NCBI GenBank assembly: GCA_021789975.1
Contig: JAJYIT010000007.1
Location: 1 to 64,000, forward strand
Reading direction: 5' to 3'
Length of the DNA: 64,000 nucleotides
DNA from: Bacteroidota bacterium
GTDB lineage: Bacteria > Bacteroidota > Ignavibacteria > Kryptoniales > JAKASW01
The position numbers and the translations under genes were made by a program. This document shows positions 1 to 64,000 of this stretch, one piece after another; position 1 is the first letter of the stretch; each line of letters opens with the position of its first letter. Under the pieces are notes generated by a model, which saw only the letters and a program-made list of their open reading frames with translations, was not told the origin of the DNA and did no database searches.

Positions 1-122
1 CCGTGAGACCTCACAGCTCACTCGGCTACAGACCCCCAGCTCCAGAAGCTTTCTATCCGGTTCAGTTTGCCAATGCCTGACCGGATCACTAACTTATCGT
101 TGGTACAACAAACGGGGGCAGG

Positions 123-473
123 TCACTTCAGGCGTCTCTTCGTCAGTCGATAGACTTCCGATTTGAGGAAGGAAGTCGTCGAGAAACACCAGCATTTACC
201 GGTGTTCCCCTGTGAGATCGGAGGATTGTGCCAGTATTGGGTGAACTCGTCTACAGCCTTCGGCGCATCGTAACGGCTAAAGTCCATGCTGACGGTCTTA
301 TGGACAACGGTATCGCCGCGTTTGTAAAGCTTATTGAGTGAAGTGAGAACGGAGTCGAAGAACTCGTTTTTCGGCTGGATGAACATCACGCTTTAGCGAA
401 TTTCTTTCTGCGCGTATAAACTTCCTGATAACAGCACTACGAATAACAACGAACTAATGATAGTTCTTTTCAT
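123..473 (-). pseudogene. Remnant of secreted papain-like (C1) cysteine peptidase
   Basis: Starts at an ATG at 473 with a clear signal peptide (basic start MKRT, hydrophobic core, then LYAQ). After 26 codons there is an in-frame TAA at 393-395. The same frame then continues without a shift into a C1 peptidase N-terminal region with the active-site block QGNTGKCWCFSTTSF, whose first Cys after TGK would be the nucleophile. The frame ends at TGA 123-125 after only about 114 codon positions. The catalytic His and Asn regions expected in a roughly 400-residue enzyme are absent, and the 122 bases beyond show no recognisable continuation. I therefore call it a truncated pseudogene. A re-start at GTG 389 would give an 88-residue peptide without secretion signal or complete active site. 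It is the last recognisable gene in the direction of transcription. Confidence 0.75.
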
Positions 474-515
474 AGACAGCCCCTTTCGTTTTTAATGAAC
501 TAAACTCAGATAATA

Positions 516-2426
516 TTAGTCCACGGAAGGGAGGAAATCAAAGTGCAGAAGTATGTCCCTCTGTGAGAAGTCGGGTATGATGACATCGGCTCCTGACTTG
601 AGAAGCCGCGATCTCTTCAGAGGGTTCAGCCCGAAACGTCGCACCTCGTCGCTTGCGACGCCTACGGCAATGCCACCAACCCTCTTGGTTTCGCGCAGCT
701 CAACCGGTCCATCACCGAAACAGACGAGGCCCGCACCGTGCAGCCGGTTGCGGTCGATTATTTCCCGGATCACCCGCCTTTTTGTGTTCAAAGAGGAACC
801 TTTACTGTAACCGTAGATCCTCCCTCCAAAAAGTTCGGCGTAACCCAGTTGTTCGGCTTCACGCACGACATCGCTCTCATCGGTACCGCTGGCGAGATAG
901 AGCTTCACTCCCCTGACCTTCAGCTCATGCAGAAATGGCAGCGCCCCTTTGATAGAAAAGTCCGCGACTTCCAGTTCTCCCGTCCCCAGCTTCTTGATTC
1001 GCGCATCTACTTCTTTCATAAGTGCCCGGTTGTAGATTTCTTTGTAGCCTTCCGCATCGAGGACATACTCCGGAGGGACGAAGCCCGACTCGCGCACCAT
1101 TTCTGCAAGTGCCTGCATTTGCCGGATGGTCTCGATCCCTGTCGATTGATTTATGTATTCCCTGACGCGGGTGATCACCAGATTGTAGGTCTCCTCTTCC
1201 GCAGAATCAAATCGATCTCCAAGAATTGCCTTAACCATTACCGATTCCATCACCGATTCCCATCCCTGTCGAAGTGTTGAGATGGTACCATCATGATCAA
1301 AAATCGCATGAGCAATCTTCTCATGCGGCAAGCCCCGCGTGATCACTTCTACTTCCGAGCCGTCGATATATTTGGCCGCACGGATATCGTCTGCCAACTC
1401 CGCGTTGAAAATGTAGTCCGCTTCATCCCAAATTTGGATCACTTCCTCCGGACTTGTAGTACCTGTTTGTTGGAGCTTCTGGACAGTGACCGCGGCCGCG
1501 AGGTTGCCGATCTCACCGGCCGAAGCATAATCACCTCCAACAGCAAGTACTGCCGCGATTGCAGAAACGGTCGTATCCCCGGCACCGACGGGATCAATTT
1601 TCTTGAGAATCTGGATTCCCGGAATCTCGCTGTAACGGATACCGTCGTACAGAACCAGACCTCTTCCACTTCGTGTAATATATACGGGCTTGTGAGTTCT
1701 CCTGAATATCTGTAAAGCATACTCTTTAACTCTGTCAAGCGGAACGAGCTCGGTAAGCTCGCGCGGTTCACCGCAGATTCTCGATGCTTCCGCCGCGTTC
1801 ACCTTGCAAATCATATTTGTGAATTCTTCGGTCTTCGTGCGCGAATCAAGGAGAACGGTTTTCGATGTATTTTGAACAGCCAGATCGTTTAGAGCTTTGA
1901 CGACGTTTTCAGAATAGATCCCGTGAGGAAGCTGCTGATTTACGATAAGAACGTCGAGTAGTGAAGAGCTGTCTCTCAAAAGCCTAATAAGTTCAATTTC
2001 TGACGACGAATCGATAGAGTTGAATCTTCCGAAGTCGATCCGTTCTTGTTCCTCAGATCCGAGATACGGCTTGGCATATACCGGAGTATCCCAATCCTTT
2101 TCCTGAGTAATCATCCCGCCTACATCAACGCGAAGCTCCTCAAGCTGCCTAAACATCTCACGCCCGAAGATGTCGCTGCTGATAACTCCGAATGCTGAGA
2201 CATACCCGACTTTCAGGTCGACAAGGTTCTTGACGACGTTGCCGGCCCCGCCGAGGCTATAGATCTGCCCGAGCACGGCATGAGTGGGTTTCCCAGTCTC
2301 GATAGATAATTCCAGCTTTCCCCCGGCAAGAGGCCAGTAGGCATCGAGCGTGAAGTCTCCTATTACTCCGATCCGCGCACGGTCTAATGAAGAGAGAATT
2401 CTAGTGAGTTCATTCTTATCAACCAC
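516..2426 (-). CDS. PfkB-family sugar kinase fused to HAD-family phosphatase
   Basis: 636 residues with two catalytic domains. Residues about 15-335 are a PfkB/ribokinase fold closest in look to the HldE/RfaE heptose-kinase branch: an N-terminal VIGDFTLDAYW strand, a GGAGNVVKNL sugar-binding motif near 59-68, and the anion-hole/catalytic-base motif DPVGAGD at 278-284. Residues about 370-636 are a HAD hydrolase: motif I FDHDGT (376-381), a motif II-type LASGTDES, and a C-terminal CFGDGPVE with acidic residues. A kinase and a phosphatase in one chain suggests either sequential action on a phosphosugar (kinase, then removal of another phosphate) or a regulatory switch; the substrate is unknown. 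The start is GTG at 2426, five bases after the preceding stop, with CGAGGTC as Shine-Dalgarno inside the previous gene's end. Fusions of HldE normally carry a nucleotidyltransferase, not a HAD domain. Confidence 0.85.
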   Translation of the reverse strand: MVDKNELTRILSSLDRARIGVIGDFTLDAYWPLAGGKLELSIETGKPTHAVLGQIYSLGGAGNVVKNLVDLKVGYVSAFGVISSDIFGREMFRQLEELRVDVGGMITQEKDWDTPVYAKPYLGSEEQERIDFGRFNSIDSSSEIELIRLLRDSSSLLDVLIVNQQLPHGIYSENVVKALNDLAVQNTSKTVLLDSRTKTEEFTNMICKVNAAEASRICGEPRELTELVPLDRVKEYALQIFRRTHKPVYITRSGRGLVLYDGIRYSEIPGIQILKKIDPVGAGDTTVSAIAAVLAVGGDYASAGEIGNLAAAVTVQKLQQTGTTSPEEVIQIWDEADYIFNAELADDIRAAKYIDGSEVEVITRGLPHEKIAHAIFDHDGTISTLRQGWESVMESVMVKAILGDRFDSAEEETYNLVITRVREYINQSTGIETIRQMQALAEMVRESGFVPPEYVLDAEGYKEIYNRALMKEVDARIKKLGTGELEVADFSIKGALPFLHELKVRGVKLYLASGTDESDVVREAEQLGYAELFGGRIYGYSKGSSLNTKRRVIREIIDRNRLHGAGLVCFGDGPVELRETKRVGGIAVGVASDEVRRFGLNPLKRSRLLKSGADVIIPDFSQRDILLHFDFLPSVD

Positions 2427-2431
2427 GTGAA

Positions 2432-3460
2432 CTAGACCTCGCAGAGCACTTCACCGATTTTTACCGCACATCCAGATTCCGCTGACCGTGCCATCGCTTC
2501 TACAACCGCAACATTCCGTAACCCGACTTTTCCATCCACGTCGGGCAGATTCCCTGTCAATAAGCATTCAGCGAATTCTCTAATCTCGGACAGATAGCTT
2601 TCGCCGTCAATCTCTTCCGAAGCGGAAATTGACTGAACTTCAACCTTCCCCCGGACCGTCTTCTCCACGAGAATGGTTTCGGCTCCGCAAGTAATTCTTG
2701 CCCTGGTACCCGAGATGACAACCTGATAGGCTTCCGGTGTCACGTAATCAGACTGGATTGCACCAATCACGCCGTTCTCAAACATCAACGTCGCGGCAAC
2801 GCTATCGACAACTTTCTCTCCATGCTTGTTTTGAATAACGGCAGATCTCTGTGTGCAGGTGACCGACGCAATCGGACCGACCAGGTATTGAAGCGTATCG
2901 ACAAAATGAATTCCAAGCTGCGTCATGGGAAGCATCTGGCATTTATCCTTCTCCTTTTTCCATTCGGGGACATCCTTGCTAATCCCGAAATTGAAAGACA
3001 TGTTTGCGTACACACTTACAATCTCGCCGACTTCACCTGCATCGATAAACCGCTTTCCCTGACGAAAGGATCTCCTCTTTCGCGTGTTGTGTCCCACCTG
3101 CAGGATCTTCCCTGCATCTTTCGCCGTTTTCACGATCTCGAGCCCTTCACAGACATTTACTGCCAAAGGCTTTTCGATGAAAACGTGTTTCCCATGCCTC
3201 AACGCCTCTATCGCCTGGTCCCTGTGCACGAAGTTAGGTGTAGCAATGGCAACTGCATCCAGTTCCGGATCTGACAAAAGCGCCTCATAGCTTTCAGGAG
3301 CCCTGCAGCCGGTCTCTGCCGCGACCTGACGGACAGCCGCCGAATTGATATCAAAGCACGACCTGAGACGAAGCTTGTCACAAGCCTCTATCATTCTCAG
3401 AATTGTCCGTCCGTGATTTGTGACGCCGATCAGAGCGATGTTTGCGTACTCTCTCTTCAA
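2432..3460 (-). CDS. Gfo/Idh/MocA-family NAD(P)-dependent sugar dehydrogenase
   Basis: 342 residues. The N-terminal Rossmann half carries the family signature FIEKPLAV near residue 118, where the Lys of EKP is the conserved catalytic or substrate-binding residue, followed by the C-terminal Gfo/Idh/MocA alpha/beta domain with a conserved HFVDTLQYLVG helix. The dinucleotide-binding loop reads IGVTNHG rather than the usual GxGxxG, an atypical variant. Family members oxidise or reduce sugars, sugar acids or inositols; the substrate cannot be read from sequence. The start appears to be TTG at 3460 overlapping the upstream stop as TTGA; no in-frame ATG occurs for more than 20 codons. It sits between an OYE-type flavoprotein and the PfkB-HAD fusion in a tight operon, which suggests a shared carbohydrate pathway. 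Confidence 0.85.
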   Translation of the reverse strand: MKREYANIALIGVTNHGRTILRMIEACDKLRLRSCFDINSAAVRQVAAETGCRAPESYEALLSDPELDAVAIATPNFVHRDQAIEALRHGKHVFIEKPLAVNVCEGLEIVKTAKDAGKILQVGHNTRKRRSFRQGKRFIDAGEVGEIVSVYANMSFNFGISKDVPEWKKEKDKCQMLPMTQLGIHFVDTLQYLVGPIASVTCTQRSAVIQNKHGEKVVDSVAATLMFENGVIGAIQSDYVTPEAYQVVISGTRARITCGAETILVEKTVRGKVEVQSISASEEIDGESYLSEIREFAECLLTGNLPDVDGKVGLRNVAVVEAMARSAESGCAVKIGEVLCEV

Positions 3461-4932
3461 TTCTCTTTTTCTTCTTTCTCTTTTTCTGTTTCCGCAGCCT
3501 CACTGCCGTTTACTTTCCTGATCGATTCTTTATAAATTCTTGCATACACCTCATCCCTCGGTACACATCCAGTCGGATATTGTCCCATGGCATTGTTCTT
3601 TGAGCGCATGAGGTCCGTGCAGAAACTTGCACCATAGCAAACCATACTGCTCTTGACATCGGCGCGGCTGAGTGCATCTTTCACGTAGTTTGGATATGCG
3701 ATTGAACCGCGTCCGATCCCAATGATGCTCACTCTCTTTCTTCTCAGGTTTGACTCGGCAGCATTTATGATAAACTTCCGAAGCCAGCTGTATCCGGTCC
3801 CAACCACCGGAAGATCGGGAAATGCTTTTTGAATCTCACCGGTTATCCTGAAATGCCGTTCGACACCGACAAGCGGATGCTCGGGGGGGTGGTAACCGTC
3901 AATCGGGGGGCGATCAAAGGGACGCCCGATGTGCATGTTGTAATAAGGACTACCCAGCGAAATATTAAGCAGCTTCAGTCCGTTCTCCATGAGAGTCTTG
4001 ACGAAAGTTATGACTTCCGTCAGGTCTTCTTTCATCGGATGCATTCTGTCGATCCCGAAACCGTAATCATACGGAATCTCGTACGGTAGTGGTACACCAA
4101 CTTTGGTGACCGGATCTTCGGCGAATGGAATCCCGTCATAGGCATTCATCCGGGAAGCTAAAATCAAACGATCACCGACGAATTCTTTTGATTTTGCCAG
4201 GACATTTCGTATAAACCTTGTTCTGTTTTCGAAACTGCCGCCGTATTTGCCCGGCCTCGTACGCGCACCGAGAAGCTCATTTAGAAGATACGTGTGACAC
4301 TGTTTGATATCCACGAAATCGAAACCAACATCGGATGCAATCCTGATAGCGTCGACGTATGAGTCTTCAAGTCTTTCAAGGTAGTCGTCCGTGAGCACCG
4401 GGTAGTCTCCATTAATCCTGATTCCCCGCTTCTTGTCGGAAAAGGTTAGGAAGTCGACATGAGGATGATAATACGAGATGAGAGGTTTCGGATAACTGTA
4501 GCGGCCCGAGTGTGTCAGTTGAATGCCGACAAGAAGGTCATCGTCCCTGCCGAACGCTTCGCGGTGCTTCATGCGCGTAGCCTTGAGAAGTTTCCGGAAG
4601 TCCGGCATGGTACTCCGGTTCAAAAGCAATTGTCTGGGATTTGCTCTGCCTTCCGGCACGACGGCGGTTGCCTCTCCCCATATCAGTTTTGCACCTCCTT
4701 GGGCAAATCGTTCCCACCTTCGAAATGTGAGTTTGTCGGGCCTTCCATCAAGTGTACCGTCACACCCTTCCATAGGATGGATCGCCAGCGAATTGCCAAT
4801 AATCCGCCCCCCTATACGGACGGGGGAATAGACCGCTTCGAGTTTTTCTTCGAAGGTAATATCGACTCCAAGCGATCTCGAGGCCTGTTCTACATCGGCC
4901 AGGCTCTTATACGTAAAGTATTTTTTGCTCAC
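3457..4932 (-). CDS. Old-yellow-enzyme-family NADH:flavin oxidoreductase
   Basis: 491 residues. A TIM-barrel flavoprotein of the OYE/2,4-dienoyl-CoA reductase type: N-terminal barrel strand with SLAIHPMEGCDG, GGAKLIWGEATAV, the active-site LTHSGRYS, a VDIKQCHTYLLNELL helix and VGTGYSW near the phosphate-binding end. The C-terminus has Cys432, Cys438 and Cys456 in a segment resembling the iron-sulfur binding region of the dienoyl-CoA-reductase subfamily, but the position expected for the second Cys is Ala435. An intact four-Cys cluster is therefore not evident. The last 15 residues are a low-complexity Glu/Lys tail. The start is GTG at 4932 with only a weak GGAT upstream. It overlaps the downstream dehydrogenase by four bases. 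Substrate unknown; family members reduce activated C=C bonds or act in demethylation or aromatic-acid pathways. Confidence 0.85.
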   Translation of the reverse strand: MSKKYFTYKSLADVEQASRSLGVDITFEEKLEAVYSPVRIGGRIIGNSLAIHPMEGCDGTLDGRPDKLTFRRWERFAQGGAKLIWGEATAVVPEGRANPRQLLLNRSTMPDFRKLLKATRMKHREAFGRDDDLLVGIQLTHSGRYSYPKPLISYYHPHVDFLTFSDKKRGIRINGDYPVLTDDYLERLEDSYVDAIRIASDVGFDFVDIKQCHTYLLNELLGARTRPGKYGGSFENRTRFIRNVLAKSKEFVGDRLILASRMNAYDGIPFAEDPVTKVGVPLPYEIPYDYGFGIDRMHPMKEDLTEVITFVKTLMENGLKLLNISLGSPYYNMHIGRPFDRPPIDGYHPPEHPLVGVERHFRITGEIQKAFPDLPVVGTGYSWLRKFIINAAESNLRRKRVSIIGIGRGSIAYPNYVKDALSRADVKSSMVCYGASFCTDLMRSKNNAMGQYPTGCVPRDEVYARIYKESIRKVNGSEAAETEKEKEEKEN

Positions 4933-5063
4933 AATAATCCATGCTATTGAATCGTCGCCCCCTCAGAACTCCGACGAATCTGTCTTTTTGATGTTGAAAA
5001 ATAACGCCCCCACAGTCGAACTGAAATACCGTCCACCGGAAGAGAAAATTTTACATATTCTAT

Positions 5064-5867
5064 TTAGCGTGCCTCGACTGCTCTTAGCATCGAACGCAGG
5101 ACATCCACATTGCGCTTGGATTTTTCTATTAGAGGTAGACTGTGGGTTTCCACGGTTACATAATCGATGCGTCGTTCCGCGACGAGCGATCTCAGTTGGC
5201 CTTCCCAATCGATCAGCCCCTCACCGACCGGCACACATTCCACGAGTGCCCCTTTCACCGTGTCTTTCACATGCACCCCGGCAATGAAGTCCTTGATAGC
5301 AGAATAGCCATCGGGGTAGGGATTTTCATCCTCGCCGAAAGCATTGCACGGATCCCAGTTTGACTTTATGGGCGCATCGGACACTTTCCGAAGGATCTCC
5401 GAAGTTGTCTTACCTGAACCGCACCAGTACCCCGGTTCGTTTTCCACGAGCAAGCTGGTTCCGGAAGATGAGGCGATGCCTGCCGCCTCTTCCAGATATT
5501 CAACAACCGCCGCCACGTTCCCGTCAGGCTCATTCTGTTCTCGCTTGAAACCGAAAATGATTATTTTTCCCGTGCCGAACTTGCGCGCGATCTCGATTGT
5601 CTGTGGCAGAATCGTGTCCAGCTCACGCCGGATTTCTTTCCTTTGCGCAAGCGGCACCTTGAAAATTCCCGGAGAAAGAGCGGTGATCTCAATTCCATCG
5701 AGGCGTATTCCGTCGAGGACCTGCTGAACGTCGATTTGATTCAGTCCCGGCACCCTGCCGCTCGTCAAGGTCCGAAGCTCGTACTTTCTGATTCCCCAGT
5801 CTGTTCCGTATCTAACGGCTTCCCTGAATTCCGGGACAATCTCGTCACTCACTATTGCTATTTCCAT
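5064..5867 (-). CDS. Sugar phosphate isomerase/epimerase (xylose-isomerase-like TIM barrel)
   Basis: About 267 residues from the chosen ATG at 5867, which lies just after the IclR stop (5872) and begins MEIAIVSDEIVPEF, the first barrel strand. A longer reading frame back to 5912 would overlap the regulator by 41 bases and adds only a non-conserved leader. The AP-endonuclease-2/xylose-isomerase-like family is indicated by a central SLLVENEPGYWCG strand (metal-binding Glu), SNWDPCNAF (Asp), IAGVHVKDT (His and Asp) and a late VTVETHSL strand supplying the last Glu. These are the usual divalent-metal ligands. Such enzymes isomerise or epimerise keto-sugars and sugar acids. Its position between the regulator and the flavoprotein/dehydrogenase pair suggests one step of the same sugar route. 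A second family member is at 56064-56900. Confidence 0.85.
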   Translation of the reverse strand: MEIAIVSDEIVPEFREAVRYGTDWGIRKYELRTLTSGRVPGLNQIDVQQVLDGIRLDGIEITALSPGIFKVPLAQRKEIRRELDTILPQTIEIARKFGTGKIIIFGFKREQNEPDGNVAAVVEYLEEAAGIASSSGTSLLVENEPGYWCGSGKTTSEILRKVSDAPIKSNWDPCNAFGEDENPYPDGYSAIKDFIAGVHVKDTVKGALVECVPVGEGLIDWEGQLRSLVAERRIDYVTVETHSLPLIEKSKRNVDVLRSMLRAVEAR

Positions 5868-5871
5868 CACG

Positions 5872-6648
5872 TCAATTGCCGGCGTAGCCGATCGTGCTGG
5901 AAATGTTTTCACCTTCCTGGATCAGAGCAACAATAAGGGACTTGACAAGCTTCTTATTACTTCTCGCGATATCCCGATGGAGTGCGGTCATAAGCGAAGC
6001 GACGATTTTTCCCCTGTGGTCGCGGATGCCCACCGCAAGCGCATAAAGGTCTGTCTTGAAGTCTCCGTCTGCACAAGCGTAGCCCAGTCGCCGAATTTCC
6101 GCAAGCTTGTTACTCAAGCCCTTTTTCGTAGTTATCGTCTTTGACGTAAAACGTGTCAGACCTTTTCTCTTAACCATTTCATCGAGCTGCTCTTCCGTCA
6201 CTTCTGCTATGATAGCAAGTCCGCTCGCGGTACAATGAACCGGGGAGCGAAGACCAAGTCTCGTAACTATCCTCCAAATGTCAGGTGTATCGGCACGATC
6301 CACAAGAATGACCTCATAATCGTCGAGGACAGCAAGGTAGAAACTCTGACCGGTCTGGGCCGCCATCTTCACAAGATGCGGATGGGCAACACTCTTGAGG
6401 TCGACCCTGTCGAGTACGGCACTTCCCCATTCGACGAGTTTCATGCCGAGCGTGAACGTCTGTCTCTCCGGATCTTCCACAACAAGCTGATGCTGATTCA
6501 AAGTGACAAGGATGCGGAACAGCGAACTCTTGGGAATGCCTGTTTCATTCACAAGCTGGGTGAGGGAAGCTCCGCGATTATGCTGGATAAGTGCCTGCAG
6601 TACTCTTACGGTTCTCTCGACTGCAGGCACAGTGTAGTTTGGTGACAT
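5872..6648 (-). CDS. IclR-family transcriptional regulator
   Basis: 258 residues. The N-terminal winged helix-turn-helix spans about residues 6-65, with SLTQLVNETGIPKSSLFRIL as the turn and recognition helix. An IclR effector-binding domain follows: KMAAQTGQSFYLAV, then SPVHCTASGLAIIA, the loop that carries the small-ligand pocket, and RRLGYACADGDF near the end. IclR regulators usually sense a sugar acid or aromatic acid and control an adjacent catabolic operon. It lies inside the run of genes, four bases after the DUF455 gene stop and five bases before the isomerase, so it is probably co-transcribed with its targets and autoregulated. The inducer is unknown; a sugar-acid intermediate fits the neighbours. 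Confidence 0.9.
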   Translation of the reverse strand: MSPNYTVPAVERTVRVLQALIQHNRGASLTQLVNETGIPKSSLFRILVTLNQHQLVVEDPERQTFTLGMKLVEWGSAVLDRVDLKSVAHPHLVKMAAQTGQSFYLAVLDDYEVILVDRADTPDIWRIVTRLGLRSPVHCTASGLAIIAEVTEEQLDEMVKRKGLTRFTSKTITTKKGLSNKLAEIRRLGYACADGDFKTDLYALAVGIRDHRGKIVASLMTALHRDIARSNKKLVKSLIVALIQEGENISSTIGYAGN

Positions 6649-6652
6649 GGAA

Positions 6653-7855
6653 TCAGTTTTGTTCTAAGTCGTCAAGTTTGATACCTTTCGGTCGGATTGT
6701 CTGGAGAACGGATTCAGGATAGGCCATCACTTTCTTATAATGTTCCGGCTCCCCCTTCGTGAGTTCTTCGACCCACCTTTTTCCAATTTGCACATGAGTG
6801 ACTTCGTCCATAAGTATAAATTCTATTAATCTTGCAGACTCCTCATCGCCGGTCGCTCGGGCGGTTTCTATCCAGTTGTTCATGTGCTTACATGCTTCAC
6901 TTTCAAAAGTCATATTGGATATTGCCAACCTCTCAAGGGGATCCCTGCGATTTACGTCGACTTCCCATCCCCAATAATTTACCGGATAGTCCCCTACCTT
7001 TCCACCGAATTCTTTAAGTCTTCGGATTTGCGCCTCGGCGTGTCGCGACTCATCCCATGCCTGTTTGGAAAGTTGCAGCTTCATTTCCCACGGAAGCTCC
7101 GAAAACTCTGCCAGCATCTTGCCCAACCGTTCGATGCTGCAAAGCTCTCCGTCCATCAGATCATGCAGCAACCGTCTCTTACCTTCGACGTTGTCGAACG
7201 TGTTTGCTTTCTCGGCGTAGTCGTTGGGATCCTCGATAATTTTCCAGTCGCCAGGTCTAATTGGCATCCTGCTGTAGGCGAACTCCTTTCTGAACGGGAC
7301 TCCGGGATTTTCGGATTCCATGAAGCCTCCACCCTGGTTAAGCTTCTCCTTCAGCTGCTGCTTCACAGAGTCGTCAAGTATTTCTCCCTGTTCGGCCAAT
7401 TCAACAATCGCGCTATTCGCCCAGCTGATTCTGGCGTAGTCGTCGCTCATTATCTTTCTGAGAATTTCTTCGGTCCCTTTGTCTTCTGGAATGGACGTTT
7501 GCTCCAGTTGTTGGCGTATCATGTCGACAAGGAGAGAGCGCAGGAGGACGTCTATTGTGTACAACCTGACGGAAGTTCTGGTCGCATTGCGCCATATGTC
7601 CTCAAGGTACGATATGAATTTCTGAGCCGGATATGTAATCTGTCTGTCGTCTGTTCTCGCTCCAAGGTGATAGAGCCGTTGCTTCAACATGTCAGAATGC
7701 GATGCGTCCGAATATAGCTGCCGGCCATACTGGATCTTTATCTTCACTTCAGGAGTTGACAGTACCCAACCGCCGATAATTTCCAGAATCTGGTTCTTCA
7801 CGAACCGGTACCGGCGCAGCCTGTCTATCACTTCTTCTTTAGACAAGTATTTCAT
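6653..7855 (-). CDS. DUF455-type ferritin-like diiron protein
   Basis: 400 residues with a strong Shine-Dalgarno (GAGGAGG) eight bases before ATG 7855. The C-terminal half (about 225-365) looks like a ferritin-like four-helix bundle with repeated acidic and His motifs: DGELCSIERL (Glu237, Glu242), AWDESRHAE (Glu269, His272), FESEACKH (Glu318) and DEVTHVQIGKRW (Glu351, His354). This ExxH-type pattern indicates a two-metal, probably diiron, site. The N-terminal ~180 residues are helical and charged without a motif I recognise. DUF455 proteins have no firmly established general reaction. The placement in a sugar operon between an alpha-mannosidase and the IclR regulator is unexpected. It might be an oxidase/oxygenase acting on a pathway intermediate, which is only inference. 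Confidence 0.75.
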   Translation of the reverse strand: MKYLSKEEVIDRLRRYRFVKNQILEIIGGWVLSTPEVKIKIQYGRQLYSDASHSDMLKQRLYHLGARTDDRQITYPAQKFISYLEDIWRNATRTSVRLYTIDVLLRSLLVDMIRQQLEQTSIPEDKGTEEILRKIMSDDYARISWANSAIVELAEQGEILDDSVKQQLKEKLNQGGGFMESENPGVPFRKEFAYSRMPIRPGDWKIIEDPNDYAEKANTFDNVEGKRRLLHDLMDGELCSIERLGKMLAEFSELPWEMKLQLSKQAWDESRHAEAQIRRLKEFGGKVGDYPVNYWGWEVDVNRRDPLERLAISNMTFESEACKHMNNWIETARATGDEESARLIEFILMDEVTHVQIGKRWVEELTKGEPEHYKKVMAYPESVLQTIRPKGIKLDDLEQN

Positions 7856-7865
7856 TTTCTCCTCC

Positions 7866-10544
7866 TCACGTTTTTATCTTCAGTGTAACGATTGAATGTG
7901 GGGTCGCCGTGAAGCTCACCGTGCTTCCGTTTAACTCCAGTTCCGATCGCTCCCTTTCGTCCAGATCGGTTATGTAAGCGCTCTTGACCGGAAAATCTAA
8001 AAACACCTTTCCGGTGGAACTTTTTCCTCCAATATTATAACAGCGCAGGATTATTCCTGTTCCATCTTCGGATTCCTTGAATGCGCTGAAGGCGATGGAA
8101 TCGCCCTCGATTCTGACGAATGAAATCTCGTCATGACCATTAAGGGCATGCTTCCTCGCAAGAGGGATTACCGGGCTGTTATATTCCTCTGCAAGTCTAT
8201 TGATTTCGGTGAAGTCATCTACCGGGCCATGAACCAGAATGCTATATTCGAAAACTGCCGGGCCGGGACACTGCGCACCCGGTGCCGCATTTTTCCAACC
8301 AGCATCTCCGCCCGGCCTGGTCTTCAGACCGGAGTTGGACAGATTGCCCACGCACCTCAATAGAGTCAGCGCCAACGTACCTGGCTTATCCGTCTCAAGT
8401 TCGTATTCGGGAAGGCCCTTCGCGAATAGAGTCACTGCGTGCTTTTCACCCTGCACAGTCACAAACCTCTGAAAGATTTCGAGGTTCTGCGGAAGTTCAT
8501 AAGGAAAGTCTTCTGTCCCATATTTCTTATGTTCCCTGCGAACGATGCAGAACTGCGCATCCGCGTACGAGACTTCGCTTCCTGTCCCGGTTTCAAAGAT
8601 CGCTCTTAACCGATGGTCCCTGGCGTTGTTCACAAGATCGGTTCTCAAATCAACTCTCTTCGAATTGCAGGCAAGACGAACCATCGTAGTCACAGCTAAC
8701 TCAACCAGTTCGCTCCTTCTTTCCCTGGTTTTCCAGTTCACTTCGATTGGAATTTTCATGCGGACCGTCACCGCCAAAGCTGCTCTGACCGGACCTTTCT
8801 CAACGACACGGACCTCGGCTTCGGACCCGGCAGATGAAATGACTTGACCGTTATCGGGAGGGCAGTAAGTATACTCATCGCCAATATCTCCCGCGTCCTC
8901 AAAAGTGTTTAAACCCTTGAGCACATTCCCGCTTGACTTGTCGGTAACTGTCAAACTGCCGTTCACTTCGATCTGAACTTTCACAAAATCATTCTCAATG
9001 AAATTGTCTCCTGCTCGAAGAGTCGAAGAAGCAGGAGAAAGCGAATCCGAGTTTTCAATTGCAAATCGCTTGTAGCCCGTCGACGGCAGGTTCTCGGCAA
9101 GCACAAGAACCTTCCACTTATCTACTTTTGTCTGATGAGGATAAGAGTACTTCTCATAAGTAATTCCGAAATCATCACCGCGGGCAATTAGCTGTGCAGG
9201 TGCCTCATGTCCTTCCGGATCCAGAAGTTTGAAGCCTCCACGTCGTGGCGCATCCGGCGCCGTTTTGACATCCGGATTTATTCCTATTACCACATCCTTC
9301 AGAAAGAACTCGATGTCACACTCAACTACTTCACTCCTAGGTCTAGGAAGAGGGTTAAACAGAAACAGGAATTTATCGTCCCGGTGTTGTGAAGCATCGA
9401 GCGGGATCAGGTCATTTGTTATCTGAGTCGAGGTCCTTCTTACAATCTCGTGTACTTTCGCATATCTTGTCATAGTCTCTTCATAAACGCCATCCACGCT
9501 GGATCCGCAAATTACGTCGTGATCCTGAGACTGCAGAACGTGCTTCCATGCATGTTTGATAAGACCGCTCCTGCTCTTCCTACCGACGGCTACGGACAGC
9601 GCGTTGAGCGGCTCGAGGAAATGCTCGAGCAGGTTCTCACATTCATAGTTTGCCTGCTTGACATACATGCGGCTCGACGCTGTTCCGCTGATAACCGCAA
9701 ATGCATGCCGGAGTCCAAACCTCATTTCGCCAACTACCTTCGACAGCGAATCCAGATTCAATTCATTCTTTAATCGCGAGATATAGTCACCGAGGTTTGT
9801 AAGCCGCACCTTCGCACCGAGCTTTTCCGAAATTGCTTTCGCAGCATCCGTCACATTCGGGTCCACCCAATGGTGATCTCCGCCGTTCAACACAAGCCTC
9901 TCCATAGCCTGCGCACGCGGATCAATTTCTTCTCTCAGACGCTGGAACCTTCGCGGGAATTCATCCGGCGGGTCCGCACCGAAGTAGCCGAAACTATATC
10001 CGTCTTTCGGAAGATGCACCATCAAGACACTCGTGCCGTCCGGAGCACACCAACGGTATTCGGAAGGTTCCTGTCCCGGTTCGCCGCCGAACCCTCTATA
10101 TATGACGGCTGAATCTATGCCGAAACCTCTCAGTATTTGCGGCATTTGAGCGATGTGTCCGAACTGATCAGGTACGTACCCAACCATCATCGGTTCTCCA
10201 AGCTGTCGCGCAAACTGAAGTCCATACATTAGATTTCGGATGTGAGACTCGCCGCTTGGAAGGAACTGGTCCGTAAGAACGTACCACGGTCCAATTATAA
10301 ACTTCTTTTTCCCGACATTGTCGATGAACCGGCTTGTCATCTCAGGTCTTACTTCCAGGTAATCGAGCACCATTGCCATCTGGCCATCAAATAGGAATGA
10401 GTCGAAATCGGGATTTTTCTCGACGAGATCAAACAAATCATCAATCATATCGACTAACCACACTCTGTACTCTTCGAAAGGGAGGTACCACTCTCTGTCC
10501 CAATGGGCGTGCGAAACTATGTTGTATATCGGCTCTTTTTTCAT
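7866..10544 (-). CDS. Glycoside hydrolase family 38 alpha-mannosidase
   Basis: 892 residues, the normal size for bacterial GH38. The N-terminal catalytic domain begins with SHAHWDREWYLPFEEYR, giving the zinc ligands His12/His14 and Asp16 in the typical HxHxDxxW block. The nucleophile region is VGYVPDQFGHIAQMPQ with Asp126. The middle three-helix region contains SQDHDVICGSSVDGVYEE, the second conserved zinc-His segment, followed by beta-sandwich domains. The HAHWDREWYLPFE opening is characteristic of the mannosylglycerate-hydrolase-like (MngB) subgroup, but substrate cannot be fixed. There is no signal peptide, so it probably acts in the cytoplasm on imported oligosaccharides or conjugates. 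No clear Shine-Dalgarno precedes ATG 10544. It is followed ten bases later by the DUF455 gene. Confidence 0.92.
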   Translation of the reverse strand: MKKEPIYNIVSHAHWDREWYLPFEEYRVWLVDMIDDLFDLVEKNPDFDSFLFDGQMAMVLDYLEVRPEMTSRFIDNVGKKKFIIGPWYVLTDQFLPSGESHIRNLMYGLQFARQLGEPMMVGYVPDQFGHIAQMPQILRGFGIDSAVIYRGFGGEPGQEPSEYRWCAPDGTSVLMVHLPKDGYSFGYFGADPPDEFPRRFQRLREEIDPRAQAMERLVLNGGDHHWVDPNVTDAAKAISEKLGAKVRLTNLGDYISRLKNELNLDSLSKVVGEMRFGLRHAFAVISGTASSRMYVKQANYECENLLEHFLEPLNALSVAVGRKSRSGLIKHAWKHVLQSQDHDVICGSSVDGVYEETMTRYAKVHEIVRRTSTQITNDLIPLDASQHRDDKFLFLFNPLPRPRSEVVECDIEFFLKDVVIGINPDVKTAPDAPRRGGFKLLDPEGHEAPAQLIARGDDFGITYEKYSYPHQTKVDKWKVLVLAENLPSTGYKRFAIENSDSLSPASSTLRAGDNFIENDFVKVQIEVNGSLTVTDKSSGNVLKGLNTFEDAGDIGDEYTYCPPDNGQVISSAGSEAEVRVVEKGPVRAALAVTVRMKIPIEVNWKTRERRSELVELAVTTMVRLACNSKRVDLRTDLVNNARDHRLRAIFETGTGSEVSYADAQFCIVRREHKKYGTEDFPYELPQNLEIFQRFVTVQGEKHAVTLFAKGLPEYELETDKPGTLALTLLRCVGNLSNSGLKTRPGGDAGWKNAAPGAQCPGPAVFEYSILVHGPVDDFTEINRLAEEYNSPVIPLARKHALNGHDEISFVRIEGDSIAFSAFKESEDGTGIILRCYNIGGKSSTGKVFLDFPVKSAYITDLDERERSELELNGSTVSFTATPHSIVTLKIKT

Positions 10545-10605
10545 TGTTAATTACATGTCAGTGTATTTGTGTCTTCATAAATATCCCCAGTATTGGAAAT
10601 TAAAT

Positions 10606-12207
10606 TCAGGACGGTAGATGTGTGCCGTCCAGTATGTTTTGCATGTTCGTTCCCAATATCTGAACTTTTTCATCCTCGGAAAGTCTTGAGTATGCAACCC
10701 ATCCAAGCTGGGGAGATGAGTCCCGCATAGGCTGGTCAGTGCCGAAAAGGATTTTTCGCGCGCCTGCTTTCCCAACCATAAACTCTATGACACCATCGAG
10801 TACATCGGTAAAAGTCAACTCTAGATAAACGTTGTTATGCTTTCTTGCCACATCACAGACGTCCGAAGCATGTTTGAAGTTCAAACCGGAATGGGCCAGG
10901 AGCAGCTTCAGGTCGGGATACCTAACCGCTATTTCGTCGACTTCGGAAACAAAATTGTCCGAAGGGTGAAGGAGAGCAAACAGACTGTGCTTGTCACCGA
11001 ACGCGAAGATAGGATGCCACTTTTCACTATTATACGGAATTTCATTCCGCGGGTAATATGGCTTGATGCCGAGGAACCGTCGCTTCAAATACCAATGATC
11101 TAGCAATGACTCCCAGTCCCTGACAAATGTCGGATCGAATGCACCGTAACCGACGAAATGGTCAGGATATTTTGACATGGCACTGAAAGTTGCCTCGTTT
11201 CCCTTCTCGTGATCGAGCCACAACCCGAGCCATTCGCTGACACAAGTTTTTCTTATCCCCAACCTGCAGTCGCTTTTCAGTATGTCGTCGGCGCCGGAAA
11301 ACAGCCATGGAGAATATGCGACGTGAGCTTCATCAACAACGATGTGAGCATGAGCATCGATTACATTGAATTGAGTGAGCGGCTTGGCCAACTTCACTGC
11401 CACAAGTATCCTGTCGTCGTCCTCTGAAAATAACGTTTCCCCGGGCAGCGACACGCGCAGGAGTTCAGCCAGGTTCACTCCCGCTATCAGACGCCTCTCC
11501 TCTTCTTTGATATCGGCATAATCGAGGAACATTCTTGCTGCACCGATACTCATGACAGGAAACTGTGTCCCGAACAGCAGGCGTTTCGCTCCGAATTGAT
11601 GGGCGAAGAACTCAATACCATGATTAACCTGTTGCGAAGAGAATTCCAGCATGACGTTCTCGTGCTTCTTCATCAGGTAGAAGACATCCCGCATTCCGTC
11701 CCAACGCGAGCCTTGCAGAACCACTTTAAGTTTCGGATGCGCGGAACAGACCTTGTCGAGTTCCTGAATCGAAGCCTGATTGAAACCCGGGACGAACCTT
11801 CTTCCTCCTTCTATGAAGAGCGGGATTTCCCTGCGTTCGATGCTGTCTAGAATATTTCCGCAGGTGAATTCATCAAAAGTGTACAGGTGAGTCCTGGGGT
11901 ATAATTTTACCGCCCTCACTTCATATTCGTCGAGGTACTTCTCAATTGGCGGGAATTCACCGAGGTCATCAGGCCTAAGGACGAAACAAGGGACGAAGTT
12001 CTTCCTCCCGCCGAACTCTTCAACGAGAGTTTTGTTTCCCACGACCGGGTCGTAATCGCGTGCCAGAGTATGTGTCAGGAGGGCAGCGGCAATCCCGCAT
12101 CGGCGCAATTCCGAGGAGACATCTTCGAAATTGTAGATTAAGTTCTGAAGACTTCCCATTCTTTTGCCTACCGACGCAAAGCTATCGAAGTAAACAATCC
12201 CGCTCAT
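10606..12207 (-). CDS. Tandem amidohydrolase-2 protein with degenerate first half
   Basis: 533 residues made of two similar amidohydrolase-2 (TIM-barrel) halves, about 1-265 and 278-533. The second half has the intact metal motif VIDAHAHI (Asp284, His286, His288), a conserved LLLAHSGLN strand and FGTDQPM carrying the catalytic Asp. The first half aligns over the barrel but has VYFDSFASVG in place of the His-x-His strand and LLFGTQFPVM in place of the FGTD segment, so its metal site is lost. Both halves end with a matching IAGVN/ILGTN-type helix. Family members hydrolyse or decarboxylate cyclic amides, esters and aromatic or sugar acids. The pseudo-half might form an internal dimer with the active half. 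It starts at ATG 12207, right after the aminotransferase. Confidence 0.85.
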   Translation of the reverse strand: MSGIVYFDSFASVGKRMGSLQNLIYNFEDVSSELRRCGIAAALLTHTLARDYDPVVGNKTLVEEFGGRKNFVPCFVLRPDDLGEFPPIEKYLDEYEVRAVKLYPRTHLYTFDEFTCGNILDSIERREIPLFIEGGRRFVPGFNQASIQELDKVCSAHPKLKVVLQGSRWDGMRDVFYLMKKHENVMLEFSSQQVNHGIEFFAHQFGAKRLLFGTQFPVMSIGAARMFLDYADIKEEERRLIAGVNLAELLRVSLPGETLFSEDDDRILVAVKLAKPLTQFNVIDAHAHIVVDEAHVAYSPWLFSGADDILKSDCRLGIRKTCVSEWLGLWLDHEKGNEATFSAMSKYPDHFVGYGAFDPTFVRDWESLLDHWYLKRRFLGIKPYYPRNEIPYNSEKWHPIFAFGDKHSLFALLHPSDNFVSEVDEIAVRYPDLKLLLAHSGLNFKHASDVCDVARKHNNVYLELTFTDVLDGVIEFMVGKAGARKILFGTDQPMRDSSPQLGWVAYSRLSEDEKVQILGTNMQNILDGTHLPS

Positions 12208-12215
12208 GGGCGTGG

Positions 12216-13421
12216 TCAGTCCCCCAGACTTCTTTTCAATGCCCGCTCGAATTTTTCAAGTGTTTCATCAATGTCGCTCTCTTTATGCGAATACGAAATG
12301 AACCATCTGTCATAAACAAAGATGTGTTCTTTATAGAGTTCCCTGTTGAGTTCGACCTGTACCTTCTTGTTCCTGGCATCCGATGCAAAATTGAAAAGGA
12401 AATACGATGCGACTGGAAACCCGCCGATCTTGACATCGACTCCGATGCGTCCGGCGATCTCGCGAAAACCGGCCATTAGGCGCCGCCCCATCCTGAAGAT
12501 ATGTTCGTGTACTTCCTTTTCCTGCATGACTTTCAGCGTGGCAAGTGCCGCCGCGATCGAGAGAGCTTCCCCGGCATAAGTGGCAGTTAACACGAAGTCA
12601 TTTAGTTTATCCATCAATTTCTTTTTACCGCCGTACACGGAGAGCGGGAAACCGTTGGCAACTGCTTTCGCGAACGACGTCAGGTCCGGCCGCACTCCAA
12701 AGTATTCCTGGGCGCCGCCAATCGAGAGTCTGAAGCCGGTCAAGACTTCGTCGAAAATGAGTATCACTCCGTACTCGTCGGCGAGCTTACGCAGCGCCCT
12801 GGGATACTCACCCGAAATATCCTCGTTGAAGTCGTACGGCACAGCCAGAACGCAGCTGATATTCACAGCATCTTTCTTAAGTATTTTCTCGATGCCGTCG
12901 ATGTCACCGTATCTTACTTCGTATACGTAGTCGTCAAGGACCTTCGGGACTCCATTTCCTTCGACTCCGGTAGAAAACCAATCATGATAACCATTGTACC
13001 CGCACCTGATTATTTTATCCTTGCGGGAGTAAGCCCTTGCGATACGGATGTTGCTAGCGTTTGCGTCCACGCCGTTTTTTCCGAACCGTACCATCTCCAT
13101 CGATGGAACTACCTTACAAATCTTTTCTGCCAGCTCCATCTCGACAGGGCTCGCCATGCTGAACAAGACACCTTTATCGAGTTGCGCCCGAACAGCTTGA
13201 TCCACTTCAGGATAACGATAGCCGAGGATCACAGGTCCGAGCGCAAGCCGGTAATCTATATATTCGTCACCATCGACGTCGATAAACCGACAGCCGTTAG
13301 CGCTTTCAACGAAGAACGGCATCACCCCGGCATAGTCTTCAATAGGCCGTTTCGCATTTGTTTGCGTCCCCCACGGGATGTGCTCCAGTGCCCGCTTGTA
13401 CAACTTCTCAGACTCTGTCAT
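12216..13421 (-). CDS. Class III PLP-dependent aminotransferase (glutamate-1-semialdehyde aminomutase-like)
   Basis: 401 residues from ATG 13421. An in-frame TTG at 13433 directly abuts the AAGGAGG Shine-Dalgarno and is too close to be the start. Class III features are ILIFDEVLTGFR (PLP-ring Asp) and SFAKAVANGFPLS with the Schiff-base Lys (about 252 in this numbering). The N-terminal glycine-rich section and the RALEHIPWGTQT opening resemble the HemL-like branch. The usual NSGTEA cofactor-loop motif reads KNGVDANASN, a divergent version seen in HemL-like paralogues acting on amino sugars or other substrates. True tetrapyrrole synthesis is unlikely from context. It sits directly upstream of the tandem amidohydrolase and GH38 mannosidase, so a role in amino-sugar or nucleotide-sugar metabolism is plausible. 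Confidence 0.85.
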   Translation of the reverse strand: MTESEKLYKRALEHIPWGTQTNAKRPIEDYAGVMPFFVESANGCRFIDVDGDEYIDYRLALGPVILGYRYPEVDQAVRAQLDKGVLFSMASPVEMELAEKICKVVPSMEMVRFGKNGVDANASNIRIARAYSRKDKIIRCGYNGYHDWFSTGVEGNGVPKVLDDYVYEVRYGDIDGIEKILKKDAVNISCVLAVPYDFNEDISGEYPRALRKLADEYGVILIFDEVLTGFRLSIGGAQEYFGVRPDLTSFAKAVANGFPLSVYGGKKKLMDKLNDFVLTATYAGEALSIAAALATLKVMQEKEVHEHIFRMGRRLMAGFREIAGRIGVDVKIGGFPVASYFLFNFASDARNKKVQVELNRELYKEHIFVYDRWFISYSHKESDIDETLEKFERALKRSLGD

Positions 13422-13455
13422 TAACGTAGCCAACCTCCTTTGTCAGCCTGCCCCA

Positions 13456-14463
13456 TCAATGAAACATCACGGACCACACCTGGGCTCCGTTCAGGAAGAG
13501 ATACTTCCAAGTTTTTCCACCGTCGGTACTCTTGAAAACTCCGCCCGGAATTGTCGCAATATAAATGTCGGCCGGATGTCCAGGGTCGACTGCTATACCG
13601 TGAAGAGACAGGTCTGAAATGCCGCTGGAGAAAGTCTTCCAGGTCTTCCCGCCATCATCGGACTTCATAAATCCGGTGTTGTATCCGCCTGCATAAATCA
13701 CCTTGCTATCATTTGGATCAAATGCCACAGTATAGACTGCTAGAGTATCCACACCGTTCCCGACCTGCTTCCACTTTTTTCCGCCATCCTGTGATGTGAA
13801 GATACCTGCGTTTTCTGTGCCTGCGACCATCAAATCCGGATTTGATTCACATCTGGCAATGTCGCGTACTCCCTTCCCCTCAAGCGCATAGAGTTTCCAT
13901 GATGCTGCCGCATCAGTACTAAGATATATTCCATTCTCTGTCCCAATCATGATCTTATCCGGGTGCGAAGGGTCGATGAGAATCGGGCCTACAAACGTAG
14001 ACGATGTTGTACCGGTTTGCTTCGGACTGATACCGTTGTTCTTCTTCTTCCAGGTCCACCCTGCGTCGGTGGATTTAAATACACCGTAAGGAGTTGCGAT
14101 GTAGAGGATGTCGTGGTTCTTCGGATCGATCACCACCTTGCTCACTTCTGTTTCATGCCAGTCGGTCATGATGCGCCAGCTTTCGCCCGCGTCGGTAGAT
14201 TTCAACACACCATTGCCGGCTGCCAGGTACATTATCTTTCCATACGACCCCGGGTCAATGGTGAGTGAATAGGCGATGATATTGGACCAGCCAAGATGGT
14301 CCCATTTTTCGCCGCCGTTCGTAGTATAGTAGATGCCGGCGGGCGGATTATGACCCCCGACAACCATCGTCTGGTACAGGTGTACCACTACGTAAAGTCT
14401 CCCTTGACCGGCATAAGCGACAGTGGAGACAAATAGAACAATCAAACCAAGTTTTCTGAGCAT
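13456..14463 (-). CDS. Secreted Asp-box (BNR) beta-propeller protein
   Basis: 335 residues with a signal peptide (MLRKLGLIVLFVSTVAYAG, cleavage likely after YAG) and GAGGTTGAA before ATG 14463. The mature part is built from about seven repeats of roughly 45 residues containing Asp-box motifs of the form S-T-D-G-G-x-x-W: TTNGGEKW, STDAGESW, STDAGWTW, STDAAASW, SQDGGKKW, SDDGGKTW and STDGGKTW. This predicts a seven-bladed propeller as in sortilin/YCF48-type or sialidase-like proteins. No sialidase catalytic residues (Arg triad, FRIP) are evident, so it is more likely a binding or assembly module in the periplasm or outside the cell. It follows a secreted ~620-residue protein. Confidence 0.85.
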   Translation of the reverse strand: MLRKLGLIVLFVSTVAYAGQGRLYVVVHLYQTMVVGGHNPPAGIYYTTNGGEKWDHLGWSNIIAYSLTIDPGSYGKIMYLAAGNGVLKSTDAGESWRIMTDWHETEVSKVVIDPKNHDILYIATPYGVFKSTDAGWTWKKKNNGISPKQTGTTSSTFVGPILIDPSHPDKIMIGTENGIYLSTDAAASWKLYALEGKGVRDIARCESNPDLMVAGTENAGIFTSQDGGKKWKQVGNGVDTLAVYTVAFDPNDSKVIYAGGYNTGFMKSDDGGKTWKTFSSGISDLSLHGIAVDPGHPADIYIATIPGGVFKSTDGGKTWKYLFLNGAQVWSVMFH

Positions 14464-14494
14464 TTCAACCTCTTTTGTATTTCGACAATTGATT

Positions 14495-16360
14495 CTACTT
14501 TATGGTATGTTGGGTGACCGTAAAATTGTTGAAGTCTAACGTTCTCACCGTATTCCCGTACGTGATCCGGAGGATCTTACTGTCAACGGCTGAATACAGG
14601 AACTTACTGTCAAACAACGGATAATTTAGAACGACGCCCTTTCCATCAACTCTTCTGATATCAGGATACTGAAAATACATGCGGTCGCCGTTAATAGTAT
14701 TGTAAGAAACACTGATCTTCATTCTATCGAATTTGATTTTCGTTTCTCTGACCTTAGCCATGAATTCGTCAAAGCTGCCATACTGTGCGGGCGACCCGGC
14801 CTGCAGCACGCAGCCGTTTGGAGACTTAAAGCTTCTCAATCTGACGTCGATGTTCTTCTCTTCCCATCCGGACCAGCCGCGGAGTGACGGTTCCCCTCCA
14901 AGGAGCTCGAGCGAGTCAGTATCCTTTTCGAGTAGATATTTTCTCAAAGGATAGTAGCCGAAGTAAGCGCGGTCCATCCTCCCGAAAATCCATCCGCTGG
15001 TGTCAACGACGAATTGATCGAGTGTAAGCGGAAAGAAGGCGTCGATCTGATGCCAGTCTTCAGTCGGATTTAGGTTCAGGTCATACAGGTCGATGATGGT
15101 GTTGAGATGCTGAAACGTTCTCTCGTGGGGTGAACTGCTTGACCACTTGTTGACGCTCCCGTAATACCCGTGTGAGTGGGCCACAAAGCCGTAGATTGGA
15201 AGTGGTTCTTCCGGAAAGAAAAGACCGAGTTCGAGCGGCGACCTGTACGGATTGAGGGCAAACACTGTGTTGTACGGCTTCTCAGAAGCAAAAGTGACGT
15301 CCCAGACATGTTCCTGTATCGGCTGCAATATGCCACCCTGAGAGCTGCCCAGACAATAGTCCTTCGTCATGTAAGTGTACTTGTAAACTGGCGACGTTCT
15401 CTGCCTACCGTATCTAATGATAAACCTAACCCGCTTCCTTTCCTTTTCAACGTACGGTTGAGAGCGGTCTGTCGCAATCTCATAAATGATATCAGGGACT
15501 CTGAAATTGCCGAGTGCAGGAAATATTACAGATATTGCCTCTCTCACCTTCGGTCTGAACTCCGTGTGACCGAAATACAGGTAACCGAATATTGCAGATT
15601 GCGCCTGATGAGGATTGACTGCAATGTAGGGATAGTCCCTGCTGTGAGCGCCGCAGTAATTCCCGTCGAGATAATCAATACCGAAGTCGGCAAGCATATA
15701 CTCGAGCATCATCTCGGCTTTCTTCTTCATCAAAGGATCTTTGGCAAACTGGTACAGCAACACGAGCGGATCCATATAAGTGATGAAGTAAGTCGGGGAA
15801 TTATATTCTCCCTGTCCGAGAGATGTCGTCAGGGAAATCCAGTGATCTATGTAGCTGCTCGCTTCCCTGAGATTCTCCTCTGAACTTTTGCCGTTAGACC
15901 ATCTTGGAACGTCCCATTCCTGCGAGGCGAGATACCAGCCGGTGTAATACTGGAGCCAGTGGTTCTCAGTGTCTCCGCGGTAAATTGTGGACTGTTCAAG
16001 GTTGTCACGAACTTTATCACCGAAATTTTTCGGGAGAGATTTCTTTCCGAACAGATATGTTCCCATCAGCTCATAAATATAGAACATGTTCCCAACCGGG
16101 TTTGCCATCATTGTGTCGAGCGCGGCGATGGTAGTCGGGACGTCCTTCCTGGCGGCAAGTTTTGCAACGATGATGTCGAAATTCGGACGGGAGTAGTCAG
16201 GTGCATCGGGATTGAACGAAATGTTGACGGAGTCCGCGTAGTAAGTGAGTATCTGTTGGCGTCTCGCACTAAACGAGGACTCATTGGAATCTTGAGCGCG
16301 GACATACGAAGATGAAATACAAACTATGATCAACTCAAACAGGATCAGACTTATTCTCAT
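14495..16360 (-). CDS. Secreted protein of unknown family (~620 aa), paralogue of 59193-61028
   Basis: About 621 residues from ATG 16360, which overlaps the ROK kinase stop as ATGA and puts the signal peptide (MRISLILFELIIVCISSSYVRA) at the very N-terminus; the longer frame to 16390 buries it. I do not recognise a named family. The region to about 300 is helix-rich and suggests an alpha/alpha toroid; the C-terminal part is beta-rich. Segments shared with the paralogue at 59193-61028 include IYRGDTENHWLQYYT, GGILQPIQEHVWD, SSSPHERTFQ and a late GWFGRMD-like block. A toroid followed by a beta-sandwich would suit a polysaccharide lyase or heparinase-like enzyme, but catalytic residues cannot be assigned. 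It is co-transcribed with the ROK kinase and the Asp-box protein. Confidence 0.75.
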   Translation of the reverse strand: MRISLILFELIIVCISSSYVRAQDSNESSFSARRQQILTYYADSVNISFNPDAPDYSRPNFDIIVAKLAARKDVPTTIAALDTMMANPVGNMFYIYELMGTYLFGKKSLPKNFGDKVRDNLEQSTIYRGDTENHWLQYYTGWYLASQEWDVPRWSNGKSSEENLREASSYIDHWISLTTSLGQGEYNSPTYFITYMDPLVLLYQFAKDPLMKKKAEMMLEYMLADFGIDYLDGNYCGAHSRDYPYIAVNPHQAQSAIFGYLYFGHTEFRPKVREAISVIFPALGNFRVPDIIYEIATDRSQPYVEKERKRVRFIIRYGRQRTSPVYKYTYMTKDYCLGSSQGGILQPIQEHVWDVTFASEKPYNTVFALNPYRSPLELGLFFPEEPLPIYGFVAHSHGYYGSVNKWSSSSPHERTFQHLNTIIDLYDLNLNPTEDWHQIDAFFPLTLDQFVVDTSGWIFGRMDRAYFGYYPLRKYLLEKDTDSLELLGGEPSLRGWSGWEEKNIDVRLRSFKSPNGCVLQAGSPAQYGSFDEFMAKVRETKIKFDRMKISVSYNTINGDRMYFQYPDIRRVDGKGVVLNYPLFDSKFLYSAVDSKILRITYGNTVRTLDFNNFTVTQHTIK

Positions 16361-17286
16361 CTCATTCCACCCTGGTCTATTGCTGCGCACAGTGAGGCAA
16401 TGTCTCCGATTTTCTCGCCGAGCTGCGCACGAACAATTTCACACACATCAACCGCTTCGCGAAGCGCCTCTTTCCGGAAGACTTCCATGGCCGGCTCCAG
16501 TATGAGAGGTCCCAGTCTGAATCCCAGGGCACCAAGCACTATCTTTTCCGGGTTGAGCATGTCGGCGAGCATTGCGAACGCCCTTCCGAGATACCGTCCG
16601 GAAGTCTCGAAGACTTTCATGGCCTGATCGTCTCCCGTCCGCGCAAGTTCCGCCAGTTCTCTCGTGGATAGAGGAGCGCTCCATCTTTCGGGAAACATAA
16701 GTGCAGCCAGCTTTGAAATTCCGTTTCCACTGCAATAGCCTTCCAATGAACCGCGCTTTCCGTAACAGTCCGGGCCGTCCTCCGCTATTCTGATGTGACC
16801 AATTTCTCCGGCGACAAAACTCCTGCCGCGATAGAGTCTTCCGTCGAGGATAATTCCCGCCCCGAAGCCTGTGCCCAATGTCAGAAAGACTATACTCTTC
16901 GACCCTCTCCCGGCACCGAAGAAATACTCCGCGAGAGCACCTGCATTGCCATCATGTTCCACGTACACAGGCAATTTAAACCTCTTGCTCAAAAGGCTCT
17001 TGAGCGGGATATTCACCCAGCCCGGAAGATTTGGCGGAGATTTGATTATACCTTCTAGCACATCCAACGGGCCGCCAATTGAAACGCTTATTGCCGCGGG
17101 TCTTAGATCCGTTTCGCCTAATGTCCTGGATATTGAGTCGCACAGGATTTCCAACTGCTTTTCAAACGGGAGATCCCCCCTGATTTGAAATTCAACTCGA
17201 GAAAGTACGTCTCCATGCGATGTTCCGACGACAACGGCAGTCTTGGTGCCGCCGATATCGAGGCCTAAAATCAGTTCATTTGCCAT
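16357..17286 (-). CDS. ROK-family sugar kinase
   Basis: 309 residues. The ATP-phosphate motif LGLDIGGTKTAVV is at the N-terminus, the sugar-binding and catalytic segment is VEHDGNAGALAEYFFG (catalytic Asp in EHDGN), and the second phosphate loop is FLTLGTGFGAGIILDG. The ROK signature continues with GEIGHIRI. The zinc-binding cysteine cluster that usually follows (C-x-C-G-x-x-G-C-x-E) is degenerate: DCYGKRGSLE retains the His of GH and one misplaced Cys, so zinc binding is doubtful. Proteins of this kind phosphorylate glucose, fructose, mannose, N-acetylated sugars or related hexoses. It has no helix-turn-helix, so it is a kinase rather than a ROK repressor. Its stop overlaps the start of the secreted protein gene downstream. 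Confidence 0.9.
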   Translation of the reverse strand: MANELILGLDIGGTKTAVVVGTSHGDVLSRVEFQIRGDLPFEKQLEILCDSISRTLGETDLRPAAISVSIGGPLDVLEGIIKSPPNLPGWVNIPLKSLLSKRFKLPVYVEHDGNAGALAEYFFGAGRGSKSIVFLTLGTGFGAGIILDGRLYRGRSFVAGEIGHIRIAEDGPDCYGKRGSLEGYCSGNGISKLAALMFPERWSAPLSTRELAELARTGDDQAMKVFETSGRYLGRAFAMLADMLNPEKIVLGALGFRLGPLILEPAMEVFRKEALREAVDVCEIVRAQLGEKIGDIASLCAAIDQGGMR

Positions 17287-17341
17287 TTATCTCATACCCG
17301 TGTTCGATCGAAAGCGCAACCAAAACTCTCGTGAGAATAAT

Positions 17342-19720
17342 TCAATTGCCCGAAAATTGAAATCTAACAGTTCTTGCCAACCACCCTGCAATTCGCCTGA
17401 AATGGTTGTCACGTGTGCCGATTTTCGAGAAATGAATAGGTTGGAATCCGTTTGGAAGCGACTTCAGAGAAATGACAAGCTTTCCGTCCGAGATTGAAGC
17501 CACGTTGGAACTTGCCGCAAAAGAATTTTCGGGAAGTTCCTTTATCGCTTCAGAATCACCGCGCGACAGAATGACATAACCGCTATCAGTTTCGAGATTC
17601 AGGTAATACGGATCCCAGCCAATCTGGTCGGCTAATCTCCTTTTCAATATCTCCGGGTCGGCTATAACGTTGTCCTTTATTGTTACGATCTTCAGATTAA
17701 AGGTCCCGTAATCGTGGACCTCCATCCATCTCCCTCCGCAAGAAACGTTTGCGGATATCACGTTTCCGCTCGGGTTGGCCGGATCATCTTCAGAAAGAGT
17801 CGCCAGTTGCGGATAGGCTGACTTGTAGGGTTCTTTCCAGTATTTTACGCGAAGCAATTTGTCGAACAACTCCGTACCTTCGGCGCCGTTGAAATAGTAG
17901 CTAGCCCAGCCGAACCCACGTCCGTCAATGCTTATCGACGGCATACAACCGATAAACACATTGTTCCGAACAATGTTGTCCCGGCCGCCTCCGATGAAGA
18001 CTGCGTGTCCTGCACTGTCAAAAACGTTCCCATAGACCGTGAATCCCGTGGCCCAGTCGTCAAGATACACGCCCATGACTCCGTGTAGTCCAGGTCCCTT
18101 AAGATCATGGAAGTAATTGTATTTTATTACGTTGCCTCTCCAGGTCCAGTCTCTACCGGTGTGCAGCGCGCCGGCATCTCCCGATGACCTGCATATGTCG
18201 TGGAAATCGTTGTACTCGACAAGGTGATTGTTCCCTGAAAGATAGAGGCCTTCGAACGGAGCATCGTAAATCTCATTATGACTTACGATGTTCCCGACAC
18301 CTGCGGCCGTGATGCCATGAACAGTCTGCAGCCACGTTCCAAAATGGTCGATGTCGTTATTGACTGCGTAGTCTTTTCCCGGAAGGAGAGTCTGCCTGTC
18401 TCCTCCTTCGATTACTATTGCATCCAGACCAATGTCGGAGACGATCGAATTCTTCACTCCGTTGCCGCTGCCGCCATTCACATCCACGGCATGTCCTCCA
18501 AGATTTCTGAAGAGACATCCGTTTACCGAATTTTCCGCCCCACCATCTATTACTACTCCATCGCTGCGTGAGATGTCAAAGTAGATACCGCTTACCGTTA
18601 CATTCACACAATCAGACAGTAGCAAAAGTGGAACGTCTGTCACCGACACTGAGACGCTATTTGCGGAGATGGATCGTGGAGGCCAGAAATATAGAAGACC
18701 CGAAGCATGGTCAAGGTACCACTCGCCTGCCGAATCCAGTTCCTCCGGGATATTCAGGAAATAAAACCTTTGACCTTTTGTGTAACCGTACGGGTCCGCG
18801 GCAGGTGACAGTGATAGCTCATGAGTGAGAGTGTCCACTGAATCAACCCTCTTGTACGAATCGTACCAATCCCAGGTCCAGTAACCGTGGACATAAACAA
18901 TATCGCTGCGATCCCAGCGCGCAGGCCGATCACCGGGATAATTGATCTTCCCGAAATTGCGGCCGACAGGGACACCGTTGTATCGTCTTTCTCTCTCCAG
19001 CCCGAGGTTGTACAGCACGGCTCCGCTTTGCGGAACACCGGCGATTGTCAGCCATCCGCTATTAGGAAATCTTGCCAATGTCATTGCCGTATCGTCAAAG
19101 AAAAGCTGCAACGGAGGATCTCCTCGCTGACTGATTCTTCCGTAGTCTTCAATACCGGCTTTTTTCAGATCGAAAACGTAAATATATTTCTTGTATTCCA
19201 TAGGGATCCGGGATTCCGCGTTGAGAGTACTGAGATGAGTGAAATCATTCAGCCGGACTCCACCCGACACGGTCACGAATTCTCCGGGGTAGTTCCTTAT
19301 CTCGAGAGTTGCCCCGTTCCTCGGCACAAAATGAATCTTAACTCCGTCAGGCACGAAATAAAATCCGCCGCGCACAATTAGGTCGAAGACGACATTACTT
19401 ACGGTTGTTTCCTCAGCCAGTAAACTAATCCTATCAATCGCCGCCTGCAACGTTCGCTTCGGCCCGTCTGTTTGTCGGCTGTTCGGTTCTGAAAGTTCTC
19501 CCGTCCACGAGTCGTTGCCGTTTGGAGACGCATAAACTGCAACCGTGTCAGGTGAATCAGACGCCATTGCGGATGCGGACTGATAGCAGCATAAGACTGC
19601 CGCGATAATCATCTGGCTTCCCAAAATTAACCAATTCATCTGGCGAAAGACGTTCAGGCAGCGTCTGTGCCCGATCTGATTTACGTTGCCGCGGTGCACT
19701 GTCAGAACTCTTTTTTCCAT
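17342..19720 (-). CDS. Secreted right-handed parallel beta-helix protein
   Basis: Up to 792 residues. The opening of the mature protein, VYASPNGNDSWTG followed by GPKRTLQAAIDRI, is the standard entry to DUF1565/pectate-lyase-like right-handed beta-helices. It continues with regular beta-helix coils rich in N and G (for example NGCLFRNLGGHAVDVNG and NNHLVEYNDFHDICRSSGDAGALHTG split over successive coils). These folds serve as polysaccharide lyases, hydrolases and epimerases; no catalytic triad can be assigned. The start is uncertain. ATG 19720 overlaps the previous gene by 19 bases and gives a long basic leader. ATG 19639 gives a compact signal peptide ending CCYQSASA. The protein is exported with either start. 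It lies in a run of secreted proteins and probably acts on the same glycan. Confidence 0.8.
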   Translation of the reverse strand: MEKRVLTVHRGNVNQIGHRRCLNVFRQMNWLILGSQMIIAAVLCCYQSASAMASDSPDTVAVYASPNGNDSWTGELSEPNSRQTDGPKRTLQAAIDRISLLAEETTVSNVVFDLIVRGGFYFVPDGVKIHFVPRNGATLEIRNYPGEFVTVSGGVRLNDFTHLSTLNAESRIPMEYKKYIYVFDLKKAGIEDYGRISQRGDPPLQLFFDDTAMTLARFPNSGWLTIAGVPQSGAVLYNLGLERERRYNGVPVGRNFGKINYPGDRPARWDRSDIVYVHGYWTWDWYDSYKRVDSVDTLTHELSLSPAADPYGYTKGQRFYFLNIPEELDSAGEWYLDHASGLLYFWPPRSISANSVSVSVTDVPLLLLSDCVNVTVSGIYFDISRSDGVVIDGGAENSVNGCLFRNLGGHAVDVNGGSGNGVKNSIVSDIGLDAIVIEGGDRQTLLPGKDYAVNNDIDHFGTWLQTVHGITAAGVGNIVSHNEIYDAPFEGLYLSGNNHLVEYNDFHDICRSSGDAGALHTGRDWTWRGNVIKYNYFHDLKGPGLHGVMGVYLDDWATGFTVYGNVFDSAGHAVFIGGGRDNIVRNNVFIGCMPSISIDGRGFGWASYYFNGAEGTELFDKLLRVKYWKEPYKSAYPQLATLSEDDPANPSGNVISANVSCGGRWMEVHDYGTFNLKIVTIKDNVIADPEILKRRLADQIGWDPYYLNLETDSGYVILSRGDSEAIKELPENSFAASSNVASISDGKLVISLKSLPNGFQPIHFSKIGTRDNHFRRIAGWLARTVRFQFSGN

Positions 19721-21081
19721 ATGACGGTGCCATCTTCATTAACACAAGTCACAACGATTACAGATCCATTCGGCCCTTCTTTGGCCCAGGCAATATTCAA
19801 CGTATGATTCAACCTGTCGGCTACTATTTGCGGATGAGACTTCTCCTTAGCCGCGCCAAGAAGTCTTCCGGACTTTCCCCATTCATATCTCCCGTCCGCT
19901 CGCGTATGCTGTGCAAAAACTTCTATTCTTCCCACATCATATTCCAACCAGGCAGTGACGGATCCGCCGTGACCGTCGGAAACACTGGCAGGCCAGAATT
20001 GTGCAAGAGATGGTTTAGGGATTCCATAAGCCTTTCCGACTTGAATCGAGCCAGTCAGGTTTATCGTCTCTTGAAACATCCCGGCTCCCCTTCCATACTG
20101 AAGCCAGGTGACGATTCCTGCTATCGAGTCGAGCCCGCACAGCGATGGAATGTATTGCGGCCCGTCTGCCCCGGTGACAGGGAGACCGTTCGGCTGAAGG
20201 AGAGCGACTCCGTCAGTGTCAATCGCCTGCACAAACACTTTGGCAACTCTGTTTCTGTAGTCATCCCACGCAACCTGGAAACAGTTCTTGTTTACGGTCG
20301 TGATCGCGGGTGCTTCCTGCTGAAAAAAGCCGGTGCATACGGGTAACCCGTTTTCCGACCAGCGCATCTTGCCATCGCCGTCGATAAGTTGCGCATAAAT
20401 TCCAGGAGCTTGCATCCTGTGATCGACCCAAACGAGACAGATGAATCGCGGCGACGAGCTCGCGGTGGCAAGGTCGAGCTGATCGTCCTTCTGCGTACAG
20501 ACTTCAAAACGGCGGAGTATATCGCCCTGCTCATTCACATGACAGCCGAATATATCCGCGTTGCCATTCCGGTAATCGGTCCAGAAAACAAAAGCGCCAC
20601 CGAGTTTGTCCGAGACAGATTTCGGAAACTGCTGCTGATGTACAGAAGTACAAAGAGGGATGCCGCCACTTTGCCACAACGACCTTCCATCGACGTCTAG
20701 CCGCGCCGCATAAATGTCGGTATCATATCGGCCTTTATGCGAATCTTCCCATGCCACTATCACACCGCCACGCCCGTCACTGGCAGCCGAAAAATGGACA
20801 TTAGGCAGAGGCTCAGTACAGACCTCCACTTCTCCTTCGTGCCAGAGTGATTTGCCCTGTTGATTCAGCTTCCGGGCAATTACCTCCGATCCGTCAGTCG
20901 TCACCGCTCTCCAAACCACTATCATGTCACCGCTGTCCGAAGAAACCAACAGCGGTGCATCATGATTTGAAGCTGAGTCGCCTGTCGCCGCAGCGGCCAA
21001 AGACAGCGGCATGGCCCGTGTCGGGATGGTTGCCAGCACCCAGAGAAGGACGCCTAATAAACTGAAGGCGGTCTTCCTCAT
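19702..21081 (-). CDS. Secreted repeat protein, predicted beta-propeller
   Basis: About 459 residues from ATG 21081, chosen because it places the signal peptide MRKTAFSLLGVLLWVLA at the N-terminus; the longer frame begins at 21141. The mature protein consists of about seven repeats near 50 residues long with a shared pattern: a short lead (APLLVSSDSGD, FSAASDGRGG, PKSVSDKLGG, PASVSDGHGG), then VIVAWxD, an acidic or aromatic turn and IYAARLDxDGxSLW. The pattern indicates a beta-propeller in which each blade ends in a DGxxxW turn. No catalytic motif is seen. It is probably a periplasmic or surface binding protein; T9SS or Por-type C-terminal signals are not obvious. The gene overlaps the start region of the beta-helix gene. 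Confidence 0.75.
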   Translation of the reverse strand: MRKTAFSLLGVLLWVLATIPTRAMPLSLAAAATGDSASNHDAPLLVSSDSGDMIVVWRAVTTDGSEVIARKLNQQGKSLWHEGEVEVCTEPLPNVHFSAASDGRGGVIVAWEDSHKGRYDTDIYAARLDVDGRSLWQSGGIPLCTSVHQQQFPKSVSDKLGGAFVFWTDYRNGNADIFGCHVNEQGDILRRFEVCTQKDDQLDLATASSSPRFICLVWVDHRMQAPGIYAQLIDGDGKMRWSENGLPVCTGFFQQEAPAITTVNKNCFQVAWDDYRNRVAKVFVQAIDTDGVALLQPNGLPVTGADGPQYIPSLCGLDSIAGIVTWLQYGRGAGMFQETINLTGSIQVGKAYGIPKPSLAQFWPASVSDGHGGSVTAWLEYDVGRIEVFAQHTRADGRYEWGKSGRLLGAAKEKSHPQIVADRLNHTLNIAWAKEGPNGSVIVVTCVNEDGTVIWKKEF

Positions 21082-21159
21082 CAAAGTGCCATCCCGACTA
21101 GAGTGCACGGGCCCTGTATAACCGATGATGACCCGAATCAATTATATACCCAGCTTTTC

Positions 21160-21711
21160 TCAACCGGCTTTGTGAAAAACATAGACAACCGGATCAGCAT
21201 TGCGCCTTGAGTCCCTTGTCACAGTAATAGTCAGCGTTTTGCCGTCGTCTGAGAGTTGATACCGGCTATTCAGGACAACCAGTGCCGATCCCTGCGAAAC
21301 CGTGACCCGCAAGCGCGATTTCAGATTGAAGGTCGAGTGGTCGCTTCCCTGAACGGCCTTCGTCATCACGACCTGGTCGTTCCCGATTGCGACGGCTTCA
21401 TATTCGAAGACGGGAAGGTCGCCTTTAGGCCACTCCGACTTCGTCTCGGGACCGTTCAAGTCGACGTTCGTTACCGTCGACCTGGTGTCATACTCAGTCT
21501 TCGCTATCTGGTTTATCGTCATCTTGCTCCCACCGTCTGAAGTAATCTTCAAAAGCAGCGACTCGCCGTCGAAGAAATCGGCGTTCTTACTCTGGGGCTT
21601 GTCGAACAGCCATGTACCGGAAAATCCTTGTGCATCACCGGTCCGGGAGAAGGACCCGACAAGAAGTACGCAGAAGAAAATCGACAAAGGACGTGAAAGA
21701 CTTCTTTTCAT
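21160..21711 (-). CDS. Small secreted lipocalin-like protein (tandem copy 1)
   Basis: 183 residues with a signal peptide (MKRSLSRPLSIFFCVLLVGSFS) and a strong AGGAGG Shine-Dalgarno seven bases before ATG 21711. The mature part begins QGFSGTWLFDKPQSKN, the GxWxxDxxxSK opening seen in beta-barrel proteins of the 'FxGTWxLDxxKS' type, and ends with TLTITVTRDSRRNADPVVYVFHK, two terminal strands. It is a paralogue of the next gene (21761-22315), from which it differs throughout although the opening, the GDLPVFEYEAVAIG segment and the last two strands are shared. The function is unknown; similar proteins are often small periplasmic or lipid-binding barrels. Confidence 0.75.
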   Translation of the reverse strand: MKRSLSRPLSIFFCVLLVGSFSRTGDAQGFSGTWLFDKPQSKNADFFDGESLLLKITSDGGSKMTINQIAKTEYDTRSTVTNVDLNGPETKSEWPKGDLPVFEYEAVAIGNDQVVMTKAVQGSDHSTFNLKSRLRVTVSQGSALVVLNSRYQLSDDGKTLTITVTRDSRRNADPVVYVFHKAG

Positions 21712-21760
21712 TCAATACCTCCTGGTTCCGTCGACATTTTTATACAGTTGGTGATGCCGG

Positions 21761-22315
21761 CTATTCAGCACGATGGAACACGTACACCGCGGGTTCGTCA
21801 TACTTACGTGAGTTTCTGGTTTGAGTCACTGTCAATGTTTTGCCGTCCGCAGACAAGGCATAATGGCTGCGCAGCACCACGTTGTATGTTCCCTGGGACA
21901 CGAGAACGGTGAAATATTCCGTCAAGTCGAATGAAGATCGAGTGACATCTGTTGCTTTTGTCTTTAACGTCTGGTCCGGTCCGATCGCCACTGCCTCAAA
22001 GCTGAATATGGCCAAATCGCCTCTGGGATATTCCGATGCTGTTTCGGCCCCTTTCAGGTTCACATTCAGTTTGCTTCTTTTCCATCCTGCCTCGGTGGTT
22101 GTAAGGTCTTCGATCACCAGATTGTCGTTTCCTTCATTAGTGATCTGCATCCTGTAGCGCATTTCGCCCGACTCGAAGAAGGCGCCGATATCTTTGCTCT
22201 GAGATTTGTCGAAGTTCCACATTCCTTCAAAGCCCTGAGCCCTGCCGGGAGAAGGGATCGATGCAAGAACAAGCATCGCTGCAAAGTACCAGTTTTTTGC
22301 AATCATATTTTTCAT
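21761..22315 (-). CDS. Small secreted lipocalin-like protein (tandem copy 2)
   Basis: 184 residues from ATG 22315, preceded by GAGGAA. A longer in-frame stretch to 22381 overlaps the end of the GxGYxYP gene and is not expected to be translated. The signal peptide (MKNMIAKNWYFAAMLVLASIPSPGRA) is followed by QGFEGMWNFDKSQSKD, then GDLAIFSFEAVAIGPDQ and a terminal TLTVTQTRNSRKYDEPAVYVFHRA, matching the downstream neighbour at 21160-21711 block by block. The pair is a tandem duplication that has diverged. It follows the GxGYxYP protein by 16 bases and is probably co-transcribed with it. Confidence 0.75.
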   Translation of the reverse strand: MKNMIAKNWYFAAMLVLASIPSPGRAQGFEGMWNFDKSQSKDIGAFFESGEMRYRMQITNEGNDNLVIEDLTTTEAGWKRSKLNVNLKGAETASEYPRGDLAIFSFEAVAIGPDQTLKTKATDVTRSSFDLTEYFTVLVSQGTYNVVLRSHYALSADGKTLTVTQTRNSRKYDEPAVYVFHRAE

Positions 22316-22331
22316 TGTATATTCCTCGGCA

Positions 22332-23960
22332 TTACTTTGTGAACTGATACTGCGTCTTGAAAGTCGGGTCCATCCCTGCAAGCTTCAGGAATTCATCAAT
22401 GGGTACAACTTTGAACTCTTTTCCCAACGGCTTCATGATATTCATTACACCCTGAACGTCTGTATACTCGCGCACGTGGAAGCAGAGGAAATACGGACGC
22501 TTTGGATTCAGCGTTGCGAGTTCCTCGAGGTCGGCATCTGCTTCTTTCACCGATCTCGTCGGAGGCAAATAGTAGTCGAATGACAGGAACGGCCGTCCAT
22601 CTTTCACGGCAAAGGTGTGCGCAGGTCCGTACCCGTTCACGAAGCCGATGGCGTGCGGCATGTACTTGAAGTATTCGTCAACGATATGCTTCGGCAGATC
22701 CCTCGTCAGGGAGTCTGAGGCGTCGAAAATTTCAAACATATTTATGTCGAGATCCTTTATCAGCGCATCCGCCATTTTGAACGCTGTCGGCCTGTACTTT
22801 TCCGGAATTGCTTTCGGATACATGTAGCTCGGACCACCGAGTGTTCCAATAAAGAAATCATTGGGTGTCGCCTGGGAATAGTAGTATTCAAGAATAGCGG
22901 GTGCATAATGATACCAGTACATATTTACTTCCCATGCATAAGGAATTTGCCCGCGACCGGGTCTCAGCCAAGCGCCGATTCCGAGTCCGTCGCTCTGAAT
23001 GAACGCAACGTATACTTTCTTCTCCAGTTTCAGATGTGAGAGGTCGCTGTGATGCGCGTGGAACTTGTAGCCCGGCGGAAGCTTGATCCATCTGTGGAAG
23101 CTCATGTTTGGAAGAGTATTGAGTCCTTCGACGCGAAGCGCATAGTGAGAAGCGAGTGTCACGTATGAATGCTCGGTGTCCTTCATATACGAATGCCATC
23201 CGAAAAGGAAGGAAAACGGCTTCATCTTGCTGTAAAGCATGGAGACCAGTTTGTATTGGGTGCCGGCTCTCGGGTCGGTTGACAGATCGTAAAAGAAGTC
23301 ACCGTTGGCTACACCAAGATCGGCTATTGCCGGCTGTATCATCGTGCCTTCGGCCCCGCCGAGGTAGATAAGTTCTTTGTGGCTGCACTTATTCCAGAAG
23401 TGATCATAAGCCCATTGATAAATCTGAGTTGTGTCCATACCTTGGAATTTACCCCGGTAGTCTGCAAGCATTTTGAAGCCGAGGGAGTCCATCATCGGGA
23501 TTTGTTCCGAAGCAACCACAACTCCATCCATGATTCCTGCAGCAGTAAACGAAAGCACGATCGAATCACGAATCTTCTGGTCGTAGACAATGTAACCTTT
23601 GACAAACTTGCGGAACTTGGTGAGAGCATCCCGAATGGAGCTGATCATAGTGTAGTCGACATGGTGACGTTCGTGATAGTACGCGAGTATCGAATCGTTG
23701 TCCAGATAGTCATAATGCTGGCCCACCAACACATACAATCTCGGCCCGGTCCTGTTTACCAGTCCCTGTAAACTTATGATCAATGCTTCCCGCGGAAGGT
23801 CCCCGGTTATTTGCCAATTTCCCTCCACGCTCATAGCCCAGCAATGGATGGTTTTTTGCGACTCCTTTGCGAGCGCCCCTTTGCGGACCGGCAACAACAC
23901 GACTGCGAGGAGAAGGAAAAACAGTACGATGCTTCCGAAGCGTAATTCAATTGACTTCAT
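22332..23960 (-). CDS. Secreted GxGYxYP-domain protein (putative glycoside hydrolase)
   Basis: 542 residues; the N-terminus is a signal peptide or anchor (MKSIELRFGSIVLFFLLLAVVLL) after AGGAGTGAAAG. The GxGYxYP family (a putative glycosidase family) is recognised by an N-terminal block ALIISLQGLVNRTGPRLYV and the C-terminal naming motif GGPSYMYP with the Gly-x-x-Tyr-x-Tyr-Pro pattern, together with FIQSDGLGIG, which corresponds to the conserved S-D-G segment. The enzymatic activity of this family is not well established, so I do not assign a substrate. Secretion and the surrounding secreted proteins suggest extracytoplasmic glycan processing. Confidence 0.8.
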   Translation of the reverse strand: MKSIELRFGSIVLFFLLLAVVLLPVRKGALAKESQKTIHCWAMSVEGNWQITGDLPREALIISLQGLVNRTGPRLYVLVGQHYDYLDNDSILAYYHERHHVDYTMISSIRDALTKFRKFVKGYIVYDQKIRDSIVLSFTAAGIMDGVVVASEQIPMMDSLGFKMLADYRGKFQGMDTTQIYQWAYDHFWNKCSHKELIYLGGAEGTMIQPAIADLGVANGDFFYDLSTDPRAGTQYKLVSMLYSKMKPFSFLFGWHSYMKDTEHSYVTLASHYALRVEGLNTLPNMSFHRWIKLPPGYKFHAHHSDLSHLKLEKKVYVAFIQSDGLGIGAWLRPGRGQIPYAWEVNMYWYHYAPAILEYYYSQATPNDFFIGTLGGPSYMYPKAIPEKYRPTAFKMADALIKDLDINMFEIFDASDSLTRDLPKHIVDEYFKYMPHAIGFVNGYGPAHTFAVKDGRPFLSFDYYLPPTRSVKEADADLEELATLNPKRPYFLCFHVREYTDVQGVMNIMKPLGKEFKVVPIDEFLKLAGMDPTFKTQYQFTK

Positions 23961-24024
23961 CTTTCACTCCTATGATAGACATGCTTCATTATTTAAAAGA
24001 CGACTGGATGACTTTTCTCCGCGA

Positions 24025-24645
24025 TCAGTAATCTACGACAGCCAGCACTCTTGCCGGCGAGCCGTCGGCTCCTTTTATCGGCAACGGTGCAGTTATGAGC
24101 TTCACGATCCCCGGCATCAGTGCAGACGTGTTGTTGAGATTCGTAATGAGAGGTATCCCACCTTTCAACAGGATCTTGTGCACGCTCAAAGGAAAAGGAG
24201 TGTCGGAAGCGACAAAAGGGGTATGCTTTTCGACCAAGAATTCGGCGGCTTCATCGCTGAGCGGCGGATAAGTCTGGTAATAATCCTGCTGTCCGAAGAA
24301 CTTATCCCATCCTGTTTTCAGTATAACGCCAATCGGTTCTTTGAGACTCCTCCCCTGCATCTCGACCTTCGTGATAGACTGGCTGCGAAGACGCGGAGTG
24401 AAATCTGCAACCTGAGCGTCGGCATACCAGAGATTCAAATCATATTCATCGATCGCGAACATGCCTTCGAAAATATGGACCGGAGCATCGACATGTGTAC
24501 CGGTATGTGTGCCGATGGACAACTTGTGGACCACGCATTGATTGTCGGAATAGTTCGCGGTTTGCTCGATGACAGTCGAAGGATGCCACGGGAAGTAGAC
24601 CGGCATCGCTTCTGTAATCGGATGAGTCAGATCAATAATTCTCAA
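24025..24645 (-). CDS. Cyclase-family metal-dependent hydrolase (kynurenine formamidase-like)
   Basis: About 206 residues. The metal-binding motif HTGTHVDAPVH defines the cyclase/KynB-like family (His-x-Gly-Thr-His-x-Asp-x-x-x-His), and the opening RIIDLTHPITEAMPVYF is the usual N-terminal strand. Family members are metal-dependent amidases/esterases such as kynurenine formamidase and isatin hydrolase. The start is uncertain: the ATG at 24714 overlaps the ferredoxin by 73 bases and adds a charged leader. A TTG at 24645 overlaps the ferredoxin stop as TTGA and begins the protein right at the conserved strand, which I prefer. Immediately upstream are the ferredoxin and a PreA-like flavoprotein, so the three genes may form a reductive and hydrolytic route for a cyclic amide or related compound. 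Confidence 0.8.
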   Translation of the reverse strand: MRIIDLTHPITEAMPVYFPWHPSTVIEQTANYSDNQCVVHKLSIGTHTGTHVDAPVHIFEGMFAIDEYDLNLWYADAQVADFTPRLRSQSITKVEMQGRSLKEPIGVILKTGWDKFFGQQDYYQTYPPLSDEAAEFLVEKHTPFVASDTPFPLSVHKILLKGGIPLITNLNNTSALMPGIVKLITAPLPIKGADGSPARVLAVVDY

Positions 24646-24968
24646 ATGATCCCATTTGTCATCGCCGACGCGCTTCTGCTTATTGGCCCGCCGTTCGACT
24701 TGTCGGGCACCCAAATAAAGGCATCAGTGGGGCAGGCTTCGAAACAGAGACCGCAGCCGGTGCAATTAGCCAGGTCAACAAGTGCAACTCTTTTGTATTT
24801 GTGTTCAGGTTTATCGACCATGACAAGCGCATCGAAGAAACAAATCGGAATGCATCTATCGCACCCGATGCAGTCTTCCTCCACCACGAACGCCAGCGGT
24901 GCGTGAATCCGGACAAAGTCCGGCGGCAGCGGGTCGAGACCTTTATACTTCTTCTTAATCCCATTCAT
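24642..24968 (-). CDS. Two-cluster (4Fe-4S) ferredoxin
   Basis: About 108 residues from ATG 24968, which overlaps the upstream gene by 14 bases; the frame extends further upstream but without conserved content. It has two full cluster motifs: CIGCDRCIPIC followed by FFDAL, and CTGCGLCFEAC followed by PTDAF, each Cys-x2-Cys-x2-Cys-x3-Cys. It is therefore a bacterial-type 2[4Fe-4S] ferredoxin, which moves single electrons at low potential. In PreA-type dihydropyrimidine dehydrogenases such a module is the C-terminal domain of the flavoprotein; here the flavoprotein immediately upstream lacks it and the ferredoxin is a separate protein. The two are probably functional partners. Confidence 0.88.
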   Translation of the reverse strand: MNGIKKKYKGLDPLPPDFVRIHAPLAFVVEEDCIGCDRCIPICFFDALVMVDKPEHKYKRVALVDLANCTGCGLCFEACPTDAFIWVPDKSNGGPISRSASAMTNGII

Positions 24969-25983
24969 TTCGCGGACCTTTTTTCGATTCCCCGCTCCAG
25001 CGCACGATCTCTTCGGGACTCGTGAGATGGTCAACGGCATTTCCGCGTATTTCATCCAGCGACTTCAAATTCTTTCTGTTAAGATACGAAAGTATTCCGG
25101 AGTTGATCGTCGAAGCGCTGTCCCACCCGTTCACCATGATTACAGAGAGTATTTGCACTGTGCTCGCCCCGAGAAGAACGTACTTGATCACATCTTCAGA
25201 CGTCATCACACCTCCCGTTGCGCTTATCTGGATTTTTAGCTTTCCGGCAGCTTCGGCAACATATCCGAAGTTGTAATACTTTGCCCACGGTCCTCCCACT
25301 CCTCCATAGTAGCCGTGCAGGATTGGACGGTGACTTTCTATGTCGATGTCAATTCCTCTGAGGCGATTGCATAACGTTACGGCGGCAGCACCGCAATCCT
25401 GGGCGATCAAACACTGACTGAGGACATCAGGACCCAGTGCAAGTTTTGCAAGTACAGGTATTTTCACGGCGCCGACCACTGCTTTTATTGCGGCGACAAA
25501 AGTCGTCTCAAATTCCAGACTGCCGGGTCGATGTGGAGAAGATATATCCAGTTCGACGGCATCTGCCCCGCTTTGCTCGATGTGCGAAGCCAGATCAACC
25601 CAGTCCTCGGGAACACCCGCAAAAGCGCTCCCGATGATCGGTATTTTAGTCTTTTTCTTGCAAATTTCGACGAATTTCCAGTAATCCTCGAGCCGACCGC
25701 TGTATCCTTGCTCATACGAATAGAGTGTGAACTGCTTCGATCTGCCGGCAATTTGTTTATCCCAATCCAGAAGTTTGTAACGTGGTCTCGGCCAATATCT
25801 CATCTCATCGTACTTGGCGGAGCACACTGTTTTCAAGACCACAGCACCGAATCCCTTTTCCTCCGCGATCCTTATTTGTCTGACATCATGGCTCGCCGGC
25901 CCCGAAGCCACTATCAACGGACTTGACAGCTCCATGCCTAGAAAAGATGTGCGAAGACTGTCGGATCGATTTGAGCGGGTCAC
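24955..25983 (-). CDS. Dihydroorotate-dehydrogenase-like flavoprotein (PreA-like barrel)
   Basis: 342 residues starting at GTG 25983. The barrel is recognisable from the DHOD/PreA family: SSPLIVASGPASHDV at the start, GFGAVVLKTVC, PIIGSAFAGV, GADAVELDISSPH, VPVLAKLALG-type strand, AAAVTLCNRLRGI and QISATGGVMTSEDVIKYVLLGAS near the FMN-phosphate site. The active-site loop that supplies Cys or Ser in DHODs normally follows the N-x-S-C-P-H segment; here it reads DISSPHRPG with no Cys and a shortened loop. The substrate is therefore probably not a classical dihydropyrimidine or orotate. The family's cluster-binding C-terminus is absent and encoded instead by the next gene, a ferredoxin. Confidence 0.85.
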   Translation of the reverse strand: MTRSNRSDSLRTSFLGMELSSPLIVASGPASHDVRQIRIAEEKGFGAVVLKTVCSAKYDEMRYWPRPRYKLLDWDKQIAGRSKQFTLYSYEQGYSGRLEDYWKFVEICKKKTKIPIIGSAFAGVPEDWVDLASHIEQSGADAVELDISSPHRPGSLEFETTFVAAIKAVVGAVKIPVLAKLALGPDVLSQCLIAQDCGAAAVTLCNRLRGIDIDIESHRPILHGYYGGVGGPWAKYYNFGYVAEAAGKLKIQISATGGVMTSEDVIKYVLLGASTVQILSVIMVNGWDSASTINSGILSYLNRKNLKSLDEIRGNAVDHLTSPEEIVRWSGESKKGPRNEWD

Positions 25984-26067
25984 GCTTTGATCAGTCCTTG
26001 CCGCAAAGACAGTTCAAGAACTCCTTTTGCACACGTCAAGATCCAATTCGAATTTGCGAATCTCATA

Positions 26068-27174
26068 TCAATTGCCGGACAGAGATGATTCTCTTACTTT
26101 GTATCTTTCGACGACATTCCAATCGACCTTGTAAGATTCGTAATCTGACAAGGAGAAAATCCCATTGCGAACTGTCAACCTGGGAACGACTATATCGTCG
26201 GCGAACCACCTTGCACTCGATTCGACATCGGTTGGATAGTTGCAGCCCGGCAGCGATGAGAACATCAGCGCGTGTATCCCCCCTATTCCCAGTTCCGGCA
26301 TGGTGCCGACCCATATCCCGAGGCCTGCGCTTTTGCAAAGCTCGTATATCAACTTTGCATTTGTGAAACCGCCCACCCGTTGAAGTTTTATGTTCACTAT
26401 TCTGCAGCTTCCCAGATTTATTGCTTCTCTCACGCTTGAAGGACTTTCAGCAGATTCATCCAGGCAAACCGGAGTTTCAATCGACTCCTGGAGTCTCGCA
26501 TGACCGACAAGGTCATCCCCGCCCAATGGCTGCTCTATCATCATCAAACCGAACTCGTCCAATCGCTTCAGGTAATCGATATCCTGCCGACCGTACGCAC
26601 AGTTCGCGTCCACCATCAGCGAAACGTCGTCGCCGAAGGATTCCCTGATGGCACTCAACGGTTCAACGTCCCACCCTTTCTGAATCTTTATTTTTACACG
26701 CTTGTACCCTTCCGCAAGGTACTCTCGGATTTTCTCCAGCAGGATCTTTGTCGACGCATATATTCCAACTGCCAGGCCGGATTCAATTTCATCTCTGCTT
26801 CCGCCCAGCTCAGTAGTTATCGACCGACCGGACAAATTCGCTTTCAAATCCCAGACGGCGGTTTCTACTCCCGCTCGGGCAAACCCGCTGCAGGTCGTGA
26901 CGCCAGGCAAATCGTTGACTTCTGCAGGACTTGTGATGTCCCGTTTCAGCATCGCCGGCCCGATCTTTTCGACAAGCTGCGTCCACACCGAGTCGGGAGT
27001 ATCGTTCGAATAGAAAGTACCGGACATAGGCGACGACTCTCCATAGGCCACCGCGCCTTGAGAGTGAAGTTCGACGATTATCGCATCCTTTTCGGAAACC
27101 GACCCGCTGCTGATCCTGAACGGTTCACAGAGAGGAATTCTGACATGAGTAAATACAATCCTTTCGATCTTCAT
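26068..27174 (-). CDS. Enolase-superfamily protein (muconate-lactonising subgroup, OSBS/NSAR-like)
   Basis: 368 residues. The muconate-lactonizing-enzyme (MLE) subgroup is indicated by the acid-base lysine pair in RVKIKIQKG (Lys161 and Lys163), metal ligands Asp189 in LMVDAN, Glu214 in MIEQP and Asp239 in CLDES, and the second catalytic Lys263 in NIKLQRVGG. The late segment VGTMPELGIGGIHALMFSSLP resembles the o-succinylbenzoate synthase / N-acylamino-acid racemase / dipeptide epimerase branch, so it probably racemises or epimerises a substrate rather than dehydrating a sugar acid. Its start overlaps the upstream FAH-family gene as ATGA (27171-27174), so the two are translationally coupled and probably in one pathway. 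The exact substrate is unknown. Confidence 0.9.
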   Translation of the reverse strand: MKIERIVFTHVRIPLCEPFRISSGSVSEKDAIIVELHSQGAVAYGESSPMSGTFYSNDTPDSVWTQLVEKIGPAMLKRDITSPAEVNDLPGVTTCSGFARAGVETAVWDLKANLSGRSITTELGGSRDEIESGLAVGIYASTKILLEKIREYLAEGYKRVKIKIQKGWDVEPLSAIRESFGDDVSLMVDANCAYGRQDIDYLKRLDEFGLMMIEQPLGGDDLVGHARLQESIETPVCLDESAESPSSVREAINLGSCRIVNIKLQRVGGFTNAKLIYELCKSAGLGIWVGTMPELGIGGIHALMFSSLPGCNYPTDVESSARWFADDIVVPRLTVRNGIFSLSDYESYKVDWNVVERYKVRESSLSGN

Positions 27175-28073
27175 CGAGATTCGAAACGAACCCTGTTCCT
27201 CATTTCGCCGATCTTCTCGATCCGGGTCACAATCTCGTCGCCGTCCGTAATCTCTCCAATGCCTTCAGGAGTCCCGGTGGAAATCACGTCACCCGGCTCA
27301 AGCGTGATATGTCTAGTTATAAATTCTATAGTTGTTGGAATATCGAAGATCATGTCTTTGGTATTCGCTTTCTGACGAACACGGCCGTTCACCCTGCACT
27401 CAATGCCTAGGTGCACAGGTAGTTTTATTTCATCAGCCAAAACAAGATATGGTCCCATCGGTGTGAAGCTGTCAAAACTCTTTGATCGAAACCACGGATT
27501 GTTTGCGGCAAGATCCGCATTCTGCAAGTCTCTGGCTGTGATGTCCTGAAGGACAGTATATCCTGCCACAAATTTGAATGCATCCTTCTTGCTCACGCGC
27601 CTGGCGGTTTTCCCGATAACCACCGCCAGCTCGGCCTCATGGTCGATGCGTCCATACTCGCGGGTGATTTCAATAGTGTCGTAAGGTCCCGTCACAGAAG
27701 AACTCGCCTTCTCGAAAATTATTGGTTCCTTCGGAATGGGAAGCTTCGCCTCTTTTGCATGAAGGACGTAGTTTCGGCCGAGTGCAATTATTTTCGGCGG
27801 ATGCAGGATCGGAGCCTCGTATCTAGCTTCTTTACCAATTCTCAGCATCGAGGAAAGATCGTGACGTTTAATGAACATCCCGACTCTCTTCAGCCATGCA
27901 ATTTCAAATCCATCTTCCGCGAACAGATCCTTGATTTTTCCGATGAGCGGTCGATCGCGGCCCTCAGCGAGCTCGCTGTACATTTTTATACCGAGACTCA
28001 GGTTCAGCCATTTGTCCTTTTGCCGGAGCCCGACAATGTAACCTGTCGAATCTTTAAACTGTGCTATTCTCAT
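27171..28073 (-). CDS. Fumarylacetoacetate-hydrolase-family protein
   Basis: 300 residues. The C-terminal FAH domain runs from about 75: ALGRNYVLHAKE, PIIFEKASSSVTGP, the metal ligands in YGRIDHEAELAVVIG (Glu residues), GYTVLQDITARDLQ and ISTGTPEGIGEI. These are the conserved blocks of the FAH superfamily, which cleaves C-C bonds in 2,4-diketo acids or decarboxylates and isomerises catechol-pathway intermediates. Members also complete the 2-keto-3-deoxy sugar-acid pathways. Linkage with the enolase-superfamily gene, the symporter and several dehydrogenases favours a sugar-acid role. The start codon ATG 28073 follows CAGGAAAA; the gene overlaps the enolase gene by four bases. Confidence 0.9.
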   Translation of the reverse strand: MRIAQFKDSTGYIVGLRQKDKWLNLSLGIKMYSELAEGRDRPLIGKIKDLFAEDGFEIAWLKRVGMFIKRHDLSSMLRIGKEARYEAPILHPPKIIALGRNYVLHAKEAKLPIPKEPIIFEKASSSVTGPYDTIEITREYGRIDHEAELAVVIGKTARRVSKKDAFKFVAGYTVLQDITARDLQNADLAANNPWFRSKSFDSFTPMGPYLVLADEIKLPVHLGIECRVNGRVRQKANTKDMIFDIPTTIEFITRHITLEPGDVISTGTPEGIGEITDGDEIVTRIEKIGEMRNRVRFESR

Positions 28074-28122
28074 TTTTCCTGCACCGATCCCGACAATGGT
28101 CCTAGATCTTCACCGGCAGCTG

Positions 28123-30033
28123 TTATTTCCCATCTCTCTCGACCGGTTCCGCACTGCTTCTGATTTCCGACCTTTTTCCGAAATACCATAGAAGTGCTCC
28201 GAACAGAATCATTATAGCAACCATGACTCCGAGGATCAGTTGTTCGTTTGCCGGGACTCCCGAGAAGAAAATCAAGCTCATCAGAATACCCATTACGATC
28301 GTCGTTCCGCCAACGAGTGGGAATGTCGAAATTTGCTTTTTCCCCGCGCCGAAGACCTCGCTGGCAACATCCACGGGGGTATCCAGTTTCTTGAAAAAGT
28401 CGGAAAGAACCTTGGCCTGCGCCTCTGTCTCGGATGAAAATAGTTTTGAGAAGATGATAAGGCTGATCCCAATCGCCAGCACAGCGATCACAATCACGAA
28501 TAGCATGAGTGTTGAAAGTGGATGAACCGGCGTGGCCAATGCCACCAGGAAAAATACCACACTGACAGCAACTGCGATTCCATATATTGCGCCTTTGCTC
28601 TTCAAGTATAAATTCCCCAGCGAATGCGAAGAGATGAATATTAGGAAAGTTGTGACAGCCTGGGCGTAAATCTGGTAGCCCATGTTCCAACCGAGAGCAT
28701 ACCTGGTTGTCAGACCAATTATGAGTCCCCAGACGATGACCGCAACCGCCGCCCACCGAGACGCTTTCCTTATAAGCAGACCGCAGGCGATTGGAAGTAC
28801 GACAGGAATGTTCAGCATCGTAAAGAAGATCTGCATCATGTTAAAAATTCCCAGCTTGCTATGCTCGAACAATACGGCGAGGCCAATCACGACAATGCCG
28901 ATCGTTACAGACGACCATCTTCCAACTTTGAGGAGTTGCTGGTCCGTAGCCGATGTATTGACTAAACCCTGGTAGACATCCCGCGCCAGAATTGAAGAGA
29001 CAAGATTATACACTGTACTGAGCGTGCTCATCGTCGCAGCAAGCATGGCGGCAAGGAAGACGCCGATGAGTCCGTTCGGCAAAAGTTTCAGGCATAATCC
29101 AACAAAGACCAGGTCCTGCGGGTTATGACCGATGTAGGGTTTGAAGAAAGGTATCGAAGCGAGATTCGGCCAGATGACCCGTGCCACGAGTGGAGGAACA
29201 CCGAAGACAAATGGCACGGTGAGAAAGAGGAATCCCGCTAGCTTGCCGACCCGTTTCGCGTCTTTTTCATTCTTCACGCTGTAAAACCGCTGTGCCTGTC
29301 CGGCGGCTGTGCCGAGCGCCATGATGATAAATATCCCCACCAGCCAGTTCCCGTCGTAATTTAGTCCGTTGTAGAAATGGTGCAAACTGAAAGGAGGCAA
29401 GGATTTCAGCAACGGTGTTACGCCGCCGACAAGATTGAGACTCAACGGCATCACGATGAAAGTAATGCTCAGGAGAATTACGCCTTGAACCACGTCGGTA
29501 ATCGAAACAGCCCATAGGCCTCCCATGAAAGTGTAAAGCAAAATGACGACTCCGGTGACGATGATAACCATCGTAATGTCAAGTCTCATGACAGGTGCGA
29601 GCAATTCACAAGTCGCCGCAAGCTGTACACCCGCAGCAAGGACATAGTTGGCGGACATTACCCACCCAAGGAATTGCTGAGTAGTAACGTTGAATCTTGT
29701 GTACGTGTACTCGACAGGTGATATGGACCGTGTCCTTCTCCATTTTGCCGCGGTAAGTTGAGATCCGATAAAATACGAGATCGACCAAGTGCCGAAGTAC
29801 ATGATCGCAAACAGACCGGTGCTGTAAGCGAACCCTGCAGCGCCGGTGAATGTCCACGCGCTGAAATTCGCCATATACAGCGTCATCCCGGAAACCCACC
29901 ATGGTATCATGCTTCCGCCTGCAAAATATTCTTTCGCACCCTTATTCACGCGCCTGAAATAAAAACCGATGCCAATCATAAAGAGGAAGTATGCAACCAC
30001 CACGGCATAATCAAGTATATCAATTGACTTCAT
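28123..30033 (-). CDS. Sodium:solute symporter (SSS family)
   Basis: 636 residues with about 13 hydrophobic segments. The N-terminus (DYAVVVAYFLFMIGIGFYFRR followed by KEYFAGG) and the conserved FSAWTFTGAAGFAY signature are typical of the SSS family, and the centre includes AAMLAATMSTLSTVYNLVSSILARD, the SSS core segment that lines the sodium site. It imports a sugar, sugar acid or other organic solute with Na+. A C-terminal extension of about 100 residues follows the last core helices and includes further hydrophobic segments. The genes on either side, an FAH-family enzyme and a UroD-type methyltransferase, suggest that it brings in the compound they process. ATG 30033 follows AAAGGTTATGA. 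Confidence 0.92.
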   Translation of the reverse strand: MKSIDILDYAVVVAYFLFMIGIGFYFRRVNKGAKEYFAGGSMIPWWVSGMTLYMANFSAWTFTGAAGFAYSTGLFAIMYFGTWSISYFIGSQLTAAKWRRTRSISPVEYTYTRFNVTTQQFLGWVMSANYVLAAGVQLAATCELLAPVMRLDITMVIIVTGVVILLYTFMGGLWAVSITDVVQGVILLSITFIVMPLSLNLVGGVTPLLKSLPPFSLHHFYNGLNYDGNWLVGIFIIMALGTAAGQAQRFYSVKNEKDAKRVGKLAGFLFLTVPFVFGVPPLVARVIWPNLASIPFFKPYIGHNPQDLVFVGLCLKLLPNGLIGVFLAAMLAATMSTLSTVYNLVSSILARDVYQGLVNTSATDQQLLKVGRWSSVTIGIVVIGLAVLFEHSKLGIFNMMQIFFTMLNIPVVLPIACGLLIRKASRWAAVAVIVWGLIIGLTTRYALGWNMGYQIYAQAVTTFLIFISSHSLGNLYLKSKGAIYGIAVAVSVVFFLVALATPVHPLSTLMLFVIVIAVLAIGISLIIFSKLFSSETEAQAKVLSDFFKKLDTPVDVASEVFGAGKKQISTFPLVGGTTIVMGILMSLIFFSGVPANEQLILGVMVAIMILFGALLWYFGKRSEIRSSAEPVERDGK

Positions 30034-30091
30034 TCATAACCTTTCTGATTGTCATGCAGCATTTCCACATTGCGAGAATTTCCTGCCCCCG

Positions 30092-31117
30092 TTACGGTTC
30101 ATTCTCGCGTGAATATCGAATGAGTGCCTTCAGATTTTCCGGGGGAGTCAGTGGCGACACTTCACACCCTGAATTCACGATGTGCTTTCTTCCACAGACG
30201 CGGTGGCAGTTCCTCGCGGATTCGTAGACTCTCTCTGGCGGTCCTTCAAGCAAATCGTACACTGTCGAGACATTACCGCTGATCAACTTGTCAGGACCGA
30301 GTTTCCCTCGCGCGTTCGTCAAATCCGCGGGGAAATCCAGTTCAAAAATATCGACAGGGAGTTCGCTCATCTTCGGTATCAATGCGTCCGTATTGCCGCA
30401 CATGTGGAGACGTGTAATGACGTCAGGGTGTTTCTGCTTTATAGTTTCCAGAACGCGCTTCTGGCGTGGTTGAAGGAAACGGTCGTACAATCGCGGACCG
30501 ATTACGCTCGCTGCGGCATCGCTCATCCCGATAGTGTCGGCACCTGCTAAGATCTGCGGAGTCGCGTATACCATCGCAACCTCCGCACAAAAGTCCAGGA
30601 GATCATCGACGAACGGAGGATCGTCGATCAGATCGTACATGATATTGTTAATCCCGCGCAGCTCCGCCGCGAGCGCTAATGGTCCCTCGATCCAGCCGAC
30701 TATTGAAAGCTCTCCGCGCACGTGCTCATACATAACCTCGATTCCCTTGATGCGGTCGTGCATTCGCCCGCCGCCGAGCGGATCAGGTATTCTAAAGGTT
30801 TTAAGTCGCGATTTATCGGACAGGGCCGCGCGTGATTCATTGATCGCCGGGCCCTGATCGTTGAACCAATCTATCGAACCATCTCCTGCGATATCTATAA
30901 CCTCACGCGCAGGATCAGAACAGGTCAGCAAACAATCTATATCATAATCTTCGGCAGTCCGCAGCTGCGCCTCGGCCATTAGCCGTCCATCTTTCGTATA
31001 ATCGATGAATTCCACTCCCACATGTTTCGCAGCAAACATCATGACCATAGGTTGCGCTGGAAGATGGTCAACCGGCTTCCCCGTGATCACATTCCGGACT
31101 CGCTCTAGAGACCGCAT
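30092..31117 (-). CDS. UroD/MtaA-family methyltransferase (zinc-type)
   Basis: 341 residues. The protein belongs to the uroporphyrinogen decarboxylase superfamily that includes the MtaA/MtbA/CmuA corrinoid methyltransferases. It retains the zinc-ligand pattern of the methyltransferase branch: RLHMCGNT (His and Cys) and VNSGCEVSPLTPPENL (Cys), spaced about 75 residues apart. The N-terminus MRSLERVRNVITGKPVDHLP and the EGPLALAAELRG segment also fit that branch. Proteins of this kind move methyl groups between methylated substrates, corrinoid proteins and thiols. A true haem-pathway UroD is unlikely because the catalytic regions differ and the gene is in a catabolic operon. It may act with the MtaBC-like pair encoded at 40764-42824, or on a separate methylated substrate carried in by the neighbouring symporter. 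Confidence 0.85.
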   Translation of the reverse strand: MRSLERVRNVITGKPVDHLPAQPMVMMFAAKHVGVEFIDYTKDGRLMAEAQLRTAEDYDIDCLLTCSDPAREVIDIAGDGSIDWFNDQGPAINESRAALSDKSRLKTFRIPDPLGGGRMHDRIKGIEVMYEHVRGELSIVGWIEGPLALAAELRGINNIMYDLIDDPPFVDDLLDFCAEVAMVYATPQILAGADTIGMSDAAASVIGPRLYDRFLQPRQKRVLETIKQKHPDVITRLHMCGNTDALIPKMSELPVDIFELDFPADLTNARGKLGPDKLISGNVSTVYDLLEGPPERVYESARNCHRVCGRKHIVNSGCEVSPLTPPENLKALIRYSRENEP

Positions 31118-31151
31118 AATGAATGGGGTTCGTTGGAGGTGAGCGACTCGT

Positions 31152-33422
31152 TCATGTGCGCTTGACGTTCACTTCCACGGCAAGCTCGCCCGCACTTCGA
31201 TAAGGGAGGACCAACTGACCATCGACAAATTCTGTGGCCACTCCATTCAAAGTAGCGTGGGATTCGCTTTCAGAGAGAGAGACTTTAAGATCTATTTTCA
31301 TCTTACGCACTTTGACATGTGACTCCACTTTTTCAATTCCGCCTCCCAGTCTGGGTCTGATAATCAATTTGTCGAGCATAGGGCGGATTCCGAGAAGGTG
31401 GTCGGTTACGAAGCGTACGGTCTCAACCCAGTTCCAACCAACTATCCCTACAGAAGGGTGACCTTCCGGATAATATTCGAACCAGCCTCCCGAAAGACCG
31501 CCATTGATTTCTGAAAGCCAGTCGATTACGCGCATTCCTTTTTCATAATTGCCCGCTTCCCAGTAAGCTTCGGCAACAAACATGGACGCGAACGGCCACG
31601 GCCCAGGAGGCTCCGGTTCGCTCGAGCTGTTGTAGCGTTCATAACCTCCAATAGACCATCTCTCATTCCACAAAGTCTCAACCCATGCAAGAGTCTTCAA
31701 CGCCAGTTCGCTCTCTGGGTCTATCATCTCAAACATAATCGGAAGGACTTCACTCGTGTCCGGTTCGGTCAGCGGAGTTTTTTCGACTGCGATCGGTGTG
31801 CCAGCCGGCATATTGCCCCTGTTCGGCGGAATCATCGTCTTCTGCCACTCGCCGGCCAGAGTTCTTCTCTTAATGAAATGGCCGTCCTCGATCAATCTGA
31901 ACTTCGGATTCTTCAGGAACGCGTGTTTAATCTGCTCGGAAGCAATTCGCCATCTTGCAGCATGATGGCCGTGTCCGAGTTTTTCCGCGATCTCCGCAGC
32001 TTTTTCCAAACCAAGTATTACCCAGAATTGATAAGCGAGTTCATAACCGGGCTTTACGCCGAACGAATCGGACCTTTCCCAAAATTCCCGTGTGTTGCTC
32101 AACAATCCGGAGTCTGGCTGCCTGAAGAACGGCTTTAGCGGCAGTTCGGCAAGCGCCACGATTTTATCCCAGTACTTGCGCACGGTCGAGTAATCTCCTG
32201 TCCAGCTCAAGTATGCCCATGTTCCGTACAGCAGCTCACCGTTCTGATCAATCTCTGTGAATTCAAAGGCGAAAACCTGGCTGGATTCGACCGTCCTTCC
32301 GTCTTCAGTGACAAACTTGGTGAACATTCTGTCGAAAAGTGTTTTTGCCTCATCGAAGAAACCACTCTGGAGAAATGCCGTCATAACCATGACGTCGTCT
32401 CTCACCCATTCCATTCCGTATTCCCAGATTCCCGAATCACGCTTTCCATTCTTCGCGACATGTGCTTTGAGGCCGGTTCTTGAAAGACTCCAGACGCAAT
32501 TGAGATTTGCGTTGCCGGTCGACAGCGTGTTTTTTTCTCTCCAGTAATCGACAGCACCGGTCCAAAAGGATTTCAAGCTATTTTTCCTCAGCAGCGATTC
32601 GCCGCCGTTAAAATAATAGGCGAAGGTTGCTTCCGTCTCTGCACCCGGTTCCACGATACCTTGATCAGTCCTTATTGTGTAACGGCCAAGCGTTTCTATT
32701 TTCTTTTCATAACAGTACATCCTCAGCGTCGTGAATCCTTTTGCATTCGCAGTCCTATTCTTTGCGTTCGTATAGACCTCATCGAACAACGCGATATTTG
32801 GGTACAGCGTGAGTCCCGTTCCGATCTTGTGGCTGACAGTATCCCGGTTTCTTACATGCAGACGCCTGAAAAGGATCGGTCCTTCACGCGGGACAGAGAA
32901 CTGCTCCTCCATTTCACAATTCTTCTCGCTCCACACGATGCTGACGACCGGCACACCATCAATGTACTTCCAGGCTACGCTCTTAAAACTCTTTGGCGAA
33001 ATACCCAAGAAAGTTCCGTCTACACCGAGCCAGGCAGTTGTATTTCCAAACCCGCGGCCGGCGCTGTAAAGGAATGTGCTCCACTTCTGTGAAAAATGTT
33101 CGGCGTCCATGATCGTAAACCCGAAGAATGAACCTTCATCGGCTCCGGTCGAGTCTTTACAGTACTGGACGACTCCCTGGATTTCTCCGTTGCCGATAAG
33201 GAAGTATTCGACTCCGGGTAAATAGGAAATGAAATCGGCATTCATCCTCTGGTTCGAAGGTGCCTTGTTCGCCCAGGAAGAGACCGGTGACATCTTGCCG
33301 TTCTGCGGCGGGACATCGTGCATGGATTCTTTTGGGAGAATGCGCTGGAGGTTCAAATTCATCCTACTCAGTGCGATTGCGCTGAGCGTCGACTTATACA
33401 TGAAGTCACGTCTTTTCATCAT
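31152..33422 (-). CDS. Tat-exported six-hairpin glycosidase-like protein
   Basis: 756 residues. The N-terminus MMKRRDFMYKSTLSAIAL has a twin-arginine motif (KRRDF), so it should be exported folded. An N-terminal beta-sandwich of about 280 residues is followed by a helical domain from about 300 to 680 with the pattern of six-hairpin (alpha/alpha)6 glycosidases: RDSGIWEYGMEWVRDDVMVM is close to the conserved acidic segment in GH15/GH63-type toroids, EDGRTVESSQVFAFEFTEIDQNG, and SSEPEPPGPWPFA near the end. A family number cannot be assigned. Its closest relative is the broken neighbour at 33423-35677, directly upstream, so the pair arose by tandem duplication. Here the acidic EWVRDD motif is intact. 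Confidence 0.8.
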   Translation of the reverse strand: MMKRRDFMYKSTLSAIALSRMNLNLQRILPKESMHDVPPQNGKMSPVSSWANKAPSNQRMNADFISYLPGVEYFLIGNGEIQGVVQYCKDSTGADEGSFFGFTIMDAEHFSQKWSTFLYSAGRGFGNTTAWLGVDGTFLGISPKSFKSVAWKYIDGVPVVSIVWSEKNCEMEEQFSVPREGPILFRRLHVRNRDTVSHKIGTGLTLYPNIALFDEVYTNAKNRTANAKGFTTLRMYCYEKKIETLGRYTIRTDQGIVEPGAETEATFAYYFNGGESLLRKNSLKSFWTGAVDYWREKNTLSTGNANLNCVWSLSRTGLKAHVAKNGKRDSGIWEYGMEWVRDDVMVMTAFLQSGFFDEAKTLFDRMFTKFVTEDGRTVESSQVFAFEFTEIDQNGELLYGTWAYLSWTGDYSTVRKYWDKIVALAELPLKPFFRQPDSGLLSNTREFWERSDSFGVKPGYELAYQFWVILGLEKAAEIAEKLGHGHHAARWRIASEQIKHAFLKNPKFRLIEDGHFIKRRTLAGEWQKTMIPPNRGNMPAGTPIAVEKTPLTEPDTSEVLPIMFEMIDPESELALKTLAWVETLWNERWSIGGYERYNSSSEPEPPGPWPFASMFVAEAYWEAGNYEKGMRVIDWLSEINGGLSGGWFEYYPEGHPSVGIVGWNWVETVRFVTDHLLGIRPMLDKLIIRPRLGGGIEKVESHVKVRKMKIDLKVSLSESESHATLNGVATEFVDGQLVLPYRSAGELAVEVNVKRT

Positions 33423-35677
33423 CTACTCCGCAGAGGGAAAGTTGATCTCTATTGTCGATTTTGATTTGCGGGAATGCGGTATCGTAAGCGCTCCGTCGCG
33501 CATAGTAACCCTTCTAGATTCCACTTTCGCGCCGGTCTTACTGCCGCCGATTCTCACATTAATTGCGTACTGCGTATCTCTGACTCTGATTCTGGCCTTT
33601 ACGTTTTTCATTCCCGGTGCCGGCCTCGGTCTGATAACAAGTCTATCAGGGTGCGGCTGTACTCCCAGCATGTGATGGACAGTCAGGCGTATGCATTCCA
33701 TCCAAGTCCACGCTACGATGCCGACCCCCGGCTGGCCTTTCGGGTAGTACTCGAACCAGCCGCCGGATAATTTGCCGTTGATGTTGTTGAGCCAGTCGAC
33801 CACTCTCATACCCTTTTCATAGTTGCCTGCTTCCCAGTACGCCTCCGCGATATAAGTGAAGCTAGCGGCCACGGACCGGGCGGCTCCGGCTCACTGGAGC
33901 TGTTGTATCGCTCGTACCCGCTTATCGTCCAGCGCTAGTTCCAGAGTGTTTCGACCCATTCCAGGGTCTTGAGCGACAAATCGCTTTTCGGATCGATCAT
34001 TCCGAAGACTATCGGGAAGACTTCGGTTGCATCGGGCTCGGCGAGCGGCTCCTTCTCCGTCGCGATGGGAGTACCTTCCGGCATCACCGTCCTGTCGGGA
34101 GGGACGAATGTTTTCTGCCACTCGCCGTCGAGCGTTATCCTTTTTATGAAATGACCGTCTTCAATCAATCTGAACTTCTTGTCGTGCAGGAATGAATTCT
34201 CGATCGACCGGGATGCGCTGTGCCACCTTGCGGCTTCCTCCGCGTGACCGAGCTTTCGTGCGATCTGCGAGATCCTATCCAATCCGATGGCGACCCAGAA
34301 TTGGTATCCGAGCTCGAAGCCCGGCTTGACGCCGTAAATGGTCGACCGCTCCCAGAACTCGCGCGAGTTCGTCAGGAGCCCCGATCTCGTGTCCCGGAAA
34401 TAGGGCCTGAAGGGAAGGTCGGCAAGGGTTTTTATGCGGCTCCAGTGTTTTCTGATAATGGAATAGTCTTCAGTCCAGGCGACGTACGTCCAGATACCGT
34501 AAAGGGTCATGCCGTTCTGGTTTATCTCGGTATATTGAAAATCGAACACCTGGCTCGACTCGACTGTTCTCCCGTCACTGGAGATCAACTTGTCGAGAAT
34601 CCGGAGAATCAGGTTTTTCGCCTCGTCATAGAATCCCGCCATGAGGGCCGCTTTCAGTGCCATGATGTTGACCGCTGCCCATTCCATGCAGTCCTCCCTG
34701 TTACCGCCGTCGCGTTTCCCGCTTTGCGCCACCTGTGCCCTGGTCCCCGTCCTTCCGAGTTCCCATATGTGGTCGAAATTGGGAATTCCCGTTGACACGT
34801 TGTTCCTTGATTTCCAGAATTCTTCGGTTGCGGACCAGAGCGAAACGAAATCCTTTTTCGTCAGTTTCTTCCGGTCCTTGCCTATCCGGTAAGCATAAAG
34901 CGCGATAGCCTCCTTCCCTGGCCGAACCTCGCCCGCATCCACTCTGAGGTCATACCGCCCGAATGTCTTCGCCGCTCCTTCGAGGCTTTGCAGCTGGACG
35001 GTGGCGAAACCCTCGGCGTTCGCCGTTGCCTCACCGGGATCTGTGTAGATATTGTCGAAGAGCGTAATGTTCGGGTACAACCTGAGACTGGTCACCAGAT
35101 CGTGCGGCTGGTTGTCGAGATTCGTCACTCTCGCACGCATGAAAATTACAGGCTCGCTCTTCGGAACGAAAAGATCTTCTTCGACCTGGAAGCTCCCTTC
35201 ATTCCACTTCGTCCTGACGACGGGGACTGCACCATCATATACCCAGTCGATCGAGACGAAGTTGTCGCTGTCTACGGAATGGAGAGCCCCGTCTATCCAG
35301 ACCCACATCCTGGTGCTCCCGAACCCATCGGACGGTCTGTAAAGAAACGTCGTCCACTTCTGGGTGAATCTTTCAGGATCGATCAGTGTCAATCCGAAAA
35401 ACAAGCTGCCGCCTGCAAGTTTGTGGTCCTTGCAGTATTGGACGACCGCCTGGATGTCGCCGTTCCCGAGATAGAAATACTCGACGCCGGGAAGATAGGT
35501 GATGTAATCCAGGTTCAACTTCTGATTCGACGGCGCATCCTTCTCCCAATTGAGAGGGGGCGAGGCCTGCGGACCGGCTTCATCCCCGGCTCTCTCAATC
35601 AGCCTGATGGTGGAGAATGGGAACGAATGTCCGAGCCGCGACAATGCCGACTTCGTCATGAATTCTCGCCGCTTCAT
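33423..35677 (-). pseudogene. Broken Tat-exported six-hairpin glycosidase-like gene
   Basis: Homologous to 31152-33422 over its whole length, starting at the Tat signal MKRREFMTKSAL from ATG 35677. Two lesions disrupt it: an in-frame TAG at 33935-33937, where the paralogue has Glu (WVETLWN[stop]RWTI versus WVETLWNERWSI), and a one-base deletion near 33855-33875, after which the remaining ~145 codons continue in another frame as IAEAYWEAGNYEKGMRV. The total of 2255 bases is one short of 752 codons. The acidic catalytic-type motif EWVRDD of the paralogue reads EWAAVN here, so it had probably lost activity before the stop arose. Sequencing error could explain the stop or shift, but not the motif change. 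It is followed directly, with no gap, by the intact copy. Confidence 0.8.
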
Positions 35678-35708
35678 AGAATGCCACCCTCGATTCTGAA
35701 ATGAGAGA

Positions 35709-37292
35709 TCATAAGCTGTACTCCACCTCCACCACTCCGTGTCCGCTGACCCTGAAATTGGCATCCACGTAGCTGCTTTTTTCGACCTTGCTATTGGTGA
35801 ACCGTATGCTCCTCCTGTTGACTCTCACCGATCGCCCACGAGCTCCCTCGGGAAGGAGGAGGTGCAGTCTCACGTTCGACTTGCCCGTCGTCTGCAGGTT
35901 AATCCTCTTCTGAGCGTGTTCGTGCATGTAAGAATATTCGAAAGAACTCCCGGACGACTCATACACGCAGCGAGCCCCGGCTTCATCTGTGCCCGAGGCT
36001 TCCCAGCGAGGACTGAGAGACACTTCTCCGAACAAGCTCCCTCTGTCCACGATGCCCGCGAGCCCTTCAATCAGGGCGTAGATCATCGCTGAAGATCCCC
36101 AGGTGTCCCCGGGTGACGCGTCGGGGCTTGTGCTCGTCTCTCTAGTCGCGTGCGTGCCGTCAGGAAAATACCACAAAAAGGACTCGCCTCTCTCCGTCAG
36201 CTTCGCATACTTGATCAGAATCTCGAATCCATATTTTTCGAAACCATGATCGAATGCAGCTTTTGCCAGTTCGCCTCCGACGAGCGGCATTATCCCGCCA
36301 TTGCAGTAAGCGCCCTCGACTATTTTCTCGTCTCCGAAAATTCCTGCCGGGAAAGGTGGATCTATACTGAACCACTCAGCAAAAGCCGGAGTCTTTTCAG
36401 CTCTCGCCTGATATTCATTTATAATCGACACCGCCATTTCATGCGTCGGCAAACCACGGTTGATGTCCATCGGATTGCTGAGACTTAGCTGTCTGCTCTC
36501 GTCCACACCTTCGATCTTGACCGGCACCAGCGGAACATGGTGAGAATAAAACCTGCCATTGAAGCAAATCTTGTTTGCCTTCGTTCCTAGCCTCGACGCA
36601 GCCGTCTTCCAGTATTTTGCGCGTTTGGGATTCCTCAGATGAGAGTGCATCAGACCCATGAGAACGAATGCTTCATAATACCCGGAGTTGTCCCCGTGCA
36701 TTATTCCCCAGAAAGTTCTTTCATCAATCTGAAAGTTGAGCCAGCTGTGGCGACCTGCAGTGTAGTCGAAATCCCAGGTATCAATTGTATACGGCCGCTT
36801 CACGAGACCGGTCTTCCTATCCCAACGCCAGGGATCATTGAGAATATAGCTCAGTGCGCGTTCCATCGCCGGCAACATCTTCTTCAACCATGTATTGTCT
36901 CCAGTCGCCTGCCAGACCTGGAACACGGCCTTTACGAATCTAAACTCCACATCGGCTTCGTTAGGCACGCGGACGAACTTCGCCCAGTTCTCTTTTTCAC
37001 AAGGGACCTTTTCCGGAGTCATGGTGAAGTAATCATACAGCCAACCGTCGGCGGTCTGAGTATCGGCAAATAGCTCGACGATGCTTTTGAGGTCTCTCTC
37101 CCAGTATTTGTATGCGCGCAACGAATCTGCAACGCCGCGAATCCAAATGCTGGGTGCGTCAGGATCGCGGTAACCGTGGACATTCTTCCCCATCACACTG
37201 TAATTGACAGTGTTCAGTTCAAAGAAACCTTTTACTCTGGGGAAAAGGGCGTCGAGCGCCGCATTGCCTGTTTTCACGAACATATCGCCCAT
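35709..37292 (-). CDS. Cytoplasmic six-hairpin glycosidase-like protein (GH63/amylo-alpha-1,6-glucosidase-like)
   Basis: About 527 residues from ATG 37292, preceded by GAGAAGGA; a TTG at 37313 would extend it by seven residues. There is no signal peptide. The helical domain runs through WTYD-like pairs: YTIDTWDFDYTAGRHSW, DERTFWGIMHGDNSGYYEA and later VEGAYCNGGIMPLVGGELAKAAF, which resembles the terminal helices of GH63/GH100-type (alpha/alpha)6 enzymes. A C-terminal beta-domain follows (LLLPEGARGRSVRVN). Substrate unknown. The gene lies directly after the MetE-core-like gene and before the broken Tat-exported homologue, so it may process an oligosaccharide delivered into the cytoplasm. It is related to, but distinct from, the exported paralogues. 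Confidence 0.8.
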   Translation of the reverse strand: MGDMFVKTGNAALDALFPRVKGFFELNTVNYSVMGKNVHGYRDPDAPSIWIRGVADSLRAYKYWERDLKSIVELFADTQTADGWLYDYFTMTPEKVPCEKENWAKFVRVPNEADVEFRFVKAVFQVWQATGDNTWLKKMLPAMERALSYILNDPWRWDRKTGLVKRPYTIDTWDFDYTAGRHSWLNFQIDERTFWGIMHGDNSGYYEAFVLMGLMHSHLRNPKRAKYWKTAASRLGTKANKICFNGRFYSHHVPLVPVKIEGVDESRQLSLSNPMDINRGLPTHEMAVSIINEYQARAEKTPAFAEWFSIDPPFPAGIFGDEKIVEGAYCNGGIMPLVGGELAKAAFDHGFEKYGFEILIKYAKLTERGESFLWYFPDGTHATRETSTSPDASPGDTWGSSAMIYALIEGLAGIVDRGSLFGEVSLSPRWEASGTDEAGARCVYESSGSSFEYSYMHEHAQKRINLQTTGKSNVRLHLLLPEGARGRSVRVNRRSIRFTNSKVEKSSYVDANFRVSGHGVVEVEYSL

Positions 37293-37316
37293 CGGGTCCT
37301 TCTCAGCCCTCAAATG

Positions 37317-38339
37317 TCACCGATCACCAAATTCTTTCCGAACTATTTTAGTGCCGTCCGCCATGGCCTTCAGTTTTCCAAAAGCGCGGTCTCGCGGCAT
37401 GAACTTCATGCCGCAATCAGTGGTAATCCAGACTTTCTCCTTCGGTATGACTTTGAGCGCCCGACGTATCCGGTCGGCAACCGTTTCAGCAGATTCGACC
37501 TTTTCATCTTTAACGTCAACCACACCGACGGCAATTTCCTTATCAGTTTTGTATTTCGTGAAAAGCTCAAGCGGCTCCATGTCGTTCACAGCAAACTCCA
37601 GGCAGAGTTGGGAGGCATTCACGTTGAGTATCTCCGGGAACAAATCGGCATAGGTGCCCGTGAAAAGTTTCTTCAGCTGATAATTCCCGTAGCAGACGTG
37701 AAGTGCAATTTTGGCTTTCACACCGTCGACCAACCTGTTGAATGCCTCGACGAGCCACGGCATATCCTGAGGGTAGCCGACCCAGACCGGTTCGTCAACC
37801 TGAACGAACTCGCAGCCAGCGTCGACCACCTGCTTGAGCTCCGCATTCAGAACGTCCGCAAGATCGAAGACCAACTGCTTCTCATCTTTATAATACTCGT
37901 TCGTTGCACGTTTGGCAAGCATCTGCGGGCCCGTGATGGTCACCTTGGGAAATGCCGACGCATATTGCTTCAGGAATGCAAAGTGTGCCGCCATTCCGAT
38001 GCTTCTTGCGCGCCTGACCTTGTCGACAATCACCGGATCGGCCATCTGTATCGTGGGATCAAGGTTCCCTATCGATTTCATTCTGCCGCTGTTGTCGAAC
38101 CCGTGAATCCTCTTTGAAAAGAAGTACACCATGGTTTCCCGCCGCAATTCACCATCGGTAATGACATCCAGACCCGCAATCTCCTGATCCTTGATGCACG
38201 ATTTCACCGCATTGTCGTGTGCCTCTGTAATTTCCTTCTCAGTCAATCTATTTTCTCTGGCTGCTTCCCGCGCGACTTCCAGCCAATGCGGCAGGGAGTA
38301 ACTTCCGACGAGCGTTACTGGCAACAATGGTAACTTCAT
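37317..38339 (-). CDS. MetE-core-like methyltransferase (cobalamin-independent methionine synthase fold)
   Basis: 340 residues, equal to the C-terminal catalytic half of MetE without the N-terminal folate-binding half. All zinc ligands of the family are present: His214 and Cys216 in LHVCYGN, Glu248 in LCLEFA and Cys309 in TTDCGMKF. The substrate end has GLDVITDGELRRETM and VQVDEPVW, the homocysteine-binding side. Stand-alone core-MetE proteins are known in archaea and some bacteria, where several use methylcobalamin or a methyl-corrinoid protein as methyl donor instead of methyl-folate. That is relevant because a corrinoid protein and MtaB are encoded about 4 kb upstream in the same run of genes. 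A methionine-synthesis role is plausible, and methyl transfer to another thiol is an alternative. Start ATG 38339 after GAGAGGAA. Confidence 0.85.
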   Translation of the reverse strand: MKLPLLPVTLVGSYSLPHWLEVAREAARENRLTEKEITEAHDNAVKSCIKDQEIAGLDVITDGELRRETMVYFFSKRIHGFDNSGRMKSIGNLDPTIQMADPVIVDKVRRARSIGMAAHFAFLKQYASAFPKVTITGPQMLAKRATNEYYKDEKQLVFDLADVLNAELKQVVDAGCEFVQVDEPVWVGYPQDMPWLVEAFNRLVDGVKAKIALHVCYGNYQLKKLFTGTYADLFPEILNVNASQLCLEFAVNDMEPLELFTKYKTDKEIAVGVVDVKDEKVESAETVADRIRRALKVIPKEKVWITTDCGMKFMPRDRAFGKLKAMADGTKIVRKEFGDR

Positions 38340-38433
38340 TTCCTCTCTCCTATGTTCTATCTATTTGAAAAATCCAGTCATAAAAATTCTTCCAGGCTCG
38401 ATCGCGATCCGTCAAACGATAATCTGGAACAGG

Positions 38434-40767
38434 TCACTGAAGATTAGGCGGATAATGTGACGGCATGTGCCACATGAAGTTCGGATCAATATACGGGACA
38501 TCGTTCTCGTGTTCTTCCATCAGCGCTATCTTCTTTTTTAATAGCTGTCCGAAATCTTCTCCATATACATGTAAGTTTTCTCCGATAGTAGAAACCGCCA
38601 TGAATTCGAGAGGACTGTGTTCCCAGAGATCAAGGAGTCCCTTAGTGTTGGCAAGTTCAGCCTGGACCATCGCTTTTACTTTTCCCCCGTAGACCTGTTT
38701 CTCCGCCGGAGAATTGGCTTCAAGGTACCCGTGGACCCCTTCGATCCACGCAAGCATGTCACGCAATGTCATCGCAAAATGTTTGTAAGTTCTCAGCCGA
38801 ATCAACACATCTTCGAAAACCCGTGACTGTTCGCTCTTTACAGGAATTGATTTGAGCTGCTCACTTGCAAGATCAATCGCACGTTCAACCTCAGGCATGA
38901 CAATGCGATCAAACTGCTCCTTCTTGTCGGCAGCCTGTTGCACCGTCAGAAAATTCCAGAGCATATCGTTGTTCATATCGATACGAGTCGGATTATTGAA
39001 AGTGGCGAGCATAAACTTCTCATAATACGCTCTTTGGCTGTCAGGTATTGCTTCAATGTTCGGGACAAACGGCCTCGTCAGAAGTTTATACCACGGAAAT
39101 CCGAAAGTCGCGTACGGAACGCCGTCCGGAAAACCAGTCGCGGATGAATCTGCAGTCAACCATATCTTTATGAGATCGCCTGCATATTTCTTGCCGACCC
39201 ATCTGTCGGCCACGTCGGAAAGAATCCGGTCCAAAGTAAGCGACGGGTCGATCTGAAATTCGCCGATAACTTCACCGTTTATATCGTATGGATCAAGCGA
39301 GTTAGGTGTTGTCTCGGACAGTGCATAACGATAATTCTCTTTGTAATCCTGAGCAAGCTGGGAGTAAACCAAACGGGGAAAAATCTCGCCGATTGAATTG
39401 TCATTCGCAGCATTGATTGTCATCTGTGTTTCAGCGCCGTATTTTTCCCACACCTTACGCATCTTCTCGTTGAATGCAATCTGGTCTTTCGACTGGCCGG
39501 ACCAGTCGCCGACGTCAATACCCTTTCCCAATCCGGGAATAATATATTTCAATTCCAATGGTGTGAACGAGCCGAGATCGACGATCAGCCTGAATTTCGG
39601 ATTGAATTTTCTCGCCTCATCGAGAATTAAATGGTAATAAGCCAGGACATTGCCAGCCGCCTTCCTGGCAACATAATCATCGTCTTTCCATTCTCGGACC
39701 AGATACGGCCCTCCGTTGCGGCCGGCGTACAACCGGTTAACAAACTCGAATCCCGATCCGCTGTCATTAGACCAGATCTCGATGAAGCTGAGATCGGGCA
39801 CCGCCTTCATCATGTTGTCGACCAGCTCACGATAGTGCTCCTGAACGGCAGGGTGTTCAATCGTTAGAGTGTATCTCGGCAAATAACTTTCCCGCGGATG
39901 ATCAACTCTGGCGCCACGGAGGAATCCGTATTTGTACCAGAAATCGTTCGGCATTGTTCGCGGAGAACAAATCTCAAGTCCGGGAGCAATGCCGTATTTC
40001 TTCGCGAGTTCGACGTTGCGCTTCAGAAAGTTGAGGTTGGCCTGCAAATAATACGCGGGGTAATATCCCCTTATCAGTTTGCTCGACACAAACTGATCAA
40101 GGTCCGGCGTGTAGTCGTAAAACTCTGCGTATTTGTCGCCCGGAGGACCTTGTTCGAACGGATGAGGAACGCCCAGACCATTGACGGTTATGTGTGTGAA
40201 TCCTTCACTGGCCACCTGCCTGACATACGCCGCCGGATCGAAACCGCGTGCGTATCGGCGAGTGCCCACCAGAAAGTCGCTGTAATTCCTGAGCCATCTG
40301 AAAGCAGGCGTCATGATCTTCCCGTTCACAAACTCGTCGACGTTCTTTCCGCCCCATCTCTTTACCTGAGAATACATTGCATACAAGTAGTGTTCACTCG
40401 AGACGACGAGTTCACCAGTTCCGTTCCTGTCGATCCTGAAGTACATCCATTCGTTATCTGATGATTTCAGTCGCGCTTGATTCGGAAGCGGAGCAAAGTT
40501 TTCGTCGGCGACCGAGACTCTGAACTCACCTGTTTGGTTTGAACCCGCCCCCTCTTTCATTACAACGACCCTGGCATGCTGTGCAAGTTCCTTCACCATT
40601 GCTTTCGCCACCATCATGTCGACTTCTCTTCCGTTTGCCGGACACGCCACAACTTTGACTTTATTCATCGCTTCACTAACGGTCGAAGCTAATGAAGCAG
40701 ATGTATTTATAACCAGACAAATTCCGAAGCCAAGCGAAAAACAACTCTTTAGAAAAGGCTTTATCAT
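38434..40767 (-). CDS. Secreted glycosidase-like TIM-barrel protein of unassigned family
   Basis: 777 residues with a signal peptide (MIKPFLKSCFSLGFGICLVINTSASLAS). The N-terminal ~170 residues look like the small alpha/beta domain found in front of GH20, GH67 and GH115 barrels. The barrel includes FLRGARVDHP, the conserved TLTIEHPAVQEHYRELVDN, and FIEIWSNDSGSGFEF, whose acidic residues are the best candidates for catalysis. A helical C-terminal region follows. I cannot place it in a numbered GH family. A cytoplasmic paralogue (no signal peptide) is encoded at 53755-56073. It is translationally coupled to mtaB, overlapping it as ATGA, which makes a link between this exported enzyme and methyl-group handling more likely than chance. 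Confidence 0.75.
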   Translation of the reverse strand: MIKPFLKSCFSLGFGICLVINTSASLASTVSEAMNKVKVVACPANGREVDMMVAKAMVKELAQHARVVVMKEGAGSNQTGEFRVSVADENFAPLPNQARLKSSDNEWMYFRIDRNGTGELVVSSEHYLYAMYSQVKRWGGKNVDEFVNGKIMTPAFRWLRNYSDFLVGTRRYARGFDPAAYVRQVASEGFTHITVNGLGVPHPFEQGPPGDKYAEFYDYTPDLDQFVSSKLIRGYYPAYYLQANLNFLKRNVELAKKYGIAPGLEICSPRTMPNDFWYKYGFLRGARVDHPRESYLPRYTLTIEHPAVQEHYRELVDNMMKAVPDLSFIEIWSNDSGSGFEFVNRLYAGRNGGPYLVREWKDDDYVARKAAGNVLAYYHLILDEARKFNPKFRLIVDLGSFTPLELKYIIPGLGKGIDVGDWSGQSKDQIAFNEKMRKVWEKYGAETQMTINAANDNSIGEIFPRLVYSQLAQDYKENYRYALSETTPNSLDPYDINGEVIGEFQIDPSLTLDRILSDVADRWVGKKYAGDLIKIWLTADSSATGFPDGVPYATFGFPWYKLLTRPFVPNIEAIPDSQRAYYEKFMLATFNNPTRIDMNNDMLWNFLTVQQAADKKEQFDRIVMPEVERAIDLASEQLKSIPVKSEQSRVFEDVLIRLRTYKHFAMTLRDMLAWIEGVHGYLEANSPAEKQVYGGKVKAMVQAELANTKGLLDLWEHSPLEFMAVSTIGENLHVYGEDFGQLLKKKIALMEEHENDVPYIDPNFMWHMPSHYPPNLQ

Positions 40768-42173
40768 CGACTACTCCCATCTTTTATTGACTCGATTGGT
40801 TGCAGCCCGTAACTCTCCGGCAGAAAAAGATAGCCGTAGGACGCAGCCATAGATTCGGCGAGTGTCATTTCATCATCCGGAAGAGATAGAAGTTCCCGCT
40901 CTATGCGATCCAGCCATGACAACTCTTTCGAAGCTAACTTAAGGCTCCCGTTTGCGGCGGCATCTCTAATTATGTAGACCGCTTCGAGCGATGCAGCGAT
41001 CGTCATCCTGTAATGCGAATCTTCTTCAACAATTGCCGATGCGATTCTGACAGTCGACTCCGGCGATAGCACGAGCGCCTGTGGACTCAAGTGAACGTCC
41101 GATTCTACCAGAAGTTTCTGATATGATTGTTCTGTTCCACCTTCGAGCGCCTTGTTGAAAAGCCTGCAATCGTAAGCCAGGAGTTCCATGAAAGCTTCCG
41201 GTGCCGATCCGGAAAGCAGGCGTATATTCTGAACCGACTCGTTGCTCCAGAGATCACACATGGAAGCCGCCACATTTCCGACTGGGCTGAAGTGAGCGCA
41301 GCTTGCGGATTTCCCTTCCATGGCTATCGGAGCGCCTGTTATTGCTTTTATGACCGGCCCTTCATACGCACAATCCTTGGAAGGGCCGTAAGCTCCGCGT
41401 TCATACGCAACCAGGCTTCGTACCACGCTTGCCGCACGCACTATCGCGGCAAGTACTTCCGGCAGCATCCCCTGCGAAGACAATTGCATGGCCGTGTTTG
41501 CAAAGCCGCACGCCGAATCACCTCCCGGAACAACATTGCGGGCGGAGCAGATCGTCAGAATGTTATCCCAAAGGAATTCCATGTCCCTTGGAGCAAGAAT
41601 CCCCAGCGCGAAAACAATTCCTCCGACATCGCCGTGCATCAATGCGACATCATCGACTTCCTTGCCGCCCACAGACTCAATCGAAAGGATGTCGGCGCCT
41701 AAGCCGGCACATTGCCGGAACGATTCCATGAGCAAATCCCACTGTTTTCCGGATCGCAAAACCGGAGGACGTTCGGCATCCCGAATATCGGTGGGAGTTA
41801 CTCTCAGTGCACCGGGGAGTCCATATTCCTCGTGCGCGCGTTTCAGCGCGAGGTGGAGAATGTTAGTTATTTCTGCTCCCCACCCGGGGTTCTCGGTCAT
41901 CGGCGGCAGCAACTCAAACTCCACCATTAATCCCGGCAGCCGCAAGCGCTTTGCTGCACGAACAATCATGTCGCCGATTTCCTGATACTCTGTCACGACC
42001 CTCCCCCAGTTTTCCCGATCAATCAGCATCGTCGGAAGCGTGAAGTTTATTTCGGGATACACTTCTCCTGCTCCCACCTTGAGGCCGAAACCGCAAGTGG
42101 CGGGAGTCGGTGCTTTCCCAAACATTAGTTCTGACGCACCGTCAACTGCAAGTTTCTTAAACGATCTCATCAC
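40764..42173 (-). CDS. mtaB: Methanol:corrinoid methyltransferase-like protein (MtaB)
   Basis: 469 residues; GTG 42173 or ATG 42170 as start. The sequence is strongly similar to MtaB of methanogens and acetogens along its whole length: APTPATCGFGLKVGAG, FELLPPMTENPGWGAEI, ILSIESVGGKEVDD, DSACGFANTAM, GPSKDCAYEGP and MEGKSASCAHFSPVGN. The three zinc ligands of the methanol-activating site are present at Glu166, Cys222 and Cys268. Their positions are within two residues of Glu164, Cys220 and Cys269 in the Methanosarcina barkeri enzyme. MtaB transfers the methyl group of methanol to the cobalt of its corrinoid partner, which is encoded just upstream. Unlike methanogens there is no obvious MtaA of standard type beside it. 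Possible methyl donors are methanol released from methyl-esterified polysaccharide or another methoxy compound; the sequence does not settle this. Confidence 0.93.
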   Translation of the reverse strand: MMRSFKKLAVDGASELMFGKAPTPATCGFGLKVGAGEVYPEINFTLPTMLIDRENWGRVVTEYQEIGDMIVRAAKRLRLPGLMVEFELLPPMTENPGWGAEITNILHLALKRAHEEYGLPGALRVTPTDIRDAERPPVLRSGKQWDLLMESFRQCAGLGADILSIESVGGKEVDDVALMHGDVGGIVFALGILAPRDMEFLWDNILTICSARNVVPGGDSACGFANTAMQLSSQGMLPEVLAAIVRAASVVRSLVAYERGAYGPSKDCAYEGPVIKAITGAPIAMEGKSASCAHFSPVGNVAASMCDLWSNESVQNIRLLSGSAPEAFMELLAYDCRLFNKALEGGTEQSYQKLLVESDVHLSPQALVLSPESTVRIASAIVEEDSHYRMTIAASLEAVYIIRDAAANGSLKLASKELSWLDRIERELLSLPDDEMTLAESMAASYGYLFLPESYGLQPIESIKDGSSR

Positions 42174-42185
42174 TTCAACCTATCA

Positions 42186-42824
42186 TCACCCGATTGCGAG
42201 CAATTCTTTTACCTTGTCGACTGCCTTCACGGCATCCCTTGCGTATCCGTCTGCACCTATTTCCTCGGCGAATTTCTCACTTACAGGAGCCCCGCCGACA
42301 ATAATCTTTACTTTGGAACGATGCCCCGCGCCGCCTATCGCCTCGATGACCCCTTTCATGTTCAGCATCGTAGTAGTCAGCATGGCTGAGATTGCAAGCA
42401 TTGCGGGTGCCTGTTGCTCGATTGCATCTACAAACTTCTGCGGCGTGACATTCACTCCGAGATCGACTATTTCGAAACCCGCTCCTTGAAGAAGTATGCC
42501 CACAAGATTTTTCCCGATATCATGGATATCGCCCTTCACCGTGCCCATCACAATCCTCCCAAGAGGCTCCACGCCGTCTTTAGCAAGAAGCGGTTTCAAA
42601 ATTTTCAATGAAGCATGCATAGCGGTCGCCGATTGCAGCACTTCAGGCAGATACATTTCTCCGATCCGCATTTTTTCTCCCACTACTCCCATCCCGACAA
42701 TCAAACCGTTGTTCAATACAGTTTGCGGCGATGCTCCAGCACCCAACAATCGCTTAGTCAACTCCACGACCTTTTCTGAATTTCCATCCTCCAATGATTG
42801 CACAAGTTCTTCAAGTTCACTCAT
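42186..42824 (-). CDS. mtaC: Corrinoid protein (MtaC/MtbC-like)
   Basis: 212 residues with the two-domain build of methyltransferase corrinoid proteins. The helical cap (about 1-85) includes LNNGLIVGMGVVGEKMRIGEM. The B12-binding Rossmann domain (about 88-212) has the base-off motif GTVKGDIHDIGKN, in which Asp99, His101 and Gly104 form the D-x-H-x-x-G signature with His101 as the lower cobalt ligand, and a late IIVGGAPVS segment with the conserved Gly-Gly. It accepts a methyl group from MtaB and hands it to a second methyltransferase. mtaB follows by 12 bases, the usual arrangement of a substrate-specific pair. GAGGGC precedes ATG 42824. Upstream, 42825-42935 is a 111-base gap before the UroD-like gene, with no promoter I could identify. 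Confidence 0.95.
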   Translation of the reverse strand: MSELEELVQSLEDGNSEKVVELTKRLLGAGASPQTVLNNGLIVGMGVVGEKMRIGEMYLPEVLQSATAMHASLKILKPLLAKDGVEPLGRIVMGTVKGDIHDIGKNLVGILLQGAGFEIVDLGVNVTPQKFVDAIEQQAPAMLAISAMLTTTMLNMKGVIEAIGGAGHRSKVKIIVGGAPVSEKFAEEIGADGYARDAVKAVDKVKELLAIG

Positions 42825-42935
42825 AGTGCTGCCCTCTATTAGTCAATACTCTTACTAAATGTTGGTTGTTTACTAATTGGATTAGATACGGTTCGCTTAC
42901 TTATTCTGCTTGTTCAAGAAATACTGCTGAAACAA

Positions 42936-43988
42936 TCATAAGAAATAGCCTGTTGTCCTTAAGTTGTACTCAATCGCAGCGTCTCTTATCGCTTTTAAGT
43001 TCTCTGTAGGAGTGCCATATGGAACGACTCCGGTTCCGAGGATATAACCCGGGTAGCCGCGAGATTCTTCCAGACCTGTAACGGCCCGCCGGTGTAGATC
43101 CGAAGGTTCGGCAACAAGAAAATCAGTCGGATCGATATTCCTGCGAAAGGCACGCCTGTTCTTTGCGCAATCGATCAGGAATTTACTCACATCATTAGAG
43201 AAGTCACAGAGAATGTTATTCGCTCCAGTCTCGATGTACGAGTCCAGAATCTTCGTCGTGTTCCCACCAATGATTAGCGGGACATGCTTCTGGCCTAACG
43301 CATGGAAATGTTCGATCATCCTGCGTGTCGGCTGCAACACGAGATCTCTGTACATTTTCGGCGACAGCAATTCGGGGGACGCTTGCGAGTCAAAGATTAT
43401 GACTTCGCAACCCTCATTTATATAAGCGCCACCGAATCTGATTGCCACTTCGGATGTAAAGGAAAGGAGCTCCGCCACAAATCCAGGATTTGTAACGGTC
43501 AACATGAACAGATGTTCAGGCCCAACGAGATTCGCCGCCATCGAGAACGGCCCGGAGAGCGCACCGCGAACAGGGACCTCATCCCGAATCCTTCTCTTTA
43601 CGTTTTTCGCTGCCTCCAGATTGACCGGCATCCTTCCATCTCGGTGGGAATCCGGCAGATCAATTGACGTTAACCTGGTAGTCTCCGAGAAGACAGCACT
43701 GTCGGCACTAATCGCGGGTATAGAAGTGTCGTCACCTTCATAATAAGTCACCTTACAACCTACCGCCTCGGCCTCGACGTTATATACATCTATGCCGATT
43801 GTCAGCGCATCAGGCTGTACAACCTCATACTCCGTCAGTACCGCTTTTGTCAATAAATCAACGTCTCTGGATACGTTCGAAGGTGTATCGTTGATGAACC
43901 ATGCCTTGTGCTCATATATAGCGGGCACAAACGGGACGCGATCTGTTCCCGTACATTCAAGCGCTTTTTCAAGTCGATCGTTTTTCAC
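42936..43988 (-). CDS. UroD/MtaA-family protein lacking zinc ligands
   Basis: 350 residues beginning at GTG 43988. The fold markers of the UroD/MtaA superfamily are clear: RLEKALECTGTDRVPFVP at the N-terminus, RGALSGPFSMAANLVG and SPELLSPKMYRDLVLQPTRRM in the middle, and YGTPTENLKAIRDAA near the end. At the position of the methyltransferase zinc-binding His-x-Cys-Gly-Asn, this protein has PLIIGGNTTK (Ile and Gly), and the second Cys region reads LGTGVVPYGTP instead of G-C-x-V-P. Zinc-dependent thiol activation is therefore not expected. It may bind the methyl-corrinoid partner without zinc chemistry or have another role. It precedes mtaC by 111 bases and follows a decayed gene. Confidence 0.85.
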   Translation of the reverse strand: MKNDRLEKALECTGTDRVPFVPAIYEHKAWFINDTPSNVSRDVDLLTKAVLTEYEVVQPDALTIGIDVYNVEAEAVGCKVTYYEGDDTSIPAISADSAVFSETTRLTSIDLPDSHRDGRMPVNLEAAKNVKRRIRDEVPVRGALSGPFSMAANLVGPEHLFMLTVTNPGFVAELLSFTSEVAIRFGGAYINEGCEVIIFDSQASPELLSPKMYRDLVLQPTRRMIEHFHALGQKHVPLIIGGNTTKILDSYIETGANNILCDFSNDVSKFLIDCAKNRRAFRRNIDPTDFLVAEPSDLHRRAVTGLEESRGYPGYILGTGVVPYGTPTENLKAIRDAAIEYNLRTTGYFL

Positions 43989-43991
43989 TTT

Positions 43992-46385
43992 TCAATCATT
44001 CGCGGGAATAACCACTGACGCGGTCCGGTCCGCGATCAAGTTCAGTTTGCGTCGCTTTCCCTTATTGGTGACGACACTGACACTTCTGCTGTATCCGAGT
44101 TGCTCAGTGACGCCACTGCGAACACCGCGCGCTGTTTTTCCGAGAGAAGAGACTCTACAACCGTCTGTCCCGAAAGCTTTTTCTCTGGCAGTATCCACGT
44201 ACACCCCGCCATATGTATTTTCCACAAGTGCAGCCGCGGATAGCGCACCTGCCTCTCCCCAATCGGAATCGGACCGGGCAAACACGCCGTCGTATCCTGG
44301 GTGGGCGAAGTTCTCAGGACAAAGGCCGGTCGGAAGAACATTCCATGTCAGTGGACTCACCTTCTTATTTTCCGGTATCGCCATCAAAGTGAACGCAGCC
44401 CTCAGAGCTGCAATACCTCGCTCGAAATATTCAGCTATGCCGGTCAGCCTGTAAGCGTCCAGATAGGCCGGTGCGAACACTGCTTGTCTTGCATCGTTCC
44501 ACTCACCGTCCGTGATCATCACACCGAATCCACCGAAAGCATATATGTCCAGCCAGGGCGGATTCCAGACCTGCTGATAAAAGTTCAAGATATCGAACGC
44601 CTCGACTGCACCATTGAGATATTTTTGCAAGCCTGACAGTTTAAACGCCTTCAAAAGAGTATGTGCTGTCCAATAAGCTGACAAAATATTGTGAGGCAGT
44701 ATTCCTGTGTAAGGGCCTTTCATGTCAAGAGGTTTCCAGGAACATGACTACAAAGTCTCGAAATCCCAATACTTCATCTCGGGCATCACCTGCTCCATCA
44801 AGAAATCTGCAGCTCCTGTGAGCGACGTAAAATATCTCCTATCCCCCGTCAAGGCAACCAACTCGCCAAGAAAAATAGCCGAGCCTGCCGTCTCTGCAGA
44901 TTCTTTCAAGGTTTCAACAACTCGTGGGAATTCTCCCTTGTTTGCGGGCAAATCGAACCACGAAGGTATTGCGCCGGAAGGCAGCTGATTACTAACCAAG
45001 AAATCAGCGAAGGACCTTACATAGTATAGCGAGACATCATCTCGTACAAAATCTCTGCTCCACCATAGAAGCCAGACCGAAGTCCACGCAGCGTTCACAC
45101 ACTCGGTCCTGTTTCGTCCTCTGTTCAGGCGAGGTATGGAGCCCCGCCATTCTTTTTTCTTGAGATCATACATTGCCGGAAAGAGACCGTGGACTTGAGG
45201 AGCGGACAGAGTCCAACTCCTGATCATCTTTGCCCGATCGCTCCAGGCCTTCCTCCGCGGTTTCTTCCCAAAATGAAAGAGTCCGTACGCGCTCCGCATG
45301 TTGTTATACCATGCCTGATTTAACAACACGTGTTCGGGCCGTCTGAAATATCCACCGTCATTCAACGCCTTGAACCCACCCACTTTCTTTTCGCCGATTC
45401 TCAACTCGCACAATTCTCCCGATTTCAAAAGGGTCGGGTAACTATATTTCGAATACTTGCTGAACGGAATTGTCTGGGGCGATGGACTTCCAACATATTT
45501 CGATGCGAACCTTTGACAGTGGTATGATGTCACGGTTCTTGTAATCGGAGAACGATTGCCGTCCGCGCCGGCAAATATTTCGTACGAAAAACTCACCCGT
45601 CCTGGCGGCAAAGAAAACAGCATCGATTCTGCGTGACGATAATAAGTGTCGGAGACCGGCTGATAAGCCATCAGACCGTAGTCGAAGGTTGGCATCGCAT
45701 CTTGTTTAATGTTCAAGTCGGCTGACATCGTGTGAGGATGCTTGACTTCTCCAAGCGACTCAAGATTCGGAATTAAAGCCGACCAGATTCCATCCTTTAA
45801 TAAAATCGTCGCAGGGACCCTGAAGACATTATCGCCAATTGTCAGGTCCGCTTCGGGTCGCAAATTCGAGGCAAAAGCAAAATCAAGAGGCATCCCCGCC
45901 AGAAATGTCCAACGATCTCTGAACCACTCCACCAGCTCATCCCCTAAGAGAGTCAGTGAAGATTTCACCTGCAATCTGGTCGGATTGCTGACAATAGCGA
46001 ATTCAAGACAGAAATTCCGTTCTCCAAGGTTGAGATGCATCGTCAAGGATTGTTCTGATTTCTTCGATACTTCCCACGCAAGATTTCCGGACGGAAAAGG
46101 AAACTGAGTTGCGAAGAGCTTCACATCTTTGAGTCCTCTGGCATTCAGCGTACAAACTCGTTTCCTCTCATTGTCGGTCTTCGCAATGAGAATCAGCGCC
46201 GGTTCCTCCCCACCTAGAAAATCAAGACGAAGGTTATCGGCTTCCAAGGTCTCATCTCGATCCCCGATGACGGTCAGAGACCTTTACTCTCTGCCAGGGA
46301 AGACCCAGAGGCTGCTCTTTGCAGATCCGACGGCCAGTCCGGCGATCGAAAAGCCCATCGTGCGGACAAAGTTTCTTCGTTTCAG
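43992..46385 (-). pseudogene. Decayed Tat-exported glycosidase/lyase-like gene
   Basis: A single reading frame of 798 codon positions can be followed from a CTG at 46385, in the place of the ATG expected for a KRRNF twin-arginine signal, to the TGA at 43992. It is interrupted by TAA at 46284-46286, directly after the signal region, and by TAG at 44748-44750. Both sides of each stop keep the same frame, so these are nonsense changes and not frameshifts. The first piece after the TAA (about 44748-46247) has a beta-rich N-terminal half followed by a helical toroid region; after the TAG the protein continues as SCSWKPLDMKGPYTGILPHN and a helical domain containing TYGGVYVDTAREKAFG. The family is not recognised, though a six-hairpin plan with Tat export resembles 31152-33422. 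Confidence 0.75.
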
Positions 46386-46532
46386 ATTCGTTTTCTTAAT
46401 AAGAGAAGAGCCGAACGAGCCAGACTACGCCGGCAATTATATCCGTCAAAATACGAAGACCATACACATCGCGGGCTTCTTGCCGGTGACTTTGATTTGC
46501 GAGGTTTATTGTCCTAGAGAGTGGTTTATTGA

Positions 46533-46561
46533 GGGGCCTCGTCAAAAATGACCGAGGCCCC
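46533..46561 (-). terminator. Stem-loop after the PorV-like gene, probable terminator
   Basis: GGGGCCTCG (46533-46541) and CGAGGCCCC (46553-46561) form a perfect nine-base-pair GC-rich stem with an 11-base A-rich loop. It lies 11 bases beyond the stop of the PorV-like gene in the direction of transcription, at the end of the TonB-receptor gene set. The bases after the stem on the transcribed strand (TCAATAAACC) do not form a run of T, so it is either a non-canonical intrinsic terminator or a 3'-end-protecting hairpin. The symmetry also allows it to work on the other strand. Confidence 0.6.
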
Positions 46562-46572
46562 ATGCTGGCTGC

Positions 46573-47577
46573 TTACTTACCCCAGTCGAAGCTTAATGTG
46601 AACCTGTGTACATCATTAAGAATGCTCATCTGCGTGAAGGCGTAGTCGAACCTTAGTTGGTAGTCCCCGATCTTCACGTTTGCACCGATACCGGCAGAGA
46701 AACCTTCAATGCTGGTCTCTATTGGACCGCGCAATGAATTCCCAGCATCTTTAGTATTGGAGTAGTTGAACTTGTAGCCGAACCTCAGATCGACCATCTT
46801 AATCAGGCTGATATCTATCCCCGAATAGAAAAGCTGTGATAGGTCCTGTGGTTGGACAACATCGAAGTACAAGGCCCCGCCAAGCTCGTCTGAGAATTGA
46901 CTGTGGAACGACGTGCCGACCGAAAACGTGAGTGGTATAGGCGAGGAGATGGCGTAGTACTTGATATCGGATCCGAGGTTGCTCATGCTTGCACCGATAT
47001 CCCAGAAATCCGTCACACGATAACGAGAACCGAGATCAACGGCGAAAGCGCCTGCGGACATGTTGTCTATCGTCTCATTCAGGTACTTCACGTTTAATCC
47101 CAGCGAGAGAATATCGGTCACATGTCTTGCATACGATAGGACCAATGCCATGTCGTTGTAATTGTACGTGGAAGAAGTCTGCTGGTCGATTTGGAGATTA
47201 GAAAGGTTTGCCGGAAGAAGATCTCTATCGGCAGGTATGTTGTTCACTCCGAACGTGATGAATCCCAAACCGAAGGTTCCCACCTCGTTCACGTTGTACG
47301 TGATGACACCCGCTTCCTGCTTCAGGCCAAGCAACCATCGGTTATAAGAAACGCTGGCAGCAAAGCTGGAAGGTTCGTCCACTATACCGGCCGGATTCCA
47401 GAATATCTGGTTGGGATCGCCAGTAAGAGTGGTCGCGGCAGACCCTAGTGAAACCTGTCGTGCGCCCACTCCTATTTTTAGAAAAGCCAACGCGTTCATG
47501 CCGGACTTCGCGACCTGACCGTAACCTGTCACGGCATAAAGCATTGCCATAAGAGTTACTATTGCTAACTTTTTCAT
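46573..47577 (-). CDS. PorV/PorQ-family outer-membrane beta-barrel protein
   Basis: 334 residues. A signal peptide (MKKLAIVTLMAMLYAVTGYG) is followed by the conserved N-terminal plug-like segment GMNALAFLKIGVGARQVSLGSAATTLTGDPNQIFWNPAG, here in two overlapping blocks, then about 14 amphipathic beta strands and a C-terminal FTLSFDWGK strand. This is the PorV/PorQ type (type IX secretion and associated outer-membrane proteins of Bacteroidota, often also paired with TonB receptors in Ignavibacteria). AGGAGTCTAGACC precedes ATG 47577. It is the last gene of the TonB-receptor set, after the FlgD-domain protein. Whether it handles secretion or acts as a porin accessory is unresolved. Confidence 0.88.
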   Translation of the reverse strand: MKKLAIVTLMAMLYAVTGYGQVAKSGMNALAFLKIGVGARQVSLGSAATTLTGDPNQIFWNPAGIVDEPSSFAASVSYNRWLLGLKQEAGVITYNVNEVGTFGLGFITFGVNNIPADRDLLPANLSNLQIDQQTSSTYNYNDMALVLSYARHVTDILSLGLNVKYLNETIDNMSAGAFAVDLGSRYRVTDFWDIGASMSNLGSDIKYYAISSPIPLTFSVGTSFHSQFSDELGGALYFDVVQPQDLSQLFYSGIDISLIKMVDLRFGYKFNYSNTKDAGNSLRGPIETSIEGFSAGIGANVKIGDYQLRFDYAFTQMSILNDVHRFTLSFDWGK

Positions 47578-47599
47578 GGTCTAGACTCCTGTGTTTAGG

Positions 47600-50098
47600 T
47601 TACCTTAGGATCGCAAAATAGCCAGATTGCTGGCCGCCATTGTACTGCACCACATAGATGTAAAGGCCGTTCGCCACTTCCTGCCCATCTTTTGAGTACA
47701 TATCCCAGAAGAACGTGCCGTTGGTCGGGGTCGGAGCAGTGTAATGGATCTGATCGATGATCTGGCCTGAAACATCGAGTATGGTAATCGTACAAGTGGT
47801 CGGCAAATTGTAGAACATTATCTTGTGTTCCAATCCGACATCGAAGAACGCTTCCTTCTTATACGGATTAGGCTTTACTCCTATTCTCGCCGTCCCATTT
47901 GCAAGTGATTGAGTACTGATTGGAGGCGACTGTACAACTATCGTTGCTCCTATGTTCTTAAGTCCTGCATCCGTTGTGGGGTAGAAGCTGCTTTGTGTCG
48001 CCCAAGGATATGTGCCCTCCCACACTCCAGAAGCTCCGTTCTCGTTGACTCTGCTCGATTCCAGATGGCTGGTAGTAGCGCCATTTATGGTCAAGGGGAC
48101 AGGAAGGTTGTCGTAAGCTGCAACGTAGTACCAATAGGAGAAGCCGAGAAGTACATCCAGCGAGCTGTCTTTGAAGGCGTAGCTGTAGTTTCCATCAGTG
48201 TGCGCAAAATTTGATAACGAGGACTTCGGAATCACAGCCTGAATCTGCCAGGGGCCCCAGTAACCGGCTTGCAACTGGTTCTTCACCTCGCTGGTAGCGT
48301 CGAAAAGTGGATTCACAGGATCGTAGTAAGTCGGGTCTATCGGACCAGCATGCATCTGTTCCATATAATGCTGCATGGTGCGCATACCTAAGCTAAGGGA
48401 ACTGAACTGAGGGAACGCGCTCGCCCTGTAGATCTTGTAACCGCCAAAATTCGGATCGGCCGTCTCACTCGGGGACTTCGCCCATTCGATTAGAATCTTG
48501 TTGTCAGGTACGGTAATCGATGCTTTCATATCGGGGGCAGAAGGACCAACCGAGGCGCCGCCATTCTTCCACGCGTAACGCGCCGATTCCAGCGATGTGA
48601 GAAGTCCATTCATTCTATATCCCGAATATTCGGCACCGACAACTGTTATGGCTTGACCAACGTCGAGTGAATATGGACCCGTACCAATAAACGAATCGCC
48701 GTCAAAGTTTGTGGCTGATGTGTAACCTTTAGTCCAGCCGTTCTCCCATACATTTGAAAGAGGAGCCGTTTGGCTTTTCAGATCGCCGTCCGGTTTGCCG
48801 GGATTCGACTTAGGCACGAACGACAGGACATCGCCCGCTGTGCCCGACTGGAAATAATTGGAGTTCGGAGCGAGATTCAGTTTGGTCGCATTCAGGCTCT
48901 TCCCGCCGTCGACATACCATTCGCCCGTAGCGATAGTGAATATCGTTGACGCATCGAGCTCGTTCTCCAAGCCGCCCGCGCCTGTTTCGGCCGAAGTGTA
49001 CCAGCCACGCTCGGAACCTTGACCGATGGGATCGCTTCCGAAGATCGTGGATTCATTGGGATCGCCATACAACCCGACGGTGTCTTGCCTGACACCAAGC
49101 CAGGTCTTTCCCGTCCATACGTCAGAATAGTAACCGTAGGAATAACCACAGTTGATCCCCATATCGCGCTTCCCTACCGGGACACTGGAGTTTGGTCCAG
49201 GGTAACTTGGATAATTGGCGGGGTTAACCCCGGCATAAGTGACCTGAGTATCCCAGGGGTTTCCATTCGCATCGTTATCAGCAATGTAGCCTGACATCCT
49301 TGCACTTGCCCAGGAGGTTCCTCCTCTGTTGCCGCCGGTGCTGACGTTTAGTGAGCCGATATCTCCCGAGTGCCAGGCAAGTGCAAGCGCCGGGATTTTG
49401 TTCGTGGTGGAAGTCGGATGGCCGTCGCAGGTCACATCCAGCAGGCCGTAATTCTTGAATGTCACACCGATTATTATGAAATCATTCATGTTGTTCCACG
49501 GCTGAGTGTACTGAATAGCACGGAACGTCACCCAAACACCCACGTTAGTCGGGAAGCCTGCTTCGTAGTACAGTTCGTAGCGGTTCGTCCCGTTGGGATC
49601 AGGAGTCCCGTCCGGATTGACCCAGATCGGCCCGATCACGTAGGACTTCATCCCGAACGTAGCTTGCCAAAGTGAATCTATGGTCGATGTGTATATCATC
49701 GTTGCGTAGTCTGTACTAGAGCTGGTTTGCTTCGTAGGGTTTATGTTTGGTTCATACACAACAGCCTGCAGATCCTGGTTCCAGTAATAAGCAAATGGGA
49801 AGCCTCCGGGCCACATCGCCGTGGGCACATCCCACTGCCTGTCAAAGTTGCCCATTCTCACCAGATCCCAAAGACGGGCGGGATTATTAGTCGTCTCACT
49901 GTAGTAGACACCGGTAGATATGGGCATGAATGAATCCCAATATTCTCCTGCCACCATCTCTCCTGTATTCGGGAATATGTTGTTCGGTATTGCGGGAGGT
50001 ATACTCCTCGCAAGAGCTCTGTCCCGAATTCTCACCTGCCCATAAGAGAGAGATGCTACGAAGCTTATACTCAAACCTAACAATAAAAGCTTTCGCAT
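47600..50098 (-). CDS. Large secreted protein with C-terminal FlgD-like domain
   Basis: 832 residues with a signal peptide (MRKLLLLGLSISFVASLSYG) and AGGAGATAAGAAT before ATG 50098. The body is mostly beta-structured with long Gly/Ser/Asn-rich loops, including a fibronectin-III-like stretch near ILIEWAKSPSETADPNFGGYKIYR. The last ~90 residues form a FlgD Ig-like/T9SS-type sorting domain: TITILDVSGQIID, NGTFFWDMYSKDGQEVANGLY and a terminal IYVVQYNGGQ strand. This C-terminal type is typical of secreted proteins in Ignavibacteria and relatives and suggests type IX-style export or surface attachment. No catalytic motif is visible; ligand binding as a partner of the TonB receptor is plausible by position. 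Confidence 0.85.
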   Translation of the reverse strand: MRKLLLLGLSISFVASLSYGQVRIRDRALARSIPPAIPNNIFPNTGEMVAGEYWDSFMPISTGVYYSETTNNPARLWDLVRMGNFDRQWDVPTAMWPGGFPFAYYWNQDLQAVVYEPNINPTKQTSSSTDYATMIYTSTIDSLWQATFGMKSYVIGPIWVNPDGTPDPNGTNRYELYYEAGFPTNVGVWVTFRAIQYTQPWNNMNDFIIIGVTFKNYGLLDVTCDGHPTSTTNKIPALALAWHSGDIGSLNVSTGGNRGGTSWASARMSGYIADNDANGNPWDTQVTYAGVNPANYPSYPGPNSSVPVGKRDMGINCGYSYGYYSDVWTGKTWLGVRQDTVGLYGDPNESTIFGSDPIGQGSERGWYTSAETGAGGLENELDASTIFTIATGEWYVDGGKSLNATKLNLAPNSNYFQSGTAGDVLSFVPKSNPGKPDGDLKSQTAPLSNVWENGWTKGYTSATNFDGDSFIGTGPYSLDVGQAITVVGAEYSGYRMNGLLTSLESARYAWKNGGASVGPSAPDMKASITVPDNKILIEWAKSPSETADPNFGGYKIYRASAFPQFSSLSLGMRTMQHYMEQMHAGPIDPTYYDPVNPLFDATSEVKNQLQAGYWGPWQIQAVIPKSSLSNFAHTDGNYSYAFKDSSLDVLLGFSYWYYVAAYDNLPVPLTINGATTSHLESSRVNENGASGVWEGTYPWATQSSFYPTTDAGLKNIGATIVVQSPPISTQSLANGTARIGVKPNPYKKEAFFDVGLEHKIMFYNLPTTCTITILDVSGQIIDQIHYTAPTPTNGTFFWDMYSKDGQEVANGLYIYVVQYNGGQQSGYFAILR

Positions 50099-50137
50099 AT
50101 TCTTATCTCCTGTAAATTTTCGTTGCAGAATGAAACA

Positions 50138-53101
50138 TCAGAAATTGACCGACACGCCAAAGTACACTTCACGTCCTATATCATATACGCTCGATCCGTC
50201 AGGAAGCACTGCCCAGCCATAAAGCCCGGTTGGAATGCCCCTTTGCTCCCATAGGAGTTGGCCCGCGGTGCTATTGTCGTAGGCGAGGACATTCAACCTG
50301 TTGAATACGTTAAGGACTTCGATAAACGGAGTTATGCCGACTCCGGAGACCGCAAAGTCGGCCTCGAATCTCAGATCTGTGCGCAGATTATACGGAGCCG
50401 TCCCTATTGCCCTCGAGCGTGGGTCTGCACCGGCTTCCGGATAGAGGAAGCCACTTTGGTAAGTGGTGAAGGTGTTCAGGCGGAATTCGACCGGAACGGA
50501 GCTGAACGGTCTCGGAAAATCGAAATTTAGTGTAAAGGTCACGCGGTTAGGCCGGTTATAACCGCCAAAGCTGGATGAGTTATTACCGAGTACAGGTTGT
50601 TCATATCCAGCGTAGTAGTTCGCGTTTCCAAATGGGAGACCGCCTTTATATTTCGCGCTGTCGCCGGTTGTTGTGTAGAACGTCGTGTTGTTCTGGCCGC
50701 GCAGCGGCGTACCACCAACAAGCGACCGGATATTACTGAAAGTGTAAGTTAGAACACCGGTTAGTCTCGCTAGGTCTCCAAGCGGCAATGCATTGGATCT
50801 GAGGGTGAGCTCAATACCGCGTGCGTCTGCGTTACCACCGTAGAAGAAAACGTAATATGTGGATCCCACACCCGGCCTCGGGACAACCTGGAACGCCATC
50901 TGATTATAGTTCTGTATAATCCTGTAATACGCGCTCACGTCGACTCCCAGATAATTCGAGATAGCATATTGCAGACCCATCTCATAGTTTGTCGATTTCA
51001 TCGGGTCCTGGCTGACCAGGCTGACATTCGGCAGAGATGTGTGGAATTTCTGGTAGGAGACGCCGTAGAGAGCCGAGAACGGAAGCGGCTGCATCGACCT
51101 CGAGAACGAATAGTACATTGATGCCTTGTCCGATATCGGATGCGAAATACCTATCATCGGTTCGAACATCCATTTCACAGGAATCGCAAGCGTCCTGTTT
51201 GCAACCATGTCGTTAAACTTCACGACCTCAGGAGTTCCGTTCGGGTTCGTGCCGGCCAAAACATTGCTGTCGGGGACGAGTTTATAAGGGGCGAACCAAT
51301 TCCCGATTTCTTTCGCTCCTGCATCCCAGCCATCAATTCGAAATCCGGCATTCACAATTACTCCTGAGTAATTCATCCTGTCTTGTGCGTAGATCCCATA
51401 CTGCTTCGGATGCACTGTATAGTCTTCCTGGTCGACGTAACCGCTTGGAGAAAATATTCTATTGTTGCTGTAGTTAAAGAGCTGGACATTTAAACCGCCG
51501 GACAACAGATGGTGCGGGTTTATCTGGCTGTTGAAATCAGCGCGGACATTAAACTGCTGAACATCCTGGTTCTCGTAGTAAGCTCCCGGTCTTGAAAGTT
51601 TATACGGCTGGGAAGACGGAAATGACGCCGAAGATCCAAGCTCATTCTGAGGCTGTGTCGAGAAATACTTACTCTGATCAATATAGCTCACGTACTGTTT
51701 AATCTCAGCCGGATCGAAGGTCATGAAATTGCCTGTAGTTACACCGATAGGATTTATCTGACCGTCGTTCTGTATGAATCCTACTTCATCGGGGCTGTCT
51801 GTATACGAAGCCTGGACTTCATAGTAAGTCTTGTCTGAGAGCGTATTGACCAGCTTTAAACTTCCGGCAGCGGTGCCTAGCGCGTAGCGAGGGACACCCT
51901 GCAGGTAAAACTTGAAGTTTTCATTATACATACTGTTGCGCCAGCCGAGGAAATAACCCTGGTCCTGTAGAATACCTATGCCGGTCAACTTCAAAGTGGG
52001 CTGAATAGCCCAATCCACCGTCGCAGTAGCATTAAGGGAACGAGTAAACTGATTAGGATACATGCCATAAGAGTTTATGTACTTGGCATCTACCATGAAG
52101 CCGAGGTTGTTTGCTATTCCACCTGCCAGATTGATCTCAGCATTCTCAGACGGTTTATTCGCGTACCAATACTCACCGGGCGTCCAAGTGTATAGAGCAG
52201 CTTTTGCGGTGTTTCCCGCTGCCAGTAGACTTGCCTTATCACCCAGATACCTGGATTCTGAGGTCGTGCCATCCGGGAGCAAACCATTATACACATTAAT
52301 ACCCCCGGCATCGAGGCTCGGGGCATACTTGACGGTAGCCATGCCGGTGATCTTTCCGGATCCTTCTTTCAGAGTCATCGCAACGACGCCAGCGGTAGTG
52401 GGAGAGTACTGGAGGTCCGACGTCGTGTTCACCGAAACCTCCTGCAATGCGTCGCTGCCCACATCGACAAGATTGTTGTTCTGCCTGAAGCTTAAGTTCA
52501 CAGCGAGATAATTAGTGAAAAGACTATTCCCGTTGTTTGCTGCCTCAAATGTTTTGTTCGATAGGTCGATGCCGTCCACTATGTAGGAAGTCTCGAAGCG
52601 TTTGCCGCCCCGAACATACCCATTGTATGCGCTCGGAGAAGTGGCAAGGATCTCCTGCAGATTCCCGGCGGGAAGGGACGAGATCTGGCTGGAAGTAAGA
52701 ATAGACCTGCCTGTCGTCTGGGTGACATCGATAAGTTTTTTTTCCGCTTCGACAACGACTTCAGGCAGACCGACGGTGGCCGGTTCGAGTTTGAAGTTCT
52801 GAATCGTCGTGAGATCCGAGTTGACGACAACTCCCGTTGCGGTCGTCTTCGTGTAACCAACGCCGGTGACAATAACATTATAGGTTTTGGGTGGGATATT
52901 GAGGATAACGTACATACCGTCTAAATCGACCGCAGCTCCGAGCTGCGTGCCCTCAACTCTGACGCTAGCTCCCGCAATCGGCTCTCCGGTTTTAGCATCC
53001 ACCACTTTCCCTGTCAGCTTACCGCCGCCTGCGAAGGCAGGACGAGCCAACAACATGGCGAACGCTACAAACACATATAAAGCCATAAAGAAGCGGTTCA
53101 T
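50138..53101 (-). CDS. TonB-dependent outer-membrane receptor
   Basis: 987 residues. A signal peptide (MNRFFMALYVFVAFAMLLARPAFA) is followed by a carboxypeptidase-regulatory-like domain at about 27-110 (KLTGKVVDAKTGEPIAGASV, then DGMYVILNIPPKTYNVIVT), a plug at about 115-240 (PEVVVEAEKKLIDV, NLQEILATSPSAYNGYVRGG) and a 22-strand-type barrel ending DIGREVYFGVSVNF with the terminal aromatic residue needed for outer-membrane assembly. It imports a large substrate, plausibly oligosaccharide given the region. No SusD gene is present; instead a FlgD-domain secreted protein and a PorV-like protein follow. AAGGAGGACCC precedes ATG 53101, and a 35-codon reading frame ends across the ATG as ATGA. See the entry at 53098-53205. 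Confidence 0.93.
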   Translation of the reverse strand: MNRFFMALYVFVAFAMLLARPAFAGGGKLTGKVVDAKTGEPIAGASVRVEGTQLGAAVDLDGMYVILNIPPKTYNVIVTGVGYTKTTATGVVVNSDLTTIQNFKLEPATVGLPEVVVEAEKKLIDVTQTTGRSILTSSQISSLPAGNLQEILATSPSAYNGYVRGGKRFETSYIVDGIDLSNKTFEAANNGNSLFTNYLAVNLSFRQNNNLVDVGSDALQEVSVNTTSDLQYSPTTAGVVAMTLKEGSGKITGMATVKYAPSLDAGGINVYNGLLPDGTTSESRYLGDKASLLAAGNTAKAALYTWTPGEYWYANKPSENAEINLAGGIANNLGFMVDAKYINSYGMYPNQFTRSLNATATVDWAIQPTLKLTGIGILQDQGYFLGWRNSMYNENFKFYLQGVPRYALGTAAGSLKLVNTLSDKTYYEVQASYTDSPDEVGFIQNDGQINPIGVTTGNFMTFDPAEIKQYVSYIDQSKYFSTQPQNELGSSASFPSSQPYKLSRPGAYYENQDVQQFNVRADFNSQINPHHLLSGGLNVQLFNYSNNRIFSPSGYVDQEDYTVHPKQYGIYAQDRMNYSGVIVNAGFRIDGWDAGAKEIGNWFAPYKLVPDSNVLAGTNPNGTPEVVKFNDMVANRTLAIPVKWMFEPMIGISHPISDKASMYYSFSRSMQPLPFSALYGVSYQKFHTSLPNVSLVSQDPMKSTNYEMGLQYAISNYLGVDVSAYYRIIQNYNQMAFQVVPRPGVGSTYYVFFYGGNADARGIELTLRSNALPLGDLARLTGVLTYTFSNIRSLVGGTPLRGQNNTTFYTTTGDSAKYKGGLPFGNANYYAGYEQPVLGNNSSSFGGYNRPNRVTFTLNFDFPRPFSSVPVEFRLNTFTTYQSGFLYPEAGADPRSRAIGTAPYNLRTDLRFEADFAVSGVGITPFIEVLNVFNRLNVLAYDNSTAGQLLWEQRGIPTGLYGWAVLPDGSSVYDIGREVYFGVSVNF

Positions 53102-53205
53102 AAGGGTCCTCCTTGTTTGATGAGCTTGACTTTTTTGTAATACTTTCCTATTGAATTTTGAAATCTCTGGCGATCAAAGTACCAGTTGTCCCTTGCTTCA
53201 ATCAT
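53098..53205 (-). CDS. 35-residue ORF translationally coupled to the TonB receptor
   Basis: ATG 53205 is preceded by AAAAGGAGGTGAGGAGCTGCGA, an unusually strong Shine-Dalgarno region with GAGGAG six bases from the start. The frame runs 35 codons (starting MIEARDNWYFDRQ, with a basic stretch YYKKVKLIK and ending QGGPL) and stops with TGA that overlaps the receptor's ATG in an ATGA junction at 53098-53101. The receptor's own Shine-Dalgarno lies inside the last codons. The peptide is basic, has no signal peptide or hydrophobic segment, and I do not recognise it. It may be a leader or coupling peptide that controls entry into the receptor gene, or a small protein. Its short length means conservation must be checked, but the ribosome site argues strongly that it is translated. 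Confidence 0.55.
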   Translation of the reverse strand: MIEARDNWYFDRQRFQNSIGKYYKKVKLIKQGGPL

Positions 53206-53754
53206 TCGCAGCTCCTCACCTCCTTTTCCTGATGGATATAAAAACTCCGACGCAGCGACTTACCTGCCGAAATCTCACGCTGCGCACCGTAGCATGCCGG
53301 CCAAAGAACCTGCCGCATAACCTGTCCTCACTGAGTTCACAGCCTCGCCACCTCAGTCACATTCCACGTGATCAACATTACCTGCCAACGCAGGTAGTGA
53401 TGTGATACTCAGTTTATTGAGTTGCTAAATAAAACTCGGTTAGCAGACAACAACCGGTTAACTACGGTCGAACAAGCAAAATCAGAAGTGATAATTATTT
53501 TTTTAGAGAATAAGAGGATATTCGGAGGGATAGCCAAGCGAGCAAGGAACTTCCCCTGACAGATCGAATAATTCCGGCAAGCGATAGAGTAGAATAACTC
53601 AACGATCACGGTATCAAAGCAATAATTCATTTGTTGTTCGAGCTTCCAGGAACCATTCCACTAATAAAACAACGTTTCAACATTCAAAATATAAGTACAT
53701 TTCAAACAATCTGTCAACAAGTATTTCACAGCGGTATTTGCACCAGGCAGAGAA
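53206..53754 (-). promoter_or_regulatory. Long non-coding region upstream of the TonB-receptor set
   Basis: The only stretch over 300 bases without a convincing gene. The distal half (53400-53754) is AT-rich. In the proximal half the word ACCTGCC occurs three times in the same orientation (53262-53268, 53308-53314, 53381-53387). The last copy is part of the perfect palindrome TACCTGC-CAAC-GCAGGTA at 53380-53397. These are 57 to 176 bases upstream of the small ORF's start, a suitable place for operator or activator sites. I could not identify a -7/-33 Bacteroidota promoter or a clear sigma-70 promoter with confidence. An ATG-started frame at 53409-53630 looks random (AT-derived composition, no ribosome site). 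Confidence 0.4.
53380..53397. promoter_or_regulatory. Palindrome TACCTGC-N4-GCAGGTA, possible operator
   Basis: Seven-base arms separated by CAAC, perfectly complementary, so it could bind a dimeric regulator or fold in RNA. The half-site is repeated singly at 53261-53267 and, in part, at 53308-53314. The site is about 175 bases upstream of the small ORF before the TonB receptor. Symmetric dimeric sites of this size are typical of LacI, GntR or IclR regulators. No regulator gene is adjacent, although an IclR gene is at 5872-6648; no link is shown. Confidence 0.35.
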
Positions 53755-56073
53755 CTAAAAGCGGAAGGAAGAAAGTCTCCACTGGAAATCGGGGTCGACA
53801 TAAGGCTCGTCGTCCTGGCGTCCCGTCATCAGAGCAATCTTCTTCTTGAGCAGCTCCCCGAAGTTTCGTGAATAAACAAAGGTTGTTTCATTCTCACTCG
53901 AAACTATCATCCAATTCGAAGCGGAGTTCTCCCAGAGATCCAACAGCTCCCTTGTATTGTCAATCTCATCCAGAACCATCTCCCGCAGAATATGGTGGCA
54001 GCGGGACCGCACGCCGCCATCTTCCGACCCGAGATACTTGTGGACTCCGCCTACCCACGCCGCTACATTTCTTTGTGTTCTCATCCAGCACTTCAAGGCT
54101 CGCAGTCTCTCCAATTGATCCACTGCGAAACGACGGCCAACTTCATCAATGCTTTTCCTGCTGGCCACCTCCGCGCACTTGATGGCATCGTTCAGTGGAG
54201 GGATACAATTTCTGTCAATAAAATCGACGGCTCTCAATGCGCGTTCCGGATCCAACAGGTCAAATCCAACATCGTAGCGCATGTCGATCCTACACCGGTT
54301 GTGCGGGGTAGCGAGCAAGTACTTCTCATAATACGCCCGGTCCTCCTCGGGGATGCAATCGATGTTGGGGACCAGTGGTCTCACTGCGAGTCTGTACCAT
54401 ACTCCCCAAGCGGCGTAAATCCAGACCGGGATCGGAAATGCACGGACGGCATCATCTGCCAATTTCCAGATCTCCAATGCTGTCGGGGCACTTTCGCCGG
54501 CCCATTCCACGGATTTTCGTTGAAGGAACGCGTCTATCTTGAAATCTTCTTGAACCCCGAATGCCCGGACAACTTCCTGATTAATATCAAACGGAGCGAA
54601 AGACTCGGGTATACCTCCACCCAGAACGCATACATTGCTGACGCCGGCTCTTTTCATGCCGCTCAATTTTTCGCTCACGAGATAGGGAAAAGGAATTCCT
54701 ATCAATGGTTCGTGATTCCAAATAATTCCCGGTGCAAAAACAATGTCTGCATTTACTCTCTTATCCGATAGTCGACCCAGTGCAATCTTCTCGGATTCAT
54801 CGAACTTGTTGTGGAGTGCCGAAGTGTGAATCTGCACATCCTCATCAAATCGAGGATGCTTATATGACAGCTCCCAGCCCTTCCCTTTCAGCGAGGAAAC
54901 CTCAAGATCCAGTCCCTCGTCCAACTGGTCGAGAATATGTTCATGTTCCGACCAAAATGGCTCCATCCTCAGAAGCACTCGGAATACCGGATTGGTCTTC
55001 CGGCCTGCGTCACGTATCAACTTCATGAAGTTGACAATATTCCGTGCTGCCGCGGCTTCAATTTCACCGCTACCCAGCCATTCTCTAACGAGGTACCCGC
55101 CACCGTTCCTCCCCACGTATAGTGAGTTGGTGTATTCAAAACCGGCCCCGCTGTCGTTCGACCAGATCGACATGTATGAGAGAGACGGCACTTCATTCAT
55201 CAGGTTCTCCACCATCTCTGAATAGTGTGCCCTGACTACCGGATGTGCCACCGACAGATTGTATCTCGGCTTGAAACTTCGGAGCGGGTGGTCGACCCGT
55301 GCTCCGCGGAGCATTGGATACTTTTCCAGCAATGCATCGGGGACCGATCGCGGTTCAAAACACACGATCCCCGGTTCCAGGCCGAAACTTTCCGCAATAG
55401 AGGCATTGCTCTTCAGATACTCGAGGTTTGCCCGCAGGTACTCTTCCGGATAAAAACCTCTGTTAAGTTCGCTCGAAACAAACTGATCAAGCGCCGGACA
55501 ATAAGTGTAGAACCGCGGATAGACCTCATCTTTTGGTCCGCTCTCTATCGCCTCGGGGAAAGCGAGTCCGTTAATTTCAGCATGCGAGTATCCGCAGCGA
55601 GCCAGTCCCCGAAAATATTCAGTGCGATCGAAGTTTTCCACGGTCCGCGCGTGCTGGGTTACAAAAAGATCATACAGAGGTCTCTGGCTGCAAAATGCAG
55701 GGTAAATAAACCTCCCCATGCTGAACTCTTCAATGCCCAGGTTAGCATAGTCATCGGTGGCCAAAGTGAAAACCAGATAGAGAAGGTTAGGCTGAGACGC
55801 AAGCAGGTCGATGCCGGTTTCCGCGTTGAATCTCACGAACATCCAATTTGTGGAGGAGGGTTTTCCGACGGCGTACTGGTTCATCATCGAAAGCGAGTTT
55901 ACTACACCGACTCTAAGCGACGACCTCCGCCCGGATCCGATCTCCCCGATCTCTTTCCGCTCCAATTGCGGAAATAATGCGATCAATTCGCCCACTACCG
56001 TCTGTTCTACTTTTACTTTCGGCGAAAGGGATGCCACTTCTTTTGCCCCTTTCAATACTTCAATCAGAACCAT
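53755..56073 (-). CDS. Cytoplasmic glycosidase-like TIM-barrel protein, paralogue of 38434-40767
   Basis: 772 residues with no signal peptide, in contrast to the paralogue at 38434-40767. The two share the barrel blocks: YPMLRGARVDHP, LSVAHPVVRAHYSEMVENLM, MSIWSNDSGAGFEY, GRNGGGYLVREW and, towards the end, RDRAYYEKYLLAT-like and NFGELLKKKIALM. The N-terminal ~100 residues form the preceding alpha/beta domain. The same candidate acidic residues (WSNDSG and the Glu after GAGF) are kept, so both should be active. The family is not assigned; GH67/GH115-like is possible. It overlaps the end of the TIM-barrel isomerase gene by ten bases, and precedes the long non-coding region. The cytoplasmic location suggests action on imported oligosaccharides. 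Confidence 0.75.
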   Translation of the reverse strand: MVLIEVLKGAKEVASLSPKVKVEQTVVGELIALFPQLERKEIGEIGSGRRSSLRVGVVNSLSMMNQYAVGKPSSTNWMFVRFNAETGIDLLASQPNLLYLVFTLATDDYANLGIEEFSMGRFIYPAFCSQRPLYDLFVTQHARTVENFDRTEYFRGLARCGYSHAEINGLAFPEAIESGPKDEVYPRFYTYCPALDQFVSSELNRGFYPEEYLRANLEYLKSNASIAESFGLEPGIVCFEPRSVPDALLEKYPMLRGARVDHPLRSFKPRYNLSVAHPVVRAHYSEMVENLMNEVPSLSYMSIWSNDSGAGFEYTNSLYVGRNGGGYLVREWLGSGEIEAAAARNIVNFMKLIRDAGRKTNPVFRVLLRMEPFWSEHEHILDQLDEGLDLEVSSLKGKGWELSYKHPRFDEDVQIHTSALHNKFDESEKIALGRLSDKRVNADIVFAPGIIWNHEPLIGIPFPYLVSEKLSGMKRAGVSNVCVLGGGIPESFAPFDINQEVVRAFGVQEDFKIDAFLQRKSVEWAGESAPTALEIWKLADDAVRAFPIPVWIYAAWGVWYRLAVRPLVPNIDCIPEEDRAYYEKYLLATPHNRCRIDMRYDVGFDLLDPERALRAVDFIDRNCIPPLNDAIKCAEVASRKSIDEVGRRFAVDQLERLRALKCWMRTQRNVAAWVGGVHKYLGSEDGGVRSRCHHILREMVLDEIDNTRELLDLWENSASNWMIVSSENETTFVYSRNFGELLKKKIALMTGRQDDEPYVDPDFQWRLSSFRF

Positions 56074-56900
56074 TGCAAGTCCAAATCAGATTTCTTCACT
56101 TGCGATTCGATGAAAGTTTCGGCGCTCGCATATTCTTGGGGTTTGACATGTTCGATAATCCCCCAGGAATCATATTCATACTTCGCCATTGCCCGGAAGA
56201 AGAGCGGATAGTTCATCTCACCCCCTCCGGGCCCCGGATAGTCCCACGAACCGTCGGGTGCAAGTCTGAAATCCTTGAAGTGTGCCGCTCCTATGTACTT
56301 GTGCAGACTGTCAATCAGATGTACCATCTTCTCGTCGCGCCGCTCATAATCTTCCGGCGAAATGAAGTTCGGCGGATCCATTACAACCTTCACGCGATCG
56401 GATTGGACGAGATTAATAAATGAGACAATTGAATCTTCATCATGAAGCACGTGTGTATAGTACGGTTCGAATATCAGTTTGCCATTTATCGATTCCATAA
56501 GTCCCAGAATCTCATCTGTAACAGATGCAAGTTCCTTCAGTGCCCCGGTGCCATAATTCCCTTCGCTGTATTCGAGCAGATTCTGTGAATAAGATCCGCT
56601 CCAGATGGCTATCTCAGAACTTCCCAGGATCGGCAGCAGACAGATAATCTCTTTTACCTTCTTCATGTCTGTCCCCATCGGGGATTCGTCAGGGCGCAGC
56701 GGATTTGCATAAGCCCCTACGGGTCCAATCTTGAGTCCGAACTTCCTGCACACTTCGGCAACTTTTGATGCTGTCGCTTCTGTAGCTTCGACCTCTCGCA
56801 GAAACATCTGACAATACTTGAAGCCCGATTCTGCAGCCGCTCTAACTTTTTCTTCAACCTCATCCATCCTATATATTTCGATCGAGATTCCCAGTTTCAT
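56064..56900 (-). CDS. Sugar phosphate isomerase/epimerase (xylose-isomerase-like TIM barrel)
   Basis: 278 residues beginning MKLGISIEIYRMDEVEEKV. Family features are the metal-ligand strands KLIFEPYYTHVL (Glu), VKVVMDPPNFI (Asp), GAAHFKDFRLAP (His, Asp) and WGIIEHVKP (Glu), the usual four-ligand pattern of AP-endonuclease-2-type isomerases. It is a different subgroup from the protein at 5064-5867, with which it shares the fold but few exact blocks. It lies between a Gfo/Idh/MocA dehydrogenase (upstream) and the cytoplasmic glycosidase-like gene, whose start it overlaps. The dehydrogenase and isomerase pairing appears twice in this window. The most likely role is interconversion of oxidised sugars. 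Confidence 0.88.
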   Translation of the reverse strand: MKLGISIEIYRMDEVEEKVRAAAESGFKYCQMFLREVEATEATASKVAEVCRKFGLKIGPVGAYANPLRPDESPMGTDMKKVKEIICLLPILGSSEIAIWSGSYSQNLLEYSEGNYGTGALKELASVTDEILGLMESINGKLIFEPYYTHVLHDEDSIVSFINLVQSDRVKVVMDPPNFISPEDYERRDEKMVHLIDSLHKYIGAAHFKDFRLAPDGSWDYPGPGGGEMNYPLFFRAMAKYEYDSWGIIEHVKPQEYASAETFIESQVKKSDLDLQWF

Positions 56901-56911
56901 CGCGAATTACC

Positions 56912-57928
56912 CTATGGTCTCACGGCTGCCGGTTTCCCGGACTCGATGGACCTGTATGCCGCTTCTGTGAACTTGCCTACTTCAACCGCACGATAAACAT
57001 TTGAAGCCGATAAATCCCCGGCTGCGAGCGCATCGATGAACTCTTGAACGGGAAGTGTCGTCTGAGGAATAGTGGACTGAGAATACTTGTTATGTGCATG
57101 GTACGTACCGATCTCTCCAACGAAATCTTTCTCATCGACATGTGTTATCACATCAAGATCGCGCATCGTGACGGCGCCCCTGGTGCCTATGATGGTTATG
57201 TCGAGCAAGAATGGACCGCCGCCGACCGCAGAGAGTACTCCGGTGCGCCCTTCATCGAATTGCACGATTACGGAAGTGAACACGTCGACTTTCTGACCGT
57301 CGCGGTCCGCAACAGCGAACACTTCATTCACTTTTGCTCCGGTGAGATGCAGCACCAGGTCGACCAGATGGCTCCCGCTGTCGACAAGCACCCCTCCTTC
57401 GGCCATACCCGGATCGCGTCTCCATCCCTTCGTGAGTTTGTGCCAGTGCAATCCAAGCATCGCGTTGAAATAAAGAACTTCACCGAGCGCTCCGGACTTC
57501 ACTGCGTTACGTACATATTTTACCGCACCTCTGCCAGGATACTGGTACGCCACCATCAGGAGGCGTCGTCGTTCTCCGGCCATCCGGGCAAGTTCTATTG
57601 ATTGCTCCGCCGACACGGTCAACGGTTTCTCCACGAGTACGTGCAGGTTCTGCTGAAGCGAAGCACTGACATGCTCGTAGTGAAGTCTGTGAGGCGTAAG
57701 AACGAGGGCAGCGTCCATTTTGCTCCCCTTCAGCATGTCTGTATAATTCCTGTACTGCGCGACCGCCGCTCTTTGATCGGAGGGAATCCTGCCCAGCGCG
57801 GCTTGAAGACTGTTCTTATTCGGATCTGTGAGTGCTACGATTTGTGTGCGGTTATCGTTTCTTAAGTAGTCGATATGCCACGTGCTCGCAAGTCCGCACC
57901 CGATTATTCCAATACAGATTTTGTCCAT
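56912..57928 (-). CDS. Gfo/Idh/MocA-family dehydrogenase
   Basis: 338 residues. The Rossmann start ICIGIIGCGLASTWHIDYL has the full G-x-G-x-x-x motif, VLVEKPLTV carries the catalytic Lys-Pro, and GGVLVDSGSHLVDLVLHLTG is the conserved dimer/active-site helix with the His that follows Lys in catalysis. The C-terminal domain ends with PVQEFIDALAAG. It oxidises or reduces a sugar or sugar acid with NAD(P). It is more canonical than the paralogue at 2432-3460. The next gene, eleven bases downstream, is the TIM-barrel isomerase. Confidence 0.9.
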   Translation of the reverse strand: MDKICIGIIGCGLASTWHIDYLRNDNRTQIVALTDPNKNSLQAALGRIPSDQRAAVAQYRNYTDMLKGSKMDAALVLTPHRLHYEHVSASLQQNLHVLVEKPLTVSAEQSIELARMAGERRRLLMVAYQYPGRGAVKYVRNAVKSGALGEVLYFNAMLGLHWHKLTKGWRRDPGMAEGGVLVDSGSHLVDLVLHLTGAKVNEVFAVADRDGQKVDVFTSVIVQFDEGRTGVLSAVGGGPFLLDITIIGTRGAVTMRDLDVITHVDEKDFVGEIGTYHAHNKYSQSTIPQTTLPVQEFIDALAAGDLSASNVYRAVEVGKFTEAAYRSIESGKPAAVRP

Positions 57929-58026
57929 TATTTATGATTAGCATCTTTGTTTTGTGATAGTTTTTTAGAAACAAGGTGAGCTGTTAATAGAGACGCTGTA
58001 GAAATAGTCTCCTTAAGAAAGCCTTC

Positions 58027-59154
58027 TCACTTTTTGTAGTTGCCGTAATTCTTAGCGGTTTCTACGAGTGTGAACAGGTTATCGTCCGGCGTGTCGCGGC
58101 CGCACTGATCACCCGTCGATAAAATGAAGCCTCCGCCCTTCGCCGCGGCATCTATGCACCACTTAGCCTCAGCCTCCACTTCTTTCACCGTCCCGTTCAG
58201 CATCGTCTCGTATGTGTTGACATTCCCCTTTAGACAAAATTTATCCCCGAACTTCTGTTTCACTTCAGCCAGATCTACATCTCCTCCCGGCGGACGTTCC
58301 AGGGGTTCCATTACATCAATAGTAGTCTCGTTATAGTTTATCTCGACTATGAGGCGCGACTTACCGCATGTATGTTGATGACATATAATCCCTGCCTCAT
58401 TGCAAAGTGAAGAAACCAGTCTGATTATCGGGAGGTCATAGTTGTGGTAGATCCGCGGAGAGCTGAGACTCAGGGACGATGCCGACCCCTGAAGGAGAAT
58501 CTCGTCAGGTCGATGCCGCAAGCCAATTCGTACCACCCTGTCCACATATTCCAGGTAGTAAGCCCTGACCTGTTCCATCATCTTCGGCTGTTCGGCAAAA
58601 TCCTGTATCGCCTGCATCGAGCCGCCGTCCCTGACCCAGACCCAGAAACCCATGAAGGTTTCCACGCCGAGTCCGAAGATTCCCCAGTCGCCCACTTTCT
58701 TCATATCTGCGCATGGATCATTTACCGGCTTCTGATCCATGTACCATTTTAATTTGGGGAAGTCTCTTTCTATGTCCTTTATCATTCCCTCCAGCCGCCA
58801 CGGCGGGTTGTTTACTGGATACGACATAATCTCTTCAAGCCTGCCGAAAGGTGTGTCCACATATCTTCTTGCTCTTACTTCTTCATCAGTCTTTTCGATT
58901 ACCTCCTCTGTCCACTTCGGCTCCTCTTTCATTGTGAGATTGTCATAAACGTACCATCCATCCATGCCGAAATATTTGACGGCTTCTATATAGGCATCGG
59001 CAAGTGCCGGATTCTCATAGAGGTAAATTTCCCAGAATGGTTTCCCTGTCAGTCTCGCCGGGATCATATTTGAGATATCTGGGATTACGGGAACGTGGTC
59101 AGGAATGCCCCGGCGCATTGCGGTTAGAATCCGTTCTCTCGACGTCATTTCCAT
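58027..59154 (-). CDS. UroD/MtaA-family methyltransferase (third copy)
   Basis: About 375 residues from ATG 59154, which follows GGAGGAAGCCAA; an in-frame extension to 59190 is unneeded. It belongs to the UroD/MtaA superfamily: TSRERILTAMRRGIPDHVPVIP at the N-terminus, a DIERDFPKLKWYMD insert and SSPRIYHNYDLPIIRLVSSL in the core. The methyltransferase metal ligands are present as HQHTCGKS (His, Cys) and, about 80 residues later, LSTGDQCGRDTPDDN (Cys). It is a closer match to the zinc type than the protein at 42936-43988. It sits between the secreted ~610-aa protein and the Gfo/Idh/MocA dehydrogenase. The methyl donor is unknown; no corrinoid protein is adjacent. Confidence 0.85.
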   Translation of the reverse strand: MEMTSRERILTAMRRGIPDHVPVIPDISNMIPARLTGKPFWEIYLYENPALADAYIEAVKYFGMDGWYVYDNLTMKEEPKWTEEVIEKTDEEVRARRYVDTPFGRLEEIMSYPVNNPPWRLEGMIKDIERDFPKLKWYMDQKPVNDPCADMKKVGDWGIFGLGVETFMGFWVWVRDGGSMQAIQDFAEQPKMMEQVRAYYLEYVDRVVRIGLRHRPDEILLQGSASSLSLSSPRIYHNYDLPIIRLVSSLCNEAGIICHQHTCGKSRLIVEINYNETTIDVMEPLERPPGGDVDLAEVKQKFGDKFCLKGNVNTYETMLNGTVKEVEAEAKWCIDAAAKGGGFILSTGDQCGRDTPDDNLFTLVETAKNYGNYKK

Positions 59155-59192
59155 TTGGCTTCCTCCGGGCAGTGCACAAGCATCTTTCACGT

Positions 59193-61028
59193 TCAGTTTG
59201 TGCCGCGACTAATTGTCAGGTTGGTGAAATTCAGAGTCATCGACATATTGCGGCAGGTAATATGCTCAATCCCAGATTCTAATGCAGCATGCAGGAAACG
59301 GCCATTATAGTATTTGTAGTTCATCAGATCTAAGCTCTTACCATTCAGCACACGCTTATTCGGAAAGTCGAAACATAAATTGGCACCGTCCAGGTTCGTG
59401 TAGTCCACGCTCACATGCTTCGCCTGCATATCCGCCTTCGGCTTATGATCGCGCAGTTGTTCGACAAATCTCGCGAAGGTCCCAATCTGCGACTTATCTC
59501 TCACTTCAAGCACCAGGCCGTTCTGAAGTTTATAGCTTCGCAGCCTCAGATAATCTCCCTGGAGGTTCCACTTGTTCTGCTGAAGCGGCGGCAGGACCTC
59601 GAACGGTTTTCCCGAATCGACGCTCTCATCGATCCACTCATAAGGCTGAAGAGGGTACCATCCTATGAACACCTCGACAGATTTTGCAACTATCCAGCCC
59701 GACTTGTCGACAAAGAGAGTATCGAGCGTTTTCGGGAAGAAACCGTCGATGTGATCTGTATTCGTCCCGGGAGCAATATCATACAGAACGAGCAAAGTGT
59801 TTTTGTATTGGAACGTTCTTTCGAACGGAGAGCTACTTGTCCACTTGTTCGGATTATTGTAAGTCCCTTTTGAAGATGCGACGCTGGCTATCATTGTCTT
59901 TCGTTCTTCTGGAAAAAACAATCCGAGTTCATATCCGGACCAATAAGGATGTATGCTGAATATGGTAGTATACGGCTGGCCGTGAGTCAGAAACAGGCCC
60001 CAGGTATGTTGCTGGATCGGCTGGAGTATGCCACCCTGTATCGAACCGATGGCATAGTCTTTCGTGATATAATCATACTTGAATACTCGCGGGTTCCGCA
60101 CGGGACCGTAACGGATGATGTTCCGGACTCTTTTTGTCTCAGTGTGCACGTAAGGCTTCGATCTATCATGAGCAATTTCATAAATGATTTTAGGCAGTTT
60201 GTAATTCGACAACGCGGCTATTGTTACCCATCCGGAGTGGATCGGCTCCCCCTGACTGAAGTAGAGGTAAGCGTATGCATTTACATTTGCCTTAGAAGGT
60301 TCGTACACCGCGGGCTCATAAATGCGGCTGTACCCACCGACGAATTGTCCATCAAGACTCTCTGTCGCAAATTCCGCGAGGTAGTAATCCACCATCATCT
60401 TTCCCATCTGCCGCATTTGCGGGTCTTTTGCATATTCTGCGAGCAGCAACATGGGGTTGACATACTCCGGGAAGTAATCCGGAGAATCAAATTCCCCTGA
60501 ACCTATAGTGGTTGTGGTTTTCATCCATGAAAGGAGGAAATCTTTTGCATCTCTCCTATTTACCGCAGAGCTACGACCGTTGTACCAATCCCTGCCGGGT
60601 AGATCAGGCCACTGCTCGGCGGCAAGTAACAAGGAAGTGTAGTACTGAACCCAGTGGTTCTCCGTGTCGCCTCTATACGGTGTGTAAGTCTTCCAATCTT
60701 CCTGCACGGCTTTCCTGACTTCCGGGGACATCACGTTCTTTCCGTGCAGGTACATATCCATCACAGCTATCATCCAGAACATGTCGCCGGACGGATTCTT
60801 CAGCAAAAGCAACGCGTTCCTATTTGCGGTTTCTATATCAACGTGTCTCGCGTACTTCACTGCACACGCATAGTAGTCTGGACTTTTGAGTGTGTCGTAC
60901 GGGGAAAGAAAAAAACCCGCTCTCTTCTTATAACCGGTTTCGTAAGTTGAGCTGCCGAGATTGCGGGCCTCGCCCGGTCCCGATATCACGAATTGGAGAG
61001 CTAACACAAATAGTACGAATGTTTTCAT
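59193..61028 (-). CDS. Secreted protein of unknown family (~610 aa), paralogue of 14495-16360
   Basis: 611 residues with a signal peptide (MKTFVLFVLALQFVISGPGEA). The helical N-terminal half and beta-rich C-terminal half match the protein at 14495-16360: PYRGDTENHWVQYYT, AIGSIQGGILQPIQQHTWG, SSPFERTFQYKNTL, LFVDKSGWIVAKS and IGTFARFVEQLRD. The domain order suggests an alpha/alpha-toroid followed by a beta-sandwich, as in polysaccharide lyases or heparinase-like enzymes, but no active-site motif can be named. Both copies are secreted and each is next to catabolic genes. A 6-bp-arm inverted repeat lies 42 bases upstream of the start. Confidence 0.75.
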   Translation of the reverse strand: MKTFVLFVLALQFVISGPGEARNLGSSTYETGYKKRAGFFLSPYDTLKSPDYYACAVKYARHVDIETANRNALLLLKNPSGDMFWMIAVMDMYLHGKNVMSPEVRKAVQEDWKTYTPYRGDTENHWVQYYTSLLLAAEQWPDLPGRDWYNGRSSAVNRRDAKDFLLSWMKTTTTIGSGEFDSPDYFPEYVNPMLLLAEYAKDPQMRQMGKMMVDYYLAEFATESLDGQFVGGYSRIYEPAVYEPSKANVNAYAYLYFSQGEPIHSGWVTIAALSNYKLPKIIYEIAHDRSKPYVHTETKRVRNIIRYGPVRNPRVFKYDYITKDYAIGSIQGGILQPIQQHTWGLFLTHGQPYTTIFSIHPYWSGYELGLFFPEERKTMIASVASSKGTYNNPNKWTSSSPFERTFQYKNTLLVLYDIAPGTNTDHIDGFFPKTLDTLFVDKSGWIVAKSVEVFIGWYPLQPYEWIDESVDSGKPFEVLPPLQQNKWNLQGDYLRLRSYKLQNGLVLEVRDKSQIGTFARFVEQLRDHKPKADMQAKHVSVDYTNLDGANLCFDFPNKRVLNGKSLDLMNYKYYNGRFLHAALESGIEHITCRNMSMTLNFTNLTISRGTN

Positions 61029-61069
61029 TTCTATTCCGACCGTTTCTGTTTGTATGACAAAATTTTATC

Positions 61070-61086
61070 CGGAAGTTACTCTTCCG
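61070..61086. repeat. Inverted repeat CGGAAG-TTACT-CTTCCG
   Basis: Perfect six-base arms (61070-61075 and 61081-61086) with a five-base loop, in the gap between the GH88-like gene stop (61118) and the start of the secreted protein gene (61028). On the transcribed strand it is followed by GATAAAATTTT, with only a short T run, so terminator function is weak at best. It could also be an mRNA-stability hairpin or a protein site. Confidence 0.3.
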
Positions 61087-61117
61087 ACATGCATCACCGG
61101 AAAATCAAGTGACCGAC

Positions 61118-62506
61118 TTATTTCGAGAAAAATGTCGGATACTTTTTTCTTTCGCCGATCCGGTAGATCAACAGCGCAAGTTCCAGTGCATGATAATCTC
61201 CCCACATGGAAGCCTCTCCTGACGGATTTTTTTTGCCCGGCAGCACATAATCCCAACCCCTTGGCCTGTGATAGACGGAATGCAGAATAAGCCCCTGGTG
61301 TCTCGGATCAGAAGAAAGATACGGCTCCGAAAGGACATTACCGGCCACAGTCAAACCGGTAGCAAGATAAGTATTTCCCTTCTCGGTGTCACCGCTCCCG
61401 ATCATGAAATTGCCGAGGCGAATCAAACCTTGAGCGGCGATAACGGCCGCCGAACTGTCCACCGGTTCGTAATCGTTGAACGGATCTGCCGCGCGGTTCA
61501 AATAATCACCCAACTCCGATAATCCCGGCGCTCCGGTGTCCCAATATGGAATTCCATCGGTAGGAGTATTGGCGATATAGAAATCGGCAACTGATTCAGC
61601 AACTCCACGATACCGTTTGAGTATCTGATCCTTCCCACCAAAAGGTTCCAGTTCAGAATTCCCAAGGTGCGTTATGAACTCCAACTCTTCCGCATACCCG
61701 CAGAGTATCCAGGCCATACCGCGAGTCCAGGTAGAAAACGGTGAGTACCCTTGCTGAGTAGAAGGACACCGGAATGTACGCGAGTCGACATTGAAGATTG
61801 CTTCATGCGCAACTCGTCCGGGGACATCGTAGATATCTCTTTCCTCCCCAAGATACACTATATAGCGCGCGGTGATTTCAGCGTGCTGGATCAGCCGCCG
61901 GAGAAGATCTATCCTTCTGCCGCGCTCGTCGATAAGTACATGACCGAGCTGATGGGCCACAGCAAGAGAACGAAGACTTCGGATCGTATCTGCAAACAGG
62001 GAATGGCGTCCGTTAAAAGAATAAATGTAGCCGAGCTCATCGCTGAGTTCCGTCCACCTCATCGCCTGAACCGCTCCGCTGACTTTTAAAGCGAGCTTGT
62101 ACGAATCTGCTTGATGGGAGATCTCATCCAGCCTACCCTCGTATGATAAGCGCAACAAATTCCCATAAGTGCTTACAACATTGAACCCGTGATCGTGGAC
62201 AGCAAAGTCGGTAAGGTAAACAGGCATCTGACTTGCTGTGCCGAGATATCCCAATTCGAGAAATTTCTTGTCGTTGTCAAAGTCATACTGCAGTAACGGC
62301 ATTCCGAAGAAAAAGCCCTGAGTCCAATTGGTCCACTCCCTTGACGTATAGGTTCCCGCTCTCGTAATCACCGGTGAACCATTCTTGAAGTTCCAGATCT
62401 TATGGAGCTCACTTATTTTTCTTGCCGAAAACACGAAGAGCCGTTCAATAATTTTTTTCAGGTCGCTTGCCTCTATATCGACGGAAGCCCGGATCACTGC
62501 CTTCAC
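61118..62506 (-). CDS. GH88-like unsaturated uronyl hydrolase
   Basis: About 462 residues from GTG 62506, which overlaps the SDR stop as GTGA; the longer frame to 62620 lies within the SDR gene. The pattern of unsaturated glucuronyl/galacturonyl hydrolases is clear: TYTSREWTNWTQGFFFGM in the N-terminal toroid, YSPFSTWTRGMAWILCGYAEE, GIPYWDTGAPG, EPVDSSAAVIAAQGLI and a late HSVYHRPRGWDYVLPG followed by SMWGDYHALELAL. The Asp residues in the DSSAA and WDTG blocks are likely catalytic. There is no signal peptide, so it acts in the cytoplasm on unsaturated disaccharides from polysaccharide-lyase products. This supports an acidic polysaccharide as substrate of the region. Confidence 0.9.
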   Translation of the reverse strand: MKAVIRASVDIEASDLKKIIERLFVFSARKISELHKIWNFKNGSPVITRAGTYTSREWTNWTQGFFFGMPLLQYDFDNDKKFLELGYLGTASQMPVYLTDFAVHDHGFNVVSTYGNLLRLSYEGRLDEISHQADSYKLALKVSGAVQAMRWTELSDELGYIYSFNGRHSLFADTIRSLRSLAVAHQLGHVLIDERGRRIDLLRRLIQHAEITARYIVYLGEERDIYDVPGRVAHEAIFNVDSRTFRCPSTQQGYSPFSTWTRGMAWILCGYAEELEFITHLGNSELEPFGGKDQILKRYRGVAESVADFYIANTPTDGIPYWDTGAPGLSELGDYLNRAADPFNDYEPVDSSAAVIAAQGLIRLGNFMIGSGDTEKGNTYLATGLTVAGNVLSEPYLSSDPRHQGLILHSVYHRPRGWDYVLPGKKNPSGEASMWGDYHALELALLIYRIGERKKYPTFFSK

Positions 62507-63297
62507 AAGGTCTGGATGTGGAAGCCGCCGTCGACGTTTATCACTTCGCCCGTCGAGTACGGGAAATTCCCCGCGAGTATCGATTTCACGGCTACTCCGA
62601 CATCTTCTGGTTTGCCCCAACGTTTTTGAGGAACGATGCCGTCCGAAATAAGGCGGTCATACTTCGGCTTGACTTTGGTTGTCATGTCGGTATCAATGAT
62701 TCCGGGCCTGACTTCAAAAACCTGGATGCCCTCTTGTGCCAATCTTGCCGCCCAAAGCTTGGATACCATCGACAACCCTGACTTGGATATGCAATACTCC
62801 GCCCGATCAGTAGAGACCGCGTAAGCTGAGAGAGAGGTAATAAAAACAATTTTGAAACCTGCGGGAGAAAGCGGCTCAACCTCCTTACTCAACCAGTAAC
62901 TGACGACGTTCTGAGTGAGAAACAACGGCCCTCCAAGATTGACACTCATTACCCGCATGAATGATTCTTCGCTCATCCTGGTAATATCATCCCTCACCCG
63001 CGGACCGATACCGGCATTGTTCACGAGCGCATCGATCCTGCCGAACTTTGATAGAGTCTCGGTGATAATCCGCGTTCTACCTTGGTCGGTGGCAACATCC
63101 GCCTTGACCGCAAGGAATTTCTGATACTTAGAGGTTCTCCTCTGTTCACACAAACTTACGGTCTGCTCCGCAGCCGTTTCGTTAGCTACATAGTTTATCA
63201 TTACAGAAAATCCGAGTTCTGCAGCTGCCCGGGAGATGGCACGCCCTATCCCACGGCTTGCGCCGGTAACTATCACCGTTGCAACGGCATCGGTCAT
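62503..63297 (-). CDS. SDR-family oxidoreductase (FabG-like)
   Basis: 264 residues. The classical SDR motifs are present: VTGASRGIGRAI (cofactor), ALVNNAGIGP, the catalytic Ser in FITSLSAYAVS, and AEYCISKSG with Tyr and Lys in Y-x-x-x-K spacing, followed by VRPGIIDTDMT and a C-terminal GEVINVDGGFHIQTL. It interconverts hydroxy and keto groups of a sugar, sugar acid or related compound with NAD(P)H. Its coupling to a GH88-like hydrolase (overlap GTGA) suggests that it reduces or oxidises a uronate-pathway product. Confidence 0.92.
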   Translation of the reverse strand: MTDAVATVIVTGASRGIGRAISRAAAELGFSVMINYVANETAAEQTVSLCEQRRTSKYQKFLAVKADVATDQGRTRIITETLSKFGRIDALVNNAGIGPRVRDDITRMSEESFMRVMSVNLGGPLFLTQNVVSYWLSKEVEPLSPAGFKIVFITSLSAYAVSTDRAEYCISKSGLSMVSKLWAARLAQEGIQVFEVRPGIIDTDMTTKVKPKYDRLISDGIVPQKRWGKPEDVGVAVKSILAGNFPYSTGEVINVDGGFHIQTL

Positions 63298-63407
63298 AAC
63301 ATGGCTTCTAATCTTGTCGGGATTAATATACTACGAACGGGTTTAAGAGCCGCTCGTGAAAAGCAGAAATCGTGCAGTCATGTTTGAACTCTCAGGATGC
63401 GATACGG

Positions 63408-64000
63408 TTATACGTTCCACACTATCGATTCTGCCGACTTGCCTGCTTCCTCTACGCTGACGTGCTTCCGGTCCAGTCTGCCGAATCGCTGCTTGGGAAT
63501 TTCCCCAACCGGATTGTCTCTGAAATTATCTTCGCCGCGGCACATGTATATTTTGAAGTACGGATTTATCGAAAGGTCACACTTAGCTTCCGTTCTGGAA
63601 TATCGGACCGTCAATCCAACGCGTCGCCTGTCCGAAAGATTGCCCGGCGATCCGTGTACCATCTTGTCGTTGTGGAACGACACTTCACCTGCTTTGAGGA
63701 GCAGAGGTACAGCGGCGTCTTCTCTAAACTGCCCTCTTTCACATTCAAGAGTTAATACTGAGTCGGACTCGCTTGACCTTTAGTGCTTCAATATCCCCGC
63801 GCGGTGGGACCCGGGTACGACCCTCATCGCTCCATTCTCTTCGTCGCTGTCCAGGAAAGCAATCCATGCCGTAATTGAATCCTCAGGATACAGAGGCCAG
63901 TAATACGCATCTTGATGCCACCCTACAGTCGGACTCGTATGCGGTTCTTTTATAAAGAAATTGGATCCCTCCATGAAGAAGTCCGGCCCAAGGAGACATT
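63408..64000 (-). pseudogene. Phytanoyl-CoA dioxygenase-like gene with an in-frame stop (partial at window edge)
   Basis: The reading frame enters from beyond the window edge (LLGPDFFMEGSNFFIKE) and shows the PhyH-family Fe(II)/2-oxoglutarate oxygenase signature: WHQDAYYWP with the His-x-Asp metal ligands, ITAWIAFLD, VVPGSHRAGILKH and, later, FHNDKMVHGSPGNLSDRRR, carrying the distal metal His. Between them an in-frame TAA at 63780-63782 follows GILKH; the same frame continues as RSSESDSVLTLECERGQF and finishes at 63408. The gene therefore either is disrupted by one nonsense change or contains a sequencing error. PhyH enzymes hydroxylate small organic molecules; the substrate is unknown. The part beyond 64000 could not be read. 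Confidence 0.8.

What the first reader, a model, noticed from the sequence alone, without database searches (positions are those of the whole stretch)
35709..43988. MtaB-MtaC one-carbon module embedded in a glycan-utilisation region
mtaB (Glu166, Cys222, Cys268 intact) and mtaC (DxHxxG intact) lie between an exported glycosidase-like protein, with which mtaB is translationally coupled, and a UroD-like protein, and a core-MetE-like protein follows. Seen: the residues and the couplings. Known: MtaB moves the methyl of methanol to a corrinoid protein in methanogens and acetogens. Inferred: here methyl groups or methanol from methylated or methyl-esterified polysaccharide may be channelled to the corrinoid protein, outside a methanogenic setting. 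I have not seen this arrangement described as a polysaccharide-linked demethylation system.
Basis: partly seen in the sequence, partly recalled or inferred. Interest (0 to 1): 0.87.

Follow-up and report, generated by a model that had tools for sequence, protein, structure and literature searches.

The report
Methyl-transfer module in sugar-polymer gene cluster
An uncultured soil/sediment bacterium carries the enzyme pair that methanogens use to take the methyl group off methanol, but here it sits inside a large, conserved gene cluster for digesting acidic polysaccharides, which suggests that these bacteria use it to strip methyl groups from methylated sugars, a step otherwise described as an oxygen-dependent reaction.

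Summary
MtaB (40764-42173, minus strand) is a full-length PF12176 protein (520 bits) with Zn ligands Glu166, Cys222 and Cys268. MtaC and a core-MetE are real, and mtaB overlaps the exported protein's gene by 4 nt.

The exported protein belongs to an unnamed family with a GH138/GH67 (uronidase)-like fold. MtaC-MtaB-uronidase is conserved in Ignavibacteria. The uronidase family is present in 20 of 20 distinct mtaB genomes tested, but in only 3 of 390 phylum genomes without mtaB (p=7e-10). The surrounding supercluster is largely syntenic in another genome. Other mtaB loci and the RACo activase loci lie beside different carbohydrate genes (GH2, GH29, GH97, GH78 with rhamnose isomerase). The genome lacks the CdhD subunit of the Wood-Ljungdahl CoFeSP.

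Best reading: a corrinoid O-demethylation branch of a uronate-type glycan pathway, passing methyl from a methylated sugar to MtaC and then to folate or homocysteine. Free methanol is the main rival. The substrate is not shown.

Two corrections. The UroD beside MtaC has lost its Zn ligands; others in the cluster (30092, 58027) keep an HxC motif. Bacterial mtaB outside methanogens and acetogens is already reported in Acidobacteriota.

The parts
40764..42173 (-). MtaB, methyl-corrinoid methyltransferase (MT1), Zn ligands E166/C222/C268
   Evidence: PF12176 520 bits; 2I2X_A E=2.7e-92; ligands invariant
42186..42824 (-). MtaC-type corrinoid protein (GDIHDIGKN)
   Evidence: PF02607 + PF02310; corrinoid MtgC/MtaC NCBIfam hits below cut-off
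42936..43988 (-). UroD-family protein without Zn ligands (PLIIGGNTT), conserved beside MtaC or the uronidase-like gene
   Evidence: PF01208; motif lost in all members of this subtype; adjacency
38434..40767 (-). exported protein with GH138/GH67-like (uronidase-like) fold; ATGA-coupled to mtaB
   Evidence: no Pfam; AF2 pLDDT 67.6; Foldseek GH138 E=1e-11, GH67 E=3e-10; junction
37317..38339 (-). core MetE-like methyltransferase (candidate methyl acceptor enzyme, homocysteine)
   Evidence: PF01717; Zn and homocysteine residues
35709..37313 (-). six-hairpin glycosidase-like protein (weak)
   Evidence: PDB 6ex6 E=0.36; PF07944 E=0.02; conserved in L013, L023, L128, G404
30092..31117 (-). UroD-family protein with HxC...C motif: candidate MT2 (MtaA/CmuA-like)
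   Evidence: TIGR01463 153 bits, below cut-off 235; LHMCGNT...SGCEV
58027..59190 (-). second UroD-family protein with HTC motif; its orthologue is directly upstream of mtaC in L014, L016, L054, L063, L078: candidate MT2
53755..56073 (-). paralogue of the uronidase-like protein without signal peptide; its orthologue follows mtaB directly in most Ignavibacteria
   Evidence: alignment A1; synteny
31152..33422 (-). uncharacterised large protein of the cluster (six-hairpin-like, weak)
   Evidence: conserved in L013, L023, G404, G401
28123..30033 (-). sodium:solute symporter (SSF)
   Evidence: PF00474
43992..46247 (-). two ORFs (44748-46247, 43992-44723) of a conserved unknown protein, one ORF in L013/L023
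46573..53101 (-). outer-membrane/secretion block: PorV-like, large secreted protein, CarboxypepD_reg receptor-like protein
61118..63297 (-). GH88-like protein and SDR dehydrogenase; homologues adjoin the RACo-DUF1638-MtaC cassette in G404, G406 and RACo in G407
16357..17286 (-). ROK-family protein recurrently close to mtaB in relatives
   Evidence: PF00480
24025..28073 (-). catabolic genes shared with mtaB loci of relatives: cyclase, DHODH-like, enolase-superfamily, FAH hydrolase

Best explanation
This is a three-component corrinoid methyl-transfer module working as the demethylation branch of a uronate-type glycan pathway. Exported enzymes (GH138/GH67-like uronidase, six-hairpin glycosidase-like proteins) cut a methylated polysaccharide; products enter through the outer-membrane receptor and the symporter; cytoplasmic enzymes finish the cleavage. 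MtaB, a cytoplasmic Zn enzyme, takes the methyl group from an O-methyl sugar or uronic acid (4-O-methyl-glucuronate is the leading candidate) and methylates cob(I)alamin on MtaC. The methyl group then goes to tetrahydrofolate through a Zn-type UroD protein (58027-59190 or 30092-31117) and/or to homocysteine through the core-MetE, while the demethylated sugar enters the catabolic genes. Shown by sequence: the genes, catalytic residues, gene order, co-occurrence, and absence of CdhD/CoFeSP and of RACo in this genome. Inferred: the order of the steps, the acceptor, and above all the methyl donor.
For: MtaB catalytic residues. MtaB-uronidase-like adjacency in the window and 11 related loci. Uronidase-like family present in 5/5 mtaB genomes versus 3/390 others in a phylum sample (p=7e-10) and in 17/17 further-tested mtaB genomes, including those where it is not adjacent. 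The fold matches GH138 and GH67, both uronic-acid enzymes. A heparinase/alginate-lyase-like protein sits 1-3 genes upstream of mtaC in relatives. 22 window proteins have homologues in G404 C46:170-244 kb, with a UroD-RACo-DUF1638-MtaC cassette at its end. Independent carbohydrate contexts for mtaB: GH2+GH78 (own contig C40), GH97, GH2+GH29, GH38, GH9+GH2. RACo beside L-rhamnose isomerase, FGGY kinase and GH78. The variety of glycosidases without recognised esterases favours methyl ethers over methyl esters.
Against: No substrate was tested, and the pocket could not be modelled. The uronidase model has only moderate confidence (pLDDT 67.6; TM about 0.5). Known MtaB use methanol. Cytosolic MtaB would need the methylated sugar imported. 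RACo is missing in this genome, so reactivation of MtaC is unexplained. Not every mtaB is next to a glycan gene (L022 is flanked by unrelated genes as far as its contig goes). Shared ancestry inflates the co-occurrence counts.
Confidence: 0.58

Rival explanations
1. MtaBC uses free methanol. Methanol released from methyl-esterified pectin or uronoyl esters, by this cell or its neighbours, is captured while the cell grows on the polysaccharide, and its methyl group goes to folate or methionine.
For: All characterised MtaB act on methanol; Acidobacteriota mtaB in peat were interpreted as methanol-specific (PMC10805028). One Acidobacteriota locus (L033) has a glucuronyl-esterase-like domain about 7 kb from mtaB.
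Against: No esterase family was recognised in the window. Motifs next to the Zn ligands differ from M. barkeri MtaB and from the closer-to-barkeri MtaB of L061/L064 in both Ignavibacteria and Acidobacteriota clades, e.g. H87->L, D219->A, Q222->F, D297->S. Tight linkage with exo-acting glycosidases of many kinds is not expected for a diffusible alcohol.
Confidence: 0.28
2. The module mainly supplies methyl groups for methionine (MtaC to core-MetE) from a small methylated metabolite; its place in the glycan cluster reflects co-regulation, not a shared substrate.
For: Core-MetE with complete Zn and homocysteine residues three genes from mtaC; in L029 (Candidatus Solibacter) a core-MetE gene overlaps mtaC.
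Against: MetE sits beside the exported uronidase-like gene even where mtaB is elsewhere (G404, G401). A MetH is present, split over ORFs, so methionine does not need it.
Confidence: 0.1
3. The MtaB-glycosidase adjacency is operon coincidence in a few related genomes without functional meaning.
For: Many loci are related by descent; several MAG contigs are short.
Against: Co-occurrence 5/5 versus 3/390 (p=7e-10) and 17/17; several different glycosidase contexts and separate RACo contexts.
Confidence: 0.04

Closest known systems
MtaABC methanol:CoM methyltransferase (Methanosarcina) and MtaBC of methanol-using acetogens
   Same: MtaB fold and Zn ligands, MtaC two-domain corrinoid protein, UroD-family partners
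   Different: 38% identity to M. barkeri MtaB; below the methanogen equivalog cut-off (424 vs 720 bits); no RACo and no CoFeSP in the genome; glycan cluster; altered motifs beside the Zn ligands
Acidobacteriota mtaB reported as methanol genes in peat (PMC10805028)
   Same: sister clade of the window's MtaB
   Different: reported without a polysaccharide context; cassettes there carry DUF1638-RACo beside mtaB
P450 oxidative demethylation of 6-O-methyl-D-galactose in porphyran utilisation (PMC10033563)
   Same: removes a sugar O-methyl group inside a polysaccharide pathway
   Different: needs O2 and yields formaldehyde; here a corrinoid methyl transfer would be anaerobic and conserve the methyl group
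GH67 alpha-glucuronidase / GH138 RG-II enzyme
   Same: overall fold by Foldseek
   Different: about 10% identity, no Pfam match; catalytic residues not mapped
Core methionine synthases MesA-D (PMC7857596)
   Same: single MetE catalytic domain with Zn and homocysteine residues
   Different: genome lacks CoFeSP, on which MesB/MesC are thought to depend; placed with MtaC instead

Membership tests
MtaB (PF12176) | full-length profile match above cut-off | tested here: met
   520 bits vs 25
MtaB (PF12176) | Zn ligands Glu/Cys/Cys | tested here: met
   E166, C222, C268
Methanogen methanol MtaB equivalog (NF040651) | score above 720 bits | tested here: not met
   424 bits
Methanogen methanol MtaB equivalog (NF040651) | methanol as methyl donor | not testable with these tools
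   needs biochemistry
Three-component corrinoid methyltransferase system | MT1 + corrinoid protein encoded together | tested here: met
   mtaC-mtaB, 12 nt gap
Three-component corrinoid methyltransferase system | Zn-dependent MT2 (HxC...C) | tested here: inconclusive
   adjacent UroD lacks it; 30092-31117 has HxC and a C-terminal Cys, 58027-59190 has HTC with a shifted Cys
Three-component corrinoid methyltransferase system | reductive activase (RACo/RamA) in the genome | tested here: not met
   none in own genome; present in 15/17 related mtaB genomes
Acetogen / Wood-Ljungdahl methylotroph | CoFeSP (CdhD) | tested here: not met
   only a sub-threshold hit, inside MetH
Glycan-utilisation cluster | outer-membrane receptor-like protein, glycosidases, transporter, sugar catabolism | tested here: met
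   largely syntenic in G404
GH67 alpha-glucuronidase | sequence-family match | tested here: not met
   no Pfam match
GH67 alpha-glucuronidase | fold | tested here: inconclusive
   Foldseek E=3e-10, TM about 0.45, model pLDDT 67.6
Core methionine synthase (MesA-D) | Zn ligands H/C/E/C and homocysteine residues | tested here: met
   H214, C216, E248, C309; GS13
Core methionine synthase MesB/MesC | genome with CoFeSP | tested here: not met

The most novel reading that the evidence does not exclude
A distinct bacterial MtaB subfamily (Ignavibacteria plus Acidobacteriota clades) is a cobalamin-dependent O-demethylase of methoxy sugars or methoxy uronic acids, such as 4-O-methyl-glucuronate, giving an oxygen-independent way to recover C1 units from methylated polysaccharides.
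Probability: 0.45. Interest if true: 0.9.

Novelty: new variant of a known kind. Interest (0 to 1): 0.77.

Why it matters
Methylated sugars, above all 4-O-methyl-glucuronate of hardwood xylan, are abundant. The sugar demethylation found in the literature searched (porphyran) is a P450 reaction that needs oxygen. A corrinoid route would explain how anaerobic or facultative degraders in peat, sediment and lakes remove these methyl groups, would show that mtaB is not a safe marker of methanol use or methylotrophic methanogenesis in metagenomes, and would place part of the wetland C1 budget with polysaccharide degraders. It is directly testable with purified MtaB and MtaC.

Tried and rejected
MtaB homologues on plasmids: none. 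Sequence search of the exported protein and its alignment in PDB: no meaningful hit, only chance cyanide-dihydratase matches. The other large cluster proteins gave no solid family. Acetogenic setting: rejected, no CoFeSP. The UroD next to MtaC as normal MT2: rejected, no Zn ligands. The PL-like protein model of relatives has low confidence (pLDDT 54.6), so its fold match rests also on the profile hits to heparinase III. Methanol-pocket comparison with 2I2X in three dimensions was not possible (no coordinates); only sequence differences are given. No open paper on MtaB pocket residues was found. Literature searches found no description of MtaB linked to polysaccharide or methoxy-sugar demethylation, but subscription papers are not in that library.
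Full report
Observation. The named genes are present on the minus strand at the stated coordinates. MtaB is a full-length member of PF12176 (520 bits). Its only solved relative is M. barkeri MtaB (2I2X_A). Glu166, Cys222 and Cys268 align with the Zn ligands and are invariant in all sequences compared. MtaC has both corrinoid domains. The core-MetE keeps its Zn and homocysteine residues. mtaB and the exported protein's gene overlap as ATGA. None of this is chance.

What surrounds it. The module is part of a same-strand catabolic cluster that fills the window: a receptor-like CarboxypepD_reg protein, a PorV-like protein, a symporter, GH38, six-hairpin-like proteins, ROK and PfkB kinases, sugar dehydrogenases, xylose-isomerase-like proteins, an enolase-superfamily protein, FAH hydrolase, and three UroD-family proteins. 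22 window proteins have homologues in G404 contig C46, 170-237 kb; at 238-244 kb that cluster continues with UroD-RACo-DUF1638-MtaC-UroD. In G404 MtaB itself lies on another contig.

The exported protein. It has no Pfam family. Its AlphaFold model (pLDDT 67.6) matches GH138 (RG-II) and GH67 alpha-glucuronidase best (E about 1e-11 to 3e-10, TM about 0.45-0.5). I call it uronidase-like; membership of GH67 is not claimed. A cytoplasmic-looking paralogue is at 53755-56073.

Conservation. A scan of GTDB genomes found 55 mtaB loci: Ignavibacteria, Kryptoniota and related Bacteroidota MAGs, KSB1, Acidobacteriota, Verrucomicrobiota, Methylomirabilota. MtaB followed directly by the uronidase-like gene is found in L013, L014, L015, L016, L017, L018, L019, L021, L023, L026 and L063 besides the window. 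L013 and L023 keep the whole window operon. The uronidase-like family occurs in 8 of 395 genomes of the phylum; all 5 mtaB genomes have it and 3 of 390 others do (Fisher p=7e-10; relatedness not corrected). In the genomes of 17 further loci it is present in 17; two of these are the same assemblies as in the phylum sample, so 20 distinct mtaB genomes were tested.

Other glycan contexts. The genome's second, broken mtaB on contig C40 follows a GH2 and a GH78 gene. Other mtaB neighbours are GH97 (L024, same family in L053), GH2 and GH29 (L025), GH38 (L020), GH9 (L053), GH9+GH2 (L027), a rhamnosidase-like six-hairpin protein (L042), MGH1/GH63-like (L044), GH59 (L062), and heparinase-like plus glucuronyl-esterase-like (L033). 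These were chosen by hand from the neighbourhoods, so they are counts without a background rate.

RACo. The corrinoid activase is in 15 of 17 related mtaB genomes but in 13 of 395 phylum genomes (association with mtaB p=3e-4 on few genomes). It is usually unlinked to mtaB but lies in carbohydrate loci: beside GH88-like and SDR genes homologous to window 61118-63297 (L100-L102), or beside GH78 in L103, L105 and L106, with L-rhamnose isomerase and an FGGY kinase confirmed in L103. The window genome, its two nearest mtaB relatives and G004 have none. How MtaC is reactivated there is open.

Phylogeny. The window's MtaB falls in a supported Ignavibacteria clade, sister to the Acidobacteriota clade; M. 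barkeri and two MtaB closer to it (L061, L064) lie outside. Both bacterial clades share replacements in motifs next to the Zn ligands and in other conserved stretches. This fits a changed substrate or partner; it does not prove it.

Mechanism. MtaB would methylate MtaC from an O-methyl sugar. The acceptor enzyme could be a Zn-type UroD: 58027-59190, whose orthologue is next to mtaC in L014, L016, L054, L063 and L078, or 30092-31117 (HxC...C). The core-MetE could pass methyl to homocysteine; a core-MetE gene overlaps mtaC in L029. The UroD beside MtaC in the window has lost its Zn ligands in every member of its subtype. No CdhD/CoFeSP is in the genome, so this is not acetogenesis. MTHFR and MetH are present, so methyl-folate can be used.

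Methanol or methoxy sugar. Known MtaB use methanol, and peat Acidobacteriota mtaB have been read that way (PMC10805028). Against methanol here: no recognised esterase in the window, many different glycosidase partners, and a tight tie to one uronidase-like family. For a methyl ether: the GH67-like fold and heparinase/alginate-lyase-like partner point to uronic acids, and 4-O-methyl-glucuronate is a common methylated uronic acid (general knowledge). I put the methoxy-sugar route at about 0.58 and methanol at about 0.28.

Novelty. Bacterial mtaB and corrinoid systems are known, and sugar demethylation by P450 is known (PMC10033563). A corrinoid demethylation branch in a polysaccharide cluster was not found in the searched literature. 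Hence: new variant of a known kind, with a substrate claim that is directly testable.

Noticed in passing
33423-33872 and 33935-35764: A tandem paralogue of 31152-33422 broken into two frames; L013 and L023 hold one intact copy.
   Followed up: partly
G000 contig C40, L074:1-896: A second mtaB, broken by stop codons near the contig end, directly downstream of GH2 and GH78 genes.
   Followed up: partly
G000 contig C45, L073:12864-14659: A UroD gene with HxC motif and a second MtaC, divergent from a GH3/receptor-like/sigma-factor glycan locus.
   Followed up: partly
42936-43988 and orthologues: A UroD-family subtype without Zn ligands, conserved beside mtaC or the uronidase-like gene; function unknown.
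   Followed up: partly
L078 (G004 C8) 8404-9636: A 410-aa ORF without Pfam family overlaps mtaB, i.e. is translationally coupled to it, in another genus.
   Followed up: no
L103, L105, L106: RACo gene near an alpha-L-rhamnosidase and UroD proteins; in L103 also L-rhamnose isomerase and an FGGY kinase: possible link to O-methyl-rhamnose.
   Followed up: partly
L029:1097-3038: A core-MetE gene overlaps mtaC in a Candidatus Solibacter MAG.
   Followed up: no
G000 contig C84, L075: MetH is split over three overlapping ORFs (assembly error or true split).
   Followed up: no
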